A stretch of 64,000 nucleotides of DNA from Phycisphaerae bacterium (GTDB lineage Bacteria; Planctomycetota; Phycisphaerae; UBA1845): contig JAGFJJ010000026.1 of the NCBI GenBank assembly GCA_024102815.1, forward strand, positions 1 to 64,000, read 5' to 3'. Shown piece after piece: positions 1 through 64,000 of the stretch. The first letter of the stretch is position 1. Each line of letters opens with the position of its first letter. The notes under the pieces were generated by a model that saw only the letters and a program-made list of their open reading frames with translations, made no database searches and was not told the origin of the DNA. A program made the translations under genes and the position numbers.

Positions 1-283
1 CGAAGATGAAGGCCTCCCGGTAGCGGCGGCGTCCGTCGCCACGCTTCCAGCCGAAGAGGTTGCCCACGATGGCTTGTTGCCACGGCTGGAGGATGAACGG
101 CTGGCCCATCCACTCCCCGGCGGTGAATGTCAGGCATTCGTGGAAGAAGTCGACGGCGCGCTTCGCCGCGCGAACATCAAAGGTGCAGCCGCCGGAGTTC
201 TCGAAGGGATCGTAGCCGGGGATGAGGCGGTAGACTTCGTCCTGCTTCAGCTTACCCCGCCTGGAAGAACCGCGCTTTGCCAC
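1..283 (-). CDS. Phage terminase large subunit, N-terminal part (cut by window edge)
   Basis: The reading frame starts at a GTG (281-283), overlaps the end of the small-subunit gene by 32 bases, and runs off the left edge after about 94 codons. The visible peptide has the start of a Terminase_1-type large subunit: a Y-D-P-F-E-N stretch, then F-I-L-Q-P-W-Q-Q and G-W-K-R just before the expected ATPase Walker region, which lies outside the window. Large terminases are the packaging motors that cut and pump phage DNA into capsids. The neighbour order, HNH nuclease then small then large terminase, is the usual packaging module of tailed phages. The ATPase and nuclease motifs cannot be checked here. 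Confidence 0.85.
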   Translation of the reverse strand, partial: MAKRGSSRRGKLKQDEVYRLIPGYDPFENSGGCTFDVRAAKRAVDFFHECLTFTAGEWMGQPFILQPWQQAIVGNLFGWKRGDGRRRYREAFIF

Positions 284-740
284 TGGCGGGCTCCTGTTTC
301 TGCGGGGCGAGTTGGATGCGGGCCCGGGCGCTGGGCGTCATGCCGAACTCGGCTTCGAGCCGGGTGAGCTGCGTGGCCAGCTTGTTGGCGATGGCAACCT
401 GCGGCCACTGCTGGAAGCACTTCACGCCGCCCTTCTCGTCCTTGATGGGGTACATCTCCCCGCGCTCGTCGATGAACTCCTCGGCCTTGCGCCAGCGGCT
501 CCACAGGCGGCAGTAGCGGCCCAAGGCGTTGCCGTCCACGCGGGTCAGCACGCCCATGACCTCGAGCAGTGGAACGAGATGATCCCAGGCCTTGCCCGCG
601 TCTTCGTCCAACCATTCGGGCCGGTCGGGTGCGCCCTCGGGACCACGGACCTCCCGCTCCTCGCGTTTGCGCGTGACGCGCTTCGAGCCGCGAAGCTTCA
701 GGAGCGGTGTCGGCGTCGGGGCTGGACCTCGTCGTCCCAT
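252..740 (-). CDS. Phage terminase small subunit, P27 family
   Basis: A 162-residue protein beginning M-G-R-R-G-P-A-P-T-P-T followed by L-K-L-R-G-S, the N-terminal signature of P27-type small terminases. The body has the W-D-x-L and Y-C-x-L-W helical motifs and the usual length. These proteins recognise phage DNA ends and recruit the large subunit. I chose the ATG at 738-740; a longer frame upstream has no family similarity. The 3' end overlaps the large-subunit start, so the two are probably translationally coupled. Confidence 0.85.
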   Translation of the reverse strand: MGRRGPAPTPTPLLKLRGSKRVTRKREEREVRGPEGAPDRPEWLDEDAGKAWDHLVPLLEVMGVLTRVDGNALGRYCRLWSRWRKAEEFIDERGEMYPIKDEKGGVKCFQQWPQVAIANKLATQLTRLEAEFGMTPSARARIQLAPQKQEPASGKARFFQAG

Positions 741-825
741 GATTTTATCCAAGCATTGCCATGAGCCTGTCCAAGCCTGCGCAGAGCTTTTCATGAGCTT
801 TCATGAGCAAATCCAAGCCGTCGAA

Positions 826-1914
826 TCAATCATCCATTGACCGTATGGCCTCCAGCGCTTCGTCGATCGTGCAAACCTCTATTCCACACCGGCGGGATCG
901 GTTATCGATGTCGCGCAGCGTCATGAGGTCGTCAAACCACTCCGAGGACTGCAGATGACGCTTGAGCTTGTGGCCGATCCGACCAACCTCGAGTTCCAGT
1001 GCATGCATGTGATGCGCGATGAGGAACGACTCGCGCTCAGTGATCGTACCGTCCAAAGCTTCGACCGCGGCGGCGGCGTGATCGATTGGATCGATCGCCT
1101 TGCCGACGTCGTGCAGTAGGGCAGCCGCGACCAGCTCCTGGTCATATGGCACTTCGTCGCGTGCCAACTCGAACGCCTGCAGGGAGTGGTACAGCGCATC
1201 ACCCTCCGGATGCCACAGCGGGTCCTGCTTTATGTGTTCAAGTGGTACGAGCAACATCCGCCAAATCATGTACCGATCGATATTCGTGGCGGGCTCCTCG
1301 GAAACGTCGGTGCCAGGGTGCTCCCGTTTGATTAATTCCGCCAGCCCACCAATCGAGATTCGCTCAATCGCCTTACCGGTGATGGAACTCTTGAACCGGT
1401 ACCCGACCTGATTGCGCGCATACACCGTTAGCTCGGTCTCGAATTCGTCGCGAACATGGATATGCGTAAACAGGCGTTCTTCGTTGTGCTTGATGATGCG
1501 CTTTCGTTCGATAGTGTACGGCAGACCGGCATCGTCTAGAAAACCTGTGATCGCCGACACCGAGTCGGAGAATACGTGCAGGTCGATGTCCGAGCCCTTG
1601 CGAACGTGACCGGTCATCACACTGCCGATCAGCCGTGGCTCGAAGGGCTCGAGCAGTCGCATGAGCCGAAGCGCGGCGACCCGCATGTCGCGGAGTCTTT
1701 CGTCGCGCCCATCGCCCTCCATGAGCTTGGCGAGAATCTGGATCTCGTCGCGGATTTCTCGGTTGGCGGGCAGATGCTGCGGCTGGTACCTGAAGTTAAC
1801 GCCGAGCCTCGAGGCCGCCTTGCGCTTGGCGGTGTAGTATTCAGACTCGACGCGCTCGTACATCAGTTTGGCGGCCTCGCGCGCAATATGCCGCCGGAGT
1901 CGATTGTCTGCCAT
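826..1914 (-). CDS. Nucleotidyltransferase-HD domain protein (possible element cargo)
   Basis: A 362-residue two-domain protein. Residues about 92-165 look like a Pol-beta-type nucleotidyltransferase: G-S at 97-98 and G-S-D-I-D at 107-111 give the Gly-Ser helix and first two carboxylates, and an acidic strand near 159-161 could give the third. Residues about 235-340 form an HD phosphohydrolase domain: H235, H243, H268-D269, H301-H302 and D337. The arrangement recalls CCA-adding or poly(A)-polymerase-like proteins, but the order and spacing are not those of a tRNA nucleotidyltransferase. It sits between the HNH and terminase genes, an odd place for a housekeeping enzyme, so it may be phage cargo or a defence protein (inference). 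An upstream in-frame start at 2055 would add 47 residues with no clear domain. Confidence 0.7.
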   Translation of the reverse strand: MADNRLRRHIAREAAKLMYERVESEYYTAKRKAASRLGVNFRYQPQHLPANREIRDEIQILAKLMEGDGRDERLRDMRVAALRLMRLLEPFEPRLIGSVMTGHVRKGSDIDLHVFSDSVSAITGFLDDAGLPYTIERKRIIKHNEERLFTHIHVRDEFETELTVYARNQVGYRFKSSITGKAIERISIGGLAELIKREHPGTDVSEEPATNIDRYMIWRMLLVPLEHIKQDPLWHPEGDALYHSLQAFELARDEVPYDQELVAAALLHDVGKAIDPIDHAAAAVEALDGTITERESFLIAHHMHALELEVGRIGHKLKRHLQSSEWFDDLMTLRDIDNRSRRCGIEVCTIDEALEAIRSMDD

Positions 1915-2190
1915 GGGTTGTGGTGCGCCCGATATTGGAGGGCCATCGATGCGGACGCCGGCCTGAATTTCAATATCGGCACATTGTACGTTCCACTGCC
2001 ACGAGGGCAACGGGCGAGTGTCGCGCCAGCAAACCGGAGTGGCAGTGCTATTCATGAGCCAACCCGCTTTCTCGACAGCGCCAGGGCGGTTCTCATGCTC
2101 CGACCCTCCCCCCCTATGCCAAAACCGGGGGAGAAATGCGTGTCGGTGGCGACGTGGTATACACGCAAAACCTGTAGATATTTGACCGGC

Positions 2191-2511
2191 CTACCGGTCG
2201 TTAGGTGAGTTACCGAAGCCGCCATCATACATCACCGTCTTCTTCGAATGACAACTCGCGCAGAGCGTTTGCAGGTTCGATTCGTTGTGCGTTCCTCCAC
2301 GCGCCAGCGGCACGATATGATCAACGATCTCTCCGGCGACGACGCGTCCGTCATGATCGTTGAACGGGTCTTCGCACAACGGATGCTTCATCAGATGCCA
2401 GTGCCGCACGCGCTGCCAGTGGCGATCGTAGCCACGCTGCGAGGGTGAGGGTCGTTGGCCGTGGCGCTTGATGACAGGCGTCGATCGATGTCGCTTGGGC
2501 GCGTGGGGCAT
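2191..2511 (-). CDS. Phage HNH endonuclease
   Basis: A 106-residue protein with the compact phage HNH fold: an R-G-Y-D-R-H-W-Q-R lead, C at the start of the finger, D-H-I-V-P-L as the catalytic His strand, N-L-Q-T-L-C, then C-x2-C-H-S-K-K-T. HNH proteins beside terminases nick DNA and are often needed for packaging. The ATG at 2509-2511 is preferred over one seven codons upstream because GGAGAG lies about six bases before it. It precedes the nucleotidyltransferase-HD and terminase genes on the same strand. Confidence 0.85.
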   Translation of the reverse strand: MPHAPKRHRSTPVIKRHGQRPSPSQRGYDRHWQRVRHWHLMKHPLCEDPFNDHDGRVVAGEIVDHIVPLARGGTHNESNLQTLCASCHSKKTVMYDGGFGNSPNDR

Positions 2512-2597
2512 GGTCGCTCTCCATCGCTCCAATCATACGCGCACTTCTCATTCGTCATTCCAAGCGTTGGAACACAAGAACATGGGAACGATTACGT

Positions 2598-2798
2598 TCA
2601 TTCCTGCACCAGGCGGAAACGGTAGCCGCATTGCTCGTCCATGCACCGCACCCACGACAGCGCGCTGCCGTCGCCCTGGTCGCTGACGGTTCGGTACTTG
2701 CGAAGCCGTACGCCGCCGCATTGCGGGCAGCGCGGCCGTTCGACGGTCACGGTCGTCAGGCGTCGTTTGGGTGATTCAGGCTTGTCTTCAAGGCACAT
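2598..2798 (-). CDS. Small zinc-ribbon protein
   Basis: A 66-residue protein with two Cys pairs, R-C-P-Q-C-G-G and V-R-C-M-D-E-Q-C-G-Y, arranged as a single zinc ribbon like those in small phage transcription or DNA-binding factors. The start at 2796-2798 is set by a strong ribosome site (AAGGAGGG, about seven bases upstream) located after the stop of the preceding HNH gene. No enzymatic domain is visible. The function is unknown; a role in phage gene expression is only a guess from context. Confidence 0.6.
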   Translation of the reverse strand: MCLEDKPESPKRRLTTVTVERPRCPQCGGVRLRKYRTVSDQGDGSALSWVRCMDEQCGYRFRLVQE

Positions 2799-2838
2799 CG
2801 ATGCGGCCCTCCTTGGACCCTTCAGAAGCGTGCTTCCC

Positions 2839-3711
2839 TCACGTGGCCTCTTCCAGTTGCTTGAAACGCCACTGAACCGCATCGTTGTGCGGTTGGAAGG
2901 GAAGATGAGTGAGATCGCTCCGTTCTATTCCAAGCTCCGACGAAGTTGGACCCGCGGTGTTAAATGAGATCCGCAGGCTGACAGGTTCGATGCTGAAAAG
3001 ACCATTATCGAATGCCCGATGATGGTTGGCGCACAACACAAGGCCGTTGCGCGGATCGTCGGTACCGCCGGCGTCTTTGGGGCAGATGTGGGCCGCATCT
3101 AAGAGCTCGAGTACATCGATGTCGCAAACGGCGCACCTCGCTCCATAACGCTTGAACACGAGGAATCGAAATCGAGGTTGACCGGGGCGGGCTGTTGCTT
3201 CGCGGCGCGGAGGGCGGGTGTGCTTTGTCAGCTCGAAGGGCGTTTCGATGGCGCCAAGTGGCTCCTCCCTCGGGGGCTCATCCGCCAGAATCACCAGAAA
3301 CTGACGCCCGTCGTCGTCCCAATCATGAACCCAACCAAGGAATACGTCGCGCGTCTTAGGGTCGGAGGAGTTGCCAGCCACAACAAATAGCGGTAGCTGG
3401 AGGTCCTTGCAGGCTTTTGTCGCATCGATCTCCGCCTGGTCTCGGCCAGTAGGTCGCCCCGTTTGCGGGTAATGGTACAGCAAAGTGTCTTCATCGAGAT
3501 CGGCGGAGTAACGGTGGCCGCGGTGCATCAAGCTGACGGTGACGCCAGACTGGGCCAACGCCCCCGTGACCTTTTTGTCAACCCAAATGCCTTGTTGGCC
3601 ACCGTAAATACTCAACTCTCGGAGAAGCTGAGGATCGGCACCTTTCGAGCCTCCCCGCTGACTGAGCTTTCGCCACATGTCTTGTCTTCGCTTTCGTTCA
3701 TCCTCGATCAT
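2839..3711 (-). CDS. Predicted HNH restriction endonuclease
   Basis: A 290-residue protein. The C-terminal half (about 185-250) is an HNH nuclease of the McrA-like predicted-restriction type: C-A-V-C, L-L-D-A-A-H-I-C-P, then D-D-P-R-N-G-L-V-L-C-A-N-H-H-R-A-F-D. The N-terminal half, with Y-G-G-Q-Q-G-I-W-V-D and an R-D-Q-A-E-I-D-A-T-K segment, resembles the modified-base reader head of COG3440-type enzymes, but I assign that only loosely. Such proteins can act alone against modified DNA (type IV restriction). No methyltransferase is nearby, which fits that reading. It lies within the integrated element, upstream of the zinc-ribbon gene. Confidence 0.6.
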   Translation of the reverse strand: MIEDERKRRQDMWRKLSQRGGSKGADPQLLRELSIYGGQQGIWVDKKVTGALAQSGVTVSLMHRGHRYSADLDEDTLLYHYPQTGRPTGRDQAEIDATKACKDLQLPLFVVAGNSSDPKTRDVFLGWVHDWDDDGRQFLVILADEPPREEPLGAIETPFELTKHTRPPRREATARPGQPRFRFLVFKRYGARCAVCDIDVLELLDAAHICPKDAGGTDDPRNGLVLCANHHRAFDNGLFSIEPVSLRISFNTAGPTSSELGIERSDLTHLPFQPHNDAVQWRFKQLEEAT

Positions 3712-3942
3712 CGGGACTGCATCCTCTTGAGGAACTCAGGCTACTGTCGAGCTACTGCCCTGGTCCGGCAGCTGTTCATTTTAAGTGAGCGCGCCCAAGA
3801 ATACATTGCCTTGCTGTTTGATTCAGGCTTGTCTTGAATTGCAATTCCTTTCAAGGATTCCCTGGGAATTAGCTTGATTCCGTTGCCAACAGTTGCCCTC
3901 ATGTGGGTGTACGCATGGGGCGTACCGAACGCGGAGAAGAAC

Positions 3943-4449
3943 ATGACGACGAACAACATGCCAGAGACGACCAACGACGAGCCGACGGACCTGCTGGACA
4001 TGCTGAAGATCACCAAGGTGCAACAACGGGACGCCGGCGGCTCGTGGGTGACGGGCAACATCGGTGGCCACCGCTTCGAAGCGCTCGTGTTTCCCGAGCA
4101 TGCCGCCTATCCCGAGTTCGAATTGGATTCGAGTCGCATATCGAAGCTCTGGGTGCAGCGCACCGCCGACCGCGCGGTGGTCGTCAATTTCGACCGCGGC
4201 TGGGACGTTCGCCCGACGACACCGGTCGCCGAGGAAATCGTCGACCTGTTGGTCGCCGGATTGGCCGACACCGTTTGGCGTAGCTGCGCCACAACGTCAC
4301 CGGCCGGGTCTCGTCGGCAATGGCCTGCCAGCGAATCAGTCCGGCCACGCGGGCCCTGGTCAGCAGATCGCACAGGTAGGCATAGCTTGTCCGGTCGTTG
4401 GCGTAGCGTGAATCGGACTTGGCGCTATTACGCAGCGGCGGATCGTTGA
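3943..4449 (+). CDS. Small element protein (DUF7678-like), 3' end probably abnormal
   Basis: The only plus-strand gene in the element. Residues about 10-105 look like a compact domain with W-V-T-G-N-I-G-G-H-R-F-E-A, R-I-S-K-L-W-V and N-F-D-R-G-W-D, which I associate with the small phage/plasmid DUF7678 group (family name from memory, not verified). The start at 3943 has GGAGAAG five bases upstream. After about codon 112 the sequence becomes Ser/Arg/Trp-rich and runs antisense through the ParB-like gene, so the last roughly 55 residues are probably not native. Convergent overlap of 266 bases is unusual for phage genes. Confidence 0.5.
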   Translation: MTTNNMPETTNDEPTDLLDMLKITKVQQRDAGGSWVTGNIGGHRFEALVFPEHAAYPEFELDSSRISKLWVQRTADRAVVVNFDRGWDVRPTTPVAEEIVDLLVAGLADTVWRSCATTSPAGSRRQWPASESVRPRGPWSADRTGRHSLSGRWRSVNRTWRYYAAADR

Positions 4450-5056
4450 GCAGCGTGTAGTGGATTTGCCGCACACTCAATGGCCAGAATTCCCTTCGAT
4501 CCTCGATGACCTTGATGGCCGCGCCGAGCATGGCTTGCTTGAGCGGGCCGATTCGTTTTCGGGCACGCCGCGCGGTCAGTTCGATCGGCGCCAGCCTGCA
4601 GTCGGACATGTCTGACTTTTTGCGCCGATGTGCCAGCAGCAGGGCATGGGCCTCGTCGGGATCGACCGACGCAACCCCCTCGCGGAGCATTTCATCCAGC
4701 GATTTCACGCGCTGGCGGTTGTGCTCGCGGAGCAATCGGAGCACTTCGTCGGAATCGCAATCTTCCCAGTAGATGGGTTCCACTCGACAGGGAACCTTCA
4801 CGAGACCGGCCAGCCTGGCGGCCGTCCACCGGCGATGGCCGGAGAGAATGTAGTGGTCCCTGGTGACGACCAGCGGCTCGCGGACGCCGTTCTCGCGGAT
4901 GCTCTTGGCGAGCGCGCGAGTATCCGGGTCGTCCGCGACCACCGGGCGGTAGAGCAGCTCGTTCTCCGGGCACGGCGATAGGTCGGCCAGCCGCACCATC
5001 ACCTCGGACGATGCCGTCTGGCTCTTTTTTCTGGAGTTCTTTGCGACCTTGGTCAC
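4184..5056 (-). CDS. ParB-like nuclease-domain protein, 3' end probably replaced
   Basis: Residues about 20-125 form a ParB/Srx-type domain: N-G-V-R-E-P-L-V-V, then L-S-G-H-R-R (G-H-R-R at 73-76), and E-H-N-R-Q-R-V-K. A second conserved segment follows (about 165-257, with V-R-Q-I-H-Y and N-D-P-P-L). The final roughly 30 residues are Arg/Pro-rich and antisense to the convergent gene, which suggests the original 3' end was lost. Translation starts at a GTG overlapping the stop of the primase-like gene by four bases (5053-5056), with GAGGAG just upstream, so the two were translationally coupled. A role in element replication, partitioning or regulation is inference. Confidence 0.65.
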   Translation of the reverse strand: MTKVAKNSRKKSQTASSEVMVRLADLSPCPENELLYRPVVADDPDTRALAKSIRENGVREPLVVTRDHYILSGHRRWTAARLAGLVKVPCRVEPIYWEDCDSDEVLRLLREHNRQRVKSLDEMLREGVASVDPDEAHALLLAHRRKKSDMSDCRLAPIELTARRARKRIGPLKQAMLGAAIKVIEDRREFWPLSVRQIHYTLLNDPPLRNSAKSDSRYANDRTSYAYLCDLLTRARVAGLIRWQAIADETRPVTLWRSYAKRCRPIRRPTGRRFPRRPVSSGERPSRGRN

Positions 5057-5718
5057 GCTATCTCCTCACCCGACGCCCCCCCGTGGCCACGCGGGCCACC
5101 CTGGAGCGAGAACGCGGGCCGGATGTCCGCCCCGCCCCAGATGTGCTCGCACAAGGCATCAAGTTCGGTTTGGCGATCGTGCACCTCCACAGGCGCGCTT
5201 GGTAGGCGATTGCCCGTGATCGTGAAGAACTTTGCCCTGTCGTAGACTTCAATCACACCATCTTCGAGGTAGGCCTTGCATTCTCTCACGGTCTTCTTGG
5301 CCAACACGAAGACCTTCACACCGCGCCCCGATGGGCTGATTTCGCTGTAACTGGCGAGGCTCTCGATGAACTCGCGTGCCCATGGTTTGAGTACTCCAGA
5401 CTCCCCGTCGATGCAGTTGTCCAAGTCAACACCGGCGAATGGGTCATCCTCGGTGAACACGAACCCAACGCCAACGACGTCCGTCCGGCGGCGAAGTGCC
5501 TCGCACGCCTCGTCAAACGACGCCTAAGTCTTCGAGTCAATGGTGGAAGCGGCGCACCCGTTCCTGGGATCAACAGGCACCTTCGTCGTTTTGCCGCCGC
5601 GATTGACGTATCTCCACACAACCCACTGTGGCCGTTCCTGCAGGCACATGGGAACGGCTAGAAGCAACTGCACTTCGTCGACTACAGCTGCTGCAGATGT
5701 ATGAGTCGGAACACTCAT
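5053..5718 (-). pseudogene. Primase/polymerase-type N-terminal domain gene with in-frame amber codon
   Basis: Two open segments in the same frame are separated by one TAG (5524-5526). The first 64 codons hold the start of the family (Q-W-V-V-W-R-Y, K-V-P-V-D-P-R-N-G). After the TAG come A-S-F-D-E-A, G-V-G-F-V-F-T-E-D-D-P-F and G-V-D-L-D-N, then P-S-G-R-G-V-K and F-F-T-I-T-G-N. These match the N-terminal catalytic domain of phage/plasmid primase-polymerase-like proteins. The TAG sits where the family usually has Trp before x-S-F-x-E-A, so one G-to-A change in TGG explains it. The 5' end overlaps the DUF1580 stop by four bases and the 3' end overlaps the ParB-like start by four. A helicase domain is absent. 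Confidence 0.7.
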
Positions 5719-6092
5719 TTAAGTCCCGCTCTGTCGAGTTCGTTCTCAGCTTCCTCGATCTGACGCAATCGATAATCTGTGTTTTTTGGGGAGAGCTGTT
5801 TTCGGCGTCGTCGACGTGGTAGAGGTTCGACCGTGGAGGCAGCGGCCACTTGCGCAGCATCGGCAAGCTGGAAGTATTCCGCGTCGGCTTCGGCGAGGCG
5901 TTGGCCGAAATCGGCCAGCCACGCAGCGGTCGTGAAAATCCTTCCGCCGAGACGACAGTGCTCGAGGCGGATCGTCTGGCCGCCGCGAGTCTTCACCCCT
6001 TTGCGGCACCATCGCCAGACACAGGACACATGCGGGTGGCCGGGCACATCCTTGCTTGCTTCAGCCAGCGTTAGGTAGTCGGAGAGAGACAC
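5715..6092 (-). CDS. DUF1580-family protein (HTH-like, planctomycete type)
   Basis: A 125-residue protein with the DUF1580 pattern: L-T-L-A-E-A, P-G-H-P-H-V-S, V-W-R-W-C-R-K-G-V, then L-G-G-R-I-F-T-T-A-A-W-L. The family is largely planctomycete-restricted and resembles excisionase-like winged HTH proteins, so it may control excision or the downstream replication genes (inference). The start is a GTG (6090-6092) with GGAG about ten bases upstream. An inverted repeat 17 bases before the start could be its operator. It is the first gene of a four-base-overlap operon with the primase-like and ParB-like genes. Confidence 0.75.
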   Translation of the reverse strand: MSLSDYLTLAEASKDVPGHPHVSCVWRWCRKGVKTRGGQTIRLEHCRLGGRIFTTAAWLADFGQRLAEADAEYFQLADAAQVAAASTVEPLPRRRRRKQLSPKNTDYRLRQIEEAENELDRAGLK

Positions 6093-6108
6093 GCGAAGGA
6101 CTCCAAGA

Positions 6109-6128
6109 CTTGCACTCGTTTGTGCAAG
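6109..6128. promoter_or_regulatory. Inverted repeat, candidate operator before the DUF1580 operon
   Basis: CTTGCAC, six spacer bases, GTGCAAG: a perfect seven-base dyad whose near edge is 17 bases upstream of the DUF1580 GTG start. Size and position suit a dimeric repressor site. Binding is inference. Confidence 0.4.
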
Positions 6129-6165
6129 CCTAGGAGACCATGCAATTGAGGGTCAACGACACGTA

Positions 6166-6198
6166 GTCGACCTGTCATATCGAATATGACACGTCGAC
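6166..6198. promoter_or_regulatory. Extended 33-base inverted repeat between two element genes
   Basis: Outer GTCGAC on both sides, inner GTCATAT and ATATGAC around a CGA centre, with one mismatched position between them. It lies after the stop of the upstream unknown gene and about 74 bases before the DUF1580 start. There is no T-run, so it looks more like an operator or recombination site than a terminator. Confidence 0.4.
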
Positions 6199-6207
6199 GA
6201 AATGTCG

Positions 6208-6954
6208 TCAGCACTCTTCGTTGATGATGCGCTGAATCGTGCGCTCGGTGAGTCCAAATGTACTGGCCAGTTCTTCATAGATCTTCCCGAGCTGTTTGCG
6301 TGGCGATTTTCGACGCTTCTTGGCGAACTCATTTCGTATTCGAGCATCGCGTTCCTCATTCCGCCGGGCCTTATTCGCCAGATCGATGCTCTGCTTATTT
6401 TCCAGTCCACGTCGAGCCAATGGCTCAAACCGGTCCAGCGTCAGTCGAGCGTATTGATAGCCAATGAACGCCGCGAACAGGAGGCCTTCGTTGACCTTGT
6501 GTTTCAGGGGTGATTTCCTTTCGCGCAGTTGCTCCGGCAACTGCTCCTCCATCGCCGAAAGAACAGTGTCGAGATCCCGCAGACCGCGCAAGATGTCACA
6601 CGCGGCGTGCGCCGAACTCGGGGCATTCGTCGGGAGGGCGTGCGGCCACTCGGACGACGGTATGTCGGTCAACACCCCGTTGACCTTGGCTCTCCTCGAA
6701 TACCGCTGCAGTATCCGCAAGGCCGCCCGCTCGACGATTTTCCTCAACCGATCCGAAGGATCGAGCATCGGTGACCCGTCGTATTGGCAGGTGCGCCGCT
6801 CCCACTCGAGGATCCGACGCACGCGCCGAACTCCGAATCGCATGATCTCCTGGTAGCGCTCCACCTCATCCTTGTTGAGTTCCCGTGCTGTCAGCGATTG
6901 AGTGACGGCCTTAGGGAAGACCGGCCCGGTGATTTTCAGTTTCTTTTTTCGCAT
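6208..6954 (-). CDS. Unknown basic protein with C-terminal helix-turn-helix
   Basis: A 248-residue protein I do not recognise as a whole. It is basic at both ends. The last 30 residues (G-K-I-Y-E-E-L-A, F-G-L-T-E-R-T-I-Q-R-I-I) read as a Trp-repressor/HTH_23-like recognition helix. The middle contains helical segments with no catalytic motif. The start has AGGTGA about seven bases upstream and lies 27 bases after the recombinase stop, so the two are likely cotranscribed. A DNA-binding regulator of the element is the simplest guess. Confidence 0.55.
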   Translation of the reverse strand: MRKKKLKITGPVFPKAVTQSLTARELNKDEVERYQEIMRFGVRRVRRILEWERRTCQYDGSPMLDPSDRLRKIVERAALRILQRYSRRAKVNGVLTDIPSSEWPHALPTNAPSSAHAACDILRGLRDLDTVLSAMEEQLPEQLRERKSPLKHKVNEGLLFAAFIGYQYARLTLDRFEPLARRGLENKQSIDLANKARRNEERDARIRNEFAKKRRKSPRKQLGKIYEELASTFGLTERTIQRIINEEC

Positions 6955-6981
6955 CTTTTCTCACCTGGAATGGGTGCCTGG

Positions 6982-8335
6982 CTACCCGATCCTCTGCATG
7001 ATCTCGACAACCTTGGAGTGGTCGCGCTCGGCGTAACAGGCATCGGTCACGTACGCGCTGGCGTGTCCAAGGACAAGCTGCGCGGCCTCCAGGCCGAATT
7101 CGCGCCGGAGAACAGTCGCCGCGGAGTGACGGACTTGATTTACATGGAATCGATGAGCGCGCCGCCAAGCCCGGAGCTCGTTCCACAGCCCTTCGGACTT
7201 CAATCGTCTGTACCAGCGCGTCGTCGATTCGCCCGTCCGCCTTGCAAGCCCACCCGTCGGCGGGAAGGCCCGGTCGCAGGCATATTGCACGGCGCGGTTG
7301 TAACTGCCGGTCGAGTAGCGATCAGCCGGACGCCGGTGAGGTGACTCTTGCCGATTCGCGCCCGGTTCGTTTCCCTGACCGGCAACGGTCTTTCGCTGTT
7401 TGCGCCTCATCTCGCGATACTCCGCTTCCGACTCCGCAGGACTGAACAGGAACTGATCCGTGGCCCGGCTCGTCAGAAACTCCCGAACAATCTCCTGTGC
7501 CTGGGGTCCCAAGAAGATCACGCGTTCACGCTCCCGGAAGGCATTCTTGTGCTGTTCCGGCCTATACAGCCAGAGCCCAGCAGCATTATCGAATTCAATG
7601 TCGCACGGTCGCATGGCCAGCAGCTCTCCGGGTCGGGCACCTGTAAAAACCTGAAGCTGTACCAAGGCACGATGGGGACTGGAAAGATGCGGCGGTACGG
7701 CATCGATCGTTGCCTGTGGAACAGGCAGGACCTTATCCGTTTCGCGCGCTTCCGTACGACCGCGGCGCAGGGGCTCGACGGTACGGAGAGACTCGTGGAC
7801 TGATACGGGCACCAGCTCACGTCCCGCCGACCACTTGAACATGTGCCGAAGTCGCTGCACCTGGGCGTTGATGTACTTGCGCGACCAAGGCTTTCGCTCC
7901 GGCTCGGCGCCGCGGATCATCTCCTGCCGAAGCAATCGGAGTTTCTGCGGACTGAACACTCGACGGCCGGCGTCCGCCCAAAGAACTGCCGCAGCAGGAT
8001 GAGCGCGCCGTTGATCGCCTGGGCGTGTTTGGGGCGATAGTAGCCTTTGGCCCAACGCCAGTACTCGCGGATGACTTCCACGATGGTGTTCGCGTGGGCC
8101 GAGTTAGAAGGTGCCTCTCCTTCCATCGGCGGGAAGCGTCGCTGGTTGGCCTCCCAAGCGGCAATCACACGGTGGTACCGCTCGCGGCTTTCTGCAGTGC
8201 CGTAGTCGCCGAGCCAGTAATCGCGGCGCTTCTTCGAGAGCGAATCGGTTAGCGTGACAATCGCCTGGGTGTACCCCGTTCGGCGCCGGTAGGAAGGCAT
8301 TCTCGGGGCGTTTGGACCGTTTTTTTCGTAGGCAT
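6982..8335 (-). pseudogene. Tyrosine recombinase (element integrase) with two frameshifts
   Basis: The catalytic half is intact: T-G-A-R-P-G-E (Arg codon near 7635), N-Q-V-R-H-S-A-A-T, L-G-H-A-S and Y-A-E-R-D with the nucleophilic Tyr. The N-terminal SAM-like domain is in another frame (8300 to about 7960), and the joint lies near 7954-7960. A second shift is implied at the start: ATG at 8333-8335 has a strong AGGAGG six bases upstream but is one base out of frame with the body, across a run of seven A. Both need a -1 correction, consistent with two single-base losses. The His of the usual H-x-x-R box is Asn, as I recall for planctomycete integrases. It abuts the tRNA-Gly 3' end, as expected for an integrase. 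Confidence 0.75.
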
Positions 8336-8453
8336 GGGCGGCCTCCTGGACGCGTTGCGCGGTGTTACACCGCGCGTTCTTACGTCCCAGGCCGCACTGC
8401 CGAACGCTGGCAGGTAACCGTAACTAACGGTTTCGGCGTGGTTTATATCCAAA

Positions 8454-8524
<71 letters not shown>

Positions 8525-8965
8525 AGCTCGATGCAACTGTCGCCAAGATTTCGGCAGCCACAATCTCAAGACCAATTGCGCGCGGCTTAAACTCTTGGCG
8601 TCCCAATTCTACCGCGCTGATTGACTTTTGGAAGCGTCAAGATCCTCCGTGGCAACGCATAGTACGCAATGGAACGGCGTACCCACGCGAACCTTCCCGC
8701 AGCGGGGGCGGCCGCGGGACATCCAACTTCAAGCCTGCCGCACTCAGTCCCGAGTTTCCTGATACGTCCTTCGGCGGAAACCGGGTCCTATTACGAAAGC
8801 AGAATGGTCAGAATCTTACCATTCAGGAACAACCAGAGCCGACAACGGGGTCGGTCAAACGTCGAGATCCCAACTCGCAATCGCGCGTTCGCGCTGGACC
8901 CGGAATCATCCGATCGCCATGAAGCCCGTATCCGCGACCGAAGAAGCGGAATCTGCCCTGTCAAA
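8525..8965. other. Intergenic, no gene seen
   Basis: About 440 bases between the tRNA and the aldolase remnant. The open frames here have no family similarity and no ribosome site. The stretch may be degraded sequence flanking the insertion. Confidence 0.5.
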
Positions 8966-9241
8966 TTCACGGAAATCGGATCCAAGGCCGTCTTTACAGT
9001 GGAGGACTATGTCGCTGGGTGCAAGCCGCGCGGCCACATCGTCTACCCCCCGACGACCCTGGCAGGGTTTGAGAACGCACATAATCGCGCGGGCGATGTG
9101 AGCTTTCCGCAAACTGAGGCAGAGCGAGTCTGCTCGGAAGCCGGGAATCGGGGAGTCGCCACCTATCTGGATGGTGCGCAGCTTTGGAACGCGGCCGTGG
9201 CCTTGAACGCGTCGCCGACGAACTTGATCGCGGATCAGTAA
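8966..9241 (+). pseudogene. Remnant of a low-specificity threonine aldolase
   Basis: About 90 codons match the middle of the beta-eliminating lyase/threonine aldolase family: a V-F-T-V-E-D segment, F-E-N-A-H-N-R-A-G-D (usual E-N-T-H-N-R-A-G), and Y-L-D-G-A-Q-L-W-N-A-A-V-A-L (usual H-L-D-G-A-R-L-W-N-A-A-V-A-L). The frame stops before the S-K-G-L-G-A-P box that carries the PLP lysine, and the N-terminal third is missing. The fragment cannot be active. It sits just outside the tRNA attachment site. Confidence 0.65.
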
Positions 9242-9646
9242 CCGCACCGCGAACCGACTGCCTGCTTTTGTAGACCTGCCCCAATTCAAATTGTCAGTTT
9301 CGCGCGGTCCAACCGACCCCGAGCAGAACCTCCTGGACCCTCCGCCCGCGGGGGCCACGAGCACCGCTTTCTCGGCCGAAAATCGCTATGCCCCGAGCAC
9401 GCTCGCGATACCCGATCAAGACTCGGAGATTTGTTAGCATGGGAAGTCTGATAAGAACAGGAAATCTGCGGCGCAGGTCAATATATTATCTATCTTGAAA
9501 TGTGCTCATTAAATGGGATAGAATCCGCCGTCAGTGCAAGGCGACCGCTGTTTCCGGGTCGGAGCGGCGGGAGTGACATTGCATATCGTACGAGTCGGGT
9601 CGAGACCGGCTCAGGGGCTCGTCAACGCATACGAGGGGAAAGGACT
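9242..9646. other. Intergenic before the VPLPA gene
   Basis: About 400 bases with no supported gene. The last third is AT-rich and holds the candidate promoter listed separately. Confidence 0.5.
9495..9524 (+). promoter_or_regulatory. Candidate sigma-70-type promoter for the VPLPA gene
   Basis: TTGAAA (9495-9500), an 18-base spacer, and TAGAAT (9519-9524) in a locally AT-rich patch, about 120 bases before the start codon. Confidence 0.4.
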
Positions 9647-10414
9647 ATGAAGAGAGGAAGATTGCTGGGAGGAATCGCCGCCTTGGGGTTGGCGATCGGA
9701 ATGGGCAGCATCGCCCGCGCGGATCTGACAACCGTCAATCCGCCACCTGCGGGTGAGGCGACGCATGCTCAGATTCTTGACCACATCTATGGTGGAACGT
9801 TCGTCAGCGGCGGCGTCGGCATCTACACGAACGGCGTCGTGACGGTCACCCGCGTCGACGATCGCCTGCCGGGTGGGGGTCCGGGTAGCAACCTGAACCT
9901 GATCACCGGCACGCCGGGGCTGCCCACGACCGATCAGTGGTGGGAAGACGGCATTTCGTACACGGCCGCTGAGGCGAAGTTCGCCGGGCTTGCTCAGGAG
10001 TTCGGTTTTGACACAGGCTCGGGCTATCAGAAGCTGTTCGACGTGTCCATGACGGGTCCGACAGGCTTCGACGTCTCCGGCAGCGGCGTTCACCACTTCC
10101 CGATGGGTCAGCCGTTCGAGTGGATCCGCAGCGGTGGCGGTAATCCCTACTCCTCGGTTGAGGCCAACAACGTCGACCAGCTGGATCACTTGGTGACCTA
10201 TGCCGTGTCGTCGCAGCGCTTCGATCCGGACGAGCATGTCTGGCTGCTGTTCTGGGAAGACAAGCCCGGTCCGCTGAATAACGTCTCCGACCGCGACTTC
10301 AACGATCTCGTGGTCGAGCTTCGTGCTTCGATCATTCCGCTGCCCGGCGCCTGGTTGCTCGGCGTCGTGGGCCTCGGAGCGGTCGGCATGGTTCGCCGCC
10401 GGATGACGGCCTGA
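9647..10414 (+). CDS. VPLPA-type sorted exported protein with DUF4114-like motif
   Basis: A 255-residue secreted protein. Residues 1-25 form a signal peptide ending A-R-A-D. The C-terminus has P-L-P-G-A-W-L-L-G, a hydrophobic helix and R-R-R, the tripartite VPLPA/PEP-CTERM signal cleaved by exosortase-type enzymes. Just before it, D-R-D-F-N-D-L-V-V-E resembles the acidic loop of DUF4114 domains, often a calcium site. The start at 9647 has GGGGAAAGGA upstream and is preferred to a longer frame. The gene faces a convergent exported-protein gene across two hairpins. It is probably an envelope or matrix protein; its ligand is unknown. Confidence 0.8.
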   Translation: MKRGRLLGGIAALGLAIGMGSIARADLTTVNPPPAGEATHAQILDHIYGGTFVSGGVGIYTNGVVTVTRVDDRLPGGGPGSNLNLITGTPGLPTTDQWWEDGISYTAAEAKFAGLAQEFGFDTGSGYQKLFDVSMTGPTGFDVSGSGVHHFPMGQPFEWIRSGGGNPYSSVEANNVDQLDHLVTYAVSSQRFDPDEHVWLLFWEDKPGPLNNVSDRDFNDLVVELRASIIPLPGAWLLGVVGLGAVGMVRRRMTA

Positions 10415-10450
10415 CTTGCGAACACCCGGCCTGACACAGGCCATTCATGA

Positions 10451-10468
10451 CTGACACCGAAGTGTCAG
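10451..10468. terminator. Small hairpin downstream of the VPLPA gene
   Basis: CTGACAC and GTGTCAG pair around a four-base loop, 37 bases after the stop codon. There is no T-run, so terminator activity is uncertain. Confidence 0.35.
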
Positions 10469-10482
10469 CGGCTTCCTCTCGG

Positions 10483-10535
10483 GGTGATCCGTCTCCGCCA
10501 GAATCGGACAAGAGGTCCGGCGGAGGCGGGTCACC
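10483..10535. terminator. Long hairpin between convergent genes
   Basis: Arms of about 17 bases (10483-10499 with 10519-10535) pair with few mismatches around a 19-base loop. The hairpin sits between the VPLPA gene and the stop of the convergent PDZ-like gene and could end transcription from both sides, though no T-run follows. Confidence 0.5.
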
Positions 10536-10590
10536 CTTTGGGGACCGAATCGGATTCGGCCCCCCACCACGTTTTCGAGCCATTCGACGA

Positions 10591-12669
10591 TCACTCTGCC
10601 GATTCCGCAAACCGCAGGGAAATCGTGGAATCAAACCGTTTCCCATCGGCCGATCGCACCGAGAGATTCACGGTCTGCACGTACTCGCCTATCACCGCAA
10701 ATTGACGTAGGAGATTCAGTGACGAAGAGCGTGTAAGATCCTGGGCGCGGGATCCGATGAGACGCGGCAACGGGACGTCGAGCATTTCTCCCGCGCGCAA
10801 TACGCGAATAGTCGGGCCGGGTGCGGTGCTGTTCGCGACCTTTCGGTTGAAGTCCTCGCGCATATTCCCAAGAGACAGAAGCTTCCCGTCCACGCCCAGA
10901 ATCAAATCACCGGCGCGCAAACCGGCGTCCACCGTTGTCTGCAAATCGCGCGTCACGACGAGGCAGTTGGGAGAGCTCTCCTCTTTAAGCTCAATCGGCG
11001 GCGGCGCGGCTCTTCCTTCCGTGAGGCTCTCCTCGGGCCACCAGAGCATGTTCCACAACAATGCGGCGTCGCTGCCGCGGTCCTCAAGCCAGCCCTGAAG
11101 CACTTCGGCGGTCAGCCCGGCTTGGGCCACCGCCAGGAGACGCGTGTCCGGCTGGTTCTCTTCAGACGATTGGAACGCGGCCAGCCCGCCAAGCGTCGGA
11201 GCAAGCCCAGCCTGTGCGTCCAGGATGCGCTCGATATGCGTACGATCCAACGCCAGGATGACCCAATCGCGCCAGGACGTCCATGCAGGGTCGAGCGACT
11301 CCAGAAGCCGCGCGAATGGGAGCTTGGATTTTCGCGCGTAGCTTTGAAGTGGCACATGCACAATCGGCGCCCCAAGATACGGCGCGAGCTTGAAGGTCGG
11401 AGCGGAATCGGCCGGCACGGGATCGACGGCCTGGATCAGCGCGATGAGATTCCTCGCCAGCTTCGTGATCTCGTTACGAACCGCCCGCGCATCGGGGGAT
11501 CGAACCAGTACGGCGAATTGCGGACCAAGACCCTCTTCGCTCAGGTCCTGCCCCCAAACCACGATTACATCGGGGCCCACGCGGGCGAGAACGGGATTGC
11601 GCTCCCCCTCCCCGCGACTGAGATCGCTCAACAACTGCAGGTAACGTTGGACGGCATCGGCGGATCCGGACGAGCCTCCGCGGCTGAAGGCCCGTCCGAA
11701 ATCAAGCGTCAGTCCGACCGCCGCCAACGTCGTCTGCGGAAGGCGTCGCATTCGCTCCAGCGCCTGACGGGACAAGGGGGCTCCCACACGCGCGGACGGA
11801 AGGTCGGCGCTGATAGAAATCTCCAGTCCTGCGGATCGTGCATACACGCCGACGAGTGCGCGCGATGTGTTCCTCGAGTCGGCGGCACCATCCGACTCCT
11901 GGCCGGGTGCAATTGCACTGGAAGATCCCGACGCGCGGATGGCGCCGGCCTTTGAATGGGGAGAATTCCCGCTAATGGGCGAACTGCTCGTCGCATTCGG
12001 CATTCGGATCGCCGCATAGAAGACCGCGAGAGCGTCCGGAGGAATTCGACGTGACATTTCGAGAAAGTCCTTTCGGGCGGTGATCGGCCGTCCATGCACC
12101 CCGCCAAGGACCATCAGTTTCTGGACCGTTCGCACAAGCAGTCCGTCGCTGAACCTTCGAGCAACCGCGATCACGCCTTCACGCGCGCAGACATAGGTAC
12201 CATCGCGCATCCGGAAAAGTCGTGCCTGGTCCACCATGCGCTCGGACTGCCGCCGCTCTTTGGGAAACCACCGCTCAAGCGCTGCGTCGTTGGGCAGACG
12301 GATCAGCCAGGTGCCCCGCCGGACATCTCCGAGGGCCGGTGTAACAATCAGCCATTCACAGGAAAGAAGCTGATCCACGGGGATTGCGCTTTCCGGGCCG
12401 AGGAAACGGGTCGCCATGTTGGCAAGACTTGCGGCTGAAGAATCCCCCCCGTCGAGGTCGGCGATTTTGCGCGCAAGCGGCCAGGCATTGGCCCGCTTGA
12501 GCTCCCTCTCGACTTTTTCAGGAGCGGGCAAATGGATGTACCAACTGGCTTGCTCCGGAACAAATTGCTCCAGAGGAATTGGCTCGCCGGGGGCTGCTCG
12601 ACCGGAGGCCCCCAGGACCACGGCGATCAACAAGACCGCGGTCGGTTTGAGAGCGATGTTCCGCCGCAT
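10591..12669 (-). CDS. Large exported protein with C-terminal PDZ-like domain
   Basis: A 692-residue protein with a signal peptide (residues about 1-25: M-R-R-N-I-A-L-K-P, a hydrophobic core, G-R-A-A-P). The long middle has no family I recognise. Near the C-terminus, V-D-A-G-L-R-A-G-D-L-I-L-G-V-D-G-K and the strands around it form a PDZ-like peptide-binding repeat. I chose 12669 because the frame upstream only mirrors the anti-sigma gene; 12696 is an alternative. It follows a sigma/anti-sigma pair on the same strand, so it may be the regulated envelope target or part of the sensing system (inference). Confidence 0.7.
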   Translation of the reverse strand: MRRNIALKPTAVLLIAVVLGASGRAAPGEPIPLEQFVPEQASWYIHLPAPEKVERELKRANAWPLARKIADLDGGDSSAASLANMATRFLGPESAIPVDQLLSCEWLIVTPALGDVRRGTWLIRLPNDAALERWFPKERRQSERMVDQARLFRMRDGTYVCAREGVIAVARRFSDGLLVRTVQKLMVLGGVHGRPITARKDFLEMSRRIPPDALAVFYAAIRMPNATSSSPISGNSPHSKAGAIRASGSSSAIAPGQESDGAADSRNTSRALVGVYARSAGLEISISADLPSARVGAPLSRQALERMRRLPQTTLAAVGLTLDFGRAFSRGGSSGSADAVQRYLQLLSDLSRGEGERNPVLARVGPDVIVVWGQDLSEEGLGPQFAVLVRSPDARAVRNEITKLARNLIALIQAVDPVPADSAPTFKLAPYLGAPIVHVPLQSYARKSKLPFARLLESLDPAWTSWRDWVILALDRTHIERILDAQAGLAPTLGGLAAFQSSEENQPDTRLLAVAQAGLTAEVLQGWLEDRGSDAALLWNMLWWPEESLTEGRAAPPPIELKEESSPNCLVVTRDLQTTVDAGLRAGDLILGVDGKLLSLGNMREDFNRKVANSTAPGPTIRVLRAGEMLDVPLPRLIGSRAQDLTRSSSLNLLRQFAVIGEYVQTVNLSVRSADGKRFDSTISLRFAESAE

Positions 12670-12793
12670 GTACCAATCCGCGTCGAATGGACTCATCAAG
12701 CGCTCAAGCAGCGCGCGGTACGGCTGAAGGGTACCGGGCACAACAACTCGGGGAATCCTCGCGCCCGGAACCCCGGAATTGCGCGATTCCCGT

Positions 12794-13459
12794 CTAAGGA
12801 TTCTTCGGCTCTTGTGGCAACGGAACCGTAGCAGGACTGTTCGCAGGCGACGACGCAACGTCTTCCACGACGGCGCTGGCGGCGGGACGGTTTCTTCGGG
12901 CCTCTTCCAGAATGTCAATGGTTTGGTAGATCGTGAGATCAAGAACGCCCTGGACGGTGCTGATGTCTTCCTGGGTCCGCTCGAGCCAATTCTCCAATGG
13001 GCGAGGTGCAACCTCACTTGTATCGGCCTGAGCAGCCTCTGTCGGCGGGGCGAACTCGTCGAATAGCCCGGGGTCAAGATCAAGCGCTTCCGGCGACGCC
13101 TCTTCCACCACGCCCGCCACACGACCCTGATGTCGCCCGGTCAAGACCGCCGTAACCGCCAAGGCCAATACGGCCGCGGCGGCTATCGGGGCACCAATGC
13201 GGAACGTTCGGGCACGCCAAAACGAGCGAACGGCGCGTCGTTTGCTGACGCATTCAAGCAGCCGATTCTCGAAGTCCGCGCGCAAACGTACCGGTTCGCG
13301 ATCGGAAGCGATGATTTGTCCGGTTACTTCCAGAAGTGCCAGCTTGCGCCGACATGAGGCACAACGGAGCCGATGGGCGCCAAGTTCCGTGGCCAAGGCC
13401 GGCGATAGCTCGCCGTCGAGATAGGCATTGAAGAGTGCTTCAGCGTCCGCGCATCGCAT
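12794..13459 (-). CDS. Zinc-binding anti-sigma factor (membrane-anchored)
   Basis: A 221-residue protein with the ZAS motif near the N-terminus: C-A-D-A-E-A-L-F-N-A-Y-L-D-G-E-L, then H-R-L-R-C-A-S-C, i.e. H-x3-C-x2-C. One membrane helix (about residues 90-110) separates this cytoplasmic domain from an acidic extracytoplasmic part. Such proteins hold an ECF sigma factor inactive until an envelope signal arrives. The gene begins 62 bases after the sigma-factor stop and is followed by the exported PDZ-like protein, so all three are likely one operon. Confidence 0.85.
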   Translation of the reverse strand: MRCADAEALFNAYLDGELSPALATELGAHRLRCASCRRKLALLEVTGQIIASDREPVRLRADFENRLLECVSKRRAVRSFWRARTFRIGAPIAAAAVLALAVTAVLTGRHQGRVAGVVEEASPEALDLDPGLFDEFAPPTEAAQADTSEVAPRPLENWLERTQEDISTVQGVLDLTIYQTIDILEEARRNRPAASAVVEDVASSPANSPATVPLPQEPKNP

Positions 13460-13521
13460 CGCGTTTTCATCCTTGCGGATTCGGTGCCGCTCCTCGGCAC
13501 CGCTCGAATCTCCGCACTCTT

Positions 13522-14148
13522 TTACCCGGCGCCGGCCGCGCGATTGCGAAATTCCCGAATGTCCCGCTCCTCCACCGTTTCCAACAGTTCCCGAAGCCGG
13601 GCACGGGCACGGTGCAGATGGCTCTTGACCGTGGCGACGGGCACTTCCAGAACCCGGGCAATTTCCTGGCAGCTCATCTCATGGCGATAAAAGAGCACGA
13701 CCGCAGCCCGCTGGGCGTCGCTGAGCCGATCAACCGCCTCCCAGACCCGGCCGCGCAACTCGGTCGCCTCTTTCGAAGCCAATCGGTCGGCTCCGCTCTC
13801 ATCGGATGCGGCCGATAGCTGGGCCGTATCCAGTTCGCCTGAGAGCACGGATCGCTTCCGCATCCGGTTGAGGCAAACGCGGTACCCGATGGTAAATAAC
13901 CAGGTGCTGAATCGGTATTCAGACGAAAAGGTATGCAGCGAGGCAAACGCCTTCAAAAAAGCATCCTGACAAACCTCTTCGGCGTCATGCTCGTTGCGGA
14001 CCATGCGCCAGATGAAGGCAAAGAGGCGATCCTTGTGCGCGCGGATCAGCGCGCGGATAGCCCCCTCGTCTCCGCTTTGGGCACGAGCGACCAAAACCCT
14101 CTCGTCGGCACGGTCGGTTTCCGGCGATGCCTTCACAATAGCGTTCAC
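13522..14148 (-). CDS. ECF-type RNA polymerase sigma factor
   Basis: A 208-residue sigma-70-family protein. Region 2 (about 40-105) has D-A-E-E-V-C-Q-D-A-F-L-K-A-F and F-S-T-W-L-F-T-I. Region 4 (about 145-195) has L-S-D-A-Q-R-A-A-V-V-L, M-S-C-Q-E-I-A and V-K-S-H-L-H-R-A-R. There are no regions 1 or 3, as in ECF factors. The start is a GTG (14146-14148) placed by TTGGAGG six bases upstream; an ATG at 14223 would add residues lacking similarity. It precedes its anti-sigma gene and probably controls its own operon. Confidence 0.88.
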   Translation of the reverse strand: MNAIVKASPETDRADERVLVARAQSGDEGAIRALIRAHKDRLFAFIWRMVRNEHDAEEVCQDAFLKAFASLHTFSSEYRFSTWLFTIGYRVCLNRMRKRSVLSGELDTAQLSAASDESGADRLASKEATELRGRVWEAVDRLSDAQRAAVVLFYRHEMSCQEIARVLEVPVATVKSHLHRARARLRELLETVEERDIREFRNRAAGAG

Positions 14149-14289
14149 CTCCACCCTCCAATTATACCCGACGGACACCTGTCCGGGTTGCCTCCGTTCT
14201 CCTACATTATTCGAAATCGGCATGTTCGAAAGGTCACGTGACCTGACACCTACAGAGAAGCTTTATATTATTCCGTTCCAGGCCTCCGC

Positions 14290-14775
14290 ATGGTCCGAAA
14301 ACCACAATCTGATGGAACCATCGGCATAAACCGCAAAGCCGGCCACCGTTTCGAGTTTCTCGAGCGTCTGGAATGCGGCATTGCGCTTACCGGAACGGAA
14401 GTCAAATCGCTCCGCGAGAAAGCTGTCTCGCTGGACGAAGCTTACGCCCGAATTCTGGGCGGCGAGCTCTGGCTCTTCGATGCGCACATTGCGTCCTACC
14501 GATTCGGCTATGGGGCCAATCATCTGCCCACACGTCGCCGCAAGCTGCTGGTCCACGCTCGGCAGTTACGCAAGCTCGTTGCCGCGACGAAGCAGAAAGG
14601 GCTTACGCTTGTGCCCGTCCGGATGTACTTCAATGAACGGGGCATGGCCAAAGTCGAGATCGCCCTCGCGCAGGGGAAAGGAAAGAGCGATCGTCGCGAA
14701 GACCTCAAGGCCAAGGACCACAGACGCGAGATGGATCGGGCCATGCGTCGCGGCGGACGGGGTGGACGATCCTAG
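14290..14775 (+). CDS. smpB: SsrA-binding protein SmpB
   Basis: A 161-residue protein with the SmpB core: N-R-K-A-G-H-R-F, E-C-G-I-A-L-T-G-T-E-V-K-S-L-R, and a basic C-terminal tail (D-R-R-E-D-L-K-A-K-D-H-R-R-E) that enters the mRNA path. SmpB binds tmRNA and brings it to stalled ribosomes for trans-translation. The length is typical. No tmRNA gene was recognised nearby. It is divergent from the sigma factor and convergent with phoU, with only 18 bases between the smpB and phoU stops. Confidence 0.95.
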   Translation: MVRKPQSDGTIGINRKAGHRFEFLERLECGIALTGTEVKSLREKAVSLDEAYARILGGELWLFDAHIASYRFGYGANHLPTRRRKLLVHARQLRKLVAATKQKGLTLVPVRMYFNERGMAKVEIALAQGKGKSDRREDLKAKDHRREMDRAMRRGGRGGRS

Positions 14776-14793
14776 GATAAGTCCCCACCAAGA

Positions 14794-15477
14794 TTAACGA
14801 CTTTGCGGCCGATCCTGCGATTTGCGCATGCGGTGCCGGACGATTTTCCCTGTGCAGAGAAACACGACATCCTCGGCAATGTTCGTGGCATGGTCTGCGA
14901 TCCGTTCGAGGTTCTTGGCGATGGACAGCACGTCGAGCAGCGTGGGCATGTCGCCGGGACGCCGTGTCGCCTCGCTGACCACATCACGTACGATCTGTCC
15001 ATAAAGGGCGTCGACGACCTCTTCTTCTTCAAAAACGGATTCAGCGTTCTCGGTGTTCTGCATCCCGTAAACTTTGACCGCGGCGCGAAGCATCCGCCGC
15101 ACGATCGGCGCCATGCGGTTGATGTCGTCGCCGAGTCCGTTGAGGGCATCTGCCGAAAGGTAGCGGGCGCGCTCCGCGATGTTGACCGCACAGTCGGCGA
15201 TGCGTTCAAAATCGTTGTTGACCTTCAACACCGTGCAGAGCAGACGAAGATCGGCACCGACGGGCTGGTACAGCGCCAGGAGTCGAATAACTTCCGACTC
15301 GACCTGGACTTCCTCGGCATCGACGTCGCGGTCCCGGGCAATCACCCGAAGGGCGAGTTCATCCCCGGGTTGGCAGACGGCATCGCAGGCCTCCTCGACG
15401 ATGTCCTCGACGAGGCTGGCCATACGCAGCGATCGACGGCGCAAATCATTGATTAGGTCGACAAAGTGTGCGGTCAT
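14794..15477 (-). CDS. phoU: Phosphate-transport regulator PhoU
   Basis: A 227-residue all-helical protein with two PhoU repeats, each carrying the metal-binding E/D-x-x-x-D signature: N-D-F-E-R-I-A-D-C-A-V-N-I-A and N-L-E-R-I-A-D-H-A-T-N-I-A. PhoU couples the Pst transporter to the PhoR kinase and damps the response when phosphate is plentiful. The ATG at 15475-15477 lies five bases past the pstB stop; a longer frame upstream only overlaps pstB. It is the last gene of the phoBR-pstSCAB-phoU block. Confidence 0.94.
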   Translation of the reverse strand: MTAHFVDLINDLRRRSLRMASLVEDIVEEACDAVCQPGDELALRVIARDRDVDAEEVQVESEVIRLLALYQPVGADLRLLCTVLKVNNDFERIADCAVNIAERARYLSADALNGLGDDINRMAPIVRRMLRAAVKVYGMQNTENAESVFEEEEVVDALYGQIVRDVVSEATRRPGDMPTLLDVLSIAKNLERIADHATNIAEDVVFLCTGKIVRHRMRKSQDRPQSR

Positions 15478-15481
15478 GGCG

Positions 15482-16327
15482 TCAGCCGAACCGGCCGGTG
15501 ATGTAATCCTGGGTGCGGCGATCCGACGGATTGGTAAACATGGCCGCAGTGGCACCGACCTCGACAAGCTCCCCAATGTACATGAAAGCGGTAAGATCGG
15601 AAACCCGTGCGGCCTGCTGCATATTGTGTGTAACCAGCACGACGGTGTAGTCCTGTTTGAGCTTGTCGATCAGGTCTTCGATCCGGCCCGTGGCAATGGG
15701 GTCAAGGGCGGAGCAAGGCTCGTCCATGAGCAGGACCTCCGGCTGCAGGGCGATGGCACGGGCAATGCACAGACGTTGCTGCTGCCCCCCGGATAACGCA
15801 TAGGCGCTGTCGCGGAGCTTGTCCTTGACCTCGTCCCAGAGTGCCGCCTGGCGAAGCGAGCGCTCCACCAGCTCCTCGATATCTCCTCGGTAGCCGTTGA
15901 TCGTCGCGCCCCATGCGATGTTGCGGTAGATCGACTTGGGAAACGGGTTGGGTTTTTGAAAGACCATGCCGATGTGACGGCGGAGCTCAACCGGATCGCT
16001 TCCGGGGCCATAGATATCCTTACCCCGATAAAGCAGCTGACCTTCAACGCTCGTGCCCGCCACGAAATCATTCATGCGATTCATGGCCCGAAGCAACGTG
16101 CTTTTCCCGCAGCCCGACGGTCCGATGATGGCCGTGACGCGGCGGCGGGAAACATCGAGGCTCACATCCCGGACGGCGGCAAATTCTCCGTAGCGAATGG
16201 TCAGATGCTCGGCCTGAATGATCGTCTCGGTGGATTCCGATTGCGCGATTACTTCTTCCGCCCCCAGGGGACGGGTCGAAACCTGAGGGACTGGAGTGGA
16301 GATGCGATCCACGGACTTGGTCTCCAT
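15482..16327 (-). CDS. pstB: Phosphate ABC transporter ATPase PstB
   Basis: A 281-residue ABC ATPase. Walker A is G-P-S-G-C-G-K-S-T, the Q-loop is V-F-Q-K-P-N-P-F-P, the signature is L-S-G-G-Q-Q-Q-R-L, and Walker B is [15 protein letters not shown]. The V-F-Q-K-P-N-P-F-P segment and the I-E-D-L-I region are typical of PstB. There is an N-terminal extension of about 30 residues. It powers phosphate import with PstA and PstC, whose genes lie directly upstream (five-base gap to pstA). Confidence 0.95.
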
Positions 16328-16332
16328 GCCGA

Positions 16333-17220
16333 CTATCGAACCTTTCCACGCTGTTGCCAGGCTCGAATGGCCACGGCCAGCGCATTCATGGGAAGCAGAA
16401 TGCCAAGAAGAACGAGGATCGCGGCGGCGGCGAGTTCACGAAAGATCTCGCTCGGCTGGTCCGTCCAGTTGTAAATCTGCAGCGGCAGAACGGTAAATGG
16501 ATCGTTCAAATTCTCGGGCACGAAGGCAACGAATGCCGTCGCACCGATAAGCAGCAGAGGCGCCGCTTCTCCGATCGCGCGGGATAGCGCCAGGATCACA
16601 CCGGTCATGATTCCGGGCAGCGCCGCCGGCAGCACGTGGGATCGAACGGTCTGCCAGCGCGTGGCGCCCAGCCCGTAGGCCGCCTGGCGAATGGAGTCCG
16701 GCACGGCCAGCAATGCCTCACGACTCGCGATGATGATAATCGGTAGAACCAGTAGGCCGAGAGTCAACCCTCCGGAAAGAACACTTCGATCGAACTGCAG
16801 GAGCCGGACAAACAGTGCCAGCCCGAGCATGCCGTAGACAACCGATGGCACGCCGGCAAGATTGGCGATGTTTATTTCGATCAACCTCGTCAGGCGGGTC
16901 TTGCGGGCGTATTCCTGCAAGTAGATCGCCGCGGCGATGCCCACCGGGATCGAGAACACGGCCGTGATCGTAATGACCCACAGCGTGCCCACCAGAGCGC
17001 TGAGAACGCCGCTTTTCTCCGGAAAGATGGTGGAGGGATAGCTTGTCAGGAATTCCGTGCTGAGCCACGCGCTGCCCTGATCGACAATCCGCATGATCAG
17101 CACGGCCAATACAAGAAGCCCGCTCAAGGTCATGAGCAGACAGAGGCTCGAAAAGATTCGCCCCTTCAGGCGCCGCGCGGCGAGCCGCGGCCGATAGAAA
17201 CCAGCGGTCGCGGCGGTCAT
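16333..17220 (-). CDS. pstA: Phosphate ABC transporter permease PstA
   Basis: A 295-residue inner-membrane protein with six predicted helices and the binding-protein-dependent transport loop ([12 protein letters not shown] then [11 protein letters not shown] and R-A-I-G-E-A-A-P). The latter is the PstA version of the E-A-A loop that contacts PstB. The start overlaps the pstC stop by four bases, a sign of translational coupling. Confidence 0.94.
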
Positions 17221-18110
17221 TCGTAAGCCTCCCGGTACGCCGCCAGAATCCGCTGGGCAATCAGGTTGAACAGCAGCGTCACAGCGAATAGCGTCATGCC
17301 CACCGCGAACATCGTCTGGTAACCAATTGACCCATACGGCGTATCCCCCAGGCTGACCTGGACGATGTAGGCCGTCATGGTCTGGACGCTCGCGAGTGGA
17401 TTCAGCGTGAGCTTGGGCGTCATGCCCGCGGCGATCGCCACGGCCATGGTCTCGCCAATCGCACGGGCAAATGCGAGTAACACGGCCGCGACAACTCCCG
17501 AAAGTGAAGCGGGAAGCACGACGCGCGTGGAAACTTCCATGCGGGTTGCCGCCAAGGCGTAGGCCCCTTCACGGAGACTCATGGGCACGGCGCGAAACGC
17601 GTCGTCGCAGAGCGACGCCACCGTAGGGATGATCATGATGCCGACGACCAGCGCCGCACTGGCCGCGTTGAAGATCTGCGTCTGGGGCATGAGCGGCTGG
17701 AGAACGTATGGCGTAACAAACGTCAGGGCGAAGAATCCGTAAACCACCGTGGGAATGCCTGCCAGGACCTCCAATAGAGGCTTCAACATGCCGCGGACCG
17801 TACTGCCTGCATACTCGCTCAGAAAGATGGCCGAGCAGAGTCCGACGGGTACGGCCACGAGAAGCGCTCCCCCGCCGATCAGCAGGGTCCCGCACAGCAG
17901 CGGCAGAACCCCGAACGATCGCGGCTCTAGGAGCGGCGCCCATCGGGTCCCAAAGAAGAAAGCCAACGGAGAAATGTGCTCGAAAAAGCGCCACGATTCC
18001 AGCATCAGCATCCAGACGATGCTGATGGTCGTAAGGACGGAAACCAGCGCGCATACAAACAATACAGCCTGAATCCCTCCTTCGCGCGATTTCTGCCAGA
18101 ATCGACTCAT
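17217..18110 (-). CDS. pstC: Phosphate ABC transporter permease PstC
   Basis: A 297-residue membrane protein paired with PstA. It has the conserved coupling loop ([12 protein letters not shown], then [11 protein letters not shown] and R-A-I-G-E-T-M-A-V) and multiple hydrophobic helices, with the large periplasmic N-terminal loop common to PstC. Its stop overlaps the pstA start (17217-17220). Confidence 0.94.
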
Positions 18111-18181
18111 GACTTCGAGCCCTGATGCACATTCGGAAAAAAGGGGCCGGTCCGATCCACGTGGACGACTCCATTTCTGCG

Positions 18182-19213
18182 TTACTTGCCGCCCCGGTAG
18201 ATCTCGAGCAGATCGGTGACGTGACCCGTCCCGGTTCCGCTGATGACCGACCCTGTCTTACCCTGCTCGAGGCGCTGCCAGCTCAACGTGTAGAGTTCGT
18301 CCGGGAGCGCCACATATCCGACCCGCGGGTGCTCCACGATTCTCCCCGCGTTCTCATACACGAACTTGAGGAACTCACGAACCGCTTCGTTATTCGTATA
18401 GCAAGCCTTGTTCACGTAGAGAAACATGGGACGGGCCAGCGGATGGTAAGTACCCGCGCGTATCGTGTCCCGCGTGGGATGGATCGGCGCGCCTTCCATT
18501 TCCGAGACGCCCAGCAACTTCAGCTTGTTCTCATTGGCTTCGTAATAAGCAAACCCGAAATAACCGAGCGCGGAGGGGTCTCCGGATACGCCCTGGACGA
18601 GCATATTGTCGCTCTCGCTGGCCGTGTAGTCGCTTCGAGATGCCCGGGGCTTGCCGACAATGACCTCCGTAAAGTACTCGAACGTGCCGCTGTCGGTTCC
18701 AGGACCGTAAAGGCGGATGGGTTCGTCGGGGAAGTTGGGGCGGACGTCGCTCCACTTCGTAACTGCCGAACCGGGTTCCCAGATACGCTTCAACTCCTCA
18801 ACACTCAGATGGGAACAGAAGCGATTGCTGGGATGAACCACCACAGCGATGCCGTCCAGTCCGATCGGCACCTCCATAAACTCCACGCCGAGCTCCTTCG
18901 CTCGCTTGATTTCCTCCGGAGAAATCGGGCGGGATGCATCAGAGATGTCCGTACGCAAATCAGGCGTGGCCTCCAGGAATTTCTTGAAACCGCCGCCCGT
19001 GCCGGAAATGCCGACCGTCACGCGCACCCGAGGGCTCTCTTGCTGGAAAAGCTCGGCGGCGGCCATGGTAATCGGCGCGACCGTACTCGATCCGTCGATT
19101 CTCACGGTACCTCGAAGCGGCGCCGCCGAGGTTGACGAACTGAGCAGAAAACCGATGGCACAAAACAGCGAACCCGTTTTTACGAACGTGCATCGAAATC
19201 TCGGGGCAGACAT
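18182..19213 (-). CDS. pstS: Phosphate-binding protein PstS
   Basis: A 343-residue periplasmic binding protein. The ATG at 19211-19213 (GGGAG about ten bases upstream) gives a signal peptide ending near S-A-A-P; an earlier frame would lose it. Binding-site motifs are visible: D-G-S-S-T-V near the N-terminus, [16 protein letters not shown], and G-P-G-T-D-S-G-T-F. It delivers phosphate to PstCA. It is separated from phoR by about 135 bases, which may hold a promoter, and from pstC by 71 bases. Confidence 0.94.
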
Positions 19214-19348
19214 GAACCCGTCACTCCCATTGAGAAAACGAACTTGGTGGAGGTTGAAGGCGACCTTGCGACATCCGCGCGCCCAACGAACCCTTTCTCG
19301 AATCGTAAACCTAATACCTGTCGTCATCCGTGTCAGCCGAATCCTGCG

Positions 19349-21274
19349 TTAAGATTCCTTAGCGCTCGCGGCCGCGAGTCGTCGCGGCAACACTTGACGC
19401 GCGGGGATGGTCACCTCCACACGCGTCCCCTTTCCTGCAGCGCTTTCCAGCCGGACCGTGCCTTGCATCGCCGTAACAGCGTGTCGGACGATCGACAGCC
19501 CGAGGCCCGTCCCCCGATTGGAACCGGACCGGGCGCGCTCCACCTGGTAGAAACGCTCGAATACCCGGTTTTGCTCAGCGGCCGGTATGCCGCAGCCCGT
19601 ATCGGCGATCGAGATCACATGACTGCCACCGCGCAACGTGACGGTCATCGAAACCTGCCCACCCGCCGGTGTAAAGCGAATGGCGTTCTCAATCAGATTG
19701 CGGAGCACGATGCGCAGCAGATCCATGCTGACGACAAGGTATTGAGCTTCGGCGGCAATCTCCGCAGTCCAGTGCAGCTCTTTCTCAACCAGCGCCTCAG
19801 CAAATGCGGCGTAGAGCTCGTCGACAACCTCCTCAGTGCTGACCCGGGCAGGCACAAAGTGGCTCGTGGGGCTCTCCACCCGGGAGAGATCCAAAAGGTC
19901 TGCAACCATGGCCTCCATGCGCCCGCTCTGGCGGTCGATTACATCCACAAAGTGGCGGAACGCGGCGCCGTCCCCGGCCGGATCGAGCGTTCGTAGCGTA
20001 TCAACGGCAACGCGAATGGCCGAAAGCGGGGTACGCAACTCGTGAGAGGCATTGGCCGCGAAGTCCGCCTTGATCTGCATGGTTTGGGCCAACTTGGTCA
20101 CGTCCGTAATCACGACCAGCCGCCCCAGAGATGGAACCGAACCCTTTTCCGAGGCCTTTACCGCCGCATCCGGTAGTGCGATGTCAAACGCCCGCGCCAG
20201 GAGAGAAAGCGAACCCGTGGGGCCTTCCACCTGGAACTTGGACTCCACGGCATTGCCGGAGGAGTGGTTCGTTTCCAGCGATACCGGGACCTCCGCCGCC
20301 GCCGCCTCGCGAAGGGGCTTTCGATCGGAGTGGAGAAGCTGCTGAACCTCGTGCTGCGGTATGCAGATTTCGACCGGCAGACCTTCGAACGTTCCATCTG
20401 AGCGCGGCGAAACCATGTGCAACAGGCGGGCGGCCTCGGCGTTCACAACCACCAGGTCCCCGGCGTGTGACGCTACGATGACCCCTTCATGAAGTTGCGC
20501 CACCAGCGATTGAAGCGTGCGCCGCTGGCGATCGATGGTGGCGAGCTGCCGAGTGATGTCGTCGCGCATCTGATTCAGCGAACGGGCGAGATCGGCCACC
20601 TCGTCCGAGCCCGACACGCGGATGCGCGTCGAGAAATCCCGGCGAGACAGGCTGCGAGCGGCATCACGAATGAGCTTGATTCGTCGGCTCCAGAGCTGCG
20701 CCAGCCCCAGCGCCAATCCGATGGCCGCCAGCAACGACACACCTGCAATCGCCCAGATAACACGTCGATCCGTCGCCGCGTGGAGCCCGATGCTCTGAAC
20801 GGGAACCGCCACACGGACGACACCGGCTGCGCCGTCGGGGCCGTCCACGCGGCGCGCGACGTATCGAAACTCCTGCCCGAGCGTCCGGGACCAGCGCCGG
20901 GAGCTGCCCGCACCACGATCGAGCGCCTCCCGGACTTCGGGTCGATCGGCGTGCGATTCCATTTCGGCGGGATGGGCGTGCGAATCGCCAAGAACGATGC
21001 CGTCCGCTGTAATGAACGTCACCCGAAAGGCGCCACCGCCCTCGCCGCGCAATGCCTTGGCAAACGCATCGAGTTCGTCACGATACGGGGGCCCGAAATG
21101 ATCGCGCATGGTCAGCGCCAGAGCCTGCGCCTGGCTCTGGAGATAGTCAGTAAGCGTCGCCTCGTGGATGCGGTCCAGCTGGGAAAGGAACAGCCAGAGG
21201 CATGCCCCCACAACACCTGCCAGCAGCAGGGCGTTGCCCAGGAAGAGTTTCCAGAAAAATCGGCCCGTTCTCAT
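19349..21274 (-). CDS. phoR: Sensor histidine kinase PhoR
   Basis: A 641-residue kinase. An N-terminal helix (about 10-30) and a second near 170-190 bracket an extracytoplasmic domain. These are followed by HAMP (about 195-245), a PAS-like region (about 255-375), the phosphoacceptor box N-A-S-H-E-L-R-T-P-L, and catalytic boxes N-L-I-E-N-A-I-R-F-T-P, D-T-G-C-G-I-P and G-T-G-L-G-L-S-I-V. The large extracytoplasmic domain resembles the PhoR/WalK-type layout more than the short E. coli PhoR. It lies 24 bases downstream of phoB and upstream of pst, fixing its role as the phosphate-starvation sensor. Confidence 0.9.
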   Translation of the reverse strand: MRTGRFFWKLFLGNALLLAGVVGACLWLFLSQLDRIHEATLTDYLQSQAQALALTMRDHFGPPYRDELDAFAKALRGEGGGAFRVTFITADGIVLGDSHAHPAEMESHADRPEVREALDRGAGSSRRWSRTLGQEFRYVARRVDGPDGAAGVVRVAVPVQSIGLHAATDRRVIWAIAGVSLLAAIGLALGLAQLWSRRIKLIRDAARSLSRRDFSTRIRVSGSDEVADLARSLNQMRDDITRQLATIDRQRRTLQSLVAQLHEGVIVASHAGDLVVVNAEAARLLHMVSPRSDGTFEGLPVEICIPQHEVQQLLHSDRKPLREAAAAEVPVSLETNHSSGNAVESKFQVEGPTGSLSLLARAFDIALPDAAVKASEKGSVPSLGRLVVITDVTKLAQTMQIKADFAANASHELRTPLSAIRVAVDTLRTLDPAGDGAAFRHFVDVIDRQSGRMEAMVADLLDLSRVESPTSHFVPARVSTEEVVDELYAAFAEALVEKELHWTAEIAAEAQYLVVSMDLLRIVLRNLIENAIRFTPAGGQVSMTVTLRGGSHVISIADTGCGIPAAEQNRVFERFYQVERARSGSNRGTGLGLSIVRHAVTAMQGTVRLESAAGKGTRVEVTIPARQVLPRRLAAASAKES

Positions 21275-21298
21275 CTGCCGCCAAACGATCGCATACGC

Positions 21299-21991
21299 TT
21301 ACTTCGGCGCCCGGAATGTGTAACCCACGCCGCGAACGGTCTGAATCCACTCTGCCGCCGATCCCAGCTTCTTTCGGACTGCGGCAATGTGAACGTCGAT
21401 GGTACGATCGGTGACTGCCACCGTAGGACCGAGGACCGTGTTGATGAGCTGCTCGCGGTCGAGAACGCGACCGCTGGCCGCCATGAGCGTCCGCAGAACA
21501 CGAAACTCCGTCGTCGTAAGAGAGACAATATCTCCTTGCACGGTAACCTGGTGTCGGCCCTGATCCACGGTCACCGGCCCGATGCTGATTACGTCGGCAT
21601 CGACCGACGCCGCGTCAGACCGGCGGAGGATCGCCGCCACACGGGCCAGCAACAGCTTCATGGAGAACGGCTTGGCAACGTAATCGTCCGCCCCGAGCGC
21701 GAATCCGACAAGTTCGTCCGATTCCTCGGCCTTGGCCGTCAGCATGATGATGGGAATTCCCGACGTCCTCGTGTCGCGCTTTAACTCCGTAGCCACCTCG
21801 TCACCGGACCGACCCGGAAGCATGCGATCGAGGATGATCAGGTCCGGCTGCTGCCGGCGTACCTCGGCCAAAGCCGTCTCGCCATCGGACGCGCGTCGGA
21901 AGGCGTAGCCCTCCCGCTCGAGGTTGTATCCCACCGAATCGGCCAGATCGAGTTCGTCTTCGACGATCAGAATGGACCGTTTCCTGCTCAT
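21299..21991 (-). CDS. phoB: Response regulator PhoB (OmpR family)
   Basis: A 230-residue regulator. The receiver domain has acidic E-D-E, the phosphoacceptor region L-I-I-L-D-R-M-L-P-G, and K in D-D-Y-V-A-K-P-F. The C-terminal winged helix shows L-T-T-T-E-F-R-V-L, R-T-I-D-V-H-I-A-A-V-R-K-K-L-G and R-G-V-G-Y. The ATG at 21989-21991 matches the family N-terminus (M-S-R-K-R-S-I-L-I-V-E-D-E); a longer frame adds unrelated residues. It is the first gene of the phosphate block. Confidence 0.92.
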   Translation of the reverse strand: MSRKRSILIVEDELDLADSVGYNLEREGYAFRRASDGETALAEVRRQQPDLIILDRMLPGRSGDEVATELKRDTRTSGIPIIMLTAKAEESDELVGFALGADDYVAKPFSMKLLLARVAAILRRSDAASVDADVISIGPVTVDQGRHQVTVQGDIVSLTTTEFRVLRTLMAASGRVLDREQLINTVLGPTVAVTDRTIDVHIAAVRKKLGSAAEWIQTVRGVGYTFRAPK

Positions 21992-22094
21992 CGCAAAATC
22001 CGGAGAAAGGCCGCGGAGAACGATCCCGCATGGGCGCTGAGCCGTCGTCCTTCTCCGGACAACGGGTTTGCGGGTGTCACCGGTTCCCCTATTG

Positions 22095-22118
22095 GACCTT
22101 GAAAATATTAAGAAAAGA
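22095..22118 (-). promoter_or_regulatory. AT-rich tandem TTTTC repeat upstream of phoB
   Basis: On the minus strand TTTTC occurs twice with an 11-base period, separated by TTAATA, about 105-125 bases before phoB. The 11-base period is the spacing of pho-box half-sites, but the half-site sequence is not the enterobacterial one. Autoregulation is only suggested. Confidence 0.25.
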
Positions 22119-22180
22119 TGAAGGCCGAGAACAGCCCCGGAATGACCCAACCACACCCGAAAACAGCCGCCGGCACCGAT

Positions 22181-24244
22181 TTATGGGACCAAGAATACGG
22201 TAATGTAAGGTGCTTCCGAACGTGGCAACCTGAATTCCCGCGCCTTGCAAAGCCCTGCCCTTTCCATGTCCTCAAACAGCTCCCGATTGACCTCCTCAGG
22301 AAATCCGTAGGCCGAGTTCCGCAGCCGCCGAATCTCTCCCCAATGGACCATAACGTGGGAGTATCCCTTTTCCTCCAACCACGCGAGGACGGCCGGACCG
22401 CGATCCGGCCGCTGCGCCGATCGCACGGCTTCGACAAAGGGGCACGCGTTGAACACGACACAGTAATCGACTTGGTGCCGAACGTAGAATGCCCGGGCGT
22501 CACCAACCAACAGGATGCGGGCGTCGGCCGGGAGCTCCTCGTTGACAAAGCCAAGATACTCGTACCCGGGGATCTCGCCTTCATAGATCGCCGAGGCGGG
22601 TATGCCGCCATACACGCCCCCCGGCGCCTCCGACTGAAACAAGTTCATCGCGAAGAACATGCCCCAGGCAGCGCTCACGAGTAGCAAAGCCATTGCCACG
22701 TTCCGCCGCCACGATGCGGCACGCGTGCCCAATGCTCGACCTACCAGCAGCAGAAGCGGAATCATGAACACGACCGCAAACCGGGCATAAAGGTGCGTGA
22801 AGACGATCCAGATCAGCAGTTGGAGAACGAGAACCGCCGCCAGTGCCCCGTCCGTGCGATCCCGCCGGCGGGCGAACAACCCGGCTATTGGCAACACCGC
22901 GATCGGCCAGGCCAAGCGTTGAAGCGGATCTCCGAGCGTCCTGTCCCAGAGCATCCGCATTCGGGCTAGCGGCGGACGTTCGGCCTCGACCGGACGATGT
23001 CCCTCCTGCCATCGCACCGAGCATTCCTCGTTCCAGCCCGGCGGCGACGCATGGAATACACTGTTCGCCAGGGGGAAAACGGGATTGCCGGTCATGGCCG
23101 CATTCTTAAGGAGCCAGGGCGCGAACGTCGCCGCTGTCGCAAGCAGGAAGATGGCACCGCGCTTCAGTCCCCGCGTCAGCGAAGGCGCCGGAACCGCCAA
23201 AGGAATCACCGCCAGCGGCAGGACAATCAATGGCAAGGCCGTGTATTTGCACCCGCAAGCCAGTCCGCCGATGACCCCGGCAGCCAGCAGCGAGCCGCGA
23301 GGCGAATTTGACCTGCTGGAATCCGCCGAACCGCCTGCGCGAACCAGCATCGCCGCCGCCACCATCCCATAGAAAAGCATCGCGTTTTCAACGTACGCCA
23401 GGCCGCTCAGGTAGACGAGCCATAGGCAAGCGGTGGTTGTAGCGCCGGCCACGACCGCACCACCGCGCGAATGGTCCCTTCCCGCAGCCGCAGCAGCGAA
23501 CACGGTAAGACCGGCGAAAAGCAAATGAATCATGTTTGCGGTCACGCCTGCATCCACCGTTGCGCGTTGTACGACCATGGCGAGCAGGTAGAGCATCTCC
23601 ACGTTCGCCGGGAAGTTCGCGTAGACGTTGTGCGCGGCGTAAAAAATCCGCCCCGCGTCGAAGTACTCCCGCGGCATTTCCAGGTGATATTCCAGCACGT
23701 CGTAACCGAATCCCTCCTGCCGCCAGATCATCCCCGGTGCGTTGGAGGCCGCCAGCAGCGCCGCTGCGAGGAAAGGGGCAGCCGCGAGCCAGAACCAGGG
23801 CGAGATCGCGGTTCCTTTCTGCCCTGGCAGCGAAAGCTCGCCTGCGATTGTGTCGGACCCGCCCAACAAGTTGCGGAGGCGGATCACGCCGGACACTCCC
23901 ATCAGAAGCAGAATGACCAGCCAGACGTACGAATACAGAATGCCAACCAGTCCGAGCAGAAGCACGAGGATCGAGGTCGATCCCGTGCCCAGCGCCGCGC
24001 CCAGGAGCAGGTGCCATCGCAGTGGCATCGGACCGAGCCGGAACACGGGAACCAGCCAGAGACCGGCCAGCGCGGGTGGAACTACGATCATCAGCGCCGC
24101 GATCAATTCGACACCGATCATCGGGAGGGCGTACGGCACCAGGAGCGCAATGATCGCCATGGCAACGACAAGTACCCCCGCGACGACAAGGGCCTCCTGC
24201 CGGGATTCTCTTCGTGAAGGGGATAGGCTGGGTTCGCCGGCCAC
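22181..24244 (-). CDS. Multi-pass membrane protein, GT39/ArnT-like glycosyltransferase candidate
   Basis: A 687-residue protein with a dozen or so hydrophobic helices spread over residues 20-520 and a soluble C-terminal domain (about 540-687). The first large loop contains G-Y-D-V-L-E-Y-H-L-E-M-P-R, with an acidic cluster where GT-C-fold polyprenol-dependent glycosyltransferases place their catalytic Asp/Glu, followed by N-F-P-A-N-V-E-M-L-Y. That supports a membrane sugar transferase but does not fix donor or acceptor. The downstream partner gene begins only about 170 bases lower as a helical-toroid protein with a six-base stop-to-start gap, so the pair is probably functionally linked. Confidence 0.6.
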   Translation of the reverse strand: MAGEPSLSPSRRESRQEALVVAGVLVVAMAIIALLVPYALPMIGVELIAALMIVVPPALAGLWLVPVFRLGPMPLRWHLLLGAALGTGSTSILVLLLGLVGILYSYVWLVILLLMGVSGVIRLRNLLGGSDTIAGELSLPGQKGTAISPWFWLAAAPFLAAALLAASNAPGMIWRQEGFGYDVLEYHLEMPREYFDAGRIFYAAHNVYANFPANVEMLYLLAMVVQRATVDAGVTANMIHLLFAGLTVFAAAAAGRDHSRGGAVVAGATTTACLWLVYLSGLAYVENAMLFYGMVAAAMLVRAGGSADSSRSNSPRGSLLAAGVIGGLACGCKYTALPLIVLPLAVIPLAVPAPSLTRGLKRGAIFLLATAATFAPWLLKNAAMTGNPVFPLANSVFHASPPGWNEECSVRWQEGHRPVEAERPPLARMRMLWDRTLGDPLQRLAWPIAVLPIAGLFARRRDRTDGALAAVLVLQLLIWIVFTHLYARFAVVFMIPLLLLVGRALGTRAASWRRNVAMALLLVSAAWGMFFAMNLFQSEAPGGVYGGIPASAIYEGEIPGYEYLGFVNEELPADARILLVGDARAFYVRHQVDYCVVFNACPFVEAVRSAQRPDRGPAVLAWLEEKGYSHVMVHWGEIRRLRNSAYGFPEEVNRELFEDMERAGLCKAREFRLPRSEAPYITVFLVP

Positions 24245-24250
24245 GCGGCA

Positions 24251-26080
24251 TCAGCCTCCGTGGTCAAACAAGGCGTGACGGGCTTTCATCAGCCCCACGA
24301 GCGCATGCTGGCAATGATCGATCCGAAGCAAATCGAGCGCCGGCGTGGTACGAACGCCGCCGACGGCGTTCTTGGGACTGCGAATAAAATACGCCTCCTC
24401 TGGTCGGATGCGAAGCTGAAGTACGAATCGCGTTGCGCCACGTACGATCTTCTCGTAGCGTTTCACCCGCTCCTGATCGTTCAGCTCCCGGGCCAGTCGC
24501 AGTGCATCGGCAAAGCCCTCCAGATAGGAAGCCGTGGCTACCCCCGCCCTGCCCTTTTGGTAGGCGGCGATTCCGCCCCACAACTCCGGCCAAGTGCAGT
24601 TCTCCGGCGTGAGCTGCTTCTTGGCCAGCCAGTCCGTCAGCTCGAACACGTACCCGGCATAATCCTGGCGCCGACCGTGCTGCGCCATCAGGGCATAGGC
24701 CTGAGACTGCCACGGAACCAACGCGGGCGAAGGGATCCCCCGGAAATATTCCCGATAGAAACCCATCGCCCGATTGAACGCATCCAGGATCTTCGCCGAC
24801 GGATCGAGCGTGTAGTGCTCGGCCATGGCGAGGAGCGCCTCACCGGGGAAATAATCCTGCGCTTCGATATTCTCCGCGGGAGGGAAAGCGGTCACGAACA
24901 TGCCCGACGGGCGCTGCAACCACAGCATTCCCTCGATAAGTTCGCTGCGTACATCGGTGTATTTTTGCCGATCGGGATGCTGTGCGAGCGCTAGCGCCAG
25001 CAGCGCCGTCACGCCGAGCTTGTTTTTTCCGTCGGCCGTGGCAATGAACGCCGCATCACCACGCCCCGGAATGTCGCGCAGGCCTTGCAGGTGATAACGG
25101 ATGCCCTTGTCGGACGCCGCGAGTGACGCGCTGAGCCCCGATTCCCGCGCATGGAGCGTCAGCGCCAACGTGGCACCCACTTGCCGGACCAGATTGTCTT
25201 CATCGGAAAACGCATCCCGCGCCGGCTCATATTCGTACGAGAACAACCCGGAGGGCTTCTGCCGCCAGACCATGTACTCGGCCAGCTCTTCGATGGCCCG
25301 GTCGAGTTCGTCCGCGGTCACTGCCTCGGGCGGGACCAGTACCAGCCCGCGGTGCAGCGACACGATTTCGGCGCCCGCTTTGGCCTGGTACCAGTGAATC
25401 GTGCGAAACCGATAGAGCCGCGTTTTCGGAATCTCCATGGGATTCTTCTGAACTTGCCGCGCAAGACTCCTCAGACCCTGTGCCACCGTCACGTCCGATG
25501 TAAATACCTCCGTCGGGCAGAAGCGGTATGTACCCGATGGCCCCGCCAGAACCATCCCGTGGACCCCCGGCTCGATGAACGAATCGACGGCCCGCGGCTG
25601 CGTCCAATCGCCGACGCTGGGTATCGCCTGAGCAGGCCCGACGACCTCAATCTCAATCAGCAGCTCGGCCGAATCGCCGACGGATGTCTCGACCACTTGC
25701 GCCAGGTTCTTGCCGGCCGCGGCGGCGGCATCGCGAACGGCATCCGCAATTGGCGCCGGACCGCCCGAAGACGCCGCCAGCAGGAATCCCCCCTGCCGCA
25801 ACCGGACAACAACCTCGGTGGTCTTTTCCTGAAGCGACGACGGTATGTAGTCCGGCTCATAGGGATCCCGCCCGAGCACCGTATCGCGGAGCGCCCGGCG
25901 GGCCACTCGGGAGAGGAAGAGCTTCTCATGGTCAGCCAGCGCTGGGACTGCGGGTTCTGGCAAAGCCTCGACCGACGCGGAATCGGACCTGTCGGCGGCA
26001 TCAGCCGCAAAGGCCCGACCGACCGGCAGCGAGCATAGAATCAATGCCGACAACAGGGACAGAACAACTTTGGTCTTCAT
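24251..26080 (-). CDS. Exported AMMECR1-like/helical-toroid fusion protein
   Basis: A 609-residue exported protein. The ATG at 26078-26080 gives a signal peptide ending A-F-A-A. Residues about 60-215 align in pattern with AMMECR1 domains: L-Q-E-K-T-T-E-V-V-V-R-L, P-I-A-D-A-V-R-D-A-A-A-A-A, L-L-I-E-I-E-V-V, and E-P-G-V-H-G-M-V-L. However, the usual L-R-G-C-I-G motif is replaced, so any activity may be lost. The C-terminal 350 residues hold repeated W/Y-rich helical pairs (G-L-F-S-Y-E-Y, G-E-A-L-L-A-M-A, E-L-W-G-G-I-A) of an alpha/alpha toroid such as a glycoside hydrolase, lyase or epimerase. It sits six bases upstream of the membrane glycosyltransferase-like gene on the same strand. Confidence 0.6.
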   Translation of the reverse strand: MKTKVVLSLLSALILCSLPVGRAFAADAADRSDSASVEALPEPAVPALADHEKLFLSRVARRALRDTVLGRDPYEPDYIPSSLQEKTTEVVVRLRQGGFLLAASSGGPAPIADAVRDAAAAAGKNLAQVVETSVGDSAELLIEIEVVGPAQAIPSVGDWTQPRAVDSFIEPGVHGMVLAGPSGTYRFCPTEVFTSDVTVAQGLRSLARQVQKNPMEIPKTRLYRFRTIHWYQAKAGAEIVSLHRGLVLVPPEAVTADELDRAIEELAEYMVWRQKPSGLFSYEYEPARDAFSDEDNLVRQVGATLALTLHARESGLSASLAASDKGIRYHLQGLRDIPGRGDAAFIATADGKNKLGVTALLALALAQHPDRQKYTDVRSELIEGMLWLQRPSGMFVTAFPPAENIEAQDYFPGEALLAMAEHYTLDPSAKILDAFNRAMGFYREYFRGIPSPALVPWQSQAYALMAQHGRRQDYAGYVFELTDWLAKKQLTPENCTWPELWGGIAAYQKGRAGVATASYLEGFADALRLARELNDQERVKRYEKIVRGATRFVLQLRIRPEEAYFIRSPKNAVGGVRTTPALDLLRIDHCQHALVGLMKARHALFDHGG

Positions 26081-26142
26081 GGAGCCGATCAGTATAGTGG
26101 CGGTCGCCGGACCGTCCAACGCAGCCCGGCCTGGTGCAGCCG

Positions 26143-27081
26143 ATGCCCGACAACGACAACGCCAACAACATCGCCGCGTCCATCATCGCCGCGTCGGCCG
26201 ACGTGGTTCGAAAGACCCACGCCGGTGTCCTCTTTGCGTACATCAGCGCCGCGGGTGACTTGGCGGCCCTGCGATCGGCCATCAAGAAGCCGGCACGACT
26301 CGTGCTGGTCGCCCGCAACGAAGATGAGCGCCATCGCGGCGAGGCTGTCGGAGCGGAGACGCTTACCGTACCGCCCCTCGATCTTTCCCGCATGGGCCAG
26401 ATCAAGATGGCTTCGCTGATCGCCATCTCGCAACAACTGCTCAAGCCCGACGACGTGTTCGTCTTCCTGACCGGCCTGCCCGGCGGACAAATCGATTCAC
26501 TGATTACCATGCGCGTGGGCAAGGAGTTCGAGCTCTTCCAGTCGGTCGATCAGCCAAAGCTCACGGAACATATCCGCCAGCCCGTCTTCGAGCGCGTCCT
26601 CCGCGTCGCCCTGGAGTTGGGCGAAGAAGGCCGCGAGGGCAAACCGGTGGGGACGATCTTCGTGATCGGCGACCACCGCCAGGTGCAGAAATACTACGAC
26701 GAAGGACGGATCAATCCTTTCCGGGGATACACTGAGAAAGAGCGCAACATCCTCGACGACACGATTCGCGACACGGTTAAGGAGATCGCCAAGCTCGACG
26801 GCGCCTTCGTGATCAAGGGAAACGGCGTCATTGTCGCAGCCTGCGCTATGCTCCGTCCCTCCGCCCCGGGCGAGGAACTCGCCCAAAGGCTCGGTGCGCG
26901 CCACGCAGCCGCCGCAGGTATCACCGCCGGAACCAGGGCCATTGCGATAACCCTTTCCGAGTCGACCGGGGACGTCCGCGTTTGGCGCCGCGGACAGATG
27001 ATCACCGAACTTGAACGGTCCTCGCGTTCATCTCTTGCGGCGCACAGCGGCCCTCCCCGAACACCTCCCGGACCCGCTTAG
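26143..27081 (+). CDS. Diadenylate cyclase, archaeal DacZ-like
   Basis: A 312-residue soluble protein. The C-terminal DAC domain carries D-G-A at 219-221 (D-G-A-F-V-I) and the second catalytic box as G-A-R-H-A-A-A-A-G-I (R-H at 253-254), followed by A-I-A-I-T-L-S-E-S-T-G. The bacterial R-H-R triad is R-H-A here, as in archaeal DacZ-type enzymes. The N-terminal 150 residues resemble the pyruvate-kinase C-terminal-like domain of the same family (V-L-V-A-R-N, M-G-Q-I-K-M-A, F-L-T-G-L-P-G-G). The enzyme would make c-di-AMP from two ATP. No membrane helices are present, unlike CdaA. I prefer the ATG at 26143; a GTG lies nine bases earlier. Confidence 0.75.
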   Translation: MPDNDNANNIAASIIAASADVVRKTHAGVLFAYISAAGDLAALRSAIKKPARLVLVARNEDERHRGEAVGAETLTVPPLDLSRMGQIKMASLIAISQQLLKPDDVFVFLTGLPGGQIDSLITMRVGKEFELFQSVDQPKLTEHIRQPVFERVLRVALELGEEGREGKPVGTIFVIGDHRQVQKYYDEGRINPFRGYTEKERNILDDTIRDTVKEIAKLDGAFVIKGNGVIVAACAMLRPSAPGEELAQRLGARHAAAAGITAGTRAIAITLSESTGDVRVWRRGQMITELERSSRSSLAAHSGPPRTPPGPA

Positions 27082-27267
27082 CGAAATCCCTGCCTGGAAT
27101 CCGGCTCACGCTGGCGTGAATACCCCATTACGCCCTGGACCGCCCGATTCGCTTTTCTCGCTGGACTTGCCGCCTGACGTTTGACAGAATGGCCTGTTCC
27201 GCGCCCGCCGCCGTTAGGATGGGCGCTTTGTAACCACCAGCCAGCGCACTGCGCCGTTCATCGAACC

Positions 27268-27768
27268 ATGCTCATTGGCATTCTCTCCGACAGTCATGGA
27301 CATTACGAACGGGTTCGCCGGGCCATGGAACTATTCGACCGCTTGTCGATCGAGCACATTGTCCACTGCGGCGACGTGGGCGGACCGGCGGTCTTCGACG
27401 AAATGGTCGGACGCGATTGCACATTCGTCTGGGGCAATACCGACGAACCATCCATGATAACGCCCGCCTACCTCAAGGCCGTGGGACTGCGCCCGCCCAA
27501 GTCTGTACCGGCGCGCGTCGATCTGGAGGGAAAGCGCATCGCCGTATTTCACGGGCACGAACCCGGCTTTGAGAGCGCTCCGCGGCAGCTCGACGTGGAC
27601 TACATCTTTCACGGCCACACTCACCGTGCCAGCGATACCCGCTTCAACGGTGTCCGCCTGATCAATCCCGGTGCGCTATGCCGCGCGTCGCGGTACACCG
27701 TGGCCGTGCTCGACCTCTCCAGCGACCGCCTGTCATTCCATGAACTGCCCAGGACGGATGATCGCTGA
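27268..27768 (+). CDS. MJ0936/YfcE-type metallophosphoesterase
   Basis: A 166-residue calcineurin-like enzyme with all metal-site motifs: L-S-D-S-H-G-H, H-C-G-D-V-G-G, G-N-T-D, F-H-G-H-E and H-G-H-T-H. This small family hydrolyses phosphodiesters in vitro; physiological substrates are rarely known. The ATG at 27268 starts exactly at the family N-terminus M-L-I-G-I-L-S-D-S-H; an earlier in-frame ATG adds unrelated residues. It lies 186 bases downstream of the diadenylate cyclase on the same strand, so a link to nucleotide signalling is possible but unproven. Confidence 0.85.
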   Translation: MLIGILSDSHGHYERVRRAMELFDRLSIEHIVHCGDVGGPAVFDEMVGRDCTFVWGNTDEPSMITPAYLKAVGLRPPKSVPARVDLEGKRIAVFHGHEPGFESAPRQLDVDYIFHGHTHRASDTRFNGVRLINPGALCRASRYTVAVLDLSSDRLSFHELPRTDDR

Positions 27769-27773
27769 GCGGA

Positions 27774-28754
27774 TCAGTTCACCACATTCTGCGGCTTGCC
27801 ATCCAGCGCACAGCGGATGTTCTCGAAGGTCTGGCGCGCACGCTCCATGAGCGCTTCCCGCGTACGAAACCCGATATGTGGTGTGAGGATAGTCTTCTCG
27901 GGAAAACCAAGGAGCGGATCGTCCGTCGCTAGCGGTTCCTGATCGAATACGTCCAGGGCGACCCGAATCTCCTGTGACTTCAGAGCGGCAAGTAGGGCGA
28001 CCTTGTCGACAATCGGCCCACGCGAAGCGTTGATCAGGCAGGTCCCCGGGCGCATCGCCTGGAGTTCCTTGCCTCCGATCAGACCCCTTGTTTCGGACGA
28101 CAAGGGCACGTGCAGTGAGACAATGTCGCTCGCCACGCACAGTGCCGTTGGCGTCGAAACATACGCGCCGCCCAGCCGCTTGAATACCGCCTTCTCCGTC
28201 CTGCTCCAGCCCAGCAGCCGACACCCCATCGCGGCGAAGACCTCGGCCGCGCGGCAGCCGATGGTCCCTGTTCCGACAATGCCGACGGTCTTGCCCGCCA
28301 GCTGCCGCCCGGGACTGACTCCCTTCCACCACGGGGCGATGTCTCCTTGTGTCGCCGCGAACGCGCGCATCTCGCGCTCCACGCGCGGCACGTCTCGCAG
28401 CAGTGAAATCGCCAACGCAACGGTCAACTCCACAACCGAGTCCGATGCGTAGCTCGGAACATTGCACACCACGGCGCCGCGTTCACGGCATCGATCAAGA
28501 TCGACAGCGTCGTAACCAGTAAATGCCACGGCCACGACGCCGACGTTGGGCAGTCCAGGCTTGCCCCCCAGAAGCGCTTCTCCGACCGGCGTGCGAACGG
28601 TGATAATCGCGCGAACGTCTTCCTTCGGCACCGAGTCGAGTCGGTCCGGCCGAACCAGAAACGCCGAACCCAGACCAGCGTCGGACATGAGCGACCGCAT
28701 GGCTTGCTGGTCAATTCCCAAGTCGTCGAGCACGAGAATATGCAAATCACTCAT
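27774..28754 (-). CDS. D-isomer-specific 2-hydroxyacid dehydrogenase
   Basis: A 326-residue NAD-dependent enzyme. The Rossmann motif is G-I-V-G-T-G-T-I-G, the catalytic Arg is in N-A-S-R-G-P-I-V-D, the Glu in F-D-Q-E-P-L, and the His in L-T-P-H-I-G-F. The substrate-side sequence V-A-F-T-G-Y-D-A-V-D-L is that of glycerate/hydroxypyruvate-type members, so reduction of hydroxypyruvate or a related 2-oxoacid is likely. The start at 28754 has AGGTGG eight bases upstream. Its stop is five bases from the stop of the convergent phosphoesterase gene. Confidence 0.88.
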   Translation of the reverse strand: MSDLHILVLDDLGIDQQAMRSLMSDAGLGSAFLVRPDRLDSVPKEDVRAIITVRTPVGEALLGGKPGLPNVGVVAVAFTGYDAVDLDRCRERGAVVCNVPSYASDSVVELTVALAISLLRDVPRVEREMRAFAATQGDIAPWWKGVSPGRQLAGKTVGIVGTGTIGCRAAEVFAAMGCRLLGWSRTEKAVFKRLGGAYVSTPTALCVASDIVSLHVPLSSETRGLIGGKELQAMRPGTCLINASRGPIVDKVALLAALKSQEIRVALDVFDQEPLATDDPLLGFPEKTILTPHIGFRTREALMERARQTFENIRCALDGKPQNVVN

Positions 28755-28902
28755 GATTCTGACCACCTGAATCCCGCGGTTTCATTGACCATGCTTCCGC
28801 CGTTCCGCACAATGACGCGCAAGCCGCCGCAACGCAACTTGGCGGCGATAAGGGTAAGTCAAGCTGAATTTTCAATCGCCGAGAGTACCGGAGCAGAGAA
28901 TC

Positions 28903-29907
28903 ATGAGCACGGATACAGGTTGGTATTACGTAAAGGATGGCCAAACAACTGGACCGGTTACGCGTGAGGAGTTGATAGGCATTCTTCCCACCGTAGGTGG
29001 GCCTAAAACGCTCGTCTGGGGCCCGGGAGTCGCGGACTGGACGGAGGCCAGACACATCGCCGCCCTGCGACAATCCATCGAAGCCGGCACCGCCCCCCCG
29101 CCGCGCGCCGCCGGCGTGCGCCGCAGCGACGAGATCGACTACGAGATCTTCGGCGACGACATGCAGTTCGTGGAGATCACGCTCGATCCCGGTGAGGTGG
29201 TCATCGCCGAGGCCGGCGGCATGCTTTACATGACGAACGGCATTGAGATGCAAACGGTTTTCGGCGACCCCTCCAAGAACCAGGGCTTTTTCGGAAAACT
29301 CTTTGACGCAGGCAAGCGCGTGATCACCGGTGAGTCCCTGTTTCTGACCACCTTCGGCGCCACCAGCAACCGGCGCGAGCAGGTTTCCTTCGCCGCGCCC
29401 TATCCGGGCAAGATCATCCCCATGCACCTGAACGAGCTTGGCGGCGAGATGATCTGCCAGAAGGAGAGTTTCCTGTGCGCGGCCCGCGGCGTTCAGATCG
29501 GCATCGCCTTTCAACGGAAGGTTCTCGCGGGTCTGTTCGGGGGAGAGGGCTTTATCCTCCAGCGGCTCACCGGCGATGGCTTGGCGTTCGTGCATGCCGG
29601 GGGCACGATTTGCCGCCGGGAACTGGCCGCCGGCGAGACACTCCGCGTGGACACGGGCTGCCTCGTGGCGTTCCAGCCGAGCGTCAACTACGACATTCAG
29701 ATGACCGGCGGAATCACCAACAGCATCTTCGGCGGCGAAGGCCTTTTCCTCGCGACACTGCGCGGCCCGGGCTCCGTCTGGCTCCAGTCGTTGCCTTTCT
29801 CCAAGCTGGCCGGTCGGGTTCTGGCCAACATCCGCCCTGGCGGGCGGAAGGACGACCAGGGCTCGATCCTCGGTGGGCTGGGGAACCTGTTCGAGAGCCG
29901 GGGTTGA
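28903..29907 (+). CDS. GYF_2-AIM24 fusion protein
   Basis: A 334-residue protein. Residues 1-55 form a GYF_2 domain ([25 protein letters not shown]), common in planctomycetes and other bacteria. Residues about 80-310 are an AIM24/TIGR00266 beta-roll ([26 protein letters not shown]). AIM24 relatives organise mitochondrial membranes in yeast; the bacterial role is unclear. The gene precedes the ribosomal pair rplM-rpsI on the same strand by 70 bases. Confidence 0.85.
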
Positions 29908-29977
29908 CGGGCGCCAAAAAACCGCTACATTACGCGATTCTCGCGCAGTGAGTTCGGCGTGATGTAGAGGTAAGCTT

Positions 29978-30436
29978 ATGCCGCAGTGTAAGTTACGTAG
30001 TTTTCAGGCCAGAACCCCCGCTGACGTGGAGCCTAAGTGGTACCACGCCGACGGAGATGGCCGCATTCTCGGGCGGTTCGCCGTGCAAATCGCCACAGTG
30101 CTCATGGGCAAGCACCGCCCTACCTATACGCCCCACGTGGACACGGGCGACTTTGTCGTCGTTACCAATGTTGAGAAAGTCCGCGTCACTGGGCGCAAAG
30201 ACGAAGAATACAGCTATCCGAAGTACACGTACTATCCCGGCGGATATCGCGAGATTCCGTTTCAGCGGGTCAAGGAGCAACATCCCGAACGTATCCTGAT
30301 GGAGACCGTCCGGCGCATGCTGCCCAAGAACGCCTTGGGAAGGGCCATGCTCAGCAAGCTCAAGGCCTATGCCGGACCCAGTCACCCCCATACCGCCCAA
30401 CAGCCTCAGCCCTGGGCGTTTGATCACCTTGGTTAG
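29978..30436 (+). CDS. rplM: 50S ribosomal protein L13
   Basis: A 152-residue L13. Hallmarks include [37 protein letters not shown] and [11 protein letters not shown]. The start has AGAGGTAAG upstream. rpsI follows after 17 bases, the conserved L13-S9 order. Confidence 0.96.
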
Positions 30437-30453
30437 AGGAGGAATTTCTTAAC

Positions 30454-30930
30454 GTGGGCACCGAGCCGATGACGACCGTGGATATGCCAAGCGAGCCGGT
30501 TGTTACACAACCCGCTCCTGCGAAATCCAAGAAGGCCCTCAATAACCCCTATATCTGGGGCCTGGGACGCCGCAAAACCTCCGTCGCCCGCGTGCGAATC
30601 CGCCCGGGAACCGGCAAATTCGAAGTCAATGACAAGGAAATGGACGCCTACTTTAACCACGAGCGCGATCGCGGGCTCGCCCGCCAACCGCTCGAGGTGA
30701 CCGATACGGCCAAGTCGTACGATGTATTCGTCAACGTGGCCGGGGGCGGTTATTCCGGCCAGACCGGCGCCGTGGTGTTGGGACTCGCCCGCGCTCTGGT
30801 CAAGGTCAACCCGGAATTCGGTCCCAAGCTGCGCGAAGCGGGCCTGCTGACGCGCGACTCGCGCGAGGTCGAGCGCAAGAAGTACGGCCAGGCCGGCGCT
30901 CGCCGCAGATTCCAGTTCTCGAAGCGCTAG
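30454..30930 (+). CDS. rpsI: 30S ribosomal protein S9
   Basis: A 158-residue S9 with the conserved [10 protein letters not shown] and the C-terminal [19 protein letters not shown], ending in the S-K-R tail that reaches the P-site tRNA. There is an N-terminal extension of about 30 residues. AGGAGG lies 11 bases before the GTG start; an ATG five codons on is an alternative. Confidence 0.95.
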
Positions 30931-30984
30931 GCGGTATTTCCAGTACAGCCGGGCTCCTTCGGTTCGGCGATCACGAAACAAGAC

Positions 30985-31016
30985 GACCCCGCCGAAGCCC
31001 ATGCCTCGGCGGGGTC
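30985..31016. terminator. Bidirectional hairpin terminator between rpsI and groEL
   Basis: GACCCCGCCGA pairs with TCGGCGGGGTC over 11 bases around a ten-base loop, followed by ATTTATT on the plus strand. It separates the convergent rpsI and groEL genes. Confidence 0.75.
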
Positions 31017-31069
31017 ATTTATTGAAGCAGCGCCAGGCTTTCCCGGCACTGATTGGATTCTTCGGCGGC

Positions 31070-32746
31070 TTACATCATGCCGCCCATACCACCCATTCCG
31101 CCCATGCCACCCATACCTCCCATTCCGGCGCCCATGCCGGCCGGGCTCTTCTTATCCTTCTTCTCCTTGATCTCGCTGATGGCACAGTCGGTCGTCAGCA
31201 GCAGGCTCGCAACCGACGCGGCATTCTGCAACGCGACGCGTTCGACCTTGGCCGGCACCAGCACGCCCATTTTCACCATGTCGCCGTAGTCGCCGGTCAG
31301 GGCGTTGAACCCGAAGTTCACATCGCTGTTTTCCGACACCTTCTGCCAGACGATCGAGCCGTCGAGCCCGCCGTTGGCCGCGATCTGCTTCAGCGGAGCC
31401 GATAGCGCCCGGCGAACGATATCCACGCCGGTCTTCTGATCGCCCTTGAGCTTCTTGACCAGGCCATCCAGTGATTTCGCCGCACGAACGGGCGATACAC
31501 CCCCGCCCGGAAGAACACCCTCTTCGACGGCCGCGCGGCACGCATGCAGCGCGTCTTCGACCAGGGCCTTCTTCTCCTTCATCTCGACCTCCGTCGCGGC
31601 ACCCACGTTGATCTGCGCGACGCCGCCGGACAGCTTGGCGAGCCGCTCCTCCAGCTTCTCACGATCGTAGTCGCTGGTCGTGGCGTCGATCTCGCTCTTG
31701 ATTTGCGCGATGCGACCCTTGATGGCGTTGGAAGAACCGCCGCCTTCAATGACCGTGGTGTTGTCCTTATCGATGCGCACCTTCTTGGCCGAGCCGAGGT
31801 CCGACATCTGCACGTTCTCGAGCTTGACGCCCAGATCCTCGAAGATCGCCTTCCCGCCCGTGAGCACGGCGATGTCCTCGAGCATGGCCTTGCGGCGATC
31901 GCCGAAGCCCGGCGCCTTCACCGCACACGCCTGGAGCGTGCCGCGCAGTTTGTTGACCACCAGCGTGGCCAGAGCTTCACCCTCGATGTCCTCGGCGATA
32001 ATCAGCAGAGGCCGCCCCGACTGCGAGACCTTCTCCAGCAGCGGGATCATGTCCTTGATGTTGGATATCTTCTTCTCGTGAATGAGGATGAGCGGCTTCT
32101 CGAATTCGCAGCTCAGGCTCTCAAAGTTATTCATGAAGTGCGGAGAGAGATAGCCCTTGTCGAACTGCATGCCCTCGACGAGCTCGACGGTCGTTTCGAG
32201 CGTCTTGCCCTCCTCGACCGTAATCACCCCGTCCTTGCCCACCTTGTCCATCGCCTGGGCGATCTTTTCGCCGATCTCGCGATTCTGATTCGCCGCGCAG
32301 GTACCGACCTGTGTGATCTGCTCGCTGCCCTTGACCGGCGAGGACATCTTCTTGAACTCTTCGACGACCGTCTCGACGGCTGCCTCAATGCCCCGCTTCA
32401 ATTCCATTGCCTCGGCACCCGCGGCGATGTTCTTGAGACCCTCGTCATAAATCGCTTCCGCATACACGGTGGCCGTGGTCGTTCCGTCGCCGGCAACGCT
32501 GGAGGTCTTCGAAGCGACTTCACGGACCATCTGAGCGCCCATGTTCTCGTACGCGTTGTCGAGCTCAATCTCCTTCGCCACGGTCACGCCGTCTTTGGTT
32601 ACCGTCGGCGAGCCGAACGATTTCTCAATCACGACGTTCCGGCCGCAGGGTCCGAGCGTGCTCTTGACCGCCCGTGCGAGCTGCTTGACGCCGCGGCGAA
32701 TCGCCTCACGGGCGTCCATCTGATACGCAATCTGCTTTGCTGCCAT
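31070..32746 (-). CDS. groEL: 60 kDa chaperonin GroEL
   Basis: A 558-residue chaperonin. It has the ATP-site motifs [12 protein letters not shown] and A-G-D-G-T-T-T-A, the apical-domain G-Y-L-S-P-H-F, and a Gly-Met repeat tail (G-M-G-G-M) ending M-M that sits in the folding cage. The usual L-G-P-K-G-R-N is L-G-P-C-G-R-N here. groES lies 88 bases upstream on the same strand. No CIRCE element was found upstream. Confidence 0.96.
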
Positions 32747-32833
32747 ATCGGCGATACTCCTTCGCTTGGGGAATTACGAGTTTCTGCTTCGCTTGAGGAA
32801 TCGGGCAGGCGTCATGCCTGCGGCTCGCCTGGA

Positions 32834-33133
32834 CTACTTCTCGAGCACGCCCAGGATGTCCGATTCTTCCATGATCATGAATTCCTCACCCGCCACCTTG
32901 ATCTCCGTCCCGGCGTAGCTGGTGAACACCACCTCGTCGTTTTTCTTGACCTGGAGCGGGCTGCGCGTGCCATCGTCCAGCAGCTTGCCGTCGCCCACGG
33001 CCAGAATCACACCGCGCTTCGGCTTTTCCTTTGCACTGTCGGGGAGAACGATGCCGCCGGCGGTTTTCTCCTCCGCCTCCACCCGCTTGACGATCACCTT
33101 GTCCCCCAGGGGACGGATGTTCAACTTCGCCAT
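32834..33133 (-). CDS. groES: 10 kDa chaperonin GroES
   Basis: A 99-residue co-chaperonin: [12 protein letters not shown], the mobile-loop region [12 protein letters not shown], and [10 protein letters not shown] near the C-terminus. It caps the GroEL ring. It is first in the groES-groEL operon; a short dyad 75 bases upstream may control it. Confidence 0.96.
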
Positions 33134-33495
33134 GGACTGCCAGCTCCTTTCTGACGGGGCCGCTCAACCGGCGGCCGCCACGCCAATCCACAAATGGAAT
33201 GATCTCGCCGAGCGAGAATCGCTCGGGCCGAACCCGGCGCATTCAAGACCGCATGCCGGACCTCCGCCCGGAACTGAAAAGCACACGCGGTGCCAAAGAG
33301 CGGCGGCCTCTCCGGGCCGGGGCAGCAGAATCACAAGCTATTTTTATACATATGTTTACGGTCACATGGGAGGCGCTCGTGCAGAGGTCGCGGTTCTCCA
33401 TGCGACTGTCAGAACAGCGCCCTCCGACCGGAGCGCTGCCAGATTGGCAGATTTGCGCGTTGCGGCCGTGGCCAAACACCGTCGACCCGGTCGCT
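33134..33495. other. Upstream region of groES
   Basis: About 360 bases between groES and the antiporter gene without a gene. It contains the dyad listed separately and an AT-rich patch near 33335-33365 that could hold a promoter. Confidence 0.5.
33208..33226. promoter_or_regulatory. Dyad upstream of groES (non-CIRCE)
   Basis: CCGAGCGA and TCGCTCGG form a perfect eight-base inverted repeat around GAA, about 75 bases before groES. It does not match the CIRCE consensus, so a different repressor is implied if it is an operator. Confidence 0.35.
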
Positions 33496-35283
33496 CTACA
33501 AGGTGCCCGCCCGCTGGCGAACGGTCCGCAACAGGTCTCGCTGCTCGACCATGCCCACCAGCCTTTGATTTAACAGGCTCTCGACCACGGGCAGCACGCT
33601 GACATTGTGCCGCCGGAATTCCTCCATCAGGTGGTCCAGAGGAAGATCGATCGGGACGAACACGGCCGCCTGATCGGAGAGGTCGGCAGCGGTCAGCAAT
33701 CCCGCCAGCACGGGATCGTAAATCACGTCTCGAACATCGTGGAAGTGAATTACGCCGCAGAATGTCCCGTCGTCATGCACAACGGGGAAATGGGCATGCG
33801 TCGAGCGTTCGATGAAGTGAAGCACGTCGTCAAAGGGCTCAGATGCACGGAGTGTCTCGACATTGCGACGCATGATGTGGCGAACTTCGAGGGATTCTGC
33901 TCCCGTTCGCAACGGACTGCGCTTCCATCCAACGAGGCGCCCTAAAGACTCCAGGGTGAGCCGCGTGACCGCTCCACCCTCATCTGCGGCGCCGCCGGAT
34001 CGACGCAGCAGCGTCACGGCCTTGACCTCACCTGCCGCAACAACGCAGCGTTTCAGCAAGAGCGGCCCGATGCACTCGAAGATGACAACGCTTCCGAGCA
34101 GGACAGTGGCGAAACGCGATGCCGCAGGATGATCCCAGTAGTGCTCGGCGAACGCGGAGAGACCGATGGCGATCGCCGCCTGGCATAACATGGCCGAACC
34201 CAAATCCACGCCGGCTTGTGGAGGAAGGCCGACCCAACGGCCGCCCCAGCGACCGGCCAGGGTCTTTGAACCGAACCGGGCTATCAGGAATGCTACGCCG
34301 GTAATTCCCAGCGCTGGCACTTCCTTGAGATGCAACCCGTAACCCGCAAGAACAAAGAAGGCGGCGTAGAGCGGTGTACCCATGACGCGCAGGGTGGCTT
34401 CCAATTTCGGGGCATCAACCGTCAGGTTGGCGAATACCGCCCCGATAACCATCGCCGTCAGGAGAAAATTGAAGGAAACACCCTTGTGGGTGAGCAGCCA
34501 GTTTTCCCCTGTTCCCAGCAGGATGAAAAGCGTGAAGAAAATCAGGAGTGTCTCGCTCAAGGCCAGCCGGGCGTAAACGATGCTGAGAAGCGTGCCGGCC
34601 GCCACCCCCAACACGATGCTTCCGGCCGTCATCGCAAAAAGTGCGAGCAGCGGGCTCTGGGTCACCGCCCCCCGCGTAGGAATCGCTCCGATCGAAGCCA
34701 GAGCCAGGAAGACGGAGTAGAACCCCACCAGCGCCAGAACATTGTTGATGCCTGTCAGGCCCAGAATCGTGTTGGTAATCGGTCCCTTCGCCTCGTACTC
34801 CTGAAGAACAAGAACGGTCGCAGCCGGTGCCGTGGCCAAAGCCACGATCGCCAGAAGGAGGGAAAGTACCGCAAGGTCGGCGAAGGACATTCCGGCCCGA
34901 TCGAGAAGCCCCGAGGCGAAGCAGGCCGACGAGACCAGAACAACGACGGTCACGGCCTCGACGAGAGCGAGTCTCGCGATCCGCGGGCCGGTCAAGCGCA
35001 GGCGGTTCTTGTCGAACACGCCACCAATGGTGAAGAGAATCAGGCCAAGCGCGACGTTCTTGATGGTCTTGAGGGGCTCGGCAGATGCATCCAATGCGGC
35101 GCGAGCCTCGGCGTCGTCATTGTAATCAAACAGCCACCGCAGGCCGGCACCCAGCGCAGCTCCTGCCAGCAAGTACCCCACCACCTTGGGAATGCGCAGG
35201 TAGCGAGACACGTAGGCGCCGACGAGTCCGGCGACCAGCATCAGCGCCAGGAGGAGTCCGGTTTGTGGGATCTGCGCATGCAC
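33496..35283 (-). CDS. Kef-type cation/proton antiporter with C-terminal CBS pair
   Basis: About 595 residues. Residues about 5-410 hold the CPA2 antiporter membrane domain (I-P-K-V-V-G-Y-L-L-A-G, a T-A-P-A-A-T-V-L segment, and G-S-A-M-L-C-Q-A-A-I-A-I-G-L). Residues about 460-590 are two CBS motifs (V-R-H-I-M-R-R-N, H-A-H-F-P-V-V, N-V-S-V-L-P-V-V) in place of the usual TrkA-N domain, so gating probably responds to adenine nucleotides. Starts are ambiguous: GTG at 35283 begins at the family N-terminus, while a TTG at 35346 would add 21 residues. Neither has a good ribosome site. Confidence 0.8.
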   Translation of the reverse strand: MHAQIPQTGLLLALMLVAGLVGAYVSRYLRIPKVVGYLLAGAALGAGLRWLFDYNDDAEARAALDASAEPLKTIKNVALGLILFTIGGVFDKNRLRLTGPRIARLALVEAVTVVVLVSSACFASGLLDRAGMSFADLAVLSLLLAIVALATAPAATVLVLQEYEAKGPITNTILGLTGINNVLALVGFYSVFLALASIGAIPTRGAVTQSPLLALFAMTAGSIVLGVAAGTLLSIVYARLALSETLLIFFTLFILLGTGENWLLTHKGVSFNFLLTAMVIGAVFANLTVDAPKLEATLRVMGTPLYAAFFVLAGYGLHLKEVPALGITGVAFLIARFGSKTLAGRWGGRWVGLPPQAGVDLGSAMLCQAAIAIGLSAFAEHYWDHPAASRFATVLLGSVVIFECIGPLLLKRCVVAAGEVKAVTLLRRSGGAADEGGAVTRLTLESLGRLVGWKRSPLRTGAESLEVRHIMRRNVETLRASEPFDDVLHFIERSTHAHFPVVHDDGTFCGVIHFHDVRDVIYDPVLAGLLTAADLSDQAAVFVPIDLPLDHLMEEFRRHNVSVLPVVESLLNQRLVGMVEQRDLLRTVRQRAGTL

Positions 35284-35373
35284 GGCTGGCGTGCATTGTG
35301 GCGTCAGACGCGTTCCGGGCAAGCGACACCCGGCGCGACCACTCAAAACGATAAAAGGCCCGGGGGGCTACAA

Positions 35374-35826
35374 TCAGTCCTTCGTGCCGATGTCGTGGGT
35401 GAAAACGGTGGAAATCAGGATATTCTCGGCGCTCTCATGGTGCTCAAGAAACCCGAGCAGCGCATTGATCCGAATGCAGCAATCGCGTACGAGAAGCCGG
35501 TCCGTCGCCTGGAGGGCAAGAACCGCCTGGTGGACGTTGTCCAGAATGCGCATCATCTCTTCATGCTCCTTGCGGAGCGCTTCCACCTGCGGGGCAAGTC
35601 CCGGCCTCCTTTCGAGCACGGGAAGGAAGTACCCGTCTCGCTCCTCGAGCGCCATGTGCTGAACCAAGTGAGCGCGAAGGTGCTCGAACCGCTGCCGGAG
35701 CTCTCCCAGCCAGGATTGGAAATTGGCCCAGTGGATCACGGCGGTAATCTGCCTGACGCTGTTGGCCAGCTCGTCCACACGGTCATGTTCTTCGCGCATT
35801 GATCGGGCCAGGTCCACGGCTGCCAT
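35374..35826 (-). CDS. Hemerythrin-like (HHE) protein
   Basis: A 150-residue four-helix protein with spaced metal-binding residues: R-E-E-H-D-R-V-D, H-L-R-A-H-L-V-Q-H-M-A-L-E-E, L-R-K-E-H-E-E-M, and F-L-E-H-H-E-S-A-E. These fit an HHE cation-binding fold that may carry a diiron oxygen or NO sensor site. The ATG at 35824-35826 matches the family start; the longer frame adds unrelated residues. It lies 90 bases upstream of the antiporter on the same strand. Confidence 0.8.
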   Translation of the reverse strand: MAAVDLARSMREEHDRVDELANSVRQITAVIHWANFQSWLGELRQRFEHLRAHLVQHMALEERDGYFLPVLERRPGLAPQVEALRKEHEEMMRILDNVHQAVLALQATDRLLVRDCCIRINALLGFLEHHESAENILISTVFTHDIGTKD

Positions 35827-36168
35827 GATCGCACCGTCCTTCCTATGACTGCACCAAAGTTCACCTTCCCCGCAGATTATCCGCACGGCGGTTAATGGAC
35901 TCAATCTTTCGAGCGCCACGAAACCGACATGGTCCCGGCCCGGGGATCTCCCTACGGATCCCTTGCAGCCCGCGTGCCAACGCCATGGAGCTGCCTTTTC
36001 CGCACCCCCAAACTCGGCCCGGAGCACTGTTTTCGGGATGGTATTCAATGGCGATTTGTCCGGCACCGGACTTGCTAGGCGGATTTACGGTACCCGCCCC
36101 TTGTCGCGCGGGCACGGACGCCGACCCTGGCGTCAGGCAGATCGACTCTCGTGATAGGATGCACACCC
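35827..36168. other. Intergenic between hemerythrin and malic enzyme
   Basis: About 340 bases between divergent genes. No gene or clear promoter pair was recognised, though both promoters should lie here. Confidence 0.5.
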
Positions 36169-37884
36169 ATGGGCAGCAAGCCATTCGCCTCAACCCTCCG
36201 GAGCAACACCGGCCCGATTGCCGTCGACAAGCGCGGCGTTCACCTCCTCCGCGACCCCATTCTTAACAAGGATGCGGCCTTTACACTGGAAGAGCGGCGC
36301 TCGTTCCAGTTGGACGGGCTTCTGCCCCACAAGGTTGTCTCCGTTGACGAGCAAGTGGCGCTTGAACTGGAGCATCTGCGGGCCAAGCACGACGACCTGG
36401 AGAAGTTCATCGGCCTGGCGGCGCTCCAGGACCGGAACGAAACGCTGTTCTACCGCGTTCTGGTGGAGAATTTCACAGAACTGATGCCCATTGTCTACAC
36501 GCCGACCGTTGGGCGGGCCTGCCAGGAGTACAGCCACATCTTCCGTCGGCCTCGCGGGTTGTGGATCACGCCGTCAGATATCGAGCGCATCCCGGACCTG
36601 CTCCGCAATGCCACGAATACGGATGTCCGGCTTATCGTGGTTACGGATAATGAGCGGATCCTCGGCCTGGGGGATCAGGGCGCGGGTGGCATCGGCATTC
36701 CGATCGGCAAAATCGCCCTGTATTGCGGCGCGGCGGGTATTCACCCGCAGCACACCCTGTCTATCAGCCTGGACCTGGGCACCGACAATGCGGAGTTGCT
36801 CAACGATCCGGCTTACTTCGGCTTCCGCCATCGCCGCTTGCGCGGGGCACCGTACGAGCAGTTCATCGAGGCGTTTGTTGCCGCTGTGACCGATGTCTTC
36901 CCCAAGGCGCTGCTTCAATGGGAGGACTTCCACAAGGATATCGCCTTCCAGAACCTCGACCGTTACCGCAAGCGCATCCGCTGTTTCAACGACGATATCC
37001 AGGGAACTTCGGGCGTGGCCGTGGCGGGCGTTCTGTCCGCGCTGCGAATCACGGGCCAGAGTCTTGGTGAGCAGCGGATTGCCTACCTGGGCTCCGGAGC
37101 CGCCGGCGTGGGAATCGGACGCCTTGTACGCAGCGCCATGCTGGAGGACGGCGTTCCGAGCGACGTGGTCGAACGTGCCCAGGTGTTCCTCGACTCCCGA
37201 GGCCTGCTCTTTGAGGGGCGAACGATCCGCGACGCGCACAAGCAGGAATTCACCATGCGCAGCGCCCGCATGAAGGAGCTGGGAATTCCCGCGGCCAATA
37301 CAGTGGACATGCTGGAAGTCGTGGCCAAATTCAAGCCGACGATCCTGGTGGGTACGACCGCCAAGGGCGGCGCCTTCTCGGAGGATGTCATTCGGGAGAT
37401 GGCCAAGCACGTCGAACGGCCGATCATCCTTCCGTTCAGCAATCCCACGTCCAAGGCCGAGTGCACGCCGGAAGAGGCCATCAACTGGACGGACGGTCGA
37501 GCGATCGTGGCTACGGGCAGCCCGTTCCCGCCGGTCAAGTACAAGGGTCGTACGCACGTCATCGGGCAGGGTAATAACGTGTTCATTTTCCCCGGCGTGG
37601 GGCTGGGCTGCATTCTCTCGGAATCCCGCGAAGTGACGGACTCGATGTTCCTTGTGGCGGCGCGGACCTTGGCCCAGCACGTCCATCCGGAGCGGCTCGA
37701 GGTCGGCGCCATTTATCCCGACCAGAGCGACCTCCGCGAGGTGAGCCGGCATATCGCCTCGGCCGTCATGCGTGAGTCGAGACGGCTCAACCTGGGGCGA
37801 ATGATTCCGGACGACATGGTGGATGAAGTCGTGGCTGACGCCATGTGGTACCCGGAGTATCAGGAGTACGTGCCGTCGTTCTGA
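36169..37884 (+). CDS. NAD-dependent malic enzyme
   Basis: A 571-residue enzyme of the long (SfcA/MaeA-like) class. The N-terminal substrate domain has [21 protein letters not shown] and Q-W-E-D-F. The metal site is C-F-N-D-D-I-Q-G-T, and the NAD site is [11 protein letters not shown], followed by F-S-N-P-T-S-K-A-E and [10 protein letters not shown]. It converts malate to pyruvate and CO2. The ATG at 36169 has AGGA nine bases before it; a GTG 18 bases earlier is possible. Confidence 0.94.
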
Positions 37885-37960
37885 CCCACATGGTCGGCGA
37901 ATCAGCGATTGGAATCTCCTTTGGGGCGGTGACGGCGAGCGGGCATCGCCCAAAAGGCAC

Positions 37961-37993
37961 GACCGGCACGCGGGATGGCTCCGCGTGCCGGTC
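37961..37993. terminator. Hairpin terminator after malic enzyme
   Basis: GACCGGCACGCGG and CCGCGTGCCGGTC form a perfect 13-base stem with a seven-base loop, followed by GCTCTTT. It can serve malic enzyme and the convergent lipoprotein gene. Confidence 0.75.
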
Positions 37994-38065
37994 GCTCTTT
38001 AGGGAACGATGAAGAACCCCGGGGCACGCCATTCGGCGCTCGCCGGGGCCAATTTGGCGCAAGTG

Positions 38066-38299
38066 CTATGTCGTTGCCAGGCCGTTCGTGCTGCTGCTCG
38101 AACTGCTCCCATCGTCCAAGCTTAGGAAGAAGGCCGTGATCAGCGTCGAGCCCAGGCTCTGTGTGGTCGTCTCCAGCCCGGTAAGGAGGGCGTCGCGGAC
38201 AGCGGGGTCGCAACCGCCCAGTTGAAATGCCGATCCGCCGACGGCCAGCGACATGGCCAGCCGGATCATCCGCCCACGAAACGTCCTGCGATTGCTCAT
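38066..38299 (-). CDS. Small lipoprotein, unknown
   Basis: A 77-residue protein with a signal peptide and lipobox Q-L-G-G-C, then a short acidic/Ser-rich tail (S-L-D-D-G-S-S-S-S-S-S). GGAG lies eight bases before the ATG. No family is recognised; such short exported proteins are common in planctomycetes. Confidence 0.6.
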   Translation of the reverse strand: MSNRRTFRGRMIRLAMSLAVGGSAFQLGGCDPAVRDALLTGLETTTQSLGSTLITAFFLSLDDGSSSSSSTNGLATT

Positions 38300-38603
38300 C
38301 TTCGTGCTCCTGCGTGAGGCTTTGGCCTGAGTTCGCCCCCGTAGTTATAGGCAGTTAAGGGTCCTTCGGTTGCCCCCGAAACGACTTCCTCGTCGGCTTA
38401 CGGGGCGTCTTCCGGCCTCCGCGCGTGTGGCGCGGTGACCTACCACGGTAATGAATCGGCGGGCGGCCGACACCCCTTTAGAAACATCCGATATGCTCGG
38501 TTACGGAACTTGTCCAGTCCACGACCGCCCCCTGGACGACTCTCGGACCGAAATCGGGCCGTCCTTGCCGTAGTTTCCAATACAGAAAACGCCGGTGCCG
38601 GGG
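38300..38603. other. Intergenic, no gene seen
   Basis: About 300 bases between the small lipoprotein and the amidase. Open frames here lack ribosome sites and similarity. Confidence 0.5.
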
Positions 38604-39299
38604 CTATTGCAGAGGGTACGCGGATGCCGCTACCGGGCCGGTCAGCGACCGCCGGAAGGCCAACATCGGGAAGTTCCGACCCGGACACTGTGTCTTGTGA
38701 TTTATTTCACCGTGACTGTAAATGCGGCTGGGTGGAATATGGCACTCCTCCGAAAGGAACGCGACGAGGCGCCGCAGCGACGCCATCTGCTTCGGCGTGG
38801 GTCCCCTTCGCGTGAAATCGCCCACCAGGCAGATGCCGATGCCATGATCGTTAAAGAAATTATCGGCGGTTTTGCAGTGAGCACCATGCTTTTGCTTGTT
38901 CCACCTCGGACCGACTTCAATCATCCCGTCCGGCGTGTCCGTACCGTTGCCGATAACGAAGTGGTACCCGAGCTCGTCCCAGCCGTTGCTTTCGCGATGG
39001 AACCGATCAAAGGATGCGGCGCCGCCCGTCGGCGTACCACTGTGGTGGACGACGATCGCCTTCCAGCGGGGGTCAATGCGGTGACCCACCGGAAACCAGG
39101 CCTCCGTAGCCGAACGAGGCCGGCGCGATCGCTGTGATGCCGGCGGACGTGGCGGTTGGCTCAAGGCGCTGGGTCGACGGTAAACGACTTCCGGCGGTAA
39201 AAGGTCCGGCTCGTAGCCCTGATCGTCGTAAACACACCCCCCCAACGTCAAACCAAGCAAGGCGAATCCGATCGAGCACCACACCCCATTGGGTCGCAA
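38604..39299 (-). CDS. N-acetylmuramoyl-L-alanine amidase-like lipoprotein (PGRP fold)
   Basis: A 231-residue protein. The C-terminal 150 residues are an amidase_2/PGRP domain: A-I-V-V-H-H-S-G-T-P (zinc His), Y-H-F-V-I-G-N-G, G-I-G-I-C-L-V-G-D-F, and Y-S-H-G-E-I-N-H-K-T-Q-C-P-G-R (zinc His and Cys). The N-terminus is lipobox-like, L-T-L-G-G-C. AGGAG about eight bases before a TTG (39297-39299) favours that start, which gives a good signal peptide. The enzyme would cut peptidoglycan stem peptides, or bind them if inactive. Confidence 0.8.
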   Translation of the reverse strand: MRPNGVWCSIGFALLGLTLGGCVYDDQGYEPDLLPPEVVYRRPSALSQPPRPPASQRSRRPRSATEAWFPVGHRIDPRWKAIVVHHSGTPTGGAASFDRFHRESNGWDELGYHFVIGNGTDTPDGMIEVGPRWNKQKHGAHCKTADNFFNDHGIGICLVGDFTRRGPTPKQMASLRRLVAFLSEECHIPPSRIYSHGEINHKTQCPGRNFPMLAFRRSLTGPVAASAYPLQ

Positions 39300-39586
39300 G
39301 GAATTGCTCCTGTACACGCAGCTTGTCAAGCGGAAATCCAGCAAACGACTTGCCCCTTCCTATCGGTCATCGTCGCTGGATTCGTCAAGTCTTTCAAGCG
39401 GCAATCGCAGCGGTCTTTCCGCGCCATGTGCATCCGGGCGATGACGCCGCGAGAACGCGCGCGAATTCCTGAAGAACATGCGCCGGGCGCTCGATGGACT
39501 AATAGACAATCTCGGTACGGGGTGACCTTCGTACCGGGCGCGGACCTGGGGGCCGCGTCATGGCCGGGACAATCATGGAGGAGTTC

Positions 39587-39790
39587 ATGGTAGCGTGGAC
39601 GATTACGGGCGAGGACGTACGCCGGGCGGAAGTCACATTCTGGACGAAGGCCGCTGGTCAGCTGCCCGTTCTGCGCGACAAGAAGGTCCACGCCGCCCGT
39701 GAGCGTATTGCGCGGAACCGGTACAACCGGCCGTCCGTTCTGGATGCGACGGTCAGCCAGATCGCCCGGGAATTTGAGGAACGCGCCTGA
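39587..39790 (+). CDS. Small FlgM-like/anti-sigma-28-type protein
   Basis: A 67-residue protein. Residues about 30-60 (D-K-K-V-H-A-A-R-E-R-I-A-R-N-R-Y) resemble the conserved R-x-x-I-x-x-G-x-Y helix of FlgM-type proteins that bind sigma-28, but the match is short. The ATG at 39587 is placed by ATGGAGGAG directly upstream; longer frames exist. No flagellar gene is nearby, so the assignment is weak. Confidence 0.4.
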   Translation: MVAWTITGEDVRRAEVTFWTKAAGQLPVLRDKKVHAARERIARNRYNRPSVLDATVSQIAREFEERA

Positions 39791-39933
39791 TCCCCAACCT
39801 ACTGCGAACCGTCGGGCGGACCGGCAAACTTTCTCCCATCCCACGCCTCGGCGAATCCACGCGTTGCTTTATCCGGAAGAGTGCGTCGAGCCGGACAGAA
39901 TTTCTTCACCGGGAGAGAAAGAAACCAAAGGGC

Positions 39934-40674
39934 TCAGGCGCGGGAAGTCGCAGATTCAAGAAAGAGGATGCGCCCGCACGATTTGCATAACTGGATTTCG
40001 TCACGGGTCTGGAGCGCGTTCACCACTTCCAGAGTGACCGAGATGTTGCATCCCGAGCACAAATAGTCTTCTTTCTTGGGATGCAGCTTGCGCACCGCCG
40101 CCATCGCCTCACCTTCGAGGTGTTCCGCGACCCGAATAAACGTCTGCAGGGTCGTTGGCGTGATTTCAGCCGAGAACTCATCGCGCTGGGCCATGAGCTC
40201 CTCGCGCTTGGGTCGGTCCTTCTCGTCGTGATGGGCCAGAGCCTGCTCCGCCTGGCGAAGGCTGTTCAGTCGGGTTTCCTTTTCCTCTTGCAGCGCTTCG
40301 AGCTGCGTCTTGAGGTTCTGAACCTCTTCCATGGCCTGGAGGACGGTGTTCTCGACTTTGGTCTTGTCGGCCTGCTCGGTGTTCTTGGCCGCGAGGATCG
40401 CCGCGTATTCCTTGTTGGTCTTGGCCTTGTTGAGGGCTTCGCGGTGATGCTGGATGGTGGATTCGCGTGATTCGAGATCGAGGTTAAGGGCGTCAAGCCG
40501 GATCTGGGCCTGGCGGATCAGGCGTTGCTGCTGCTCCATCTTGTCATCGAGCTGACGAAGGGCCTTCTGTTGCACCTCGACCCGCCGGACCCGCGATTCC
40601 CGATCGCGTCGCAGTGCGGCGAGTTCGAGTTCGACTACCTGAAGGCGATGCAGAGCATCGAGCGTTTCGCCCAT
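39934..40674 (-). CDS. Coiled-coil protein with C4 zinc ribbon (COG1579 type)
   Basis: A 246-residue protein. Residues about 5-180 are a continuous charged coiled coil. The C-terminus has C-S-G-C-N-I-S-V-T and C-K-S-C-G-R-I-L, the two knuckles of a zf-RING_7/C4 ribbon. The family is widespread but poorly understood and is thought to bind nucleic acid or act as an adaptor. The start at 40674 matches the family N-terminus. Confidence 0.85.
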   Translation of the reverse strand: MGETLDALHRLQVVELELAALRRDRESRVRRVEVQQKALRQLDDKMEQQQRLIRQAQIRLDALNLDLESRESTIQHHREALNKAKTNKEYAAILAAKNTEQADKTKVENTVLQAMEEVQNLKTQLEALQEEKETRLNSLRQAEQALAHHDEKDRPKREELMAQRDEFSAEITPTTLQTFIRVAEHLEGEAMAAVRKLHPKKEDYLCSGCNISVTLEVVNALQTRDEIQLCKSCGRILFLESATSRA

Positions 40675-40844
40675 TTCGAATACTGTCCCCTCGGACGCGG
40701 TTTTTCAAATAACGTTGCCCCGGACGTACCGGAACAGACATTCCGGGGATTATGGGCGCGCGGTGGACAGGTCGCAAGCGGAAAGTTGAATCCGTCCGGT
40801 CATCCCCACCAGCCGGCATGGCCGAAACGGTCGCGGTTTCGGGT

Positions 40845-41663
40845 TCAGCCCCGCTTTTTGTGCACACGACAGGCCACCTGGATGTGCGAGGCGCGCCCGA
40901 TTGCGCCGGGATCCCGGCAGAGCGACTTCTCCACGCGCGCCCAAGCCCGCCGCTCGGACGACTCGGCCAGAAGAGCCCGATAATGCCTCATGGGCAAGAC
41001 CGTCTTGCCGATCATGTCCAACAACTCGAAACCCGCCGCGGAGAGCACGTCGCTGATCTGCGCGGGAGACCAGGTTGTGATCGGAAACTGCTCCTTCGGA
41101 TCACGCGTTAGCCACCGCGTCCTACCGTCGCGCAGGAAGCGCTCCAAATCGCCCCGGTTTCCCGCCTGGAGATAGAAGTCGATCGCTGCCAGACGGTTGT
41201 CGAACGTGGCTACGAGCACGGCTCCGTCAACGAGAATCCGGCGGATCTCGGCCAGAGCACGGGGGGGCGATTCACTGCATCCGATGGGATCACCCAAAGC
41301 TACCGCGAAGTCGTACGAATCATCCTCGACCTGGGGCATGGTGCAAAGATCGGCCTGGAGGTAGGCGACGGGCGCGGAACTCGCATCCTCCCCGAAACGC
41401 CTTCGGCACTGGTCGAGCATCGCCGGGGAAATGTCCAGGCAGCTGACGGAAAACCCGCTCTTGATTAGCTTGGCGGCCCATTTTCCAGTCCCGCAACCCA
41501 GGTCGATGACCCTTGCGCGGAGATTCCTGGGCAGGTAGGACTTGAGGTGAACCCAGGTAAGGCTGTCGTGCCATCGCCAGAACGCATCCTCATAGCTTTG
41601 GTCATAGCGCGTCGCGACGCGGTCGTGGTAGCGCTGAACAGCTTTCCGCTTCGATCGCCCCAT
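40845..41663 (-). CDS. SAM-dependent methyltransferase, class I
   Basis: A 272-residue protein. SAM-binding motif I is V-I-D-L-G-C-G-T-G-K-W-A; the acidic end of strand 2 is C-L-D-I-S-P-A-M-L, followed by Q-A-D-L-C and F-A-V-A-L-G-D-P-I-G. The fold is that of small-molecule methyltransferases; the substrate is not evident. It starts 163 bases from efp, divergently. Confidence 0.8.
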   Translation of the reverse strand: MGRSKRKAVQRYHDRVATRYDQSYEDAFWRWHDSLTWVHLKSYLPRNLRARVIDLGCGTGKWAAKLIKSGFSVSCLDISPAMLDQCRRRFGEDASSAPVAYLQADLCTMPQVEDDSYDFAVALGDPIGCSESPPRALAEIRRILVDGAVLVATFDNRLAAIDFYLQAGNRGDLERFLRDGRTRWLTRDPKEQFPITTWSPAQISDVLSAAGFELLDMIGKTVLPMRHYRALLAESSERRAWARVEKSLCRDPGAIGRASHIQVACRVHKKRG

Positions 41664-41825
41664 CCATTTATTGTAGAACCGCCGTAAGGCCGAGCAACGT
41701 TATCGGAAACGGGGACCGGTCTCCGACTCGCCGCGCCGCGCCTTGACCGCAGGGCGGGCGTTTGGGATCATCGCGCGGCTTAATTTCAGCCTAGGGATAT
41801 TTCGCGCTTCGGGGAGCTATCGACG

Positions 41826-42386
41826 ATGATCAAGGCCGTGGATTTGCGGAAGGGTCGAACGATTATTTATGAGGGCCAACTGGCCATCGTTCACGAGGCT
41901 CAGCATGTCGCCAAGGGTAACAAGCGCAGCTACATGCAGGCAAAAATCAAGGATTTCCGAACGGGGACGATCCAGGATGTCCGTTTCAACGTGGACGACC
42001 GGATCGAGGTACCGTTTGTCGAGTCGAAGCAGTACGAATACCTCTACCGCGACGGGGAAAACTACGTGGTCATGGACACGTCCAACTACGAGCAGATTCC
42101 GGTCAGTGCGGATCTTGTCGGGGACGCGGCCATGTGGCTCAAGCCCAACACGCCCGTAACATGCCAGATTTACGAAGGCCAGATGGTCTCTTTCGAGCTA
42201 CCCTTGGTAGTGGATCTCCAGGTGACGGACACTCCGCCGGTGGTCAAGGGGGCGACGGCCACCAACCAGATGAAAGACGCCATCATGGAAACCGGCGCCA
42301 AGGTCCGGGTCCCCCCGTTCATCGAGATCGGAGAGCGTCTGCGGATCGACACGCGGACCGGCGAGTACATCGAGCGTTCCAAGTAG
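41826..42386 (+). CDS. efp: Elongation factor P with altered tip loop
   Basis: A 186-residue EF-P with the three-domain pattern (N-terminal KOW-like domain, OB folds with Y-E-Y-L-Y-R-D-G-E-N-Y, and C-terminal G-A-K-V-R-V-P-P-F-I-E-I-G-E-R-L-R-I-D-T-R-T-G). EF-P relieves ribosomes stalled on polyproline. The tip usually reads P-G-K-G with a modified Lys; here residues 29-34 read A-K-G-N-K-R, putting Asn at the tip with Lys at 30 and 33. No EpmA, YmfI or EarP-type modifier is nearby. Confidence 0.93.
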   Translation: MIKAVDLRKGRTIIYEGQLAIVHEAQHVAKGNKRSYMQAKIKDFRTGTIQDVRFNVDDRIEVPFVESKQYEYLYRDGENYVVMDTSNYEQIPVSADLVGDAAMWLKPNTPVTCQIYEGQMVSFELPLVVDLQVTDTPPVVKGATATNQMKDAIMETGAKVRVPPFIEIGERLRIDTRTGEYIERSK

Positions 42387-43010
42387 ATACGCCGCCCCTC
42401 ATCCGCGAAATCGAGCTCGAAAGCCCCTGTGACGGGCACTTGGGGGCGGCATTCGCGCTCCCGGAAACGGAGGCGTAGCGAGTGTTGTCGACTGCTGATT
42501 GGCTCGCGGATCGCGCATTTCGACCGGGGAACATCGGAAACCATCGCTCGCGCACCTCGCCGAATCAGCAACGCTTCGCACCCGGAATACCGAATCGAAA
42601 CTTCGAAATCCTCCCTTTCCGAAGGCGACTCATACGAAAGTTTCGAGCGCAATTCTGCCGATGACGGATGCGATGACCTGTTCGATCGCGGTAATTCGTC
42701 ATTCGGCAGCGGGTTCTGGCGATCAGGCAGAACATCGCGAGATCGAAAGCACGCAACGGGGAATTGATCGAGCCACACCCACCTGCACAGCATGTCCCGG
42801 ACAAGCTCATGACCGATTCGGTGGTGCTGCGGATGTCGTCTTGTCGTCGTGCGACATTCCGCCTTCCACGCATGATCGTGGGCGCGAGCACACCGCCGCG
42901 CACCCACGAGGCTTTGGGGGGCGGCCGCGCGAATCCACCGTAAATAGGAAAAATGTTTTGACAGGACGAAGGAATTGTGTACGATTCCGCGCAGAAAGGA
43001 GGTGATACGG
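42387..43010. other. Intergenic with promoter for the Lys-rich gene
   Basis: About 620 bases after efp. Several open frames overlap here but none shows family similarity, a ribosome site, or codon use like its neighbours. The last 60 bases carry the promoter and ribosome site of the Lys-rich gene. Confidence 0.5.
42958..42985 (+). promoter_or_regulatory. Sigma-70-type promoter of the Lys-rich gene
   Basis: TTGACA (42958-42963), 16-base spacer, TACGAT (42980-42985). Transcription should start near 42992, just before a near-perfect Shine-Dalgarno (AAAGGAGGTGAT). Confidence 0.65.
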
Positions 43011-43157
43011 ATGGCGAAGAAACGCAAAGCGGCCAAGAAGTCGTCGAAGAAGAAGACCGCCAAGAAGAAGAAAGCTGGCGCGAAGAAGACGACTAAAAAG
43101 AAGACCGCGAAGAAGAAAAAGAAGAAGTCTCGCAAGGCCAAGAAGTCAACCATGTAG
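43011..43157 (+). CDS. Lysine-rich histone-H1-like protein
   Basis: A 48-residue peptide of which 26 residues are Lys, with Ala, Ser and Thr filling the rest: M-A-K-K-R-K-A-A-K-K, K-K-K repeats, ending S-T-M. The start is fixed by AAAGGAGGTGAT. The composition resembles histone H1-like tails and Hc1/KAAP-type proteins that compact DNA. It sits between a strong promoter and a rho-independent terminator, so it is a single-gene unit and probably highly expressed. DNA or RNA binding is inference. Confidence 0.7.
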   Translation: MAKKRKAAKKSSKKKTAKKKKAGAKKTTKKKTAKKKKKKSRKAKKSTM

Positions 43158-43272
43158 TACGATGGTGACGGGCGGAGCGAGGCGCGTCGAAGAGAAGTTC
43201 GATCCGACTCACGCCACGGCAGCCGGGTTGGACTGAATCGACGAAACGCGAAGCCCGAAGCACATCACGAGG

Positions 43273-43308
43273 AAGGGTGCCTTACCTACAAGGCACCCTT
43301 TCTTGTTT
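43273..43308 (+). terminator. Rho-independent terminator after the Lys-rich gene
   Basis: AAGGGTGCCTT pairs with AAGGCACCCTT around a six-base loop, followed by TCTTGTTT. It lies 115 bases after the stop codon. Confidence 0.8.
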
Positions 43309-43340
43309 CCAGATTCTTCCGGAAAATCAGCGAAAAGACG

Positions 43341-44654
43341 CTACTTTGATTTGCCGTCTGAGGGGCTGGGCGCTTCATCCGGACGACAAACGCTGCACGG
43401 CTTCCGTCCGGCGTTTTCGGCATCTTCGATCGAATCAAACCGCACGAGATTCTCTTCGCGAATCCGCCGGACGTGGGGACAACCGGCCCGATGATACTTG
43501 TCGGAATTGCGGCTCCCGACGAGCGCCTCCGGCACCGACTGCACTTCTTCGTCACCGCTCGATGCTTCGACCTTCGCCACCTCGGCCGGGACCAGTGGAA
43601 TGGACGGCCGGCCCGCCTCGTACCAAGCCGTGCCGAGCAGCTTCGCCGCCAGCAGCGCGCCGTCCTCCAGGCGGGTACGAATCACGCCACCGGCACTTTT
43701 GCTCAGGAGCAGGTAGTAGGCATCGGACCGCACCGAGAATGAATCCGCGTCCGAAATCCGGAGAGCATCAAGTGCGGCGCGATCCGCGCGGATCAAATCT
43801 CCGACGGCTTCATTGGCGCGCCAAGCCGTCTCGCAAACCTCCTTGAATGGATCGCCGAGCAGTTCGTAACGCTCTGGAAACACCCGCACTTCGTAGGCCA
43901 GTTGCGCCCGAAGCCGGCGCATCAGACCGGCCTGGAGGCGGGCAGCAACCGACCGATCCTCCGCGAGCAGGCTCGTACTTGCGTTCTCGCTCAGCGCCCC
44001 GGCCTGCTCATCGCCGACCGCACACACCGTGTTGAACGGCAAAGCAGCCTGAAGGGCGAGTCGACAAACCGCGCCGGATGCACGCACGACGCCCGCCTCA
44101 TCGTTGGCCCGCCAGGCGCGAACCAGTGCGTCATAGTGTTCCATCAACTTCCAGGGCAGGGAGCCGGGTTCGCGTACGCCGGCTCGACGGGCGGCCCGCT
44201 TCGCGCTCTCGACGTCTCGGGGGAGCACCGGCGGAGATTGCTTGGATTCCTCACCCCGATCCGCGCCGGCGCGGAGACTCTCCAGGCACACATATTCGGA
44301 GTCGATAGAGCCGGCGGCGTCAGAATCCCGGTCGGCAGGCCGCGAATCAAGGGCCGCGGCCAACACTTGTTCGGCCCGGCTTCGCAAGAACGACCGCACG
44401 GGCTCGGGGGTAGCGTCGACGGAGACAGGCAGCATGATGGCAATGGCATCCGGCGAGGCCGCGACGCGCGTAACCGGCATTGTTCCATCCCCCGCAATGA
44501 CCGGAGATGCGACAATTGCCAGCGCGACGAGGAGCCCGGAAAGATGGCGCTGCAGGCGCGTGTGGGCCACCGGCGGATGAGGACTTCTTTCTACAGTCGT
44601 CCGATCGTGCGATCGCCCGACAACGCTCGAAGGTTGGGCGGCGGCGAACATCAC
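43341..44654 (-). CDS. Exported protein with C-terminal Ada-like Cys-box domain
   Basis: A 437-residue protein with an N-terminal hydrophobic segment (about 38-55, L-L-V-A-L-A-I-V-A-S). The last 60 residues hold Y-H-R-A-G-C-P-H-V and R-K-P-C-S-V-C-R-P, the Cys-rich metal-binding pattern shared with the Ada N-terminal domain and small secreted relatives. The body is helical and unrecognised. It starts about seven bases from the upstream lipoprotein stop, so the two are an operon. The in-frame GTG at 44654 and an ATG at 44651 are both possible starts. Confidence 0.6.
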   Translation of the reverse strand: MMFAAAQPSSVVGRSHDRTTVERSPHPPVAHTRLQRHLSGLLVALAIVASPVIAGDGTMPVTRVAASPDAIAIMLPVSVDATPEPVRSFLRSRAEQVLAAALDSRPADRDSDAAGSIDSEYVCLESLRAGADRGEESKQSPPVLPRDVESAKRAARRAGVREPGSLPWKLMEHYDALVRAWRANDEAGVVRASGAVCRLALQAALPFNTVCAVGDEQAGALSENASTSLLAEDRSVAARLQAGLMRRLRAQLAYEVRVFPERYELLGDPFKEVCETAWRANEAVGDLIRADRAALDALRISDADSFSVRSDAYYLLLSKSAGGVIRTRLEDGALLAAKLLGTAWYEAGRPSIPLVPAEVAKVEASSGDEEVQSVPEALVGSRNSDKYHRAGCPHVRRIREENLVRFDSIEDAENAGRKPCSVCRPDEAPSPSDGKSK

Positions 44655-44660
44655 TTCACT

Positions 44661-45272
44661 TCACGAAGGGTCTTCAGAAGCCGGGGAATCCGCGCGACGA
44701 GCGATTTCCTGAGCCAACTTTGCCTCCATGGCCGGGTCACGCCCCATATCGATCCATTGCTCCGCCCCTGGGAGGATCTTCGAACCGCTCGTTGACGGGA
44801 GATTTTCACCGAAGATCTGGTAGGCCGCGCCGGAGTTATTGAACTGGCGATCGGGCGCGGAGAGCCGCTGCTTGTAGACCGCAACCCGGACCTCCGGGGC
44901 CCCGTCCTCGTCCACCCAGCGAACTTCGACCCAGCGGCGGATCACGTTGAGGCTGGCCTCAACCCAGTCTCGCCACGTGGCGACATCTCTCCGCCAGAAC
45001 TCGAAGAACTGCTGCGAGACCTCCGGTCGCGTGGTCAGGACGCCCACGGATGAATCGTAGCGGTCAAATTCGTAGCCGCGATCCCGAAGAGTTTGCTCGG
45101 CGGCTTCCCAGACCCGTTGCCGTTCGACCCCAGTTTCACGGACGGGAACAATCCCCGCTGCTGACACCACCGGCGCCGCCGCCGGTCGCATACAACCCGA
45201 CAGCCCGCCGACGACTAGTAACGCAAGACAAGGTGCCGATGTCCGGACGGCGCTTTGCACGCGGCGTAGCAT
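44661..45272 (-). CDS. Lipoprotein, unknown
   Basis: A 203-residue protein with signal peptide and lipobox L-S-G-C-M. AAGGA lies 11 bases before the ATG at 45272; the longer frame adds nothing recognisable. The mature part has a mixed alpha/beta look (A-A-E-Q-T-L-R-D-R-G-Y-E-F-D) but no known domain. It is cotranscribed with the Ada-like exported protein. Confidence 0.55.
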   Translation of the reverse strand: MLRRVQSAVRTSAPCLALLVVGGLSGCMRPAAAPVVSAAGIVPVRETGVERQRVWEAAEQTLRDRGYEFDRYDSSVGVLTTRPEVSQQFFEFWRRDVATWRDWVEASLNVIRRWVEVRWVDEDGAPEVRVAVYKQRLSAPDRQFNNSGAAYQIFGENLPSTSGSKILPGAEQWIDMGRDPAMEAKLAQEIARRADSPASEDPS

Positions 45273-45543
45273 GGATGAACGTCCTTCCGCAACGAGCCTG
45301 ACCGCGGCAATCGTACGAGGCGCGTCAGCCCCGTCAAGCTCGCACACGAGCGGTCGCGAACGTGCTTGGAGAAGCTGAACGATTCGCAAGGGCGGGGCCG
45401 AGCTTCGAGTCGGGGACGGAGCGTATGGCTCGGCACGAATTCCGCGGCGTTTTCCGGCTCGATCTTCGATTGCCTGTGTCCGATAAGGGGGATAGAATCA
45501 AACGTGGGGAACTCATCCCACCGATAGCGCATTGGGTGGAACC

Positions 45544-46902
45544 ATGAACGATTGGTTCGAGGCGGAACAGCGGGTCGAACGGGCCCAGCAGCTTTCGGAG
45601 TCGCAGCGCTTCGAGGAAGCGTTGGCCGAGATCGACGTCGCATTGTCGATCAATCCGAACAATGCTGCCTGGCACGCTCAGCGCGGTTGCCTGCTCGACG
45701 AGCTGGGCCGATTGTCGGAGGCGACTGAGGCCTACGAACGCTCGCTTGATCTGGGTGGCGATGACCATGAGGTTGTAGCCGCGCTCGGTGCCTCGCTCGC
45801 TCGACAAGGCCGGTACGCCAGGGCGCTGGAAATCTTCGACGAACTGGCCCGCACGCATCCCGACTTCGAGCCGGCCTACTGCCACCGGATTGGCATCTAC
45901 GCGGAGCTGGATCAGCACGATCGGGCGGAGGAGATGTTCTACCTCGCCCAGCAGCTCGACGATCAGTGCCCGTTCTGCTACTTCAACATCGGTTGTTCCC
46001 TCGCGGAACGCGGCGAGACCCAGCGGGCGATCTTCTGCTGGAAGAAGGCGCTGGAGCTGGATCCGGAGCAGCCGGGCGTCAACCGCCGTATCGCTCAGGC
46101 CTACCGGTCCCTAAACGAGACTGACAAGGCCCGTACGCACTATCTTTGCGAGCTGCGCGACGATCCCGGCAACACGGATCTGCTCTACGAGATGGCTGAG
46201 TTGAGCCTTGAGGCAGGCGACGTGGGCGCCGCCCTGGGAAAACTCGCCCATGTCATCGACCTGGAACCAGACCACATCGAATCCCACTTTGCCCTGGGTT
46301 GCCTGTGGCTGGATCGAAATCGTCCGGCTGAGGCCTGTCGTTACTTCGAAGCCGTGGAGTCATTTTCCGGAGGCCAGAACCTCCTCGAGCGATTCTCAGA
46401 GCGCTATGGTGAGACACTGCTCCGACTCAAGCGGTTTGCTCCCGCCCGAGTCCAGCTCATGCGCGCCGTTCGGGAGGAATCGGCCGGCACCAACACGTTC
46501 CTGCTCCTGGCAAATTGCGAGTTCTTCCTGGAAAGCTATCCTGCGGCCGCGGACTGGTATCGTCGCGTCCTGCGAGAGGAACCTGATCACGCCCTTGCGC
46601 ATTACAACCTTGGCCTCTGCTTTTACCAGCTTGACCAGTGGAGCGATGGTCTGCGTCATCTGATCCGAGCAACCGAAATCCGCCCGGATTTCGACGCCGC
46701 AATCTACCATGTGGCCGTGGGCCACGTCCGGCTCCGGCAATGGAACCAAGCCCGTGAGGTGCTGAGGGACGGGCGTCGTACCTGCCCCGACAGTCCCATG
46801 CTGGGCGAACTGTCACGTAAACTGGGCAAAATTCGCTGGCGGATCGCGATCGCCACGTCCGTCCGGACCCTTCGTAAGGCGATTCGCCGAGTTGCCTTCT
46901 AG
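45544..46902 (+). CDS. TPR-repeat protein
   Basis: A 452-residue protein made almost entirely of about eleven TPR-like helix pairs (pattern A-L-x-x-x-P at repeat ends, e.g. A-L-S-I-N-P-N-N, A-L-E-L-D-P-E-Q, H-V-I-D-L-E-P-D-H). No enzymatic domain is present. TPR superhelices are protein-interaction scaffolds. I chose the ATG at 45544 (GGTGG just before); an earlier start adds four residues. It is divergent from the lipoprotein gene. Confidence 0.85.
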   Translation: MNDWFEAEQRVERAQQLSESQRFEEALAEIDVALSINPNNAAWHAQRGCLLDELGRLSEATEAYERSLDLGGDDHEVVAALGASLARQGRYARALEIFDELARTHPDFEPAYCHRIGIYAELDQHDRAEEMFYLAQQLDDQCPFCYFNIGCSLAERGETQRAIFCWKKALELDPEQPGVNRRIAQAYRSLNETDKARTHYLCELRDDPGNTDLLYEMAELSLEAGDVGAALGKLAHVIDLEPDHIESHFALGCLWLDRNRPAEACRYFEAVESFSGGQNLLERFSERYGETLLRLKRFAPARVQLMRAVREESAGTNTFLLLANCEFFLESYPAAADWYRRVLREEPDHALAHYNLGLCFYQLDQWSDGLRHLIRATEIRPDFDAAIYHVAVGHVRLRQWNQAREVLRDGRRTCPDSPMLGELSRKLGKIRWRIAIATSVRTLRKAIRRVAF

Positions 46903-47303
46903 GCATTGGGAGCTCGGCCAGTCGCATCCGGCCTACCGCAGGATTTCCAATGGCGGGCCGCACGACCCCACACGGTCCTTCACCCCAGCGTCACCGGAAA
47001 ATGACATGTCCGGACTTGCCCCGCTCCTCGCTATTTCACAGCCGGCTGAACCAGAGGAAGTCCGTTAAATCGCCCCGGCTCTTGCTCTCTGCGATCCACA
47101 TGGCAGAATCGATCGCACCAGCTTTGACCCGCGAGCGCTGCGCGCCGTGGTCTCGGAATGCTGCGCAGCGGGCTGCCCCGCGCCGCATGCAACCCTGACA
47201 TGCGGCCGCGGGTTATAATGTAATTGAGACCAATGACTCCCGACCCGGACACGGGTCCAGTATTATGCGACGTCTTCCCAGTTCATGGAGGTATTCACCG
47301 CAG
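46903..47303. other. Intergenic with weak promoter
   Basis: About 400 bases between the TPR gene and an exported-protein gene. TATAAT with a TG-like extension occurs near 47214-47219 but lacks a well-placed -35. No gene was recognised. Confidence 0.4.
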
Positions 47304-48347
47304 ATGTCCCTCTCTCGATACGCGAAATTTCCGACGTTACTTCTGGCCCTGATCGCGGTCGCCGCGCCCGGCTTCGCTCAGGAGAAGGCTGTGCGAGGCA
47401 AGTCCGATGAATCCAACTTCGCCATGACGGCAGCCACCGTCGAGCAGTACCAGGAAATCGTGGTTCGCAACCTGGCCATTCGCTATAACCTGAACGACGA
47501 GCAGACGGAGAAAACGCGCGAGTTGATCAAACGGCGCGTCCAGCAGTTCCTCCGCGACCACGAGGAAGAGATCTGGCCGGCGATCCGTGACGTGCTCCAG
47601 TACCAGATGGGGCTGAACCCGCCGCAGGACAAGGACGAGATTGCCCGGTTCGGCAAGCTCGCCCGGCCGTTGATGAAGCTGATCCAGGATGCCATTTACG
47701 AAGGGAACGAAGAATGGCGGCAGATGCTCACGCCGGAGCAGAAGGCGGTACACGATTTTGACCTGGCGGAGATGAAGAAAACGTTCGAGCGGATCGATAC
47801 CAACCTTGAGGGGTGGGAAAAGGGCAACGCCGGCGGCGGCATTTTTCCCACGCAGCGCCCGGCGGAGAATCCCCCGCAGCCGACGCGGCCACCCGAAGGC
47901 TTACCGCCGCCCCCGCCGCCGCCCGATCCGATTATCGAAGTATTCAAGCCGGACTACTTCGAAACGTTCGTCGAGGAGTTCATCAAGGAGTACAGCCTGA
48001 GCGAAGGCCAGATCGGTACCGCCCGGTCGATTCTCAAGGAATTCAAGGAGAAGGCCGAAGGCTTCCGCAAGGCAAATGAGGATGAGCTTCGGCGGATGGG
48101 TGTCGCGTTTCAGGAGGCGCAGCAGGCCAAGGACCACAAGAAGATCCGCGACATTGAGAACCAGCGAAAGAAGCTGCTCGAGCCCATTCACGGCTACTTC
48201 GAGGAGATGGTCGTGCGGCTCAAGGCCATCCTCTCGACCGTCCAATTGGCGAAATTCGAGGAGAAATACGGGACAACACCGCCGACGGCAGCCGCGGAGA
48301 CTGCGGGCCCGGAATCCAATTCCGGTCCCGTGACGAAAACGCCGTAG
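47304..48347 (+). CDS. Exported coiled-coil protein, unknown
   Basis: A 347-residue protein with a signal peptide ending G-F-A-Q. The mature part is helical and charged, with a proline stretch (P-P-P-P-P-P) at about 208-216 between two helical blocks, and a Glu/Lys coiled coil near 260-320. The ATG at 47304 is set by GGAGGT 11 bases upstream. It resembles Spy-like stress-type exported helical proteins only loosely. A strong hairpin follows. Confidence 0.55.
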   Translation: MSLSRYAKFPTLLLALIAVAAPGFAQEKAVRGKSDESNFAMTAATVEQYQEIVVRNLAIRYNLNDEQTEKTRELIKRRVQQFLRDHEEEIWPAIRDVLQYQMGLNPPQDKDEIARFGKLARPLMKLIQDAIYEGNEEWRQMLTPEQKAVHDFDLAEMKKTFERIDTNLEGWEKGNAGGGIFPTQRPAENPPQPTRPPEGLPPPPPPPDPIIEVFKPDYFETFVEEFIKEYSLSEGQIGTARSILKEFKEKAEGFRKANEDELRRMGVAFQEAQQAKDHKKIRDIENQRKKLLEPIHGYFEEMVVRLKAILSTVQLAKFEEKYGTTPPTAAAETAGPESNSGPVTKTP

Positions 48348-48381
48348 GCCAGGCTTCCTCCAATCACTCTGCTAACGCAAA

Positions 48382-48408
48382 AGGCCCGGGAGAAAACCTC
48401 CCGGGCCT
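48382..48408. terminator. Bidirectional rho-independent terminator
   Basis: AGGCCCGGGAG and CTCCCGGGCCT form a perfect 11-base stem with a five-base loop. A T-rich run follows on the plus strand and TTTT on the minus strand. It ends the exported-protein gene and, from the other side, the 23S transcript. Confidence 0.85.
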
Positions 48409-48434
48409 CTCTTATTTTGCTTGCAATTCTCTGG

Positions 48435-48453
48435 CAATCGAAGACGCGGACGC
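48435..48453. repeat. Processing-stem arm, 3' side of 23S
   Basis: CAATCGAAGACGCGGACGC. Its exact complement occurs at 51638-51656, flanking the 23S gene. On the minus-strand transcript the two arms form a stem of at least 19 base pairs, the expected RNase III substrate for 23S maturation. Confidence 0.75.
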
Positions 48454-48506
48454 GGGTCTGAGAAGCTCACCGTCGAAAGGTGGGCTGCGCAGCCACTCAT
48501 AATTGC

Positions 48507-51388
<2,882 letters not shown>

Positions 51389-51637
51389 ACAATTATGAGA
51401 GGCTGCACGACGATCCAGACCCAACTTCTGCCGGAACCGCCAAGCAGGCTTCATTGCCGCGTCAAGCCGACCTTTCGGCGCTCGACACCCACTCCCTTCG
51501 CCGCGCCGCCGCAGGGACAAGCCCCACGCCAGCGCCACTACCAGGACAGGTGTCATGTGAGATCCACAAACCTTCGGTCCGGACAGCCATCCGCGAGGTT
51601 TTTCGCAACGAAAAACCCGAGTCCGGCCTCCGAACCT

Positions 51638-51656
51638 GCGTCCGCGTCTTCGATTG
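51638..51656. repeat. Processing-stem arm, 5' side of 23S
   Basis: GCGTCCGCGTCTTCGATTG, complement of the arm at 48435-48453. It lies about 250 bases upstream of the 23S 5' end. Confidence 0.75.
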
Positions 51657-51665
51657 TCAAAGAGC
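51653..51665 (-). promoter_or_regulatory. boxA antitermination element in the 23S leader
   Basis: The minus strand reads GCTCTTTGACAAT, matching the rRNA boxA core (GCTCTTTAACAA-like). boxA recruits NusB/NusE to keep polymerase transcribing through rRNA. Confidence 0.7.
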
Positions 51666-51710
51666 CTCTCCCCGACGGATCCGGCAAGGACCGGAAACGT
51701 GGGGGAGCCC

Positions 51711-51741
51711 TGTATACTATCGCAACCAACGCCGGCGTCAA
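51711..51741 (-). promoter_or_regulatory. Candidate promoter for the solitary 23S gene
   Basis: On the minus strand: TTGACG (51736-51741), then TAGTAT (51714-51719) at 16 bases or TATACA (51711-51716) at 19 bases. It lies just upstream of boxA, giving a leader of about 315 bases before 23S. Confidence 0.5.
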
Positions 51742-51811
51742 GTACTTGTTTGTCTTCCGCCGACAAGGACCTTTTCCGGGCGCCCAGGCGCCCCTCATCG
51801 GACTGTAAGTT

Positions 51812-52735
51812 GTGCCCCAAAAAAAAGTTACAAGAACGGCCCGATCCGGATCCAAGCGACCTGCCGACCACGCCGGCGGCCCGCGGCTCGGCGCACATCT
51901 CTCGGTAGCCGGGGGCCTTCATCTGGCCTGCGAGCGCGCCCGGGAAGTGGGATGTGATGCGCTGCAGGTGTTCGTGAAAAACCAGCGCCAGTGGCACGCC
52001 GGGCCGCTCAGGGAGGAGCAAATCTTGGCCTTTCGTGGGGCGCTCCAAGGCGCCTCCATCGCGCCCGTCGTTGCGCACGCGGCCTATCTGATCAATCTGG
52101 CCGCCCCCGACGCCCAGGTTCGAAAGCGCAGCATCGACGCGATGGTTGACGAACTTAACCGTTGTGCGCAACTCGGCATCGTCGCTCTGGTCGTACACCC
52201 CGGCGCTCACCTCGACCGCTCGCTGGAAGAAGGCATTGCGACGGTTGCCAATTCACTGAATGAGATCATACGGCAAACTGCCGGCGGCGTGCGAATCCTG
52301 CTCGAAGCAACGGCCGGGCAGGGAAGTTCAATCGGTCATCGCTTCGAGCACTTGCGCGACATCCTGGCGGGCGTGACAGACCGCGCTCGAATGGGCATTT
52401 GTCTCGACACGTGTCACCTATTTGCGGCTGGCTACGACTTTCGCTCCGCCGAATCGTACGGCGCAATGATGGACGAGCTGAATCGGGTCATCGGAGCGAC
52501 ACTCGTACATTGCATCCATGTCAACGATTCGAAGAAGGATCTGGGCTCGCGGGTGGATCGCCACGAGCACATCGGCAAAGGCCGCATCGGCAAAGCCGCT
52601 TTCGCCCACTTCTTGAACGACACGCGTTTAGCGGGCCTGCCGTTCATTCTCGAAACGCCCAAGGGCAAAGACCGTCGGGGAACCGACCTGGATAAGGTCA
52701 ATCTCCGATGCTTGCGCTCCCTTCTACAAGGTTAA
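51812..52735 (+). CDS. nfo: Endonuclease IV (AP endonuclease)
   Basis: A 307-residue protein with the TIM-barrel AP-endonuclease motifs: G-A-H-L-S-V-A-G-G, V-F-V-K-N-Q-R-Q-W, V-H-P-G-A-H, C-L-D-T-C-H-L-F-A-A-G-Y-D and H-V-N-D-S-K. It cuts abasic sites for base-excision repair using three zinc ions. The start is a GTG (51812) and the first 25 residues are a basic extension lacking similarity. It is divergent from the 23S unit. Confidence 0.92.
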   Translation: MPQKKVTRTARSGSKRPADHAGGPRLGAHLSVAGGLHLACERAREVGCDALQVFVKNQRQWHAGPLREEQILAFRGALQGASIAPVVAHAAYLINLAAPDAQVRKRSIDAMVDELNRCAQLGIVALVVHPGAHLDRSLEEGIATVANSLNEIIRQTAGGVRILLEATAGQGSSIGHRFEHLRDILAGVTDRARMGICLDTCHLFAAGYDFRSAESYGAMMDELNRVIGATLVHCIHVNDSKKDLGSRVDRHEHIGKGRIGKAAFAHFLNDTRLAGLPFILETPKGKDRRGTDLDKVNLRCLRSLLQG

Positions 52736-52956
52736 GCAGGCACAACGGTATCAGCGCAGTCACACGCATCACGCGCATCAGCGGCTTCCGGCAGACCAAC
52801 CCCTGAATTCCACGTTATCTGAGCAAGCCATGTCAGGGATGCTTTCGTCAGGCGACCAACGCTACGTGACCTGAACGCTCGTCCGGCGGGAAGTGGTGGT
52901 TCAGCGCGGTGCCGAATTGACCAGTCCCCGCCCCGGGAAAAGGAGATGTTGACCAT

Positions 52957-54111
52957 ATGAACCGATTTAAGCGCCTACGAAGTTTGACACCGGCAAAAAC
53001 ACTGGGAATTATCACGCTGCTGGCCGCCTGCGCACCGGCGTTCGCGCGCCATCATCCGCACACGCATGATAATGGGGTCGGCGCCGTCTATACGGCGAGC
53101 AACGACCCCCAAGGCAATGAAATCCTCGTTTTCGAGCGCAATGCGGACGGGCTGCTGACGCCCGGCGATGTTGTTCCGACCGGCGGGCTGGGCACAGGCT
53201 CCGGATTGGGCAATCAAGGGGGCGTTATTCTCAGCGACAACAATCGCTGGCTCCTGGCGGTGAATGCGGGCAGCAACGACGTGTCCGTTTTCGGCGCGTT
53301 CCGCGATGACATTGTGCTCACCGACATCGTGCCCTCCGGCGGCGATATGCCTGTCAGCGTGACGATGAACGGCCGGTTGGTCTACGTCCTGAATGCCGCC
53401 GGCGCCGGCAGCATCGTCGGCTTCTACCTGGATGAAGACGGTGAATTGACGATGATCCCGGATTCGATGCGCCCGCTCAGCGGCGCGGACATGACGGGCG
53501 CCGCCCAGATCCAATTCAGCCCGCGCGGTGATTTCCTGGTCGTCACGGAGAAGGCCACGAACACGATCACGGTCTTCCGCGTGGACCGCCGCGGCGTACC
53601 GGGGTCACCGGTCTCGACGCCATCGGCCGGTGAGACGCCGTTCGGATTCGCCTTCGCCGATCCGTACGACTTCGTCGTTTCGGAAGCATTTGGGGGCGCC
53701 CCTGAGGCCGCGACGGTATCCTCCTATCGGTTGCGCTGGAACGGCGGCGTTCAAGCAATTGACGCGCTGGTGCCTACGACGGAAACGGCGGCGTGCTGGG
53801 TGGCGATACCGCGCAGCGGGCGATTCGCCTACACGACCAATACCGGCAGCGGGACCGTTACGGGGTTCGAAATCGAACGGCGCTGGGCAGCGCTAGACAT
53901 CCTCAATGCAGACGGGGTGACGGCCGATATCGCGCCGGACGCCCGCCCGATTGACGCGGCGTTCTCCAACAACAGCCGCTTCCTCTACGTTCTCAACAGT
54001 GGCAATCAAACCATCGCATCGTTTGAATTCGGGCGCGAGAGCGGACAGCTCGCGCCCCTGGAAACAACGCTCGGACTGCCTGCTGGGGCCAACGGGCTTG
54101 CCGCGCGATAG
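52957..54111 (+). CDS. Exported beta-propeller protein (lactonase-like fold)
   Basis: A 384-residue protein with a signal peptide (A-C-A-P-A-F-A). It shows six to seven sheet repeats with a recurring V-Y-V-L-N or F-A-Y-T-T-N core and N-x-S-N/S-G turns (V-Y-T-A-S-N, L-L-A-V-N-A-G-S-N, F-L-Y-V-L-N-S-G-N-Q). This is the seven-bladed propeller of the 6-phosphogluconolactonase/YncE group. The substrate, if any, is unknown. AAAGGAGATG precedes the ATG. Confidence 0.75.
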   Translation: MNRFKRLRSLTPAKTLGIITLLAACAPAFARHHPHTHDNGVGAVYTASNDPQGNEILVFERNADGLLTPGDVVPTGGLGTGSGLGNQGGVILSDNNRWLLAVNAGSNDVSVFGAFRDDIVLTDIVPSGGDMPVSVTMNGRLVYVLNAAGAGSIVGFYLDEDGELTMIPDSMRPLSGADMTGAAQIQFSPRGDFLVVTEKATNTITVFRVDRRGVPGSPVSTPSAGETPFGFAFADPYDFVVSEAFGGAPEAATVSSYRLRWNGGVQAIDALVPTTETAACWVAIPRSGRFAYTTNTGSGTVTGFEIERRWAALDILNADGVTADIAPDARPIDAAFSNNSRFLYVLNSGNQTIASFEFGRESGQLAPLETTLGLPAGANGLAAR

Positions 54112-54209
54112 GTCGGCTGAGAGTTACTTGGTCGCTTTCCAGGTGCGGGGGGCGCTCCTCATGGGGGGCGTCCCGCATCGCCTTATTCTCTGTTTGGCCG
54201 TCATAGCGA

Positions 54210-54971
54210 TCAGAACGCATCCGACACCGTCCGCTTCATTTCGAGATCGGCCGCGCAGCAATGTCTGCCCTGTTGGTCCTTCGTGGGCTGACAAACGACG
54301 AACCCGATGCGCTCCATTCGCTCGCGCGTGTCCGGTGTCATGCGCAAGTCGTCCGCGAACATCACTTCCGTGACGAGTGGCTCGTGGCCGGGAGCTTCGA
54401 TCTCGACGTGAATGTGCGCCGGTGGACCGCCGCCGGGGTATCCACCGGGTCGAACGGTCATCAGACCGTAGCGACCGTCATCCTTGGTGCGGACATACGC
54501 AAAGATGCGGGGATTCAAAGCGTCGCCCATGCTAGCGGTGTTGCCGCCGTGCAAACGGGAGTAGATGCCGTTGGGGTCGGTCTGGTAGGCGTAGACGAGT
54601 GCGTCTTCGACGGGCTGGCCGATGTCGTTTCGGATGGTCCCTTGAACGATCAGACGCTGTCCGGGTTCGTCCGGGGGCAACATCCACGACTCGGCCGTGT
54701 CCACGTGGTTGCGAATCAGTGCGCGAAAGCGGGCGTCCTCACGGAGGTCGTCGAAGGCATGATCGCTGAGCGTAATGCACGACCCACGCTTCTTCTCCTG
54801 AAACTGACGCTCCAGGTCCAGAAGTCGCCTGCTCGTGTCGGCATCGGGCGGTGCCGCATCGATGGTCTCTTTCTCTTCAACCTTTGAAGCTCCGGCCAAA
54901 CGCGTCGTGTTGCAACCGACGGACCAGGCCGCTCCGAATATCACCAGGAATATAGCCAATCTGTTTTGCAT
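54210..54971 (-). CDS. Intradiol-dioxygenase-like lipoprotein
   Basis: A 253-residue protein with lipobox V-G-C (C20). Residues about 105-200 have the intradiol ring-cleavage fold with all four iron ligands: Tyr137 (N-G-I-Y-S), Tyr178 (G-G-Y-P), His186 and His188 (A-H-I-H-V). Intradiol dioxygenases cleave catechols in the cytoplasm; a lipid-anchored, exported version is unusual but known in some bacterial exported families. The N-terminal 90 residues are unrecognised. Confidence 0.75.
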   Translation of the reverse strand: MQNRLAIFLVIFGAAWSVGCNTTRLAGASKVEEKETIDAAPPDADTSRRLLDLERQFQEKKRGSCITLSDHAFDDLREDARFRALIRNHVDTAESWMLPPDEPGQRLIVQGTIRNDIGQPVEDALVYAYQTDPNGIYSRLHGGNTASMGDALNPRIFAYVRTKDDGRYGLMTVRPGGYPGGGPPAHIHVEIEAPGHEPLVTEVMFADDLRMTPDTRERMERIGFVVCQPTKDQQGRHCCAADLEMKRTVSDAF

Positions 54972-55241
54972 GCGGTTCCGCCTTGCGCTACGGATGACCC
55001 TGGTCGACCGCCCTCCTGAGATCGTAACACGAAGGCAACGTACGCTTTCGATAGCAAGTGCAAGAAATGGCGTGATTTTGTCAGCGCGGCGACCGATCGC
55101 AGGAGCCCACCCATATTATTGCGAATCGGGTTTCGGCAAGCTGCCTGAGCCCCACGTTGCGTGACCCGTCTGTTCCCGCCACAATGCCCGGTCTGATTGG
55201 TGGGCGAGCGCGGCTCGCTCACTCGGAGAGGATTCTTCTTC

Positions 55242-56930
55242 ATGCCCGAAACAGCAGCGAATCCCGCCCTTTCGAACACTCCGCAGCGCGAGGGCATGCG
55301 CGAGACCATCGAATCGATCGTGATTGCCCTGGTGCTGGCCTTCGTGTTTCGGGCGTTCATTGTCGAGGCATTTGTCATTCCGACGGGCTCGATGGCACCG
55401 ACCCTGCTCGGGGCTCATGGGACGATCATTTGCGAGGATTGTGGTACGGAGTTCACCTACGGGCTCAAGGACCCGGGCGACCCGCGCGAAATCCAGCAGG
55501 TGAAACCCAACTCGATTGCCATCTGTCCCAACTGCAATCATCCGAATAACCACCTTGAGGAGAACGACGTCGCCGGCAACGCCGAACGAGGCGATCGTAT
55601 CCTGGTTCTCAAGTGGCTGTACGATCTCCCCCTTCCGGGTGTCGGCCCGCATCGCTGGGACGTGACCGTGTTCAAGGACCCGGCCGACGGAACAACCAAC
55701 TTTATCAAACGGCTGGTGGGCATGCCCAACGAAGTACTGATGATCGCCGACGGCGATCTCTATGCAGCGCCCGTGGCCGAGCTATCCGAGGCAACGAAGG
55801 CGGAGTTTGCGGCGCTGCGCGTTCTCAAGCATGAATTGCTCTCGGGTCGCCGTGGAACGCTGCCGCAACTGTCGACTTCGGCGCGGGAAGAGCTCGACCG
55901 GAAGTTCCACATCGTCCGCAAGACACCGGCCGCGCAGTACTCACTCTGGCACTTGGTCTTCGATAATGACTATCGACCGCGCACACTCGATCCGTCGCAG
56001 CCGCGCTGGCACGCGGCCTTGGGGGACGCCGGGGGGTGGAACACGGAGACGACCGTACTGCGCTTCCAGAGCACGGGATTGGCCGAAGACTATGCCGTCC
56101 TGATCGGCAAGGACATCCGCGCATTTACCGCGTACAACATCTACGGACCCCTTCCCCAGCCGGTCTCCGATCTGCGCGTGCGTTTGGTGTTCACGCCGCG
56201 CTCGGCCGACGCGGAACTGCTGATTCGCCTTGAGAAGCTCGGTAGGGTGTTCTGGGGACGGATTCGCGCCGACGGCGCAGTGGGTATTTTCGAGTCACTT
56301 AGTGCCGTAGGGGCCCAACCCTCGTCACGCTCGCTCGTAGAGACCCGCGTCGAACCCATCCCGCCGGGACGGTCCGTCGAGTTCAGCTTTGAGAACGTGG
56401 ATTACCGTCTGGCGATTCGCGTGGGCGAAAACGAGGTGGCGTCGAGCTCGGACGATCCCGATTCTCCGGCGTATTACGGTCCGGACTTGAAGGCATTGCG
56501 CGGCCAATGGGCGAGTCGGTCGGCGCCGCCGCCGCGGCTGTATGGGGCAAGCGGCGCCTTCGAATTGTCGCACGTTCTCATCGACCGGGATGAGTATTAT
56601 TACCATGACCCGGGCGGGCCGGGCCTCGAGCTGGGCTGGGCGCCGCGCGGCGGGTGGGGCTCGGTGGAGAGCCCCATCCTGCTGGGACCGGACGAGTATT
56701 TCATGCTCGGCGACAACACCCAGGCCAGCAAAGACTCGCGATTGTGGGACGTCGTGGGCCCGCACCTTTGGGGTCGCGGCACGGGATTCCAGCTGGGCAC
56801 GGTTCCCGGGGACCAGCTGATCGGAAGGGCGTTTTTTGTTTATTGGCCCCAGCCACACCGGCTACCTTGGCTCCCCGCCCTGCGCTGGGGCGTCATCCCC
56901 GACGTCGGGAACATGCGCTGGATTCGCTAG
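55242..56930 (+). CDS. lepB: Signal peptidase I, long form with Cys-pair insertion
   Basis: A 562-residue enzyme. The catalytic Ser50 is in P-T-G-S-M-A-P-T-L just after one membrane helix (about 24-42); the general base Lys156 is in F-I-K-R-L-V-G. Between them a segment carries C-E-D-C-G (64-67) and C-P-N-C-N (95-98), a likely zinc ribbon. A further insertion of about 300 residues precedes the last box (F-M-L-G-D-N-T-Q-A-S-K-D-S-R). The usual bacterial enzyme is 200-325 residues. GAGAGG lies about ten bases before the ATG. Confidence 0.9.
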   Translation: MPETAANPALSNTPQREGMRETIESIVIALVLAFVFRAFIVEAFVIPTGSMAPTLLGAHGTIICEDCGTEFTYGLKDPGDPREIQQVKPNSIAICPNCNHPNNHLEENDVAGNAERGDRILVLKWLYDLPLPGVGPHRWDVTVFKDPADGTTNFIKRLVGMPNEVLMIADGDLYAAPVAELSEATKAEFAALRVLKHELLSGRRGTLPQLSTSAREELDRKFHIVRKTPAAQYSLWHLVFDNDYRPRTLDPSQPRWHAALGDAGGWNTETTVLRFQSTGLAEDYAVLIGKDIRAFTAYNIYGPLPQPVSDLRVRLVFTPRSADAELLIRLEKLGRVFWGRIRADGAVGIFESLSAVGAQPSSRSLVETRVEPIPPGRSVEFSFENVDYRLAIRVGENEVASSSDDPDSPAYYGPDLKALRGQWASRSAPPPRLYGASGAFELSHVLIDRDEYYYHDPGGPGLELGWAPRGGWGSVESPILLGPDEYFMLGDNTQASKDSRLWDVVGPHLWGRGTGFQLGTVPGDQLIGRAFFVYWPQPHRLPWLPALRWGVIPDVGNMRWIR

Positions 56931-57281
56931 TATAAGTTGATGGCGATGGAACGAAGGTAAACGGGGCAAGTAGTGCGGCATTAGCGCCGCAGTCGTTTTC
57001 CACTGCCTTTCAACAGGGCAAATGGCGATCTGGTCAATCGACGTCGAGTCTGATTCCGGCATGCACAGACTCATCCGTGATTTGAGAATCAGCATCAGTC
57101 ATCTATGGCCGAATCACGCCAACCATTTGTTAAAGAAGAGGTTGCTTTATCCTTCGCCGTAAAAATCACAGACCGATGTATTGTATCACGAATGAGCGCC
57201 GCGGATTCGGACGTCGCCAGCTTGCAACTCAATTATTCACAGGCTGGCCGGTTCCGTTCAGGCGGATGAGGTTCGACGAGC
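56931..57281. other. Intergenic before lptB
   Basis: About 350 bases, AT-rich toward the end. No gene or clear promoter was identified. Confidence 0.5.
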
Positions 57282-58043
57282 ATGGTCATCGCCACTGAAA
57301 AACCGCTATTAGAAGCGCGAGGCTTGGTTAAGCGTTACGACCGCCGGGCTGTCGTTGACGGACTGAGCTTTCATGTCAGCAACGCCGAGATTGTCGGGCT
57401 TTTGGGGCGCAACGGTGCGGGCAAGACGACAACGTTTCGGATGACGGTGGGCATGATCGACCCGGAGGAAGGCTCGGTGTCCTTCGGTGGCCGCGATGTG
57501 ACTTCGCTCCCCATGTACAAGCGTGCACAACTCGGCATGGGTTATCTCTCCCAGGAACCGAGCATCTTCCAGCGGCTTTCCGTTGAGGAGAACCTGCTGG
57601 CCATTCTCGAAACCATGCGGAATCTCTCCCGGCGCGAGCGCAAGGAGAAAGCCCTCCACCTGTTGGAACAATTCGGCCTGACCGTTCAGCGGCGTCAGCA
57701 GGCCCGAACGCTGTCCGGGGGGGAGCGGCGTAAACTGGAGATCGCCAGAGCGCTGGTCACCGACCCCAAGCTCATCATGCTGGATGAGCCGTTCAGCGGG
57801 GTCGATCCCAAGGCCGTCGAGGACCTTCAGGAGGAAATCCTGCGCCTCAAGCGTGAACGTGGCATCGCCATCCTGTTGACCGACCATAACGTCCGCGAGA
57901 CGCTTCGGGTGACGGACCGCAGCTACATCATCAACGACGGCGTGCGTCTGGCGGAGGGCCGTCCGCGCGACCTGGTCCGCGACGCCCTGGTTCGCGAAAC
58001 GTATCTGGGCAACTCCTTCCGGGGGGACGAGTTCGACGAATAA
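57282..58043 (+). CDS. lptB: LPS-export ABC ATPase LptB
   Basis: A 253-residue ATPase. Walker A is G-R-N-G-A-G-K-T-T-T-F, the signature is L-S-G-G-E-R-R-K-L-E-I-A-R, Walker B is L-I-M-L-D-E-P-F-S-G-V-D-P, and the switch His is T-D-H-N-V-R-E-T-L. G-Y-L-S-Q-E-P-S-I-F and D-H-N-V-R-E-T are LptB hallmarks. It drives lipopolysaccharide transport with LptFG, which are not in the window. This implies an outer membrane. Confidence 0.93.
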   Translation: MVIATEKPLLEARGLVKRYDRRAVVDGLSFHVSNAEIVGLLGRNGAGKTTTFRMTVGMIDPEEGSVSFGGRDVTSLPMYKRAQLGMGYLSQEPSIFQRLSVEENLLAILETMRNLSRRERKEKALHLLEQFGLTVQRRQQARTLSGGERRKLEIARALVTDPKLIMLDEPFSGVDPKAVEDLQEEILRLKRERGIAILLTDHNVRETLRVTDRSYIINDGVRLAEGRPRDLVRDALVRETYLGNSFRGDEFDE

Positions 58044-58197
58044 TGGAAGGGCTGCAATTCAAGCCACCGGAACCCTACAATCGGGGTATTGGCGAGCGAT
58101 GAGCCATTGAGCACGACGGCCGATTCCGAACGACCGCGGGGACATGCCGCCAAGGAGTCATTCGCGATTGCCGATTGTGCAACGCCTGGAAGAATCG

Positions 58198-59643
58198 ATG
58201 GACGAAAACGGCGATCAACCCGTCCAGCCGGCCCATGAACGATGGACGGACATGGAAGGCCGGACGTGGGATGTGGAGCTTGCACCGGGGGTAATCGCCC
58301 TGCACGGCGAGCCGGGGCGCATCGAACTCGTCGGGCCGGATATCCTCCGAGATCTCTTTATCTCCCCCTGGGACGGCGGTGTACTGCTGCGCTTCGAGAC
58401 GTTTGACCTGCGCGCCGCTTTCGTACTTTCTCGCGCGGACGCAGAACGCTCGCTTGGAACCGTTGGGTTCCGCCGCTCATCCGCACCGCAGAAGGACTCC
58501 ACCGAGGAAGAGGAGCGTTCGGCAACATCCACCCCGCTGTTGTTCCCCAAGGTTTCCCCCTTGGCCATATGGGCGCTGATCTCCTCGGCGCTGGTATTCG
58601 TGCCGATCGTCGGTCTCGTTCCGGCCGTCGCGACGATGGTCCTGCTGGGATTGCATCGCAGGCGCGTTCGTCGATCGGCCGCCTGGGAGCACTCGCGATC
58701 GCTTTGCCGTGTGGCCGCCAGCTTCCTGGTGTTGGGGTTGGCGGTTTCCGCGATCGGAACATATTGGCTGGTCCGCAACGTACAGGCGCCACGCTCCGCC
58801 ACACCCGCATCCTTTGATATCGAAGGGCCGTCGCTTTCCAGACCCCATTCCAATGACGTTCAAGCTCCGGGTGGCTCGAAAAAAGGCAATGTCCTCGCCC
58901 AAGTCACTGGTGAGGAACGGAACTGGGGGCTGATCGGAATCGGCCTGATCGTCCTGCTGATCTCCCTCACCTTTCATGAGGCGGCGCATGCAATCACGGC
59001 GTGGTGGCTGGGGGACGACTTCGCCCGCCGATTGGGCCGCGTCACGTTGAATCCCGCGGCGCACATCGATTTGTTCGGTACGGTGCTTCTGCCGATTGTG
59101 CTATTCCTCGCCAGCGCGCCCATTTTCGGCTACGCCAAGCCGGTCCCGGTTCGATCGGAAGTGTTCCGCAGTCCGAGGCGGGATGACATACTGGTTTCCA
59201 TCGCCGGACCCGGCGCCAACCTGTTCCTGTCTGCCATATCGCTGGCGCTGCTCCTGGGACTCAGCGGCGTCCTTGGACTTGTGGCACCTGAAGCCCGGCT
59301 GACGGGCCTTGCTTCGCCGGACATCTTCGAACCGTCCACTGCGTCGGGATTCGCCGGCGCCCAGGTCTTCGCAGGCGTCGTCACGTTCCTGCGGCTGAGT
59401 TTCCAGATCAACCTGTTTCTGGCATTTTTCAACCTGATTCCCATCCCGCCGCTCGACGGTTCGTGGGTATTGGGCCACCTCTTTCCGCGAACCATCGGGC
59501 CGCTAATGGATCGCATCCGGCCTTACGGCATCATCATCTTTGCCGTGGCCGTCTTCAGCAACCTGTTTCAATATCTCATGATTCCGATGATCGTGGCGTT
59601 CATTCCCGCTTTGCTGCTGCTGGAGTGGTGTACACCGTTCTAA
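58198..59643 (+). CDS. Site-2-protease-family metalloprotease (M50B)
   Basis: A 481-residue membrane protein. The zinc site is H-E-A-A-H (260-264) in the middle helix, with F-F-N-L-I-P-I-P-P-L-D-G (the N-P-D-G-type second motif) near 420. The first 120 residues form a soluble domain, followed by two helices before the protease core. S2P enzymes cut membrane proteins such as anti-sigma factors. The start at 58198 has GGAAG five bases upstream; a start 54 bases earlier is possible. Confidence 0.85.
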   Translation: MDENGDQPVQPAHERWTDMEGRTWDVELAPGVIALHGEPGRIELVGPDILRDLFISPWDGGVLLRFETFDLRAAFVLSRADAERSLGTVGFRRSSAPQKDSTEEEERSATSTPLLFPKVSPLAIWALISSALVFVPIVGLVPAVATMVLLGLHRRRVRRSAAWEHSRSLCRVAASFLVLGLAVSAIGTYWLVRNVQAPRSATPASFDIEGPSLSRPHSNDVQAPGGSKKGNVLAQVTGEERNWGLIGIGLIVLLISLTFHEAAHAITAWWLGDDFARRLGRVTLNPAAHIDLFGTVLLPIVLFLASAPIFGYAKPVPVRSEVFRSPRRDDILVSIAGPGANLFLSAISLALLLGLSGVLGLVAPEARLTGLASPDIFEPSTASGFAGAQVFAGVVTFLRLSFQINLFLAFFNLIPIPPLDGSWVLGHLFPRTIGPLMDRIRPYGIIIFAVAVFSNLFQYLMIPMIVAFIPALLLLEWCTPF

Positions 59644-59679
59644 AATGCGGCTTGATTGTCCCGCCTTCAGGGGCACGCT

Positions 59680-60591
59680 CTACACAACGACCCGCAAAGC
59701 ACCGGGCACAACCTCCAGTCGGGCAGGCGTGAAACCGACGGGCTCTCCGTCCGCCCAGATTTCGACCCGTTCATCACACTGAATCTCGAGCGTGCGCGTA
59801 CGCAGGAACCTCACGCGGGGATGTCCCTCGTGGCGGCATGAGAGGACCCGGGGCACGAGCCGCAGCGCTTCGAAGAATGAGAGACCGTCGATTAGACAGA
59901 GGTCGAGCAGTCCGTCGTCGGGGCAGGCCGCGGGAGCAATACGAACGGCACCGCCATAGGTTGATGTGTTGGCGGTCGAAGCCACGAACACCGGTTGCTC
60001 GATCACACCGAAATCGCCTTCGAGTCGCAGGCGCCGCGCTCGGTAACGCAGGAGGACGCGAAAGGCGCCGTATACATAGGCCGGGGTACCCTGAAGCGGC
60101 ATGCGCATGTCGTTGACAAAACGGGAGATGTCCGCATCGATGCCCACCGTCGCCACGGTGCAGAAGTAGCGGTCAGCGAGACGGCCAAGATCAACCGGCG
60201 AAGACTGCCCGCGGAGTAGAGATTCCACGATTCGCCGGGGATCGGCCGAGACGCCCATCGCCCCGGCAAAGTCATTGCATCGTCCGGCGGGCGCCAGACC
60301 AAGTGCCGGGCTATCACCGAAGGTCGCCCGGTGCCCCGCCAATGCTCCCGCTACCTCCTGAATGGTTCCGTCGCCTCCGCAGGCGACGACAACTGCCGGA
60401 GATTCATTCTTCCCACAGGCTTCCGATGCCAACCGAGCGGCGTCGCCCCGTGCAGATGTGAAGACAAGAGTGACTTCACGCTTCGCTTTTCTGAGTAACC
60501 TTGCGACCTCGTCGGCGATCCTCTTCCCCCGCCCACGACGAGACGCCGGGTTGGCGATGATGAAGAGTCTGCCGTCGCGGACGTTCGCCAT
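59680..60591 (-). CDS. Diacylglycerol/lipid kinase-like protein
   Basis: A 303-residue protein with the DAGK catalytic fold: I-A-N-P-A-S, A-C-G-G-D-G-T-I-Q-E-V and L-A-P-A-G-R-C-N-D-F (a variant of the family G-T-x-N-D-F-A). The family phosphorylates diacylglycerol, sphingosine or related lipids. The ATG at 60589-60591 is the family start. It is the last gene of a minus-strand lipid operon and follows the dehydrogenase stop by 17 bases. Confidence 0.85.
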   Translation of the reverse strand: MANVRDGRLFIIANPASRRGRGKRIADEVARLLRKAKREVTLVFTSARGDAARLASEACGKNESPAVVVACGGDGTIQEVAGALAGHRATFGDSPALGLAPAGRCNDFAGAMGVSADPRRIVESLLRGQSSPVDLGRLADRYFCTVATVGIDADISRFVNDMRMPLQGTPAYVYGAFRVLLRYRARRLRLEGDFGVIEQPVFVASTANTSTYGGAVRIAPAACPDDGLLDLCLIDGLSFFEALRLVPRVLSCRHEGHPRVRFLRTRTLEIQCDERVEIWADGEPVGFTPARLEVVPGALRVVV

Positions 60592-60608
60592 GAGCCAGAA
60601 TTCCCCGA

Positions 60609-61850
60609 TCACTTCGCCGACGATTCGAGATCGAACACCGTCTTGGTGACGCCGCTGCGGCCCGTACTCATAGCCTGTGCGAATGCTTCGCGGTAGTCCG
60701 TCAGTGGTAAAGGCTCCCCCACCAGGGGCACGAGTCGATCCTGCCATTCGGCCATCCATTGGAGCGCAAGATCGAAAGAATCGCGCGTACCCTCGAGCCG
60801 TGATTCAGGTCCATATGCGTAGGCTGCGCGAATTGACAGCTCCTTGAACCAGATACTCGTCCAGTCCACGCCGCGCGGAATGCCCGGCATGCCCACGAGC
60901 ACGAGCGTCCCGCCCCCGCGCGTGAAGCGGACACCGTCGTCGATGGTCTCGGAGGTCCCCACGCAGTCGAAGACGACGGACGCACCGCCAAGAACGAGCG
61001 GCTTCCCGAATTCGGGCGGAAACACCTCCGCGTCGAGTGCCGTCGCCCAGGCGGCGTAGCGATTTGCGATGGAGCCTTTGCCGTCAATCGCCACATCTGC
61101 TCCGAGTCTGGCAGCATGCTCGCGCTGGTGTCCGTAGCGGGCGACCGCGGTGATCCGTGCCTTGCAGCCGCTTGCTCGAAGGGCCGCGATCGTCAGCAAC
61201 CCGATCGAACCGCAGCCGATGACGAGAACTGAATCGCTTGCCGAAATCGTGGTGCGCAGCGCCCCGTGAATGGCGCAAGCGAAGGGCTCCACCAGCACGG
61301 CCGCGCGATCGGGAATTCCCCCCGGGACTCGGCGGAGCTGGGACCGGTGGGCGACAAACCCACCGCTAAAGCCTCCACCGGTATCGCGGCAGTAGCCGGT
61401 TTGAATACCGGCGGAGATGGCACCGTAGGCAACATTGCGACAGAGCGCATCGTGGCCCGTTGCGCAAGACGTGCAAGGAGGATCGATTCCCCGCACGGAA
61501 CAGCCCAGTGCCGGGCGCAGGACAACGCGATCACCTTGAGCAAATTCGCCGGCCCTGCCGCCGCAAGCGACAACAGTCCCGACAACTTCGTGACCCAGCA
61601 CGAAAGGCATCGAAGTTACCGGGGCGAAGTATGGTGATCCCTTGGCGGCGACCGTGGCGATGTCCGAACCGCAAATTCCGGCCAGGCGAGGCCGAACATG
61701 AACCCACTCCGCACCGGGGAGTTCGGGCGACGGAAATTCCGTCAGCTTCAAGGGTGACCACCGGCTCGTGCACAGGGTCGGTACGCGCCGTCCCAGCCCC
61801 TTGATCAGCAGGTAACGAGGAATACTGCGCTGGAAGAGTAGAGCCTTCAC
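60609..61850 (-). CDS. Zinc-dependent alcohol dehydrogenase
   Basis: A 413-residue medium-chain dehydrogenase. The catalytic zinc site is G-I-C-G-S-D and G-H-E-V-V-G; a Cys-rich structural loop is C-T-S-C-A-T-G-H-D-A-L-C; the NAD site is V-I-G-C-G-S-I-G. The start is a GTG that overlaps the upstream phosphatase stop by four bases (61847-61850), with GGGAG upstream. The substrate is unknown. Its place in a lipid operon suggests a fatty alcohol/aldehyde or glycerol-type substrate (inference). Confidence 0.85.
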   Translation of the reverse strand: MKALLFQRSIPRYLLIKGLGRRVPTLCTSRWSPLKLTEFPSPELPGAEWVHVRPRLAGICGSDIATVAAKGSPYFAPVTSMPFVLGHEVVGTVVACGGRAGEFAQGDRVVLRPALGCSVRGIDPPCTSCATGHDALCRNVAYGAISAGIQTGYCRDTGGGFSGGFVAHRSQLRRVPGGIPDRAAVLVEPFACAIHGALRTTISASDSVLVIGCGSIGLLTIAALRASGCKARITAVARYGHQREHAARLGADVAIDGKGSIANRYAAWATALDAEVFPPEFGKPLVLGGASVVFDCVGTSETIDDGVRFTRGGGTLVLVGMPGIPRGVDWTSIWFKELSIRAAYAYGPESRLEGTRDSFDLALQWMAEWQDRLVPLVGEPLPLTDYREAFAQAMSTGRSGVTKTVFDLESSAK

Positions 61851-62596
61851 GGCGAGGAGACTCCCGGGCCGACAGCATCGCGGGTCCACATCAGCCGGGG
61901 CCAGCCGCGATCGCGCGCGATGCGGCGTAGTCGGGCATCCGGATTCACCGCGTTGGGCCTGCCGACGATTTCCAGCATGGCCAGATCGGCAATGCTGTCC
62001 CCGTACGCGAACGACTGCGACAAGTCCCAGGATCGTTTGCCGGCGATGTCCCGGATGCGGCGGGCCTTCTCATCGTGGCTGATGGGCGTACCAGCCAGTC
62101 GCCCCGTGAAGCGACCATCGCGACATTCCAGCGACGCGCAAACGGTCTCGACGCCACCTATCCAGTCCGCCAGGGGACGGATGACGAAATCCAGGGAGCC
62201 GGTTACAAGAACGATGGAGCGCCCCTGCTGTTGATGCTCACGAAGGCAGCGCAGCCCGTCGGCGTGGATTCGAGGGCGAATGACCTCGCGAAAGCAATCG
62301 GCGCTCTGGTCGACAAGTTCGGACTGCGGGAGGCCGCGATAGTTGCGGTAAAAAACGCGGTTCAGTCGTGTTCGGTCAATTCGGTCGATTGCCAGATATC
62401 CCAGGCATTTCAGAAGAAACCAGGCGTGCCAGAACGAGCGAATTACCGGAGGCAGGCGGCGACGGCGGAAGTAGAGATAGTGGTGAGCGATGGTTGTGTC
62501 GGCCAGTGTCCCGTCGACATCGAAGAACGCCGCGACGCCTGTCGAATTCGCCACGCTCGGCGCCGCATCGCCTTGTGTCAACGTATCGGCACTCAT
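61847..62596 (-). CDS. HAD-IB family phosphatase
   Basis: A 249-residue phosphatase. Motif 1 is F-F-D-V-D-G-T-L-A-D, motif 2 is L-V-T-G-S, the motif 3 Lys is in D-E-K-A-R-R, and motif 4 is Y-G-D-S-I-A-D. The SerB-like cap fits the HAD-IB branch often paired with PlsC acyltransferases. It overlaps the ligase-ACP-PlsC gene by four bases upstream (62593-62596) and the dehydrogenase by four downstream, so all three are translationally coupled. A lipid-phosphate substrate is likely. Confidence 0.88.
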   Translation of the reverse strand: MSADTLTQGDAAPSVANSTGVAAFFDVDGTLADTTIAHHYLYFRRRRLPPVIRSFWHAWFLLKCLGYLAIDRIDRTRLNRVFYRNYRGLPQSELVDQSADCFREVIRPRIHADGLRCLREHQQQGRSIVLVTGSLDFVIRPLADWIGGVETVCASLECRDGRFTGRLAGTPISHDEKARRIRDIAGKRSWDLSQSFAYGDSIADLAMLEIVGRPNAVNPDARLRRIARDRGWPRLMWTRDAVGPGVSSP

Positions 62597-64000
62597 CCCG
62601 CGACGGTCCCTGCGCGAAGCCTATGGACCTCGCCTTCGACGCGCTCGGTCAACTCGTGGAATGCGGCGTAATGGTCGTCATCGGGACCGGGCTTGAGCGG
62701 CGGGACGGGCTCGCCGAAGGCCACAGTAATGACGCCCGGCCGTATGAAGCGCTGCCCCTTGCGGAAAAGCTGATACGAACGGTCGATGTGGACCGGAACA
62801 ATGGGTACCTGACGCTCGATCGCGAGAACCGCGGCTCCGATCTTGAACGGCTGGATTTGCCCGGTAAGGGTGCGCGTTCCTTCGGGGAAGATGAGCAAGC
62901 CCTCTCCCTGACGGAGGGCATTGCTGCACCGCCGCAGGCCTCGGAATCCATCGGCCTGACGATCCACGGCGATGGTGTCCAGCACCTTGCCGAACAGGAA
63001 TCGCTTCAGGGCGGAGTTGAAGAAATAGTCTTCCGCACCCGCGACCCAGACACGGCGTCGCCCACCCACGGCAATGAGCACGGCGGGTGAATCGAGGTGC
63101 GAACCGTGGTTGGGCGTGAGGATGAATGCGCCTTCCGCAGGGATATTCTCGCGTCCGACGGCGCGAACGCGAACGTAGCTGTTGAGGAACAGGCTCATTC
63201 CCCCGCGCACCGCCCAGCGCAGGGGCATCAGCGCCGCTGGCATTTTTCCGTTCTTCTCCGCCGTTTCGGGCTCGGCCAAGCGGCGCTGCCACGACGTACG
63301 CTCTGCGCCGGTTTGTGTCTTCGGCAGGCGCCGGCCGACAATGCGGAGCAGATCTCCGACCCGGGCAACCTTGGCAGCCTGCTCGTCGCCGATACGCATG
63401 TCGAAGCAGGCTTCAATCTGCCCCAGGACATCAATCTTGCCGATGCTGTCGATGCCAAGGTCGAGCAGCAGATGCTGGCGCGGATGGAGGTCTTGCGCCG
63501 CCCTCCGTGATTGCGAGGAGAGTATCGAGAAGACGGACGCAACACCGTCGGGATTCTCGCTCAGAAGGGCTTCTGCGTCCTCCTGATCCTCATGCGTGAC
63601 GTCCATCGACACGGGCGTGGTTGCGACACCACTGTCTTCCAGATCGACGGTCTGACGTATGAGACTCCGCTTGGCCTTGAGCGTCGTGGTGCGGGGCAGA
63701 TCGCGCTCCCAGAAATGCAGCACGGCGATGCGCTGGTGTTCCGGGAGCGTATCGGAAAGCGACTCGATGGACATGCGGATCGTCCGTTCGAGAGACGAAC
63801 GATCGAGTTCCGGCGCGGCGTCGCGATCGGGCACGATCACGGCGTGGACCACGTCTCCCAAGCCGTCCCGCGCCGGCATGCCGAAGACGCAAAGCTCCTT
63901 GACGAACGGCACCTCGCGGTAACGCGCCTCGACCTCGTCGGGATACACGTTCTTCCCGGCGGCGGTAATGATAAGGTCCTTGGACCGGCCCGTCAGGAAC
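62593..64000 (-). CDS. AMP-ligase/acyl-carrier/PlsC acyltransferase fusion (5' part outside window)
   Basis: About 470 codons of the C-terminal part are visible; the gene continues beyond the right edge. First comes the end of an adenylate-forming acyl ligase (G-R-S-K-D-L-I-I-T-A-A-G-K-N, then Y-P-D-E-V-E-A and L-P-R-T-T-T-L-K). Next is an acyl-carrier domain with the phosphopantetheine Ser in L-G-I-D-S-I-G-K-I-D. Last is a PlsC acyltransferase with N-H-G-S-H-L-D and F-P-E-G-T-R-T. The protein could activate a fatty acid, load it on its own ACP, and transfer it to a glycerol lipid. The start is outside the window. The stop overlaps the phosphatase start by four bases. Confidence 0.85.
   Translation of the reverse strand, partial: FLTGRSKDLIITAAGKNVYPDEVEARYREVPFVKELCVFGMPARDGLGDVVHAVIVPDRDAAPELDRSSLERTIRMSIESLSDTLPEHQRIAVLHFWERDLPRTTTLKAKRSLIRQTVDLEDSGVATTPVSMDVTHEDQEDAEALLSENPDGVASVFSILSSQSRRAAQDLHPRQHLLLDLGIDSIGKIDVLGQIEACFDMRIGDEQAAKVARVGDLLRIVGRRLPKTQTGAERTSWQRRLAEPETAEKNGKMPAALMPLRWAVRGGMSLFLNSYVRVRAVGRENIPAEGAFILTPNHGSHLDSPAVLIAVGGRRRVWVAGAEDYFFNSALKRFLFGKVLDTIAVDRQADGFRGLRRCSNALRQGEGLLIFPEGTRTLTGQIQPFKIGAAVLAIERQVPIVPVHIDRSYQLFRKGQRFIRPGVITVAFGEPVPPLKPGPDDDHYAAFHELTERVEGEVHRLRAGTVAG

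Follow-up and report, generated by a model that had tools for sequence, protein, structure and literature searches.

Four closely packed genes at the edge of a genomic window from a Phycisphaerae bacterium raise the question of which lipid they make and by what route. The window, by which we mean the whole stretch of DNA analysed, is 64,000 nucleotides long and consists of positions 1-64000 of contig 26, that is, the first 64000 bases, so that its edge truncates the largest of the four genes. An earlier note on the same DNA had described a fusion of an AMP ligase, an acyl carrier protein (ACP) and a PlsC acyltransferase at the head of a coupled four-gene operon, and had guessed at an ether-lipid pathway resembling that of the bacterial elb clusters. 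Judged from sequence, the operon probably encodes an ElbD-type, AGPS-free pathway for alkyl-ether (or related) glycerolipids, with a LarA-superfamily protein as its partner (Table 1).

Table 1. Genes of the operon, the LarA-type gene of the same genome and the domains of the ElbD-type protein. Gene positions are those of the window unless a contig is named; domain positions are residues of the 1418-aa protein.
Feature	Position	Strand	Basis or remark
elbD-like gene, 3' part, C-terminal 468 codons (ligase C-terminal part, ACP, PlsC)	62593..63999	-	ORF list
Full elbD-like gene, 1418 aa	contig 26:62593-66849	-	Read on contig past window edge
HAD-IB family phosphatase (elbB-like position), 249 aa	61847..62596	-	PF12710, TIGR01490
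Zinc alcohol dehydrogenase family protein (ADH), 413 aa, GTG start at 61850	60609..61850	-	PF08240, PF00107
YegS/DgkB-type lipid kinase (DAGK), 303 aa, ATG at 60591	59680..60591	-	TIGR00147
LarA-type gene of the window's genome	G000:C72:114319-115788 (L210:7268-8833)	-	Stands alone
NAD_binding_4 (fatty acyl reductase)	23-330		211 bits, Pfam
Sterile (fatty acyl reductase)	429-500		48 bits, Pfam
AMP ligase (AMP-binding)	539-921		270 bits, Pfam, well over curated cut-off
ACP	1108-1169		22.8 bits, barely above cut-off of 20.8
PlsC acyltransferase (Acyltransferase)	1227-1355		78 bits, Pfam, well over curated cut-off

All four genes are encoded on the minus strand, and their junctions are as had been described: the HAD gene overlaps the elbD-like gene by 4 bases, the ADH gene, whose GTG start agrees with its homologs, overlaps the HAD gene by another 4 bases, and the DAGK start codon is found 17 bases past the ADH stop at 60609. 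The fusion had been recognised correctly as far as it went, all three of its domains being present, but a fatty acyl reductase (FAR) at the N-terminus, encoded beyond position 64000, was out of its sight. Nor does the fusion head the coupled genes, since outside the window a separate PlsC gene lies upstream and ends one base before the ElbD start. The spacing suggests a single transcript, with an operon of at least PlsC-ElbD-HAD-ADH-DAGK. Farther upstream of PlsC-ElbD, on the same strand, are a DHH-family gene and a RibF-like gene. Within the window, at 57282-59643, genes for an ABC-transporter ATPase (LptB-like) and an S2P-type protease-like protein are convergent to the operon and are kept there in several relatives.

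The domain order of the complete protein, FAR-ligase-ACP-PlsC, agrees with published descriptions of ElbD from Myxococcus xanthus. Among solved structures its reductase part is closest to the fatty acyl-CoA reductase 7eoz, with which it aligns along its entire length (residues 7-504, 304 bits). Y249 and K253 of the reductase, the TSGTT motif of the ligase and the PlsC motifs H1248-x4-D1253 and PEGTR do not vary among 18 family members, and the ACP serine 1135, in a D-L-G-x-D-S motif, is likewise invariant in 18 homologs. On this architecture and the HAD neighbour, and with M. xanthus ElbD known by description, we place the protein in the ElbD type; no Myxococcus or other Myxococcota locus is among the 80 matches listed from one scan of genome contigs. 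The SDR-family gene elbE is not adjacent, the Zn-ADH and lipid kinase following instead; elbE is a mark of the M. xanthus cluster rather than of the ElbD protein. An Aas-type lysophospholipid acyltransferase/acyl-ACP synthetase, acting in phospholipid repair, would have the ligase and PlsC domains in common with this protein, and NCBIfam Aas-like models do hit it with 227 and 183 bits. However, these models need 1221 and 1349 bits respectively, and the presence of FAR and ACP domains and the order of ligase then PlsC also speak against Aas, which was rejected as very improbable. The earlier note had set its reading against a standard Aas enzyme with unconserved neighbours; when this was examined, an ElbD architecture was found, with neighbours that are kept in relatives.

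The remaining three proteins of the operon are assigned by similar evidence. The HAD protein matches PF12710 with 126 bits, well over the curated cut-off, and TIGR01490 with 138.8 bits (cut-off 98.3), and its catalytic residues D26, D28, K177, D200 and D204 are invariant across 34 sequences. For the Zn-ADH, ADH_zinc_N gives 71 bits, well over its curated cut-off, and both C60, H87, E88 and C126/C129/C137 are invariant in 37 homologs. The lipid kinase matches DAGK_cat (96 bits) and YegS_C (122 bits), each well over the curated cut-off, as well as TIGR00147 (157 bits; cut-off 118.65); its GGDG motif is invariant, and the nearest solved structure is that of DgkB (2qv7, 103 bits).

When the order was searched for ElbD, matches at E <= 1e-60 were found in 46 of 114 genomes, the best having 66% identity over the whole length; in five of these 46, all from genus g32 and with best E values of 1.7e-77 to 3.1e-69, the match comes solely from another ligase. 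ElbD is carried by 39 of the 51 genomes in the window's family, which named relatives put among Planctomycetota/Phycisphaerae assemblies, and only two of the order's true ElbD genomes lie outside this family; G002 and G106 are order-level outliers with a partial ElbD. Within the family, HAD and ADH follow ElbD at every one of the 24 loci with a continuing contig, DAGK follows at 18 of the 21 loci with room on the contig, and a separate PlsC lies upstream of ElbD at about half of the loci. Farther afield, ElbD, HAD, ADH, LarA and DAGK are found all together in Poribacteria (L183, L186) and in another planctomycete family (L234), an Armatimonadetes locus has ElbD-HAD-ADH-LarA (L159; DAGK not seen), LarA-ADH is divergent from ElbD-HAD in Chloroflexi (L185), and ADH comes after HAD in Latescibacterota (L174, L181, L182). 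At one of these latescibacterotal loci (L174) a reductase-ligase protein is fused directly to a HAD domain, which supports a shared pathway. The organisms with the operon all seem to be uncultured assemblies.

Two further observations concern relatives. In genus g32, which belongs to the window's family and has no fused ElbD, a different cluster (L126, L127 and L128, at about 3500-14600) contains a HAD-reductase fusion, ligases, an enoyl-CoA-hydratase-like gene, a lipid kinase and a PlsC gene, and the LarA partner occurs in none of the genomes of this genus. At L115:7603-12087 (genome G254) a stop interrupts the ElbD reading frame, and this genome is also without the LarA partner.

In most relatives, a LarA-superfamily gene of about 520-530 aa lies between ADH and DAGK. 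It is absent from this place in the window's genome, where a 35% identical homolog is found on contig 72; the surroundings of the relocated form-B gene were compared and no conserved neighbours were seen. Counting either of two diverged forms, LarA is present in 39 of 39 ElbD-positive and 0 of 12 ElbD-negative genomes of the family (Fisher p 6e-12, a value that ignores shared ancestry and is descriptive only). At four loci a simple gene caller gave an opposite-strand frame and the form-B gene was recovered by tblastn, and in one of the 39 genomes (G071) LarA is present as two contig-edge pieces that together make one gene. LarA also occurs in 16 of the 18 ElbD-positive genomes from other planctomycete families, often beside ADH, HAD or DAGK even with ElbD elsewhere, and is absent from 28 further ElbD-negative genomes of the order and class. 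Five newly tested genomes with fused ElbD (Verrucomicrobia, Latescibacterota, Poribacteria) all have it; five of the eight named genomes tested for LarA had been picked because LarA was seen near ElbD and are not independent evidence. On the ElbD tree one form gives way to the other at least seven times, with one switch falling between the close relatives G055 and G058, and because the function is always kept across these switches they are strong evidence that the pathway needs LarA.

Counting against the proposed pathway, ElbD-like genes without LarA are found in the order outliers G002 and G106, in the planctomycetes G169 and G254 and in the acidobacterial L184. In a set of four ElbD-like genomes without LarA, L180, L191 and L188 each lack either PlsC or a recognisable ACP and L184 has the full architecture. 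LarC (Ni_insertion, PF01969) was considered as a marker of the pathway and discarded: it is nearly universal in the order, occurring in 22 of 22 ElbD-positive genomes and also in 29 of 32 without fused ElbD, and so does not discriminate. Only 9 of those 29 have any Lar_N protein, and LarC (e.g., G000:C32:54894-56021) probably has another role in genomes without fused ElbD. In the open-access literature we found no paper linking LarA or DUF2088 to elb genes.

AGPS was sought with a query from a Latescibacterota cluster, which was verified by 514 bits to the solved AGPS 4bby. At E <= 1e-10 the window's genome gave no match, and there was no AGPS-like match in any of 22 ElbD-positive family genomes or of 8 named genomes with ElbD and LarA; the best hits in these 30 genomes were partial, of at most 137 bits and of the glycolate-oxidase type. 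Conversely, LarA is absent from all ten genomes in which AGPS adjoins a reductase, all genomes in this comparison having been selected by their reductase. The exclusion is not universal, because M. xanthus has both ElbD and AGPS according to the literature. A FAD-linked oxidase near the operon (L001:13077-16055) was rejected as a candidate AGPS, since it has extra 4Fe-4S and cysteine-rich domains, finds its nearest matches in glycolate oxidase and lactate dehydrogenase, and scores 49 bits to AGPS. Between reductase and AGPS in Latescibacterota (L165:4775-6715, L171:10585-12621) lies a protein of ~650 aa with no Pfam match over cut-off.

The Lar_N domain scores 127.8 and 117.1 bits in the two LarA forms, and a predicted model (pLDDT 91) has 9q3k as its best PDB match (E 6.6e-34, TM 0.79/0.87). 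Across the 47 aligned copies, the aspartate and lysine that bind the cofactor are conserved throughout, as are the nickel histidine position and the first catalytic histidine. The second catalytic histidine of racemases (His174) is missing from every one of the 47, so that the partner should not be called a racemase. In the aligned sequences the usual position of the arginine/lysine that binds phosphate in the cofactor site is occupied by other residues, for which reason the protein is treated here as a putative binder of the nickel-pincer cofactor. By sequence and by fold its best match is to LarA_Bw and LarA_Sp (PMC12611868; 9q2u, 9q3j, 9q3k), single-histidine LarA-like enzymes recently solved without an assigned function. 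It shares with them the cofactor lysine and nickel histidine positions and the absence of the second catalytic histidine, whereas it has about 22% identity to them, a different gene context, and a loop four residues shorter with no asparagine at the exact aligned position.

According to Desguin et al., homologs of this kind may catalyse some hydride-mediated reaction other than the inversion of a stereocentre. We propose that the partner may carry out redox chemistry on the glycerol backbone. A more specific version, which we regard as unlikely, has it form the ether bond in place of AGPS: hydride transfer to the nickel-pincer cofactor would transiently oxidise an acyl-glycerol(phosphate) at its C2 hydroxyl, a fatty alcohol supplied by ElbD would take the place of the neighbouring acyl group, and the hydride would go back to the face that it had left, so that a single histidine would suffice. 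A possibility to be taken seriously, without being the one we favour, is that LarA, ADH and DAGK instead build an unusual head group or polyol, for instance by oxidising and epimerising a secondary alcohol, and play no part in the ether bond. The substrates of characterised LarA enzymes are 2-hydroxy acids (PMC7583248, PMC11770544), carbohydrate substrates have been suggested for the nearest solved single-histidine relatives, and the ADH resembles sorbitol and threonine dehydrogenases; on its own, however, such a role leaves unexplained why genomes with LarA are without AGPS, and vice versa.

From the domain architecture, operon conservation, LarA co-occurrence and AGPS absence, all observed directly, we infer the reactions, substrates, products and step order of an ether-lipid pathway as follows. 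The ligase domain of ElbD would activate a fatty acid and load the ACP of the same protein, and the reductase domain would convert part of the acyl supply to aldehyde or fatty alcohol. The PlsC domain and the neighbouring PlsC would acylate the glycerol backbone, and the Zn-ADH and the LarA-superfamily protein, encoded elsewhere in the window's genome, would provide the redox chemistry for putting the alkyl chain on this backbone. The HAD protein would take off a phosphate, and the lipid kinase would phosphorylate the finished alkyl-acylglycerol, channelling it into ordinary phospholipid synthesis.

A complete fatty acyl reductase could also reduce acyl-ACP to an alcohol that PlsC esterifies, and FAR plus acyltransferase would suffice for fatty-alcohol esters, in which case the operon would yield not ether lipids but fatty alcohols or neutral lipids of the wax type. 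This outcome is quite unlikely: the PlsC family works on glycerol phosphate backbones, the accompanying HAD and DAGK point to phosphorylated glycerolipids, and M. xanthus mutated in ElbD loses its ether lipids (Lorenzen et al. 2014, as described in PMC9131029). The guess of an elb-like ether-lipid operon is retained as the best reading; it fits the full ElbD architecture, with its reductase, and neighbours conserved across many genomes and several phyla, and the first interpretation as a whole is partly supported. The LarA-type partner and the lack of AGPS, neither of which could be seen from the window, tell more about the pathway.

The co-occurrence ties together two open questions, namely the steps of ElbD-dependent ether-lipid synthesis and the role of LarA homologs missing one catalytic histidine. 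It also puts forward specific candidate genes for the unsolved ether-lipid step (those for the LarA-type protein, Zn-ADH, HAD protein and lipid kinase) and a means of distinguishing, from sequence, genomes with AGPS-type potential for ether lipids from those with ElbD/LarA-type potential, which matters when bacterial ether lipids are interpreted as biomarkers.

Among known systems, the FAR1/AGPS ether-lipid pathway has a fatty acyl reductase and an acyltransferase in common with the ElbD operon, and some bacterial AGPS clusters (L164, L165, L171) similarly have a DAGK nearby; it differs in having AGPS, which the tested genomes with ElbD and LarA are without. Pontiella has homologs of elbD and yet proved to be without ether lipids (PMC11868695), which speaks against the ether-lipid reading. 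The elb cluster of M. xanthus (BGC0000871) combines the fused FAR-ligase-ACP-acyltransferase with a HAD phosphatase gene (elbB), as here, but has elbA and elbE (SDR family) as well as elbC, whereas the operon described here has a Zn-ADH and a lipid kinase in place of SDRs, a difference that likewise counts against the reading. M. xanthus also has AGPS, which was found neither in the window's genome nor in the ElbD-positive relatives tested, and the linkage of a LarA-type gene to the ElbD operon in relatives of the window's genome is a further difference from its cluster. According to PMC9131029, ElbD accounts for most of the ether lipid of M. xanthus and AGPS for little, the reductase and acyltransferase activities of M. 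xanthus ElbD have not been demonstrated, and the route by which a fatty acid becomes an alkyl ether is still unsolved. The VEPE-like clusters of sponge symbionts from Acidobacteriota and Poribacteria, as described in PMC9426513, share the ElbD architecture and have hydrolases and oxidoreductases as neighbours, and poribacterial members were retrieved here; the main text of that paper makes no mention of a LarA-family gene, a lipid kinase or planctomycete members. The present system is a variation on the known elb kind, and what is new is the tight link of ElbD to a single-histidine LarA-type protein in AGPS-free genomes.
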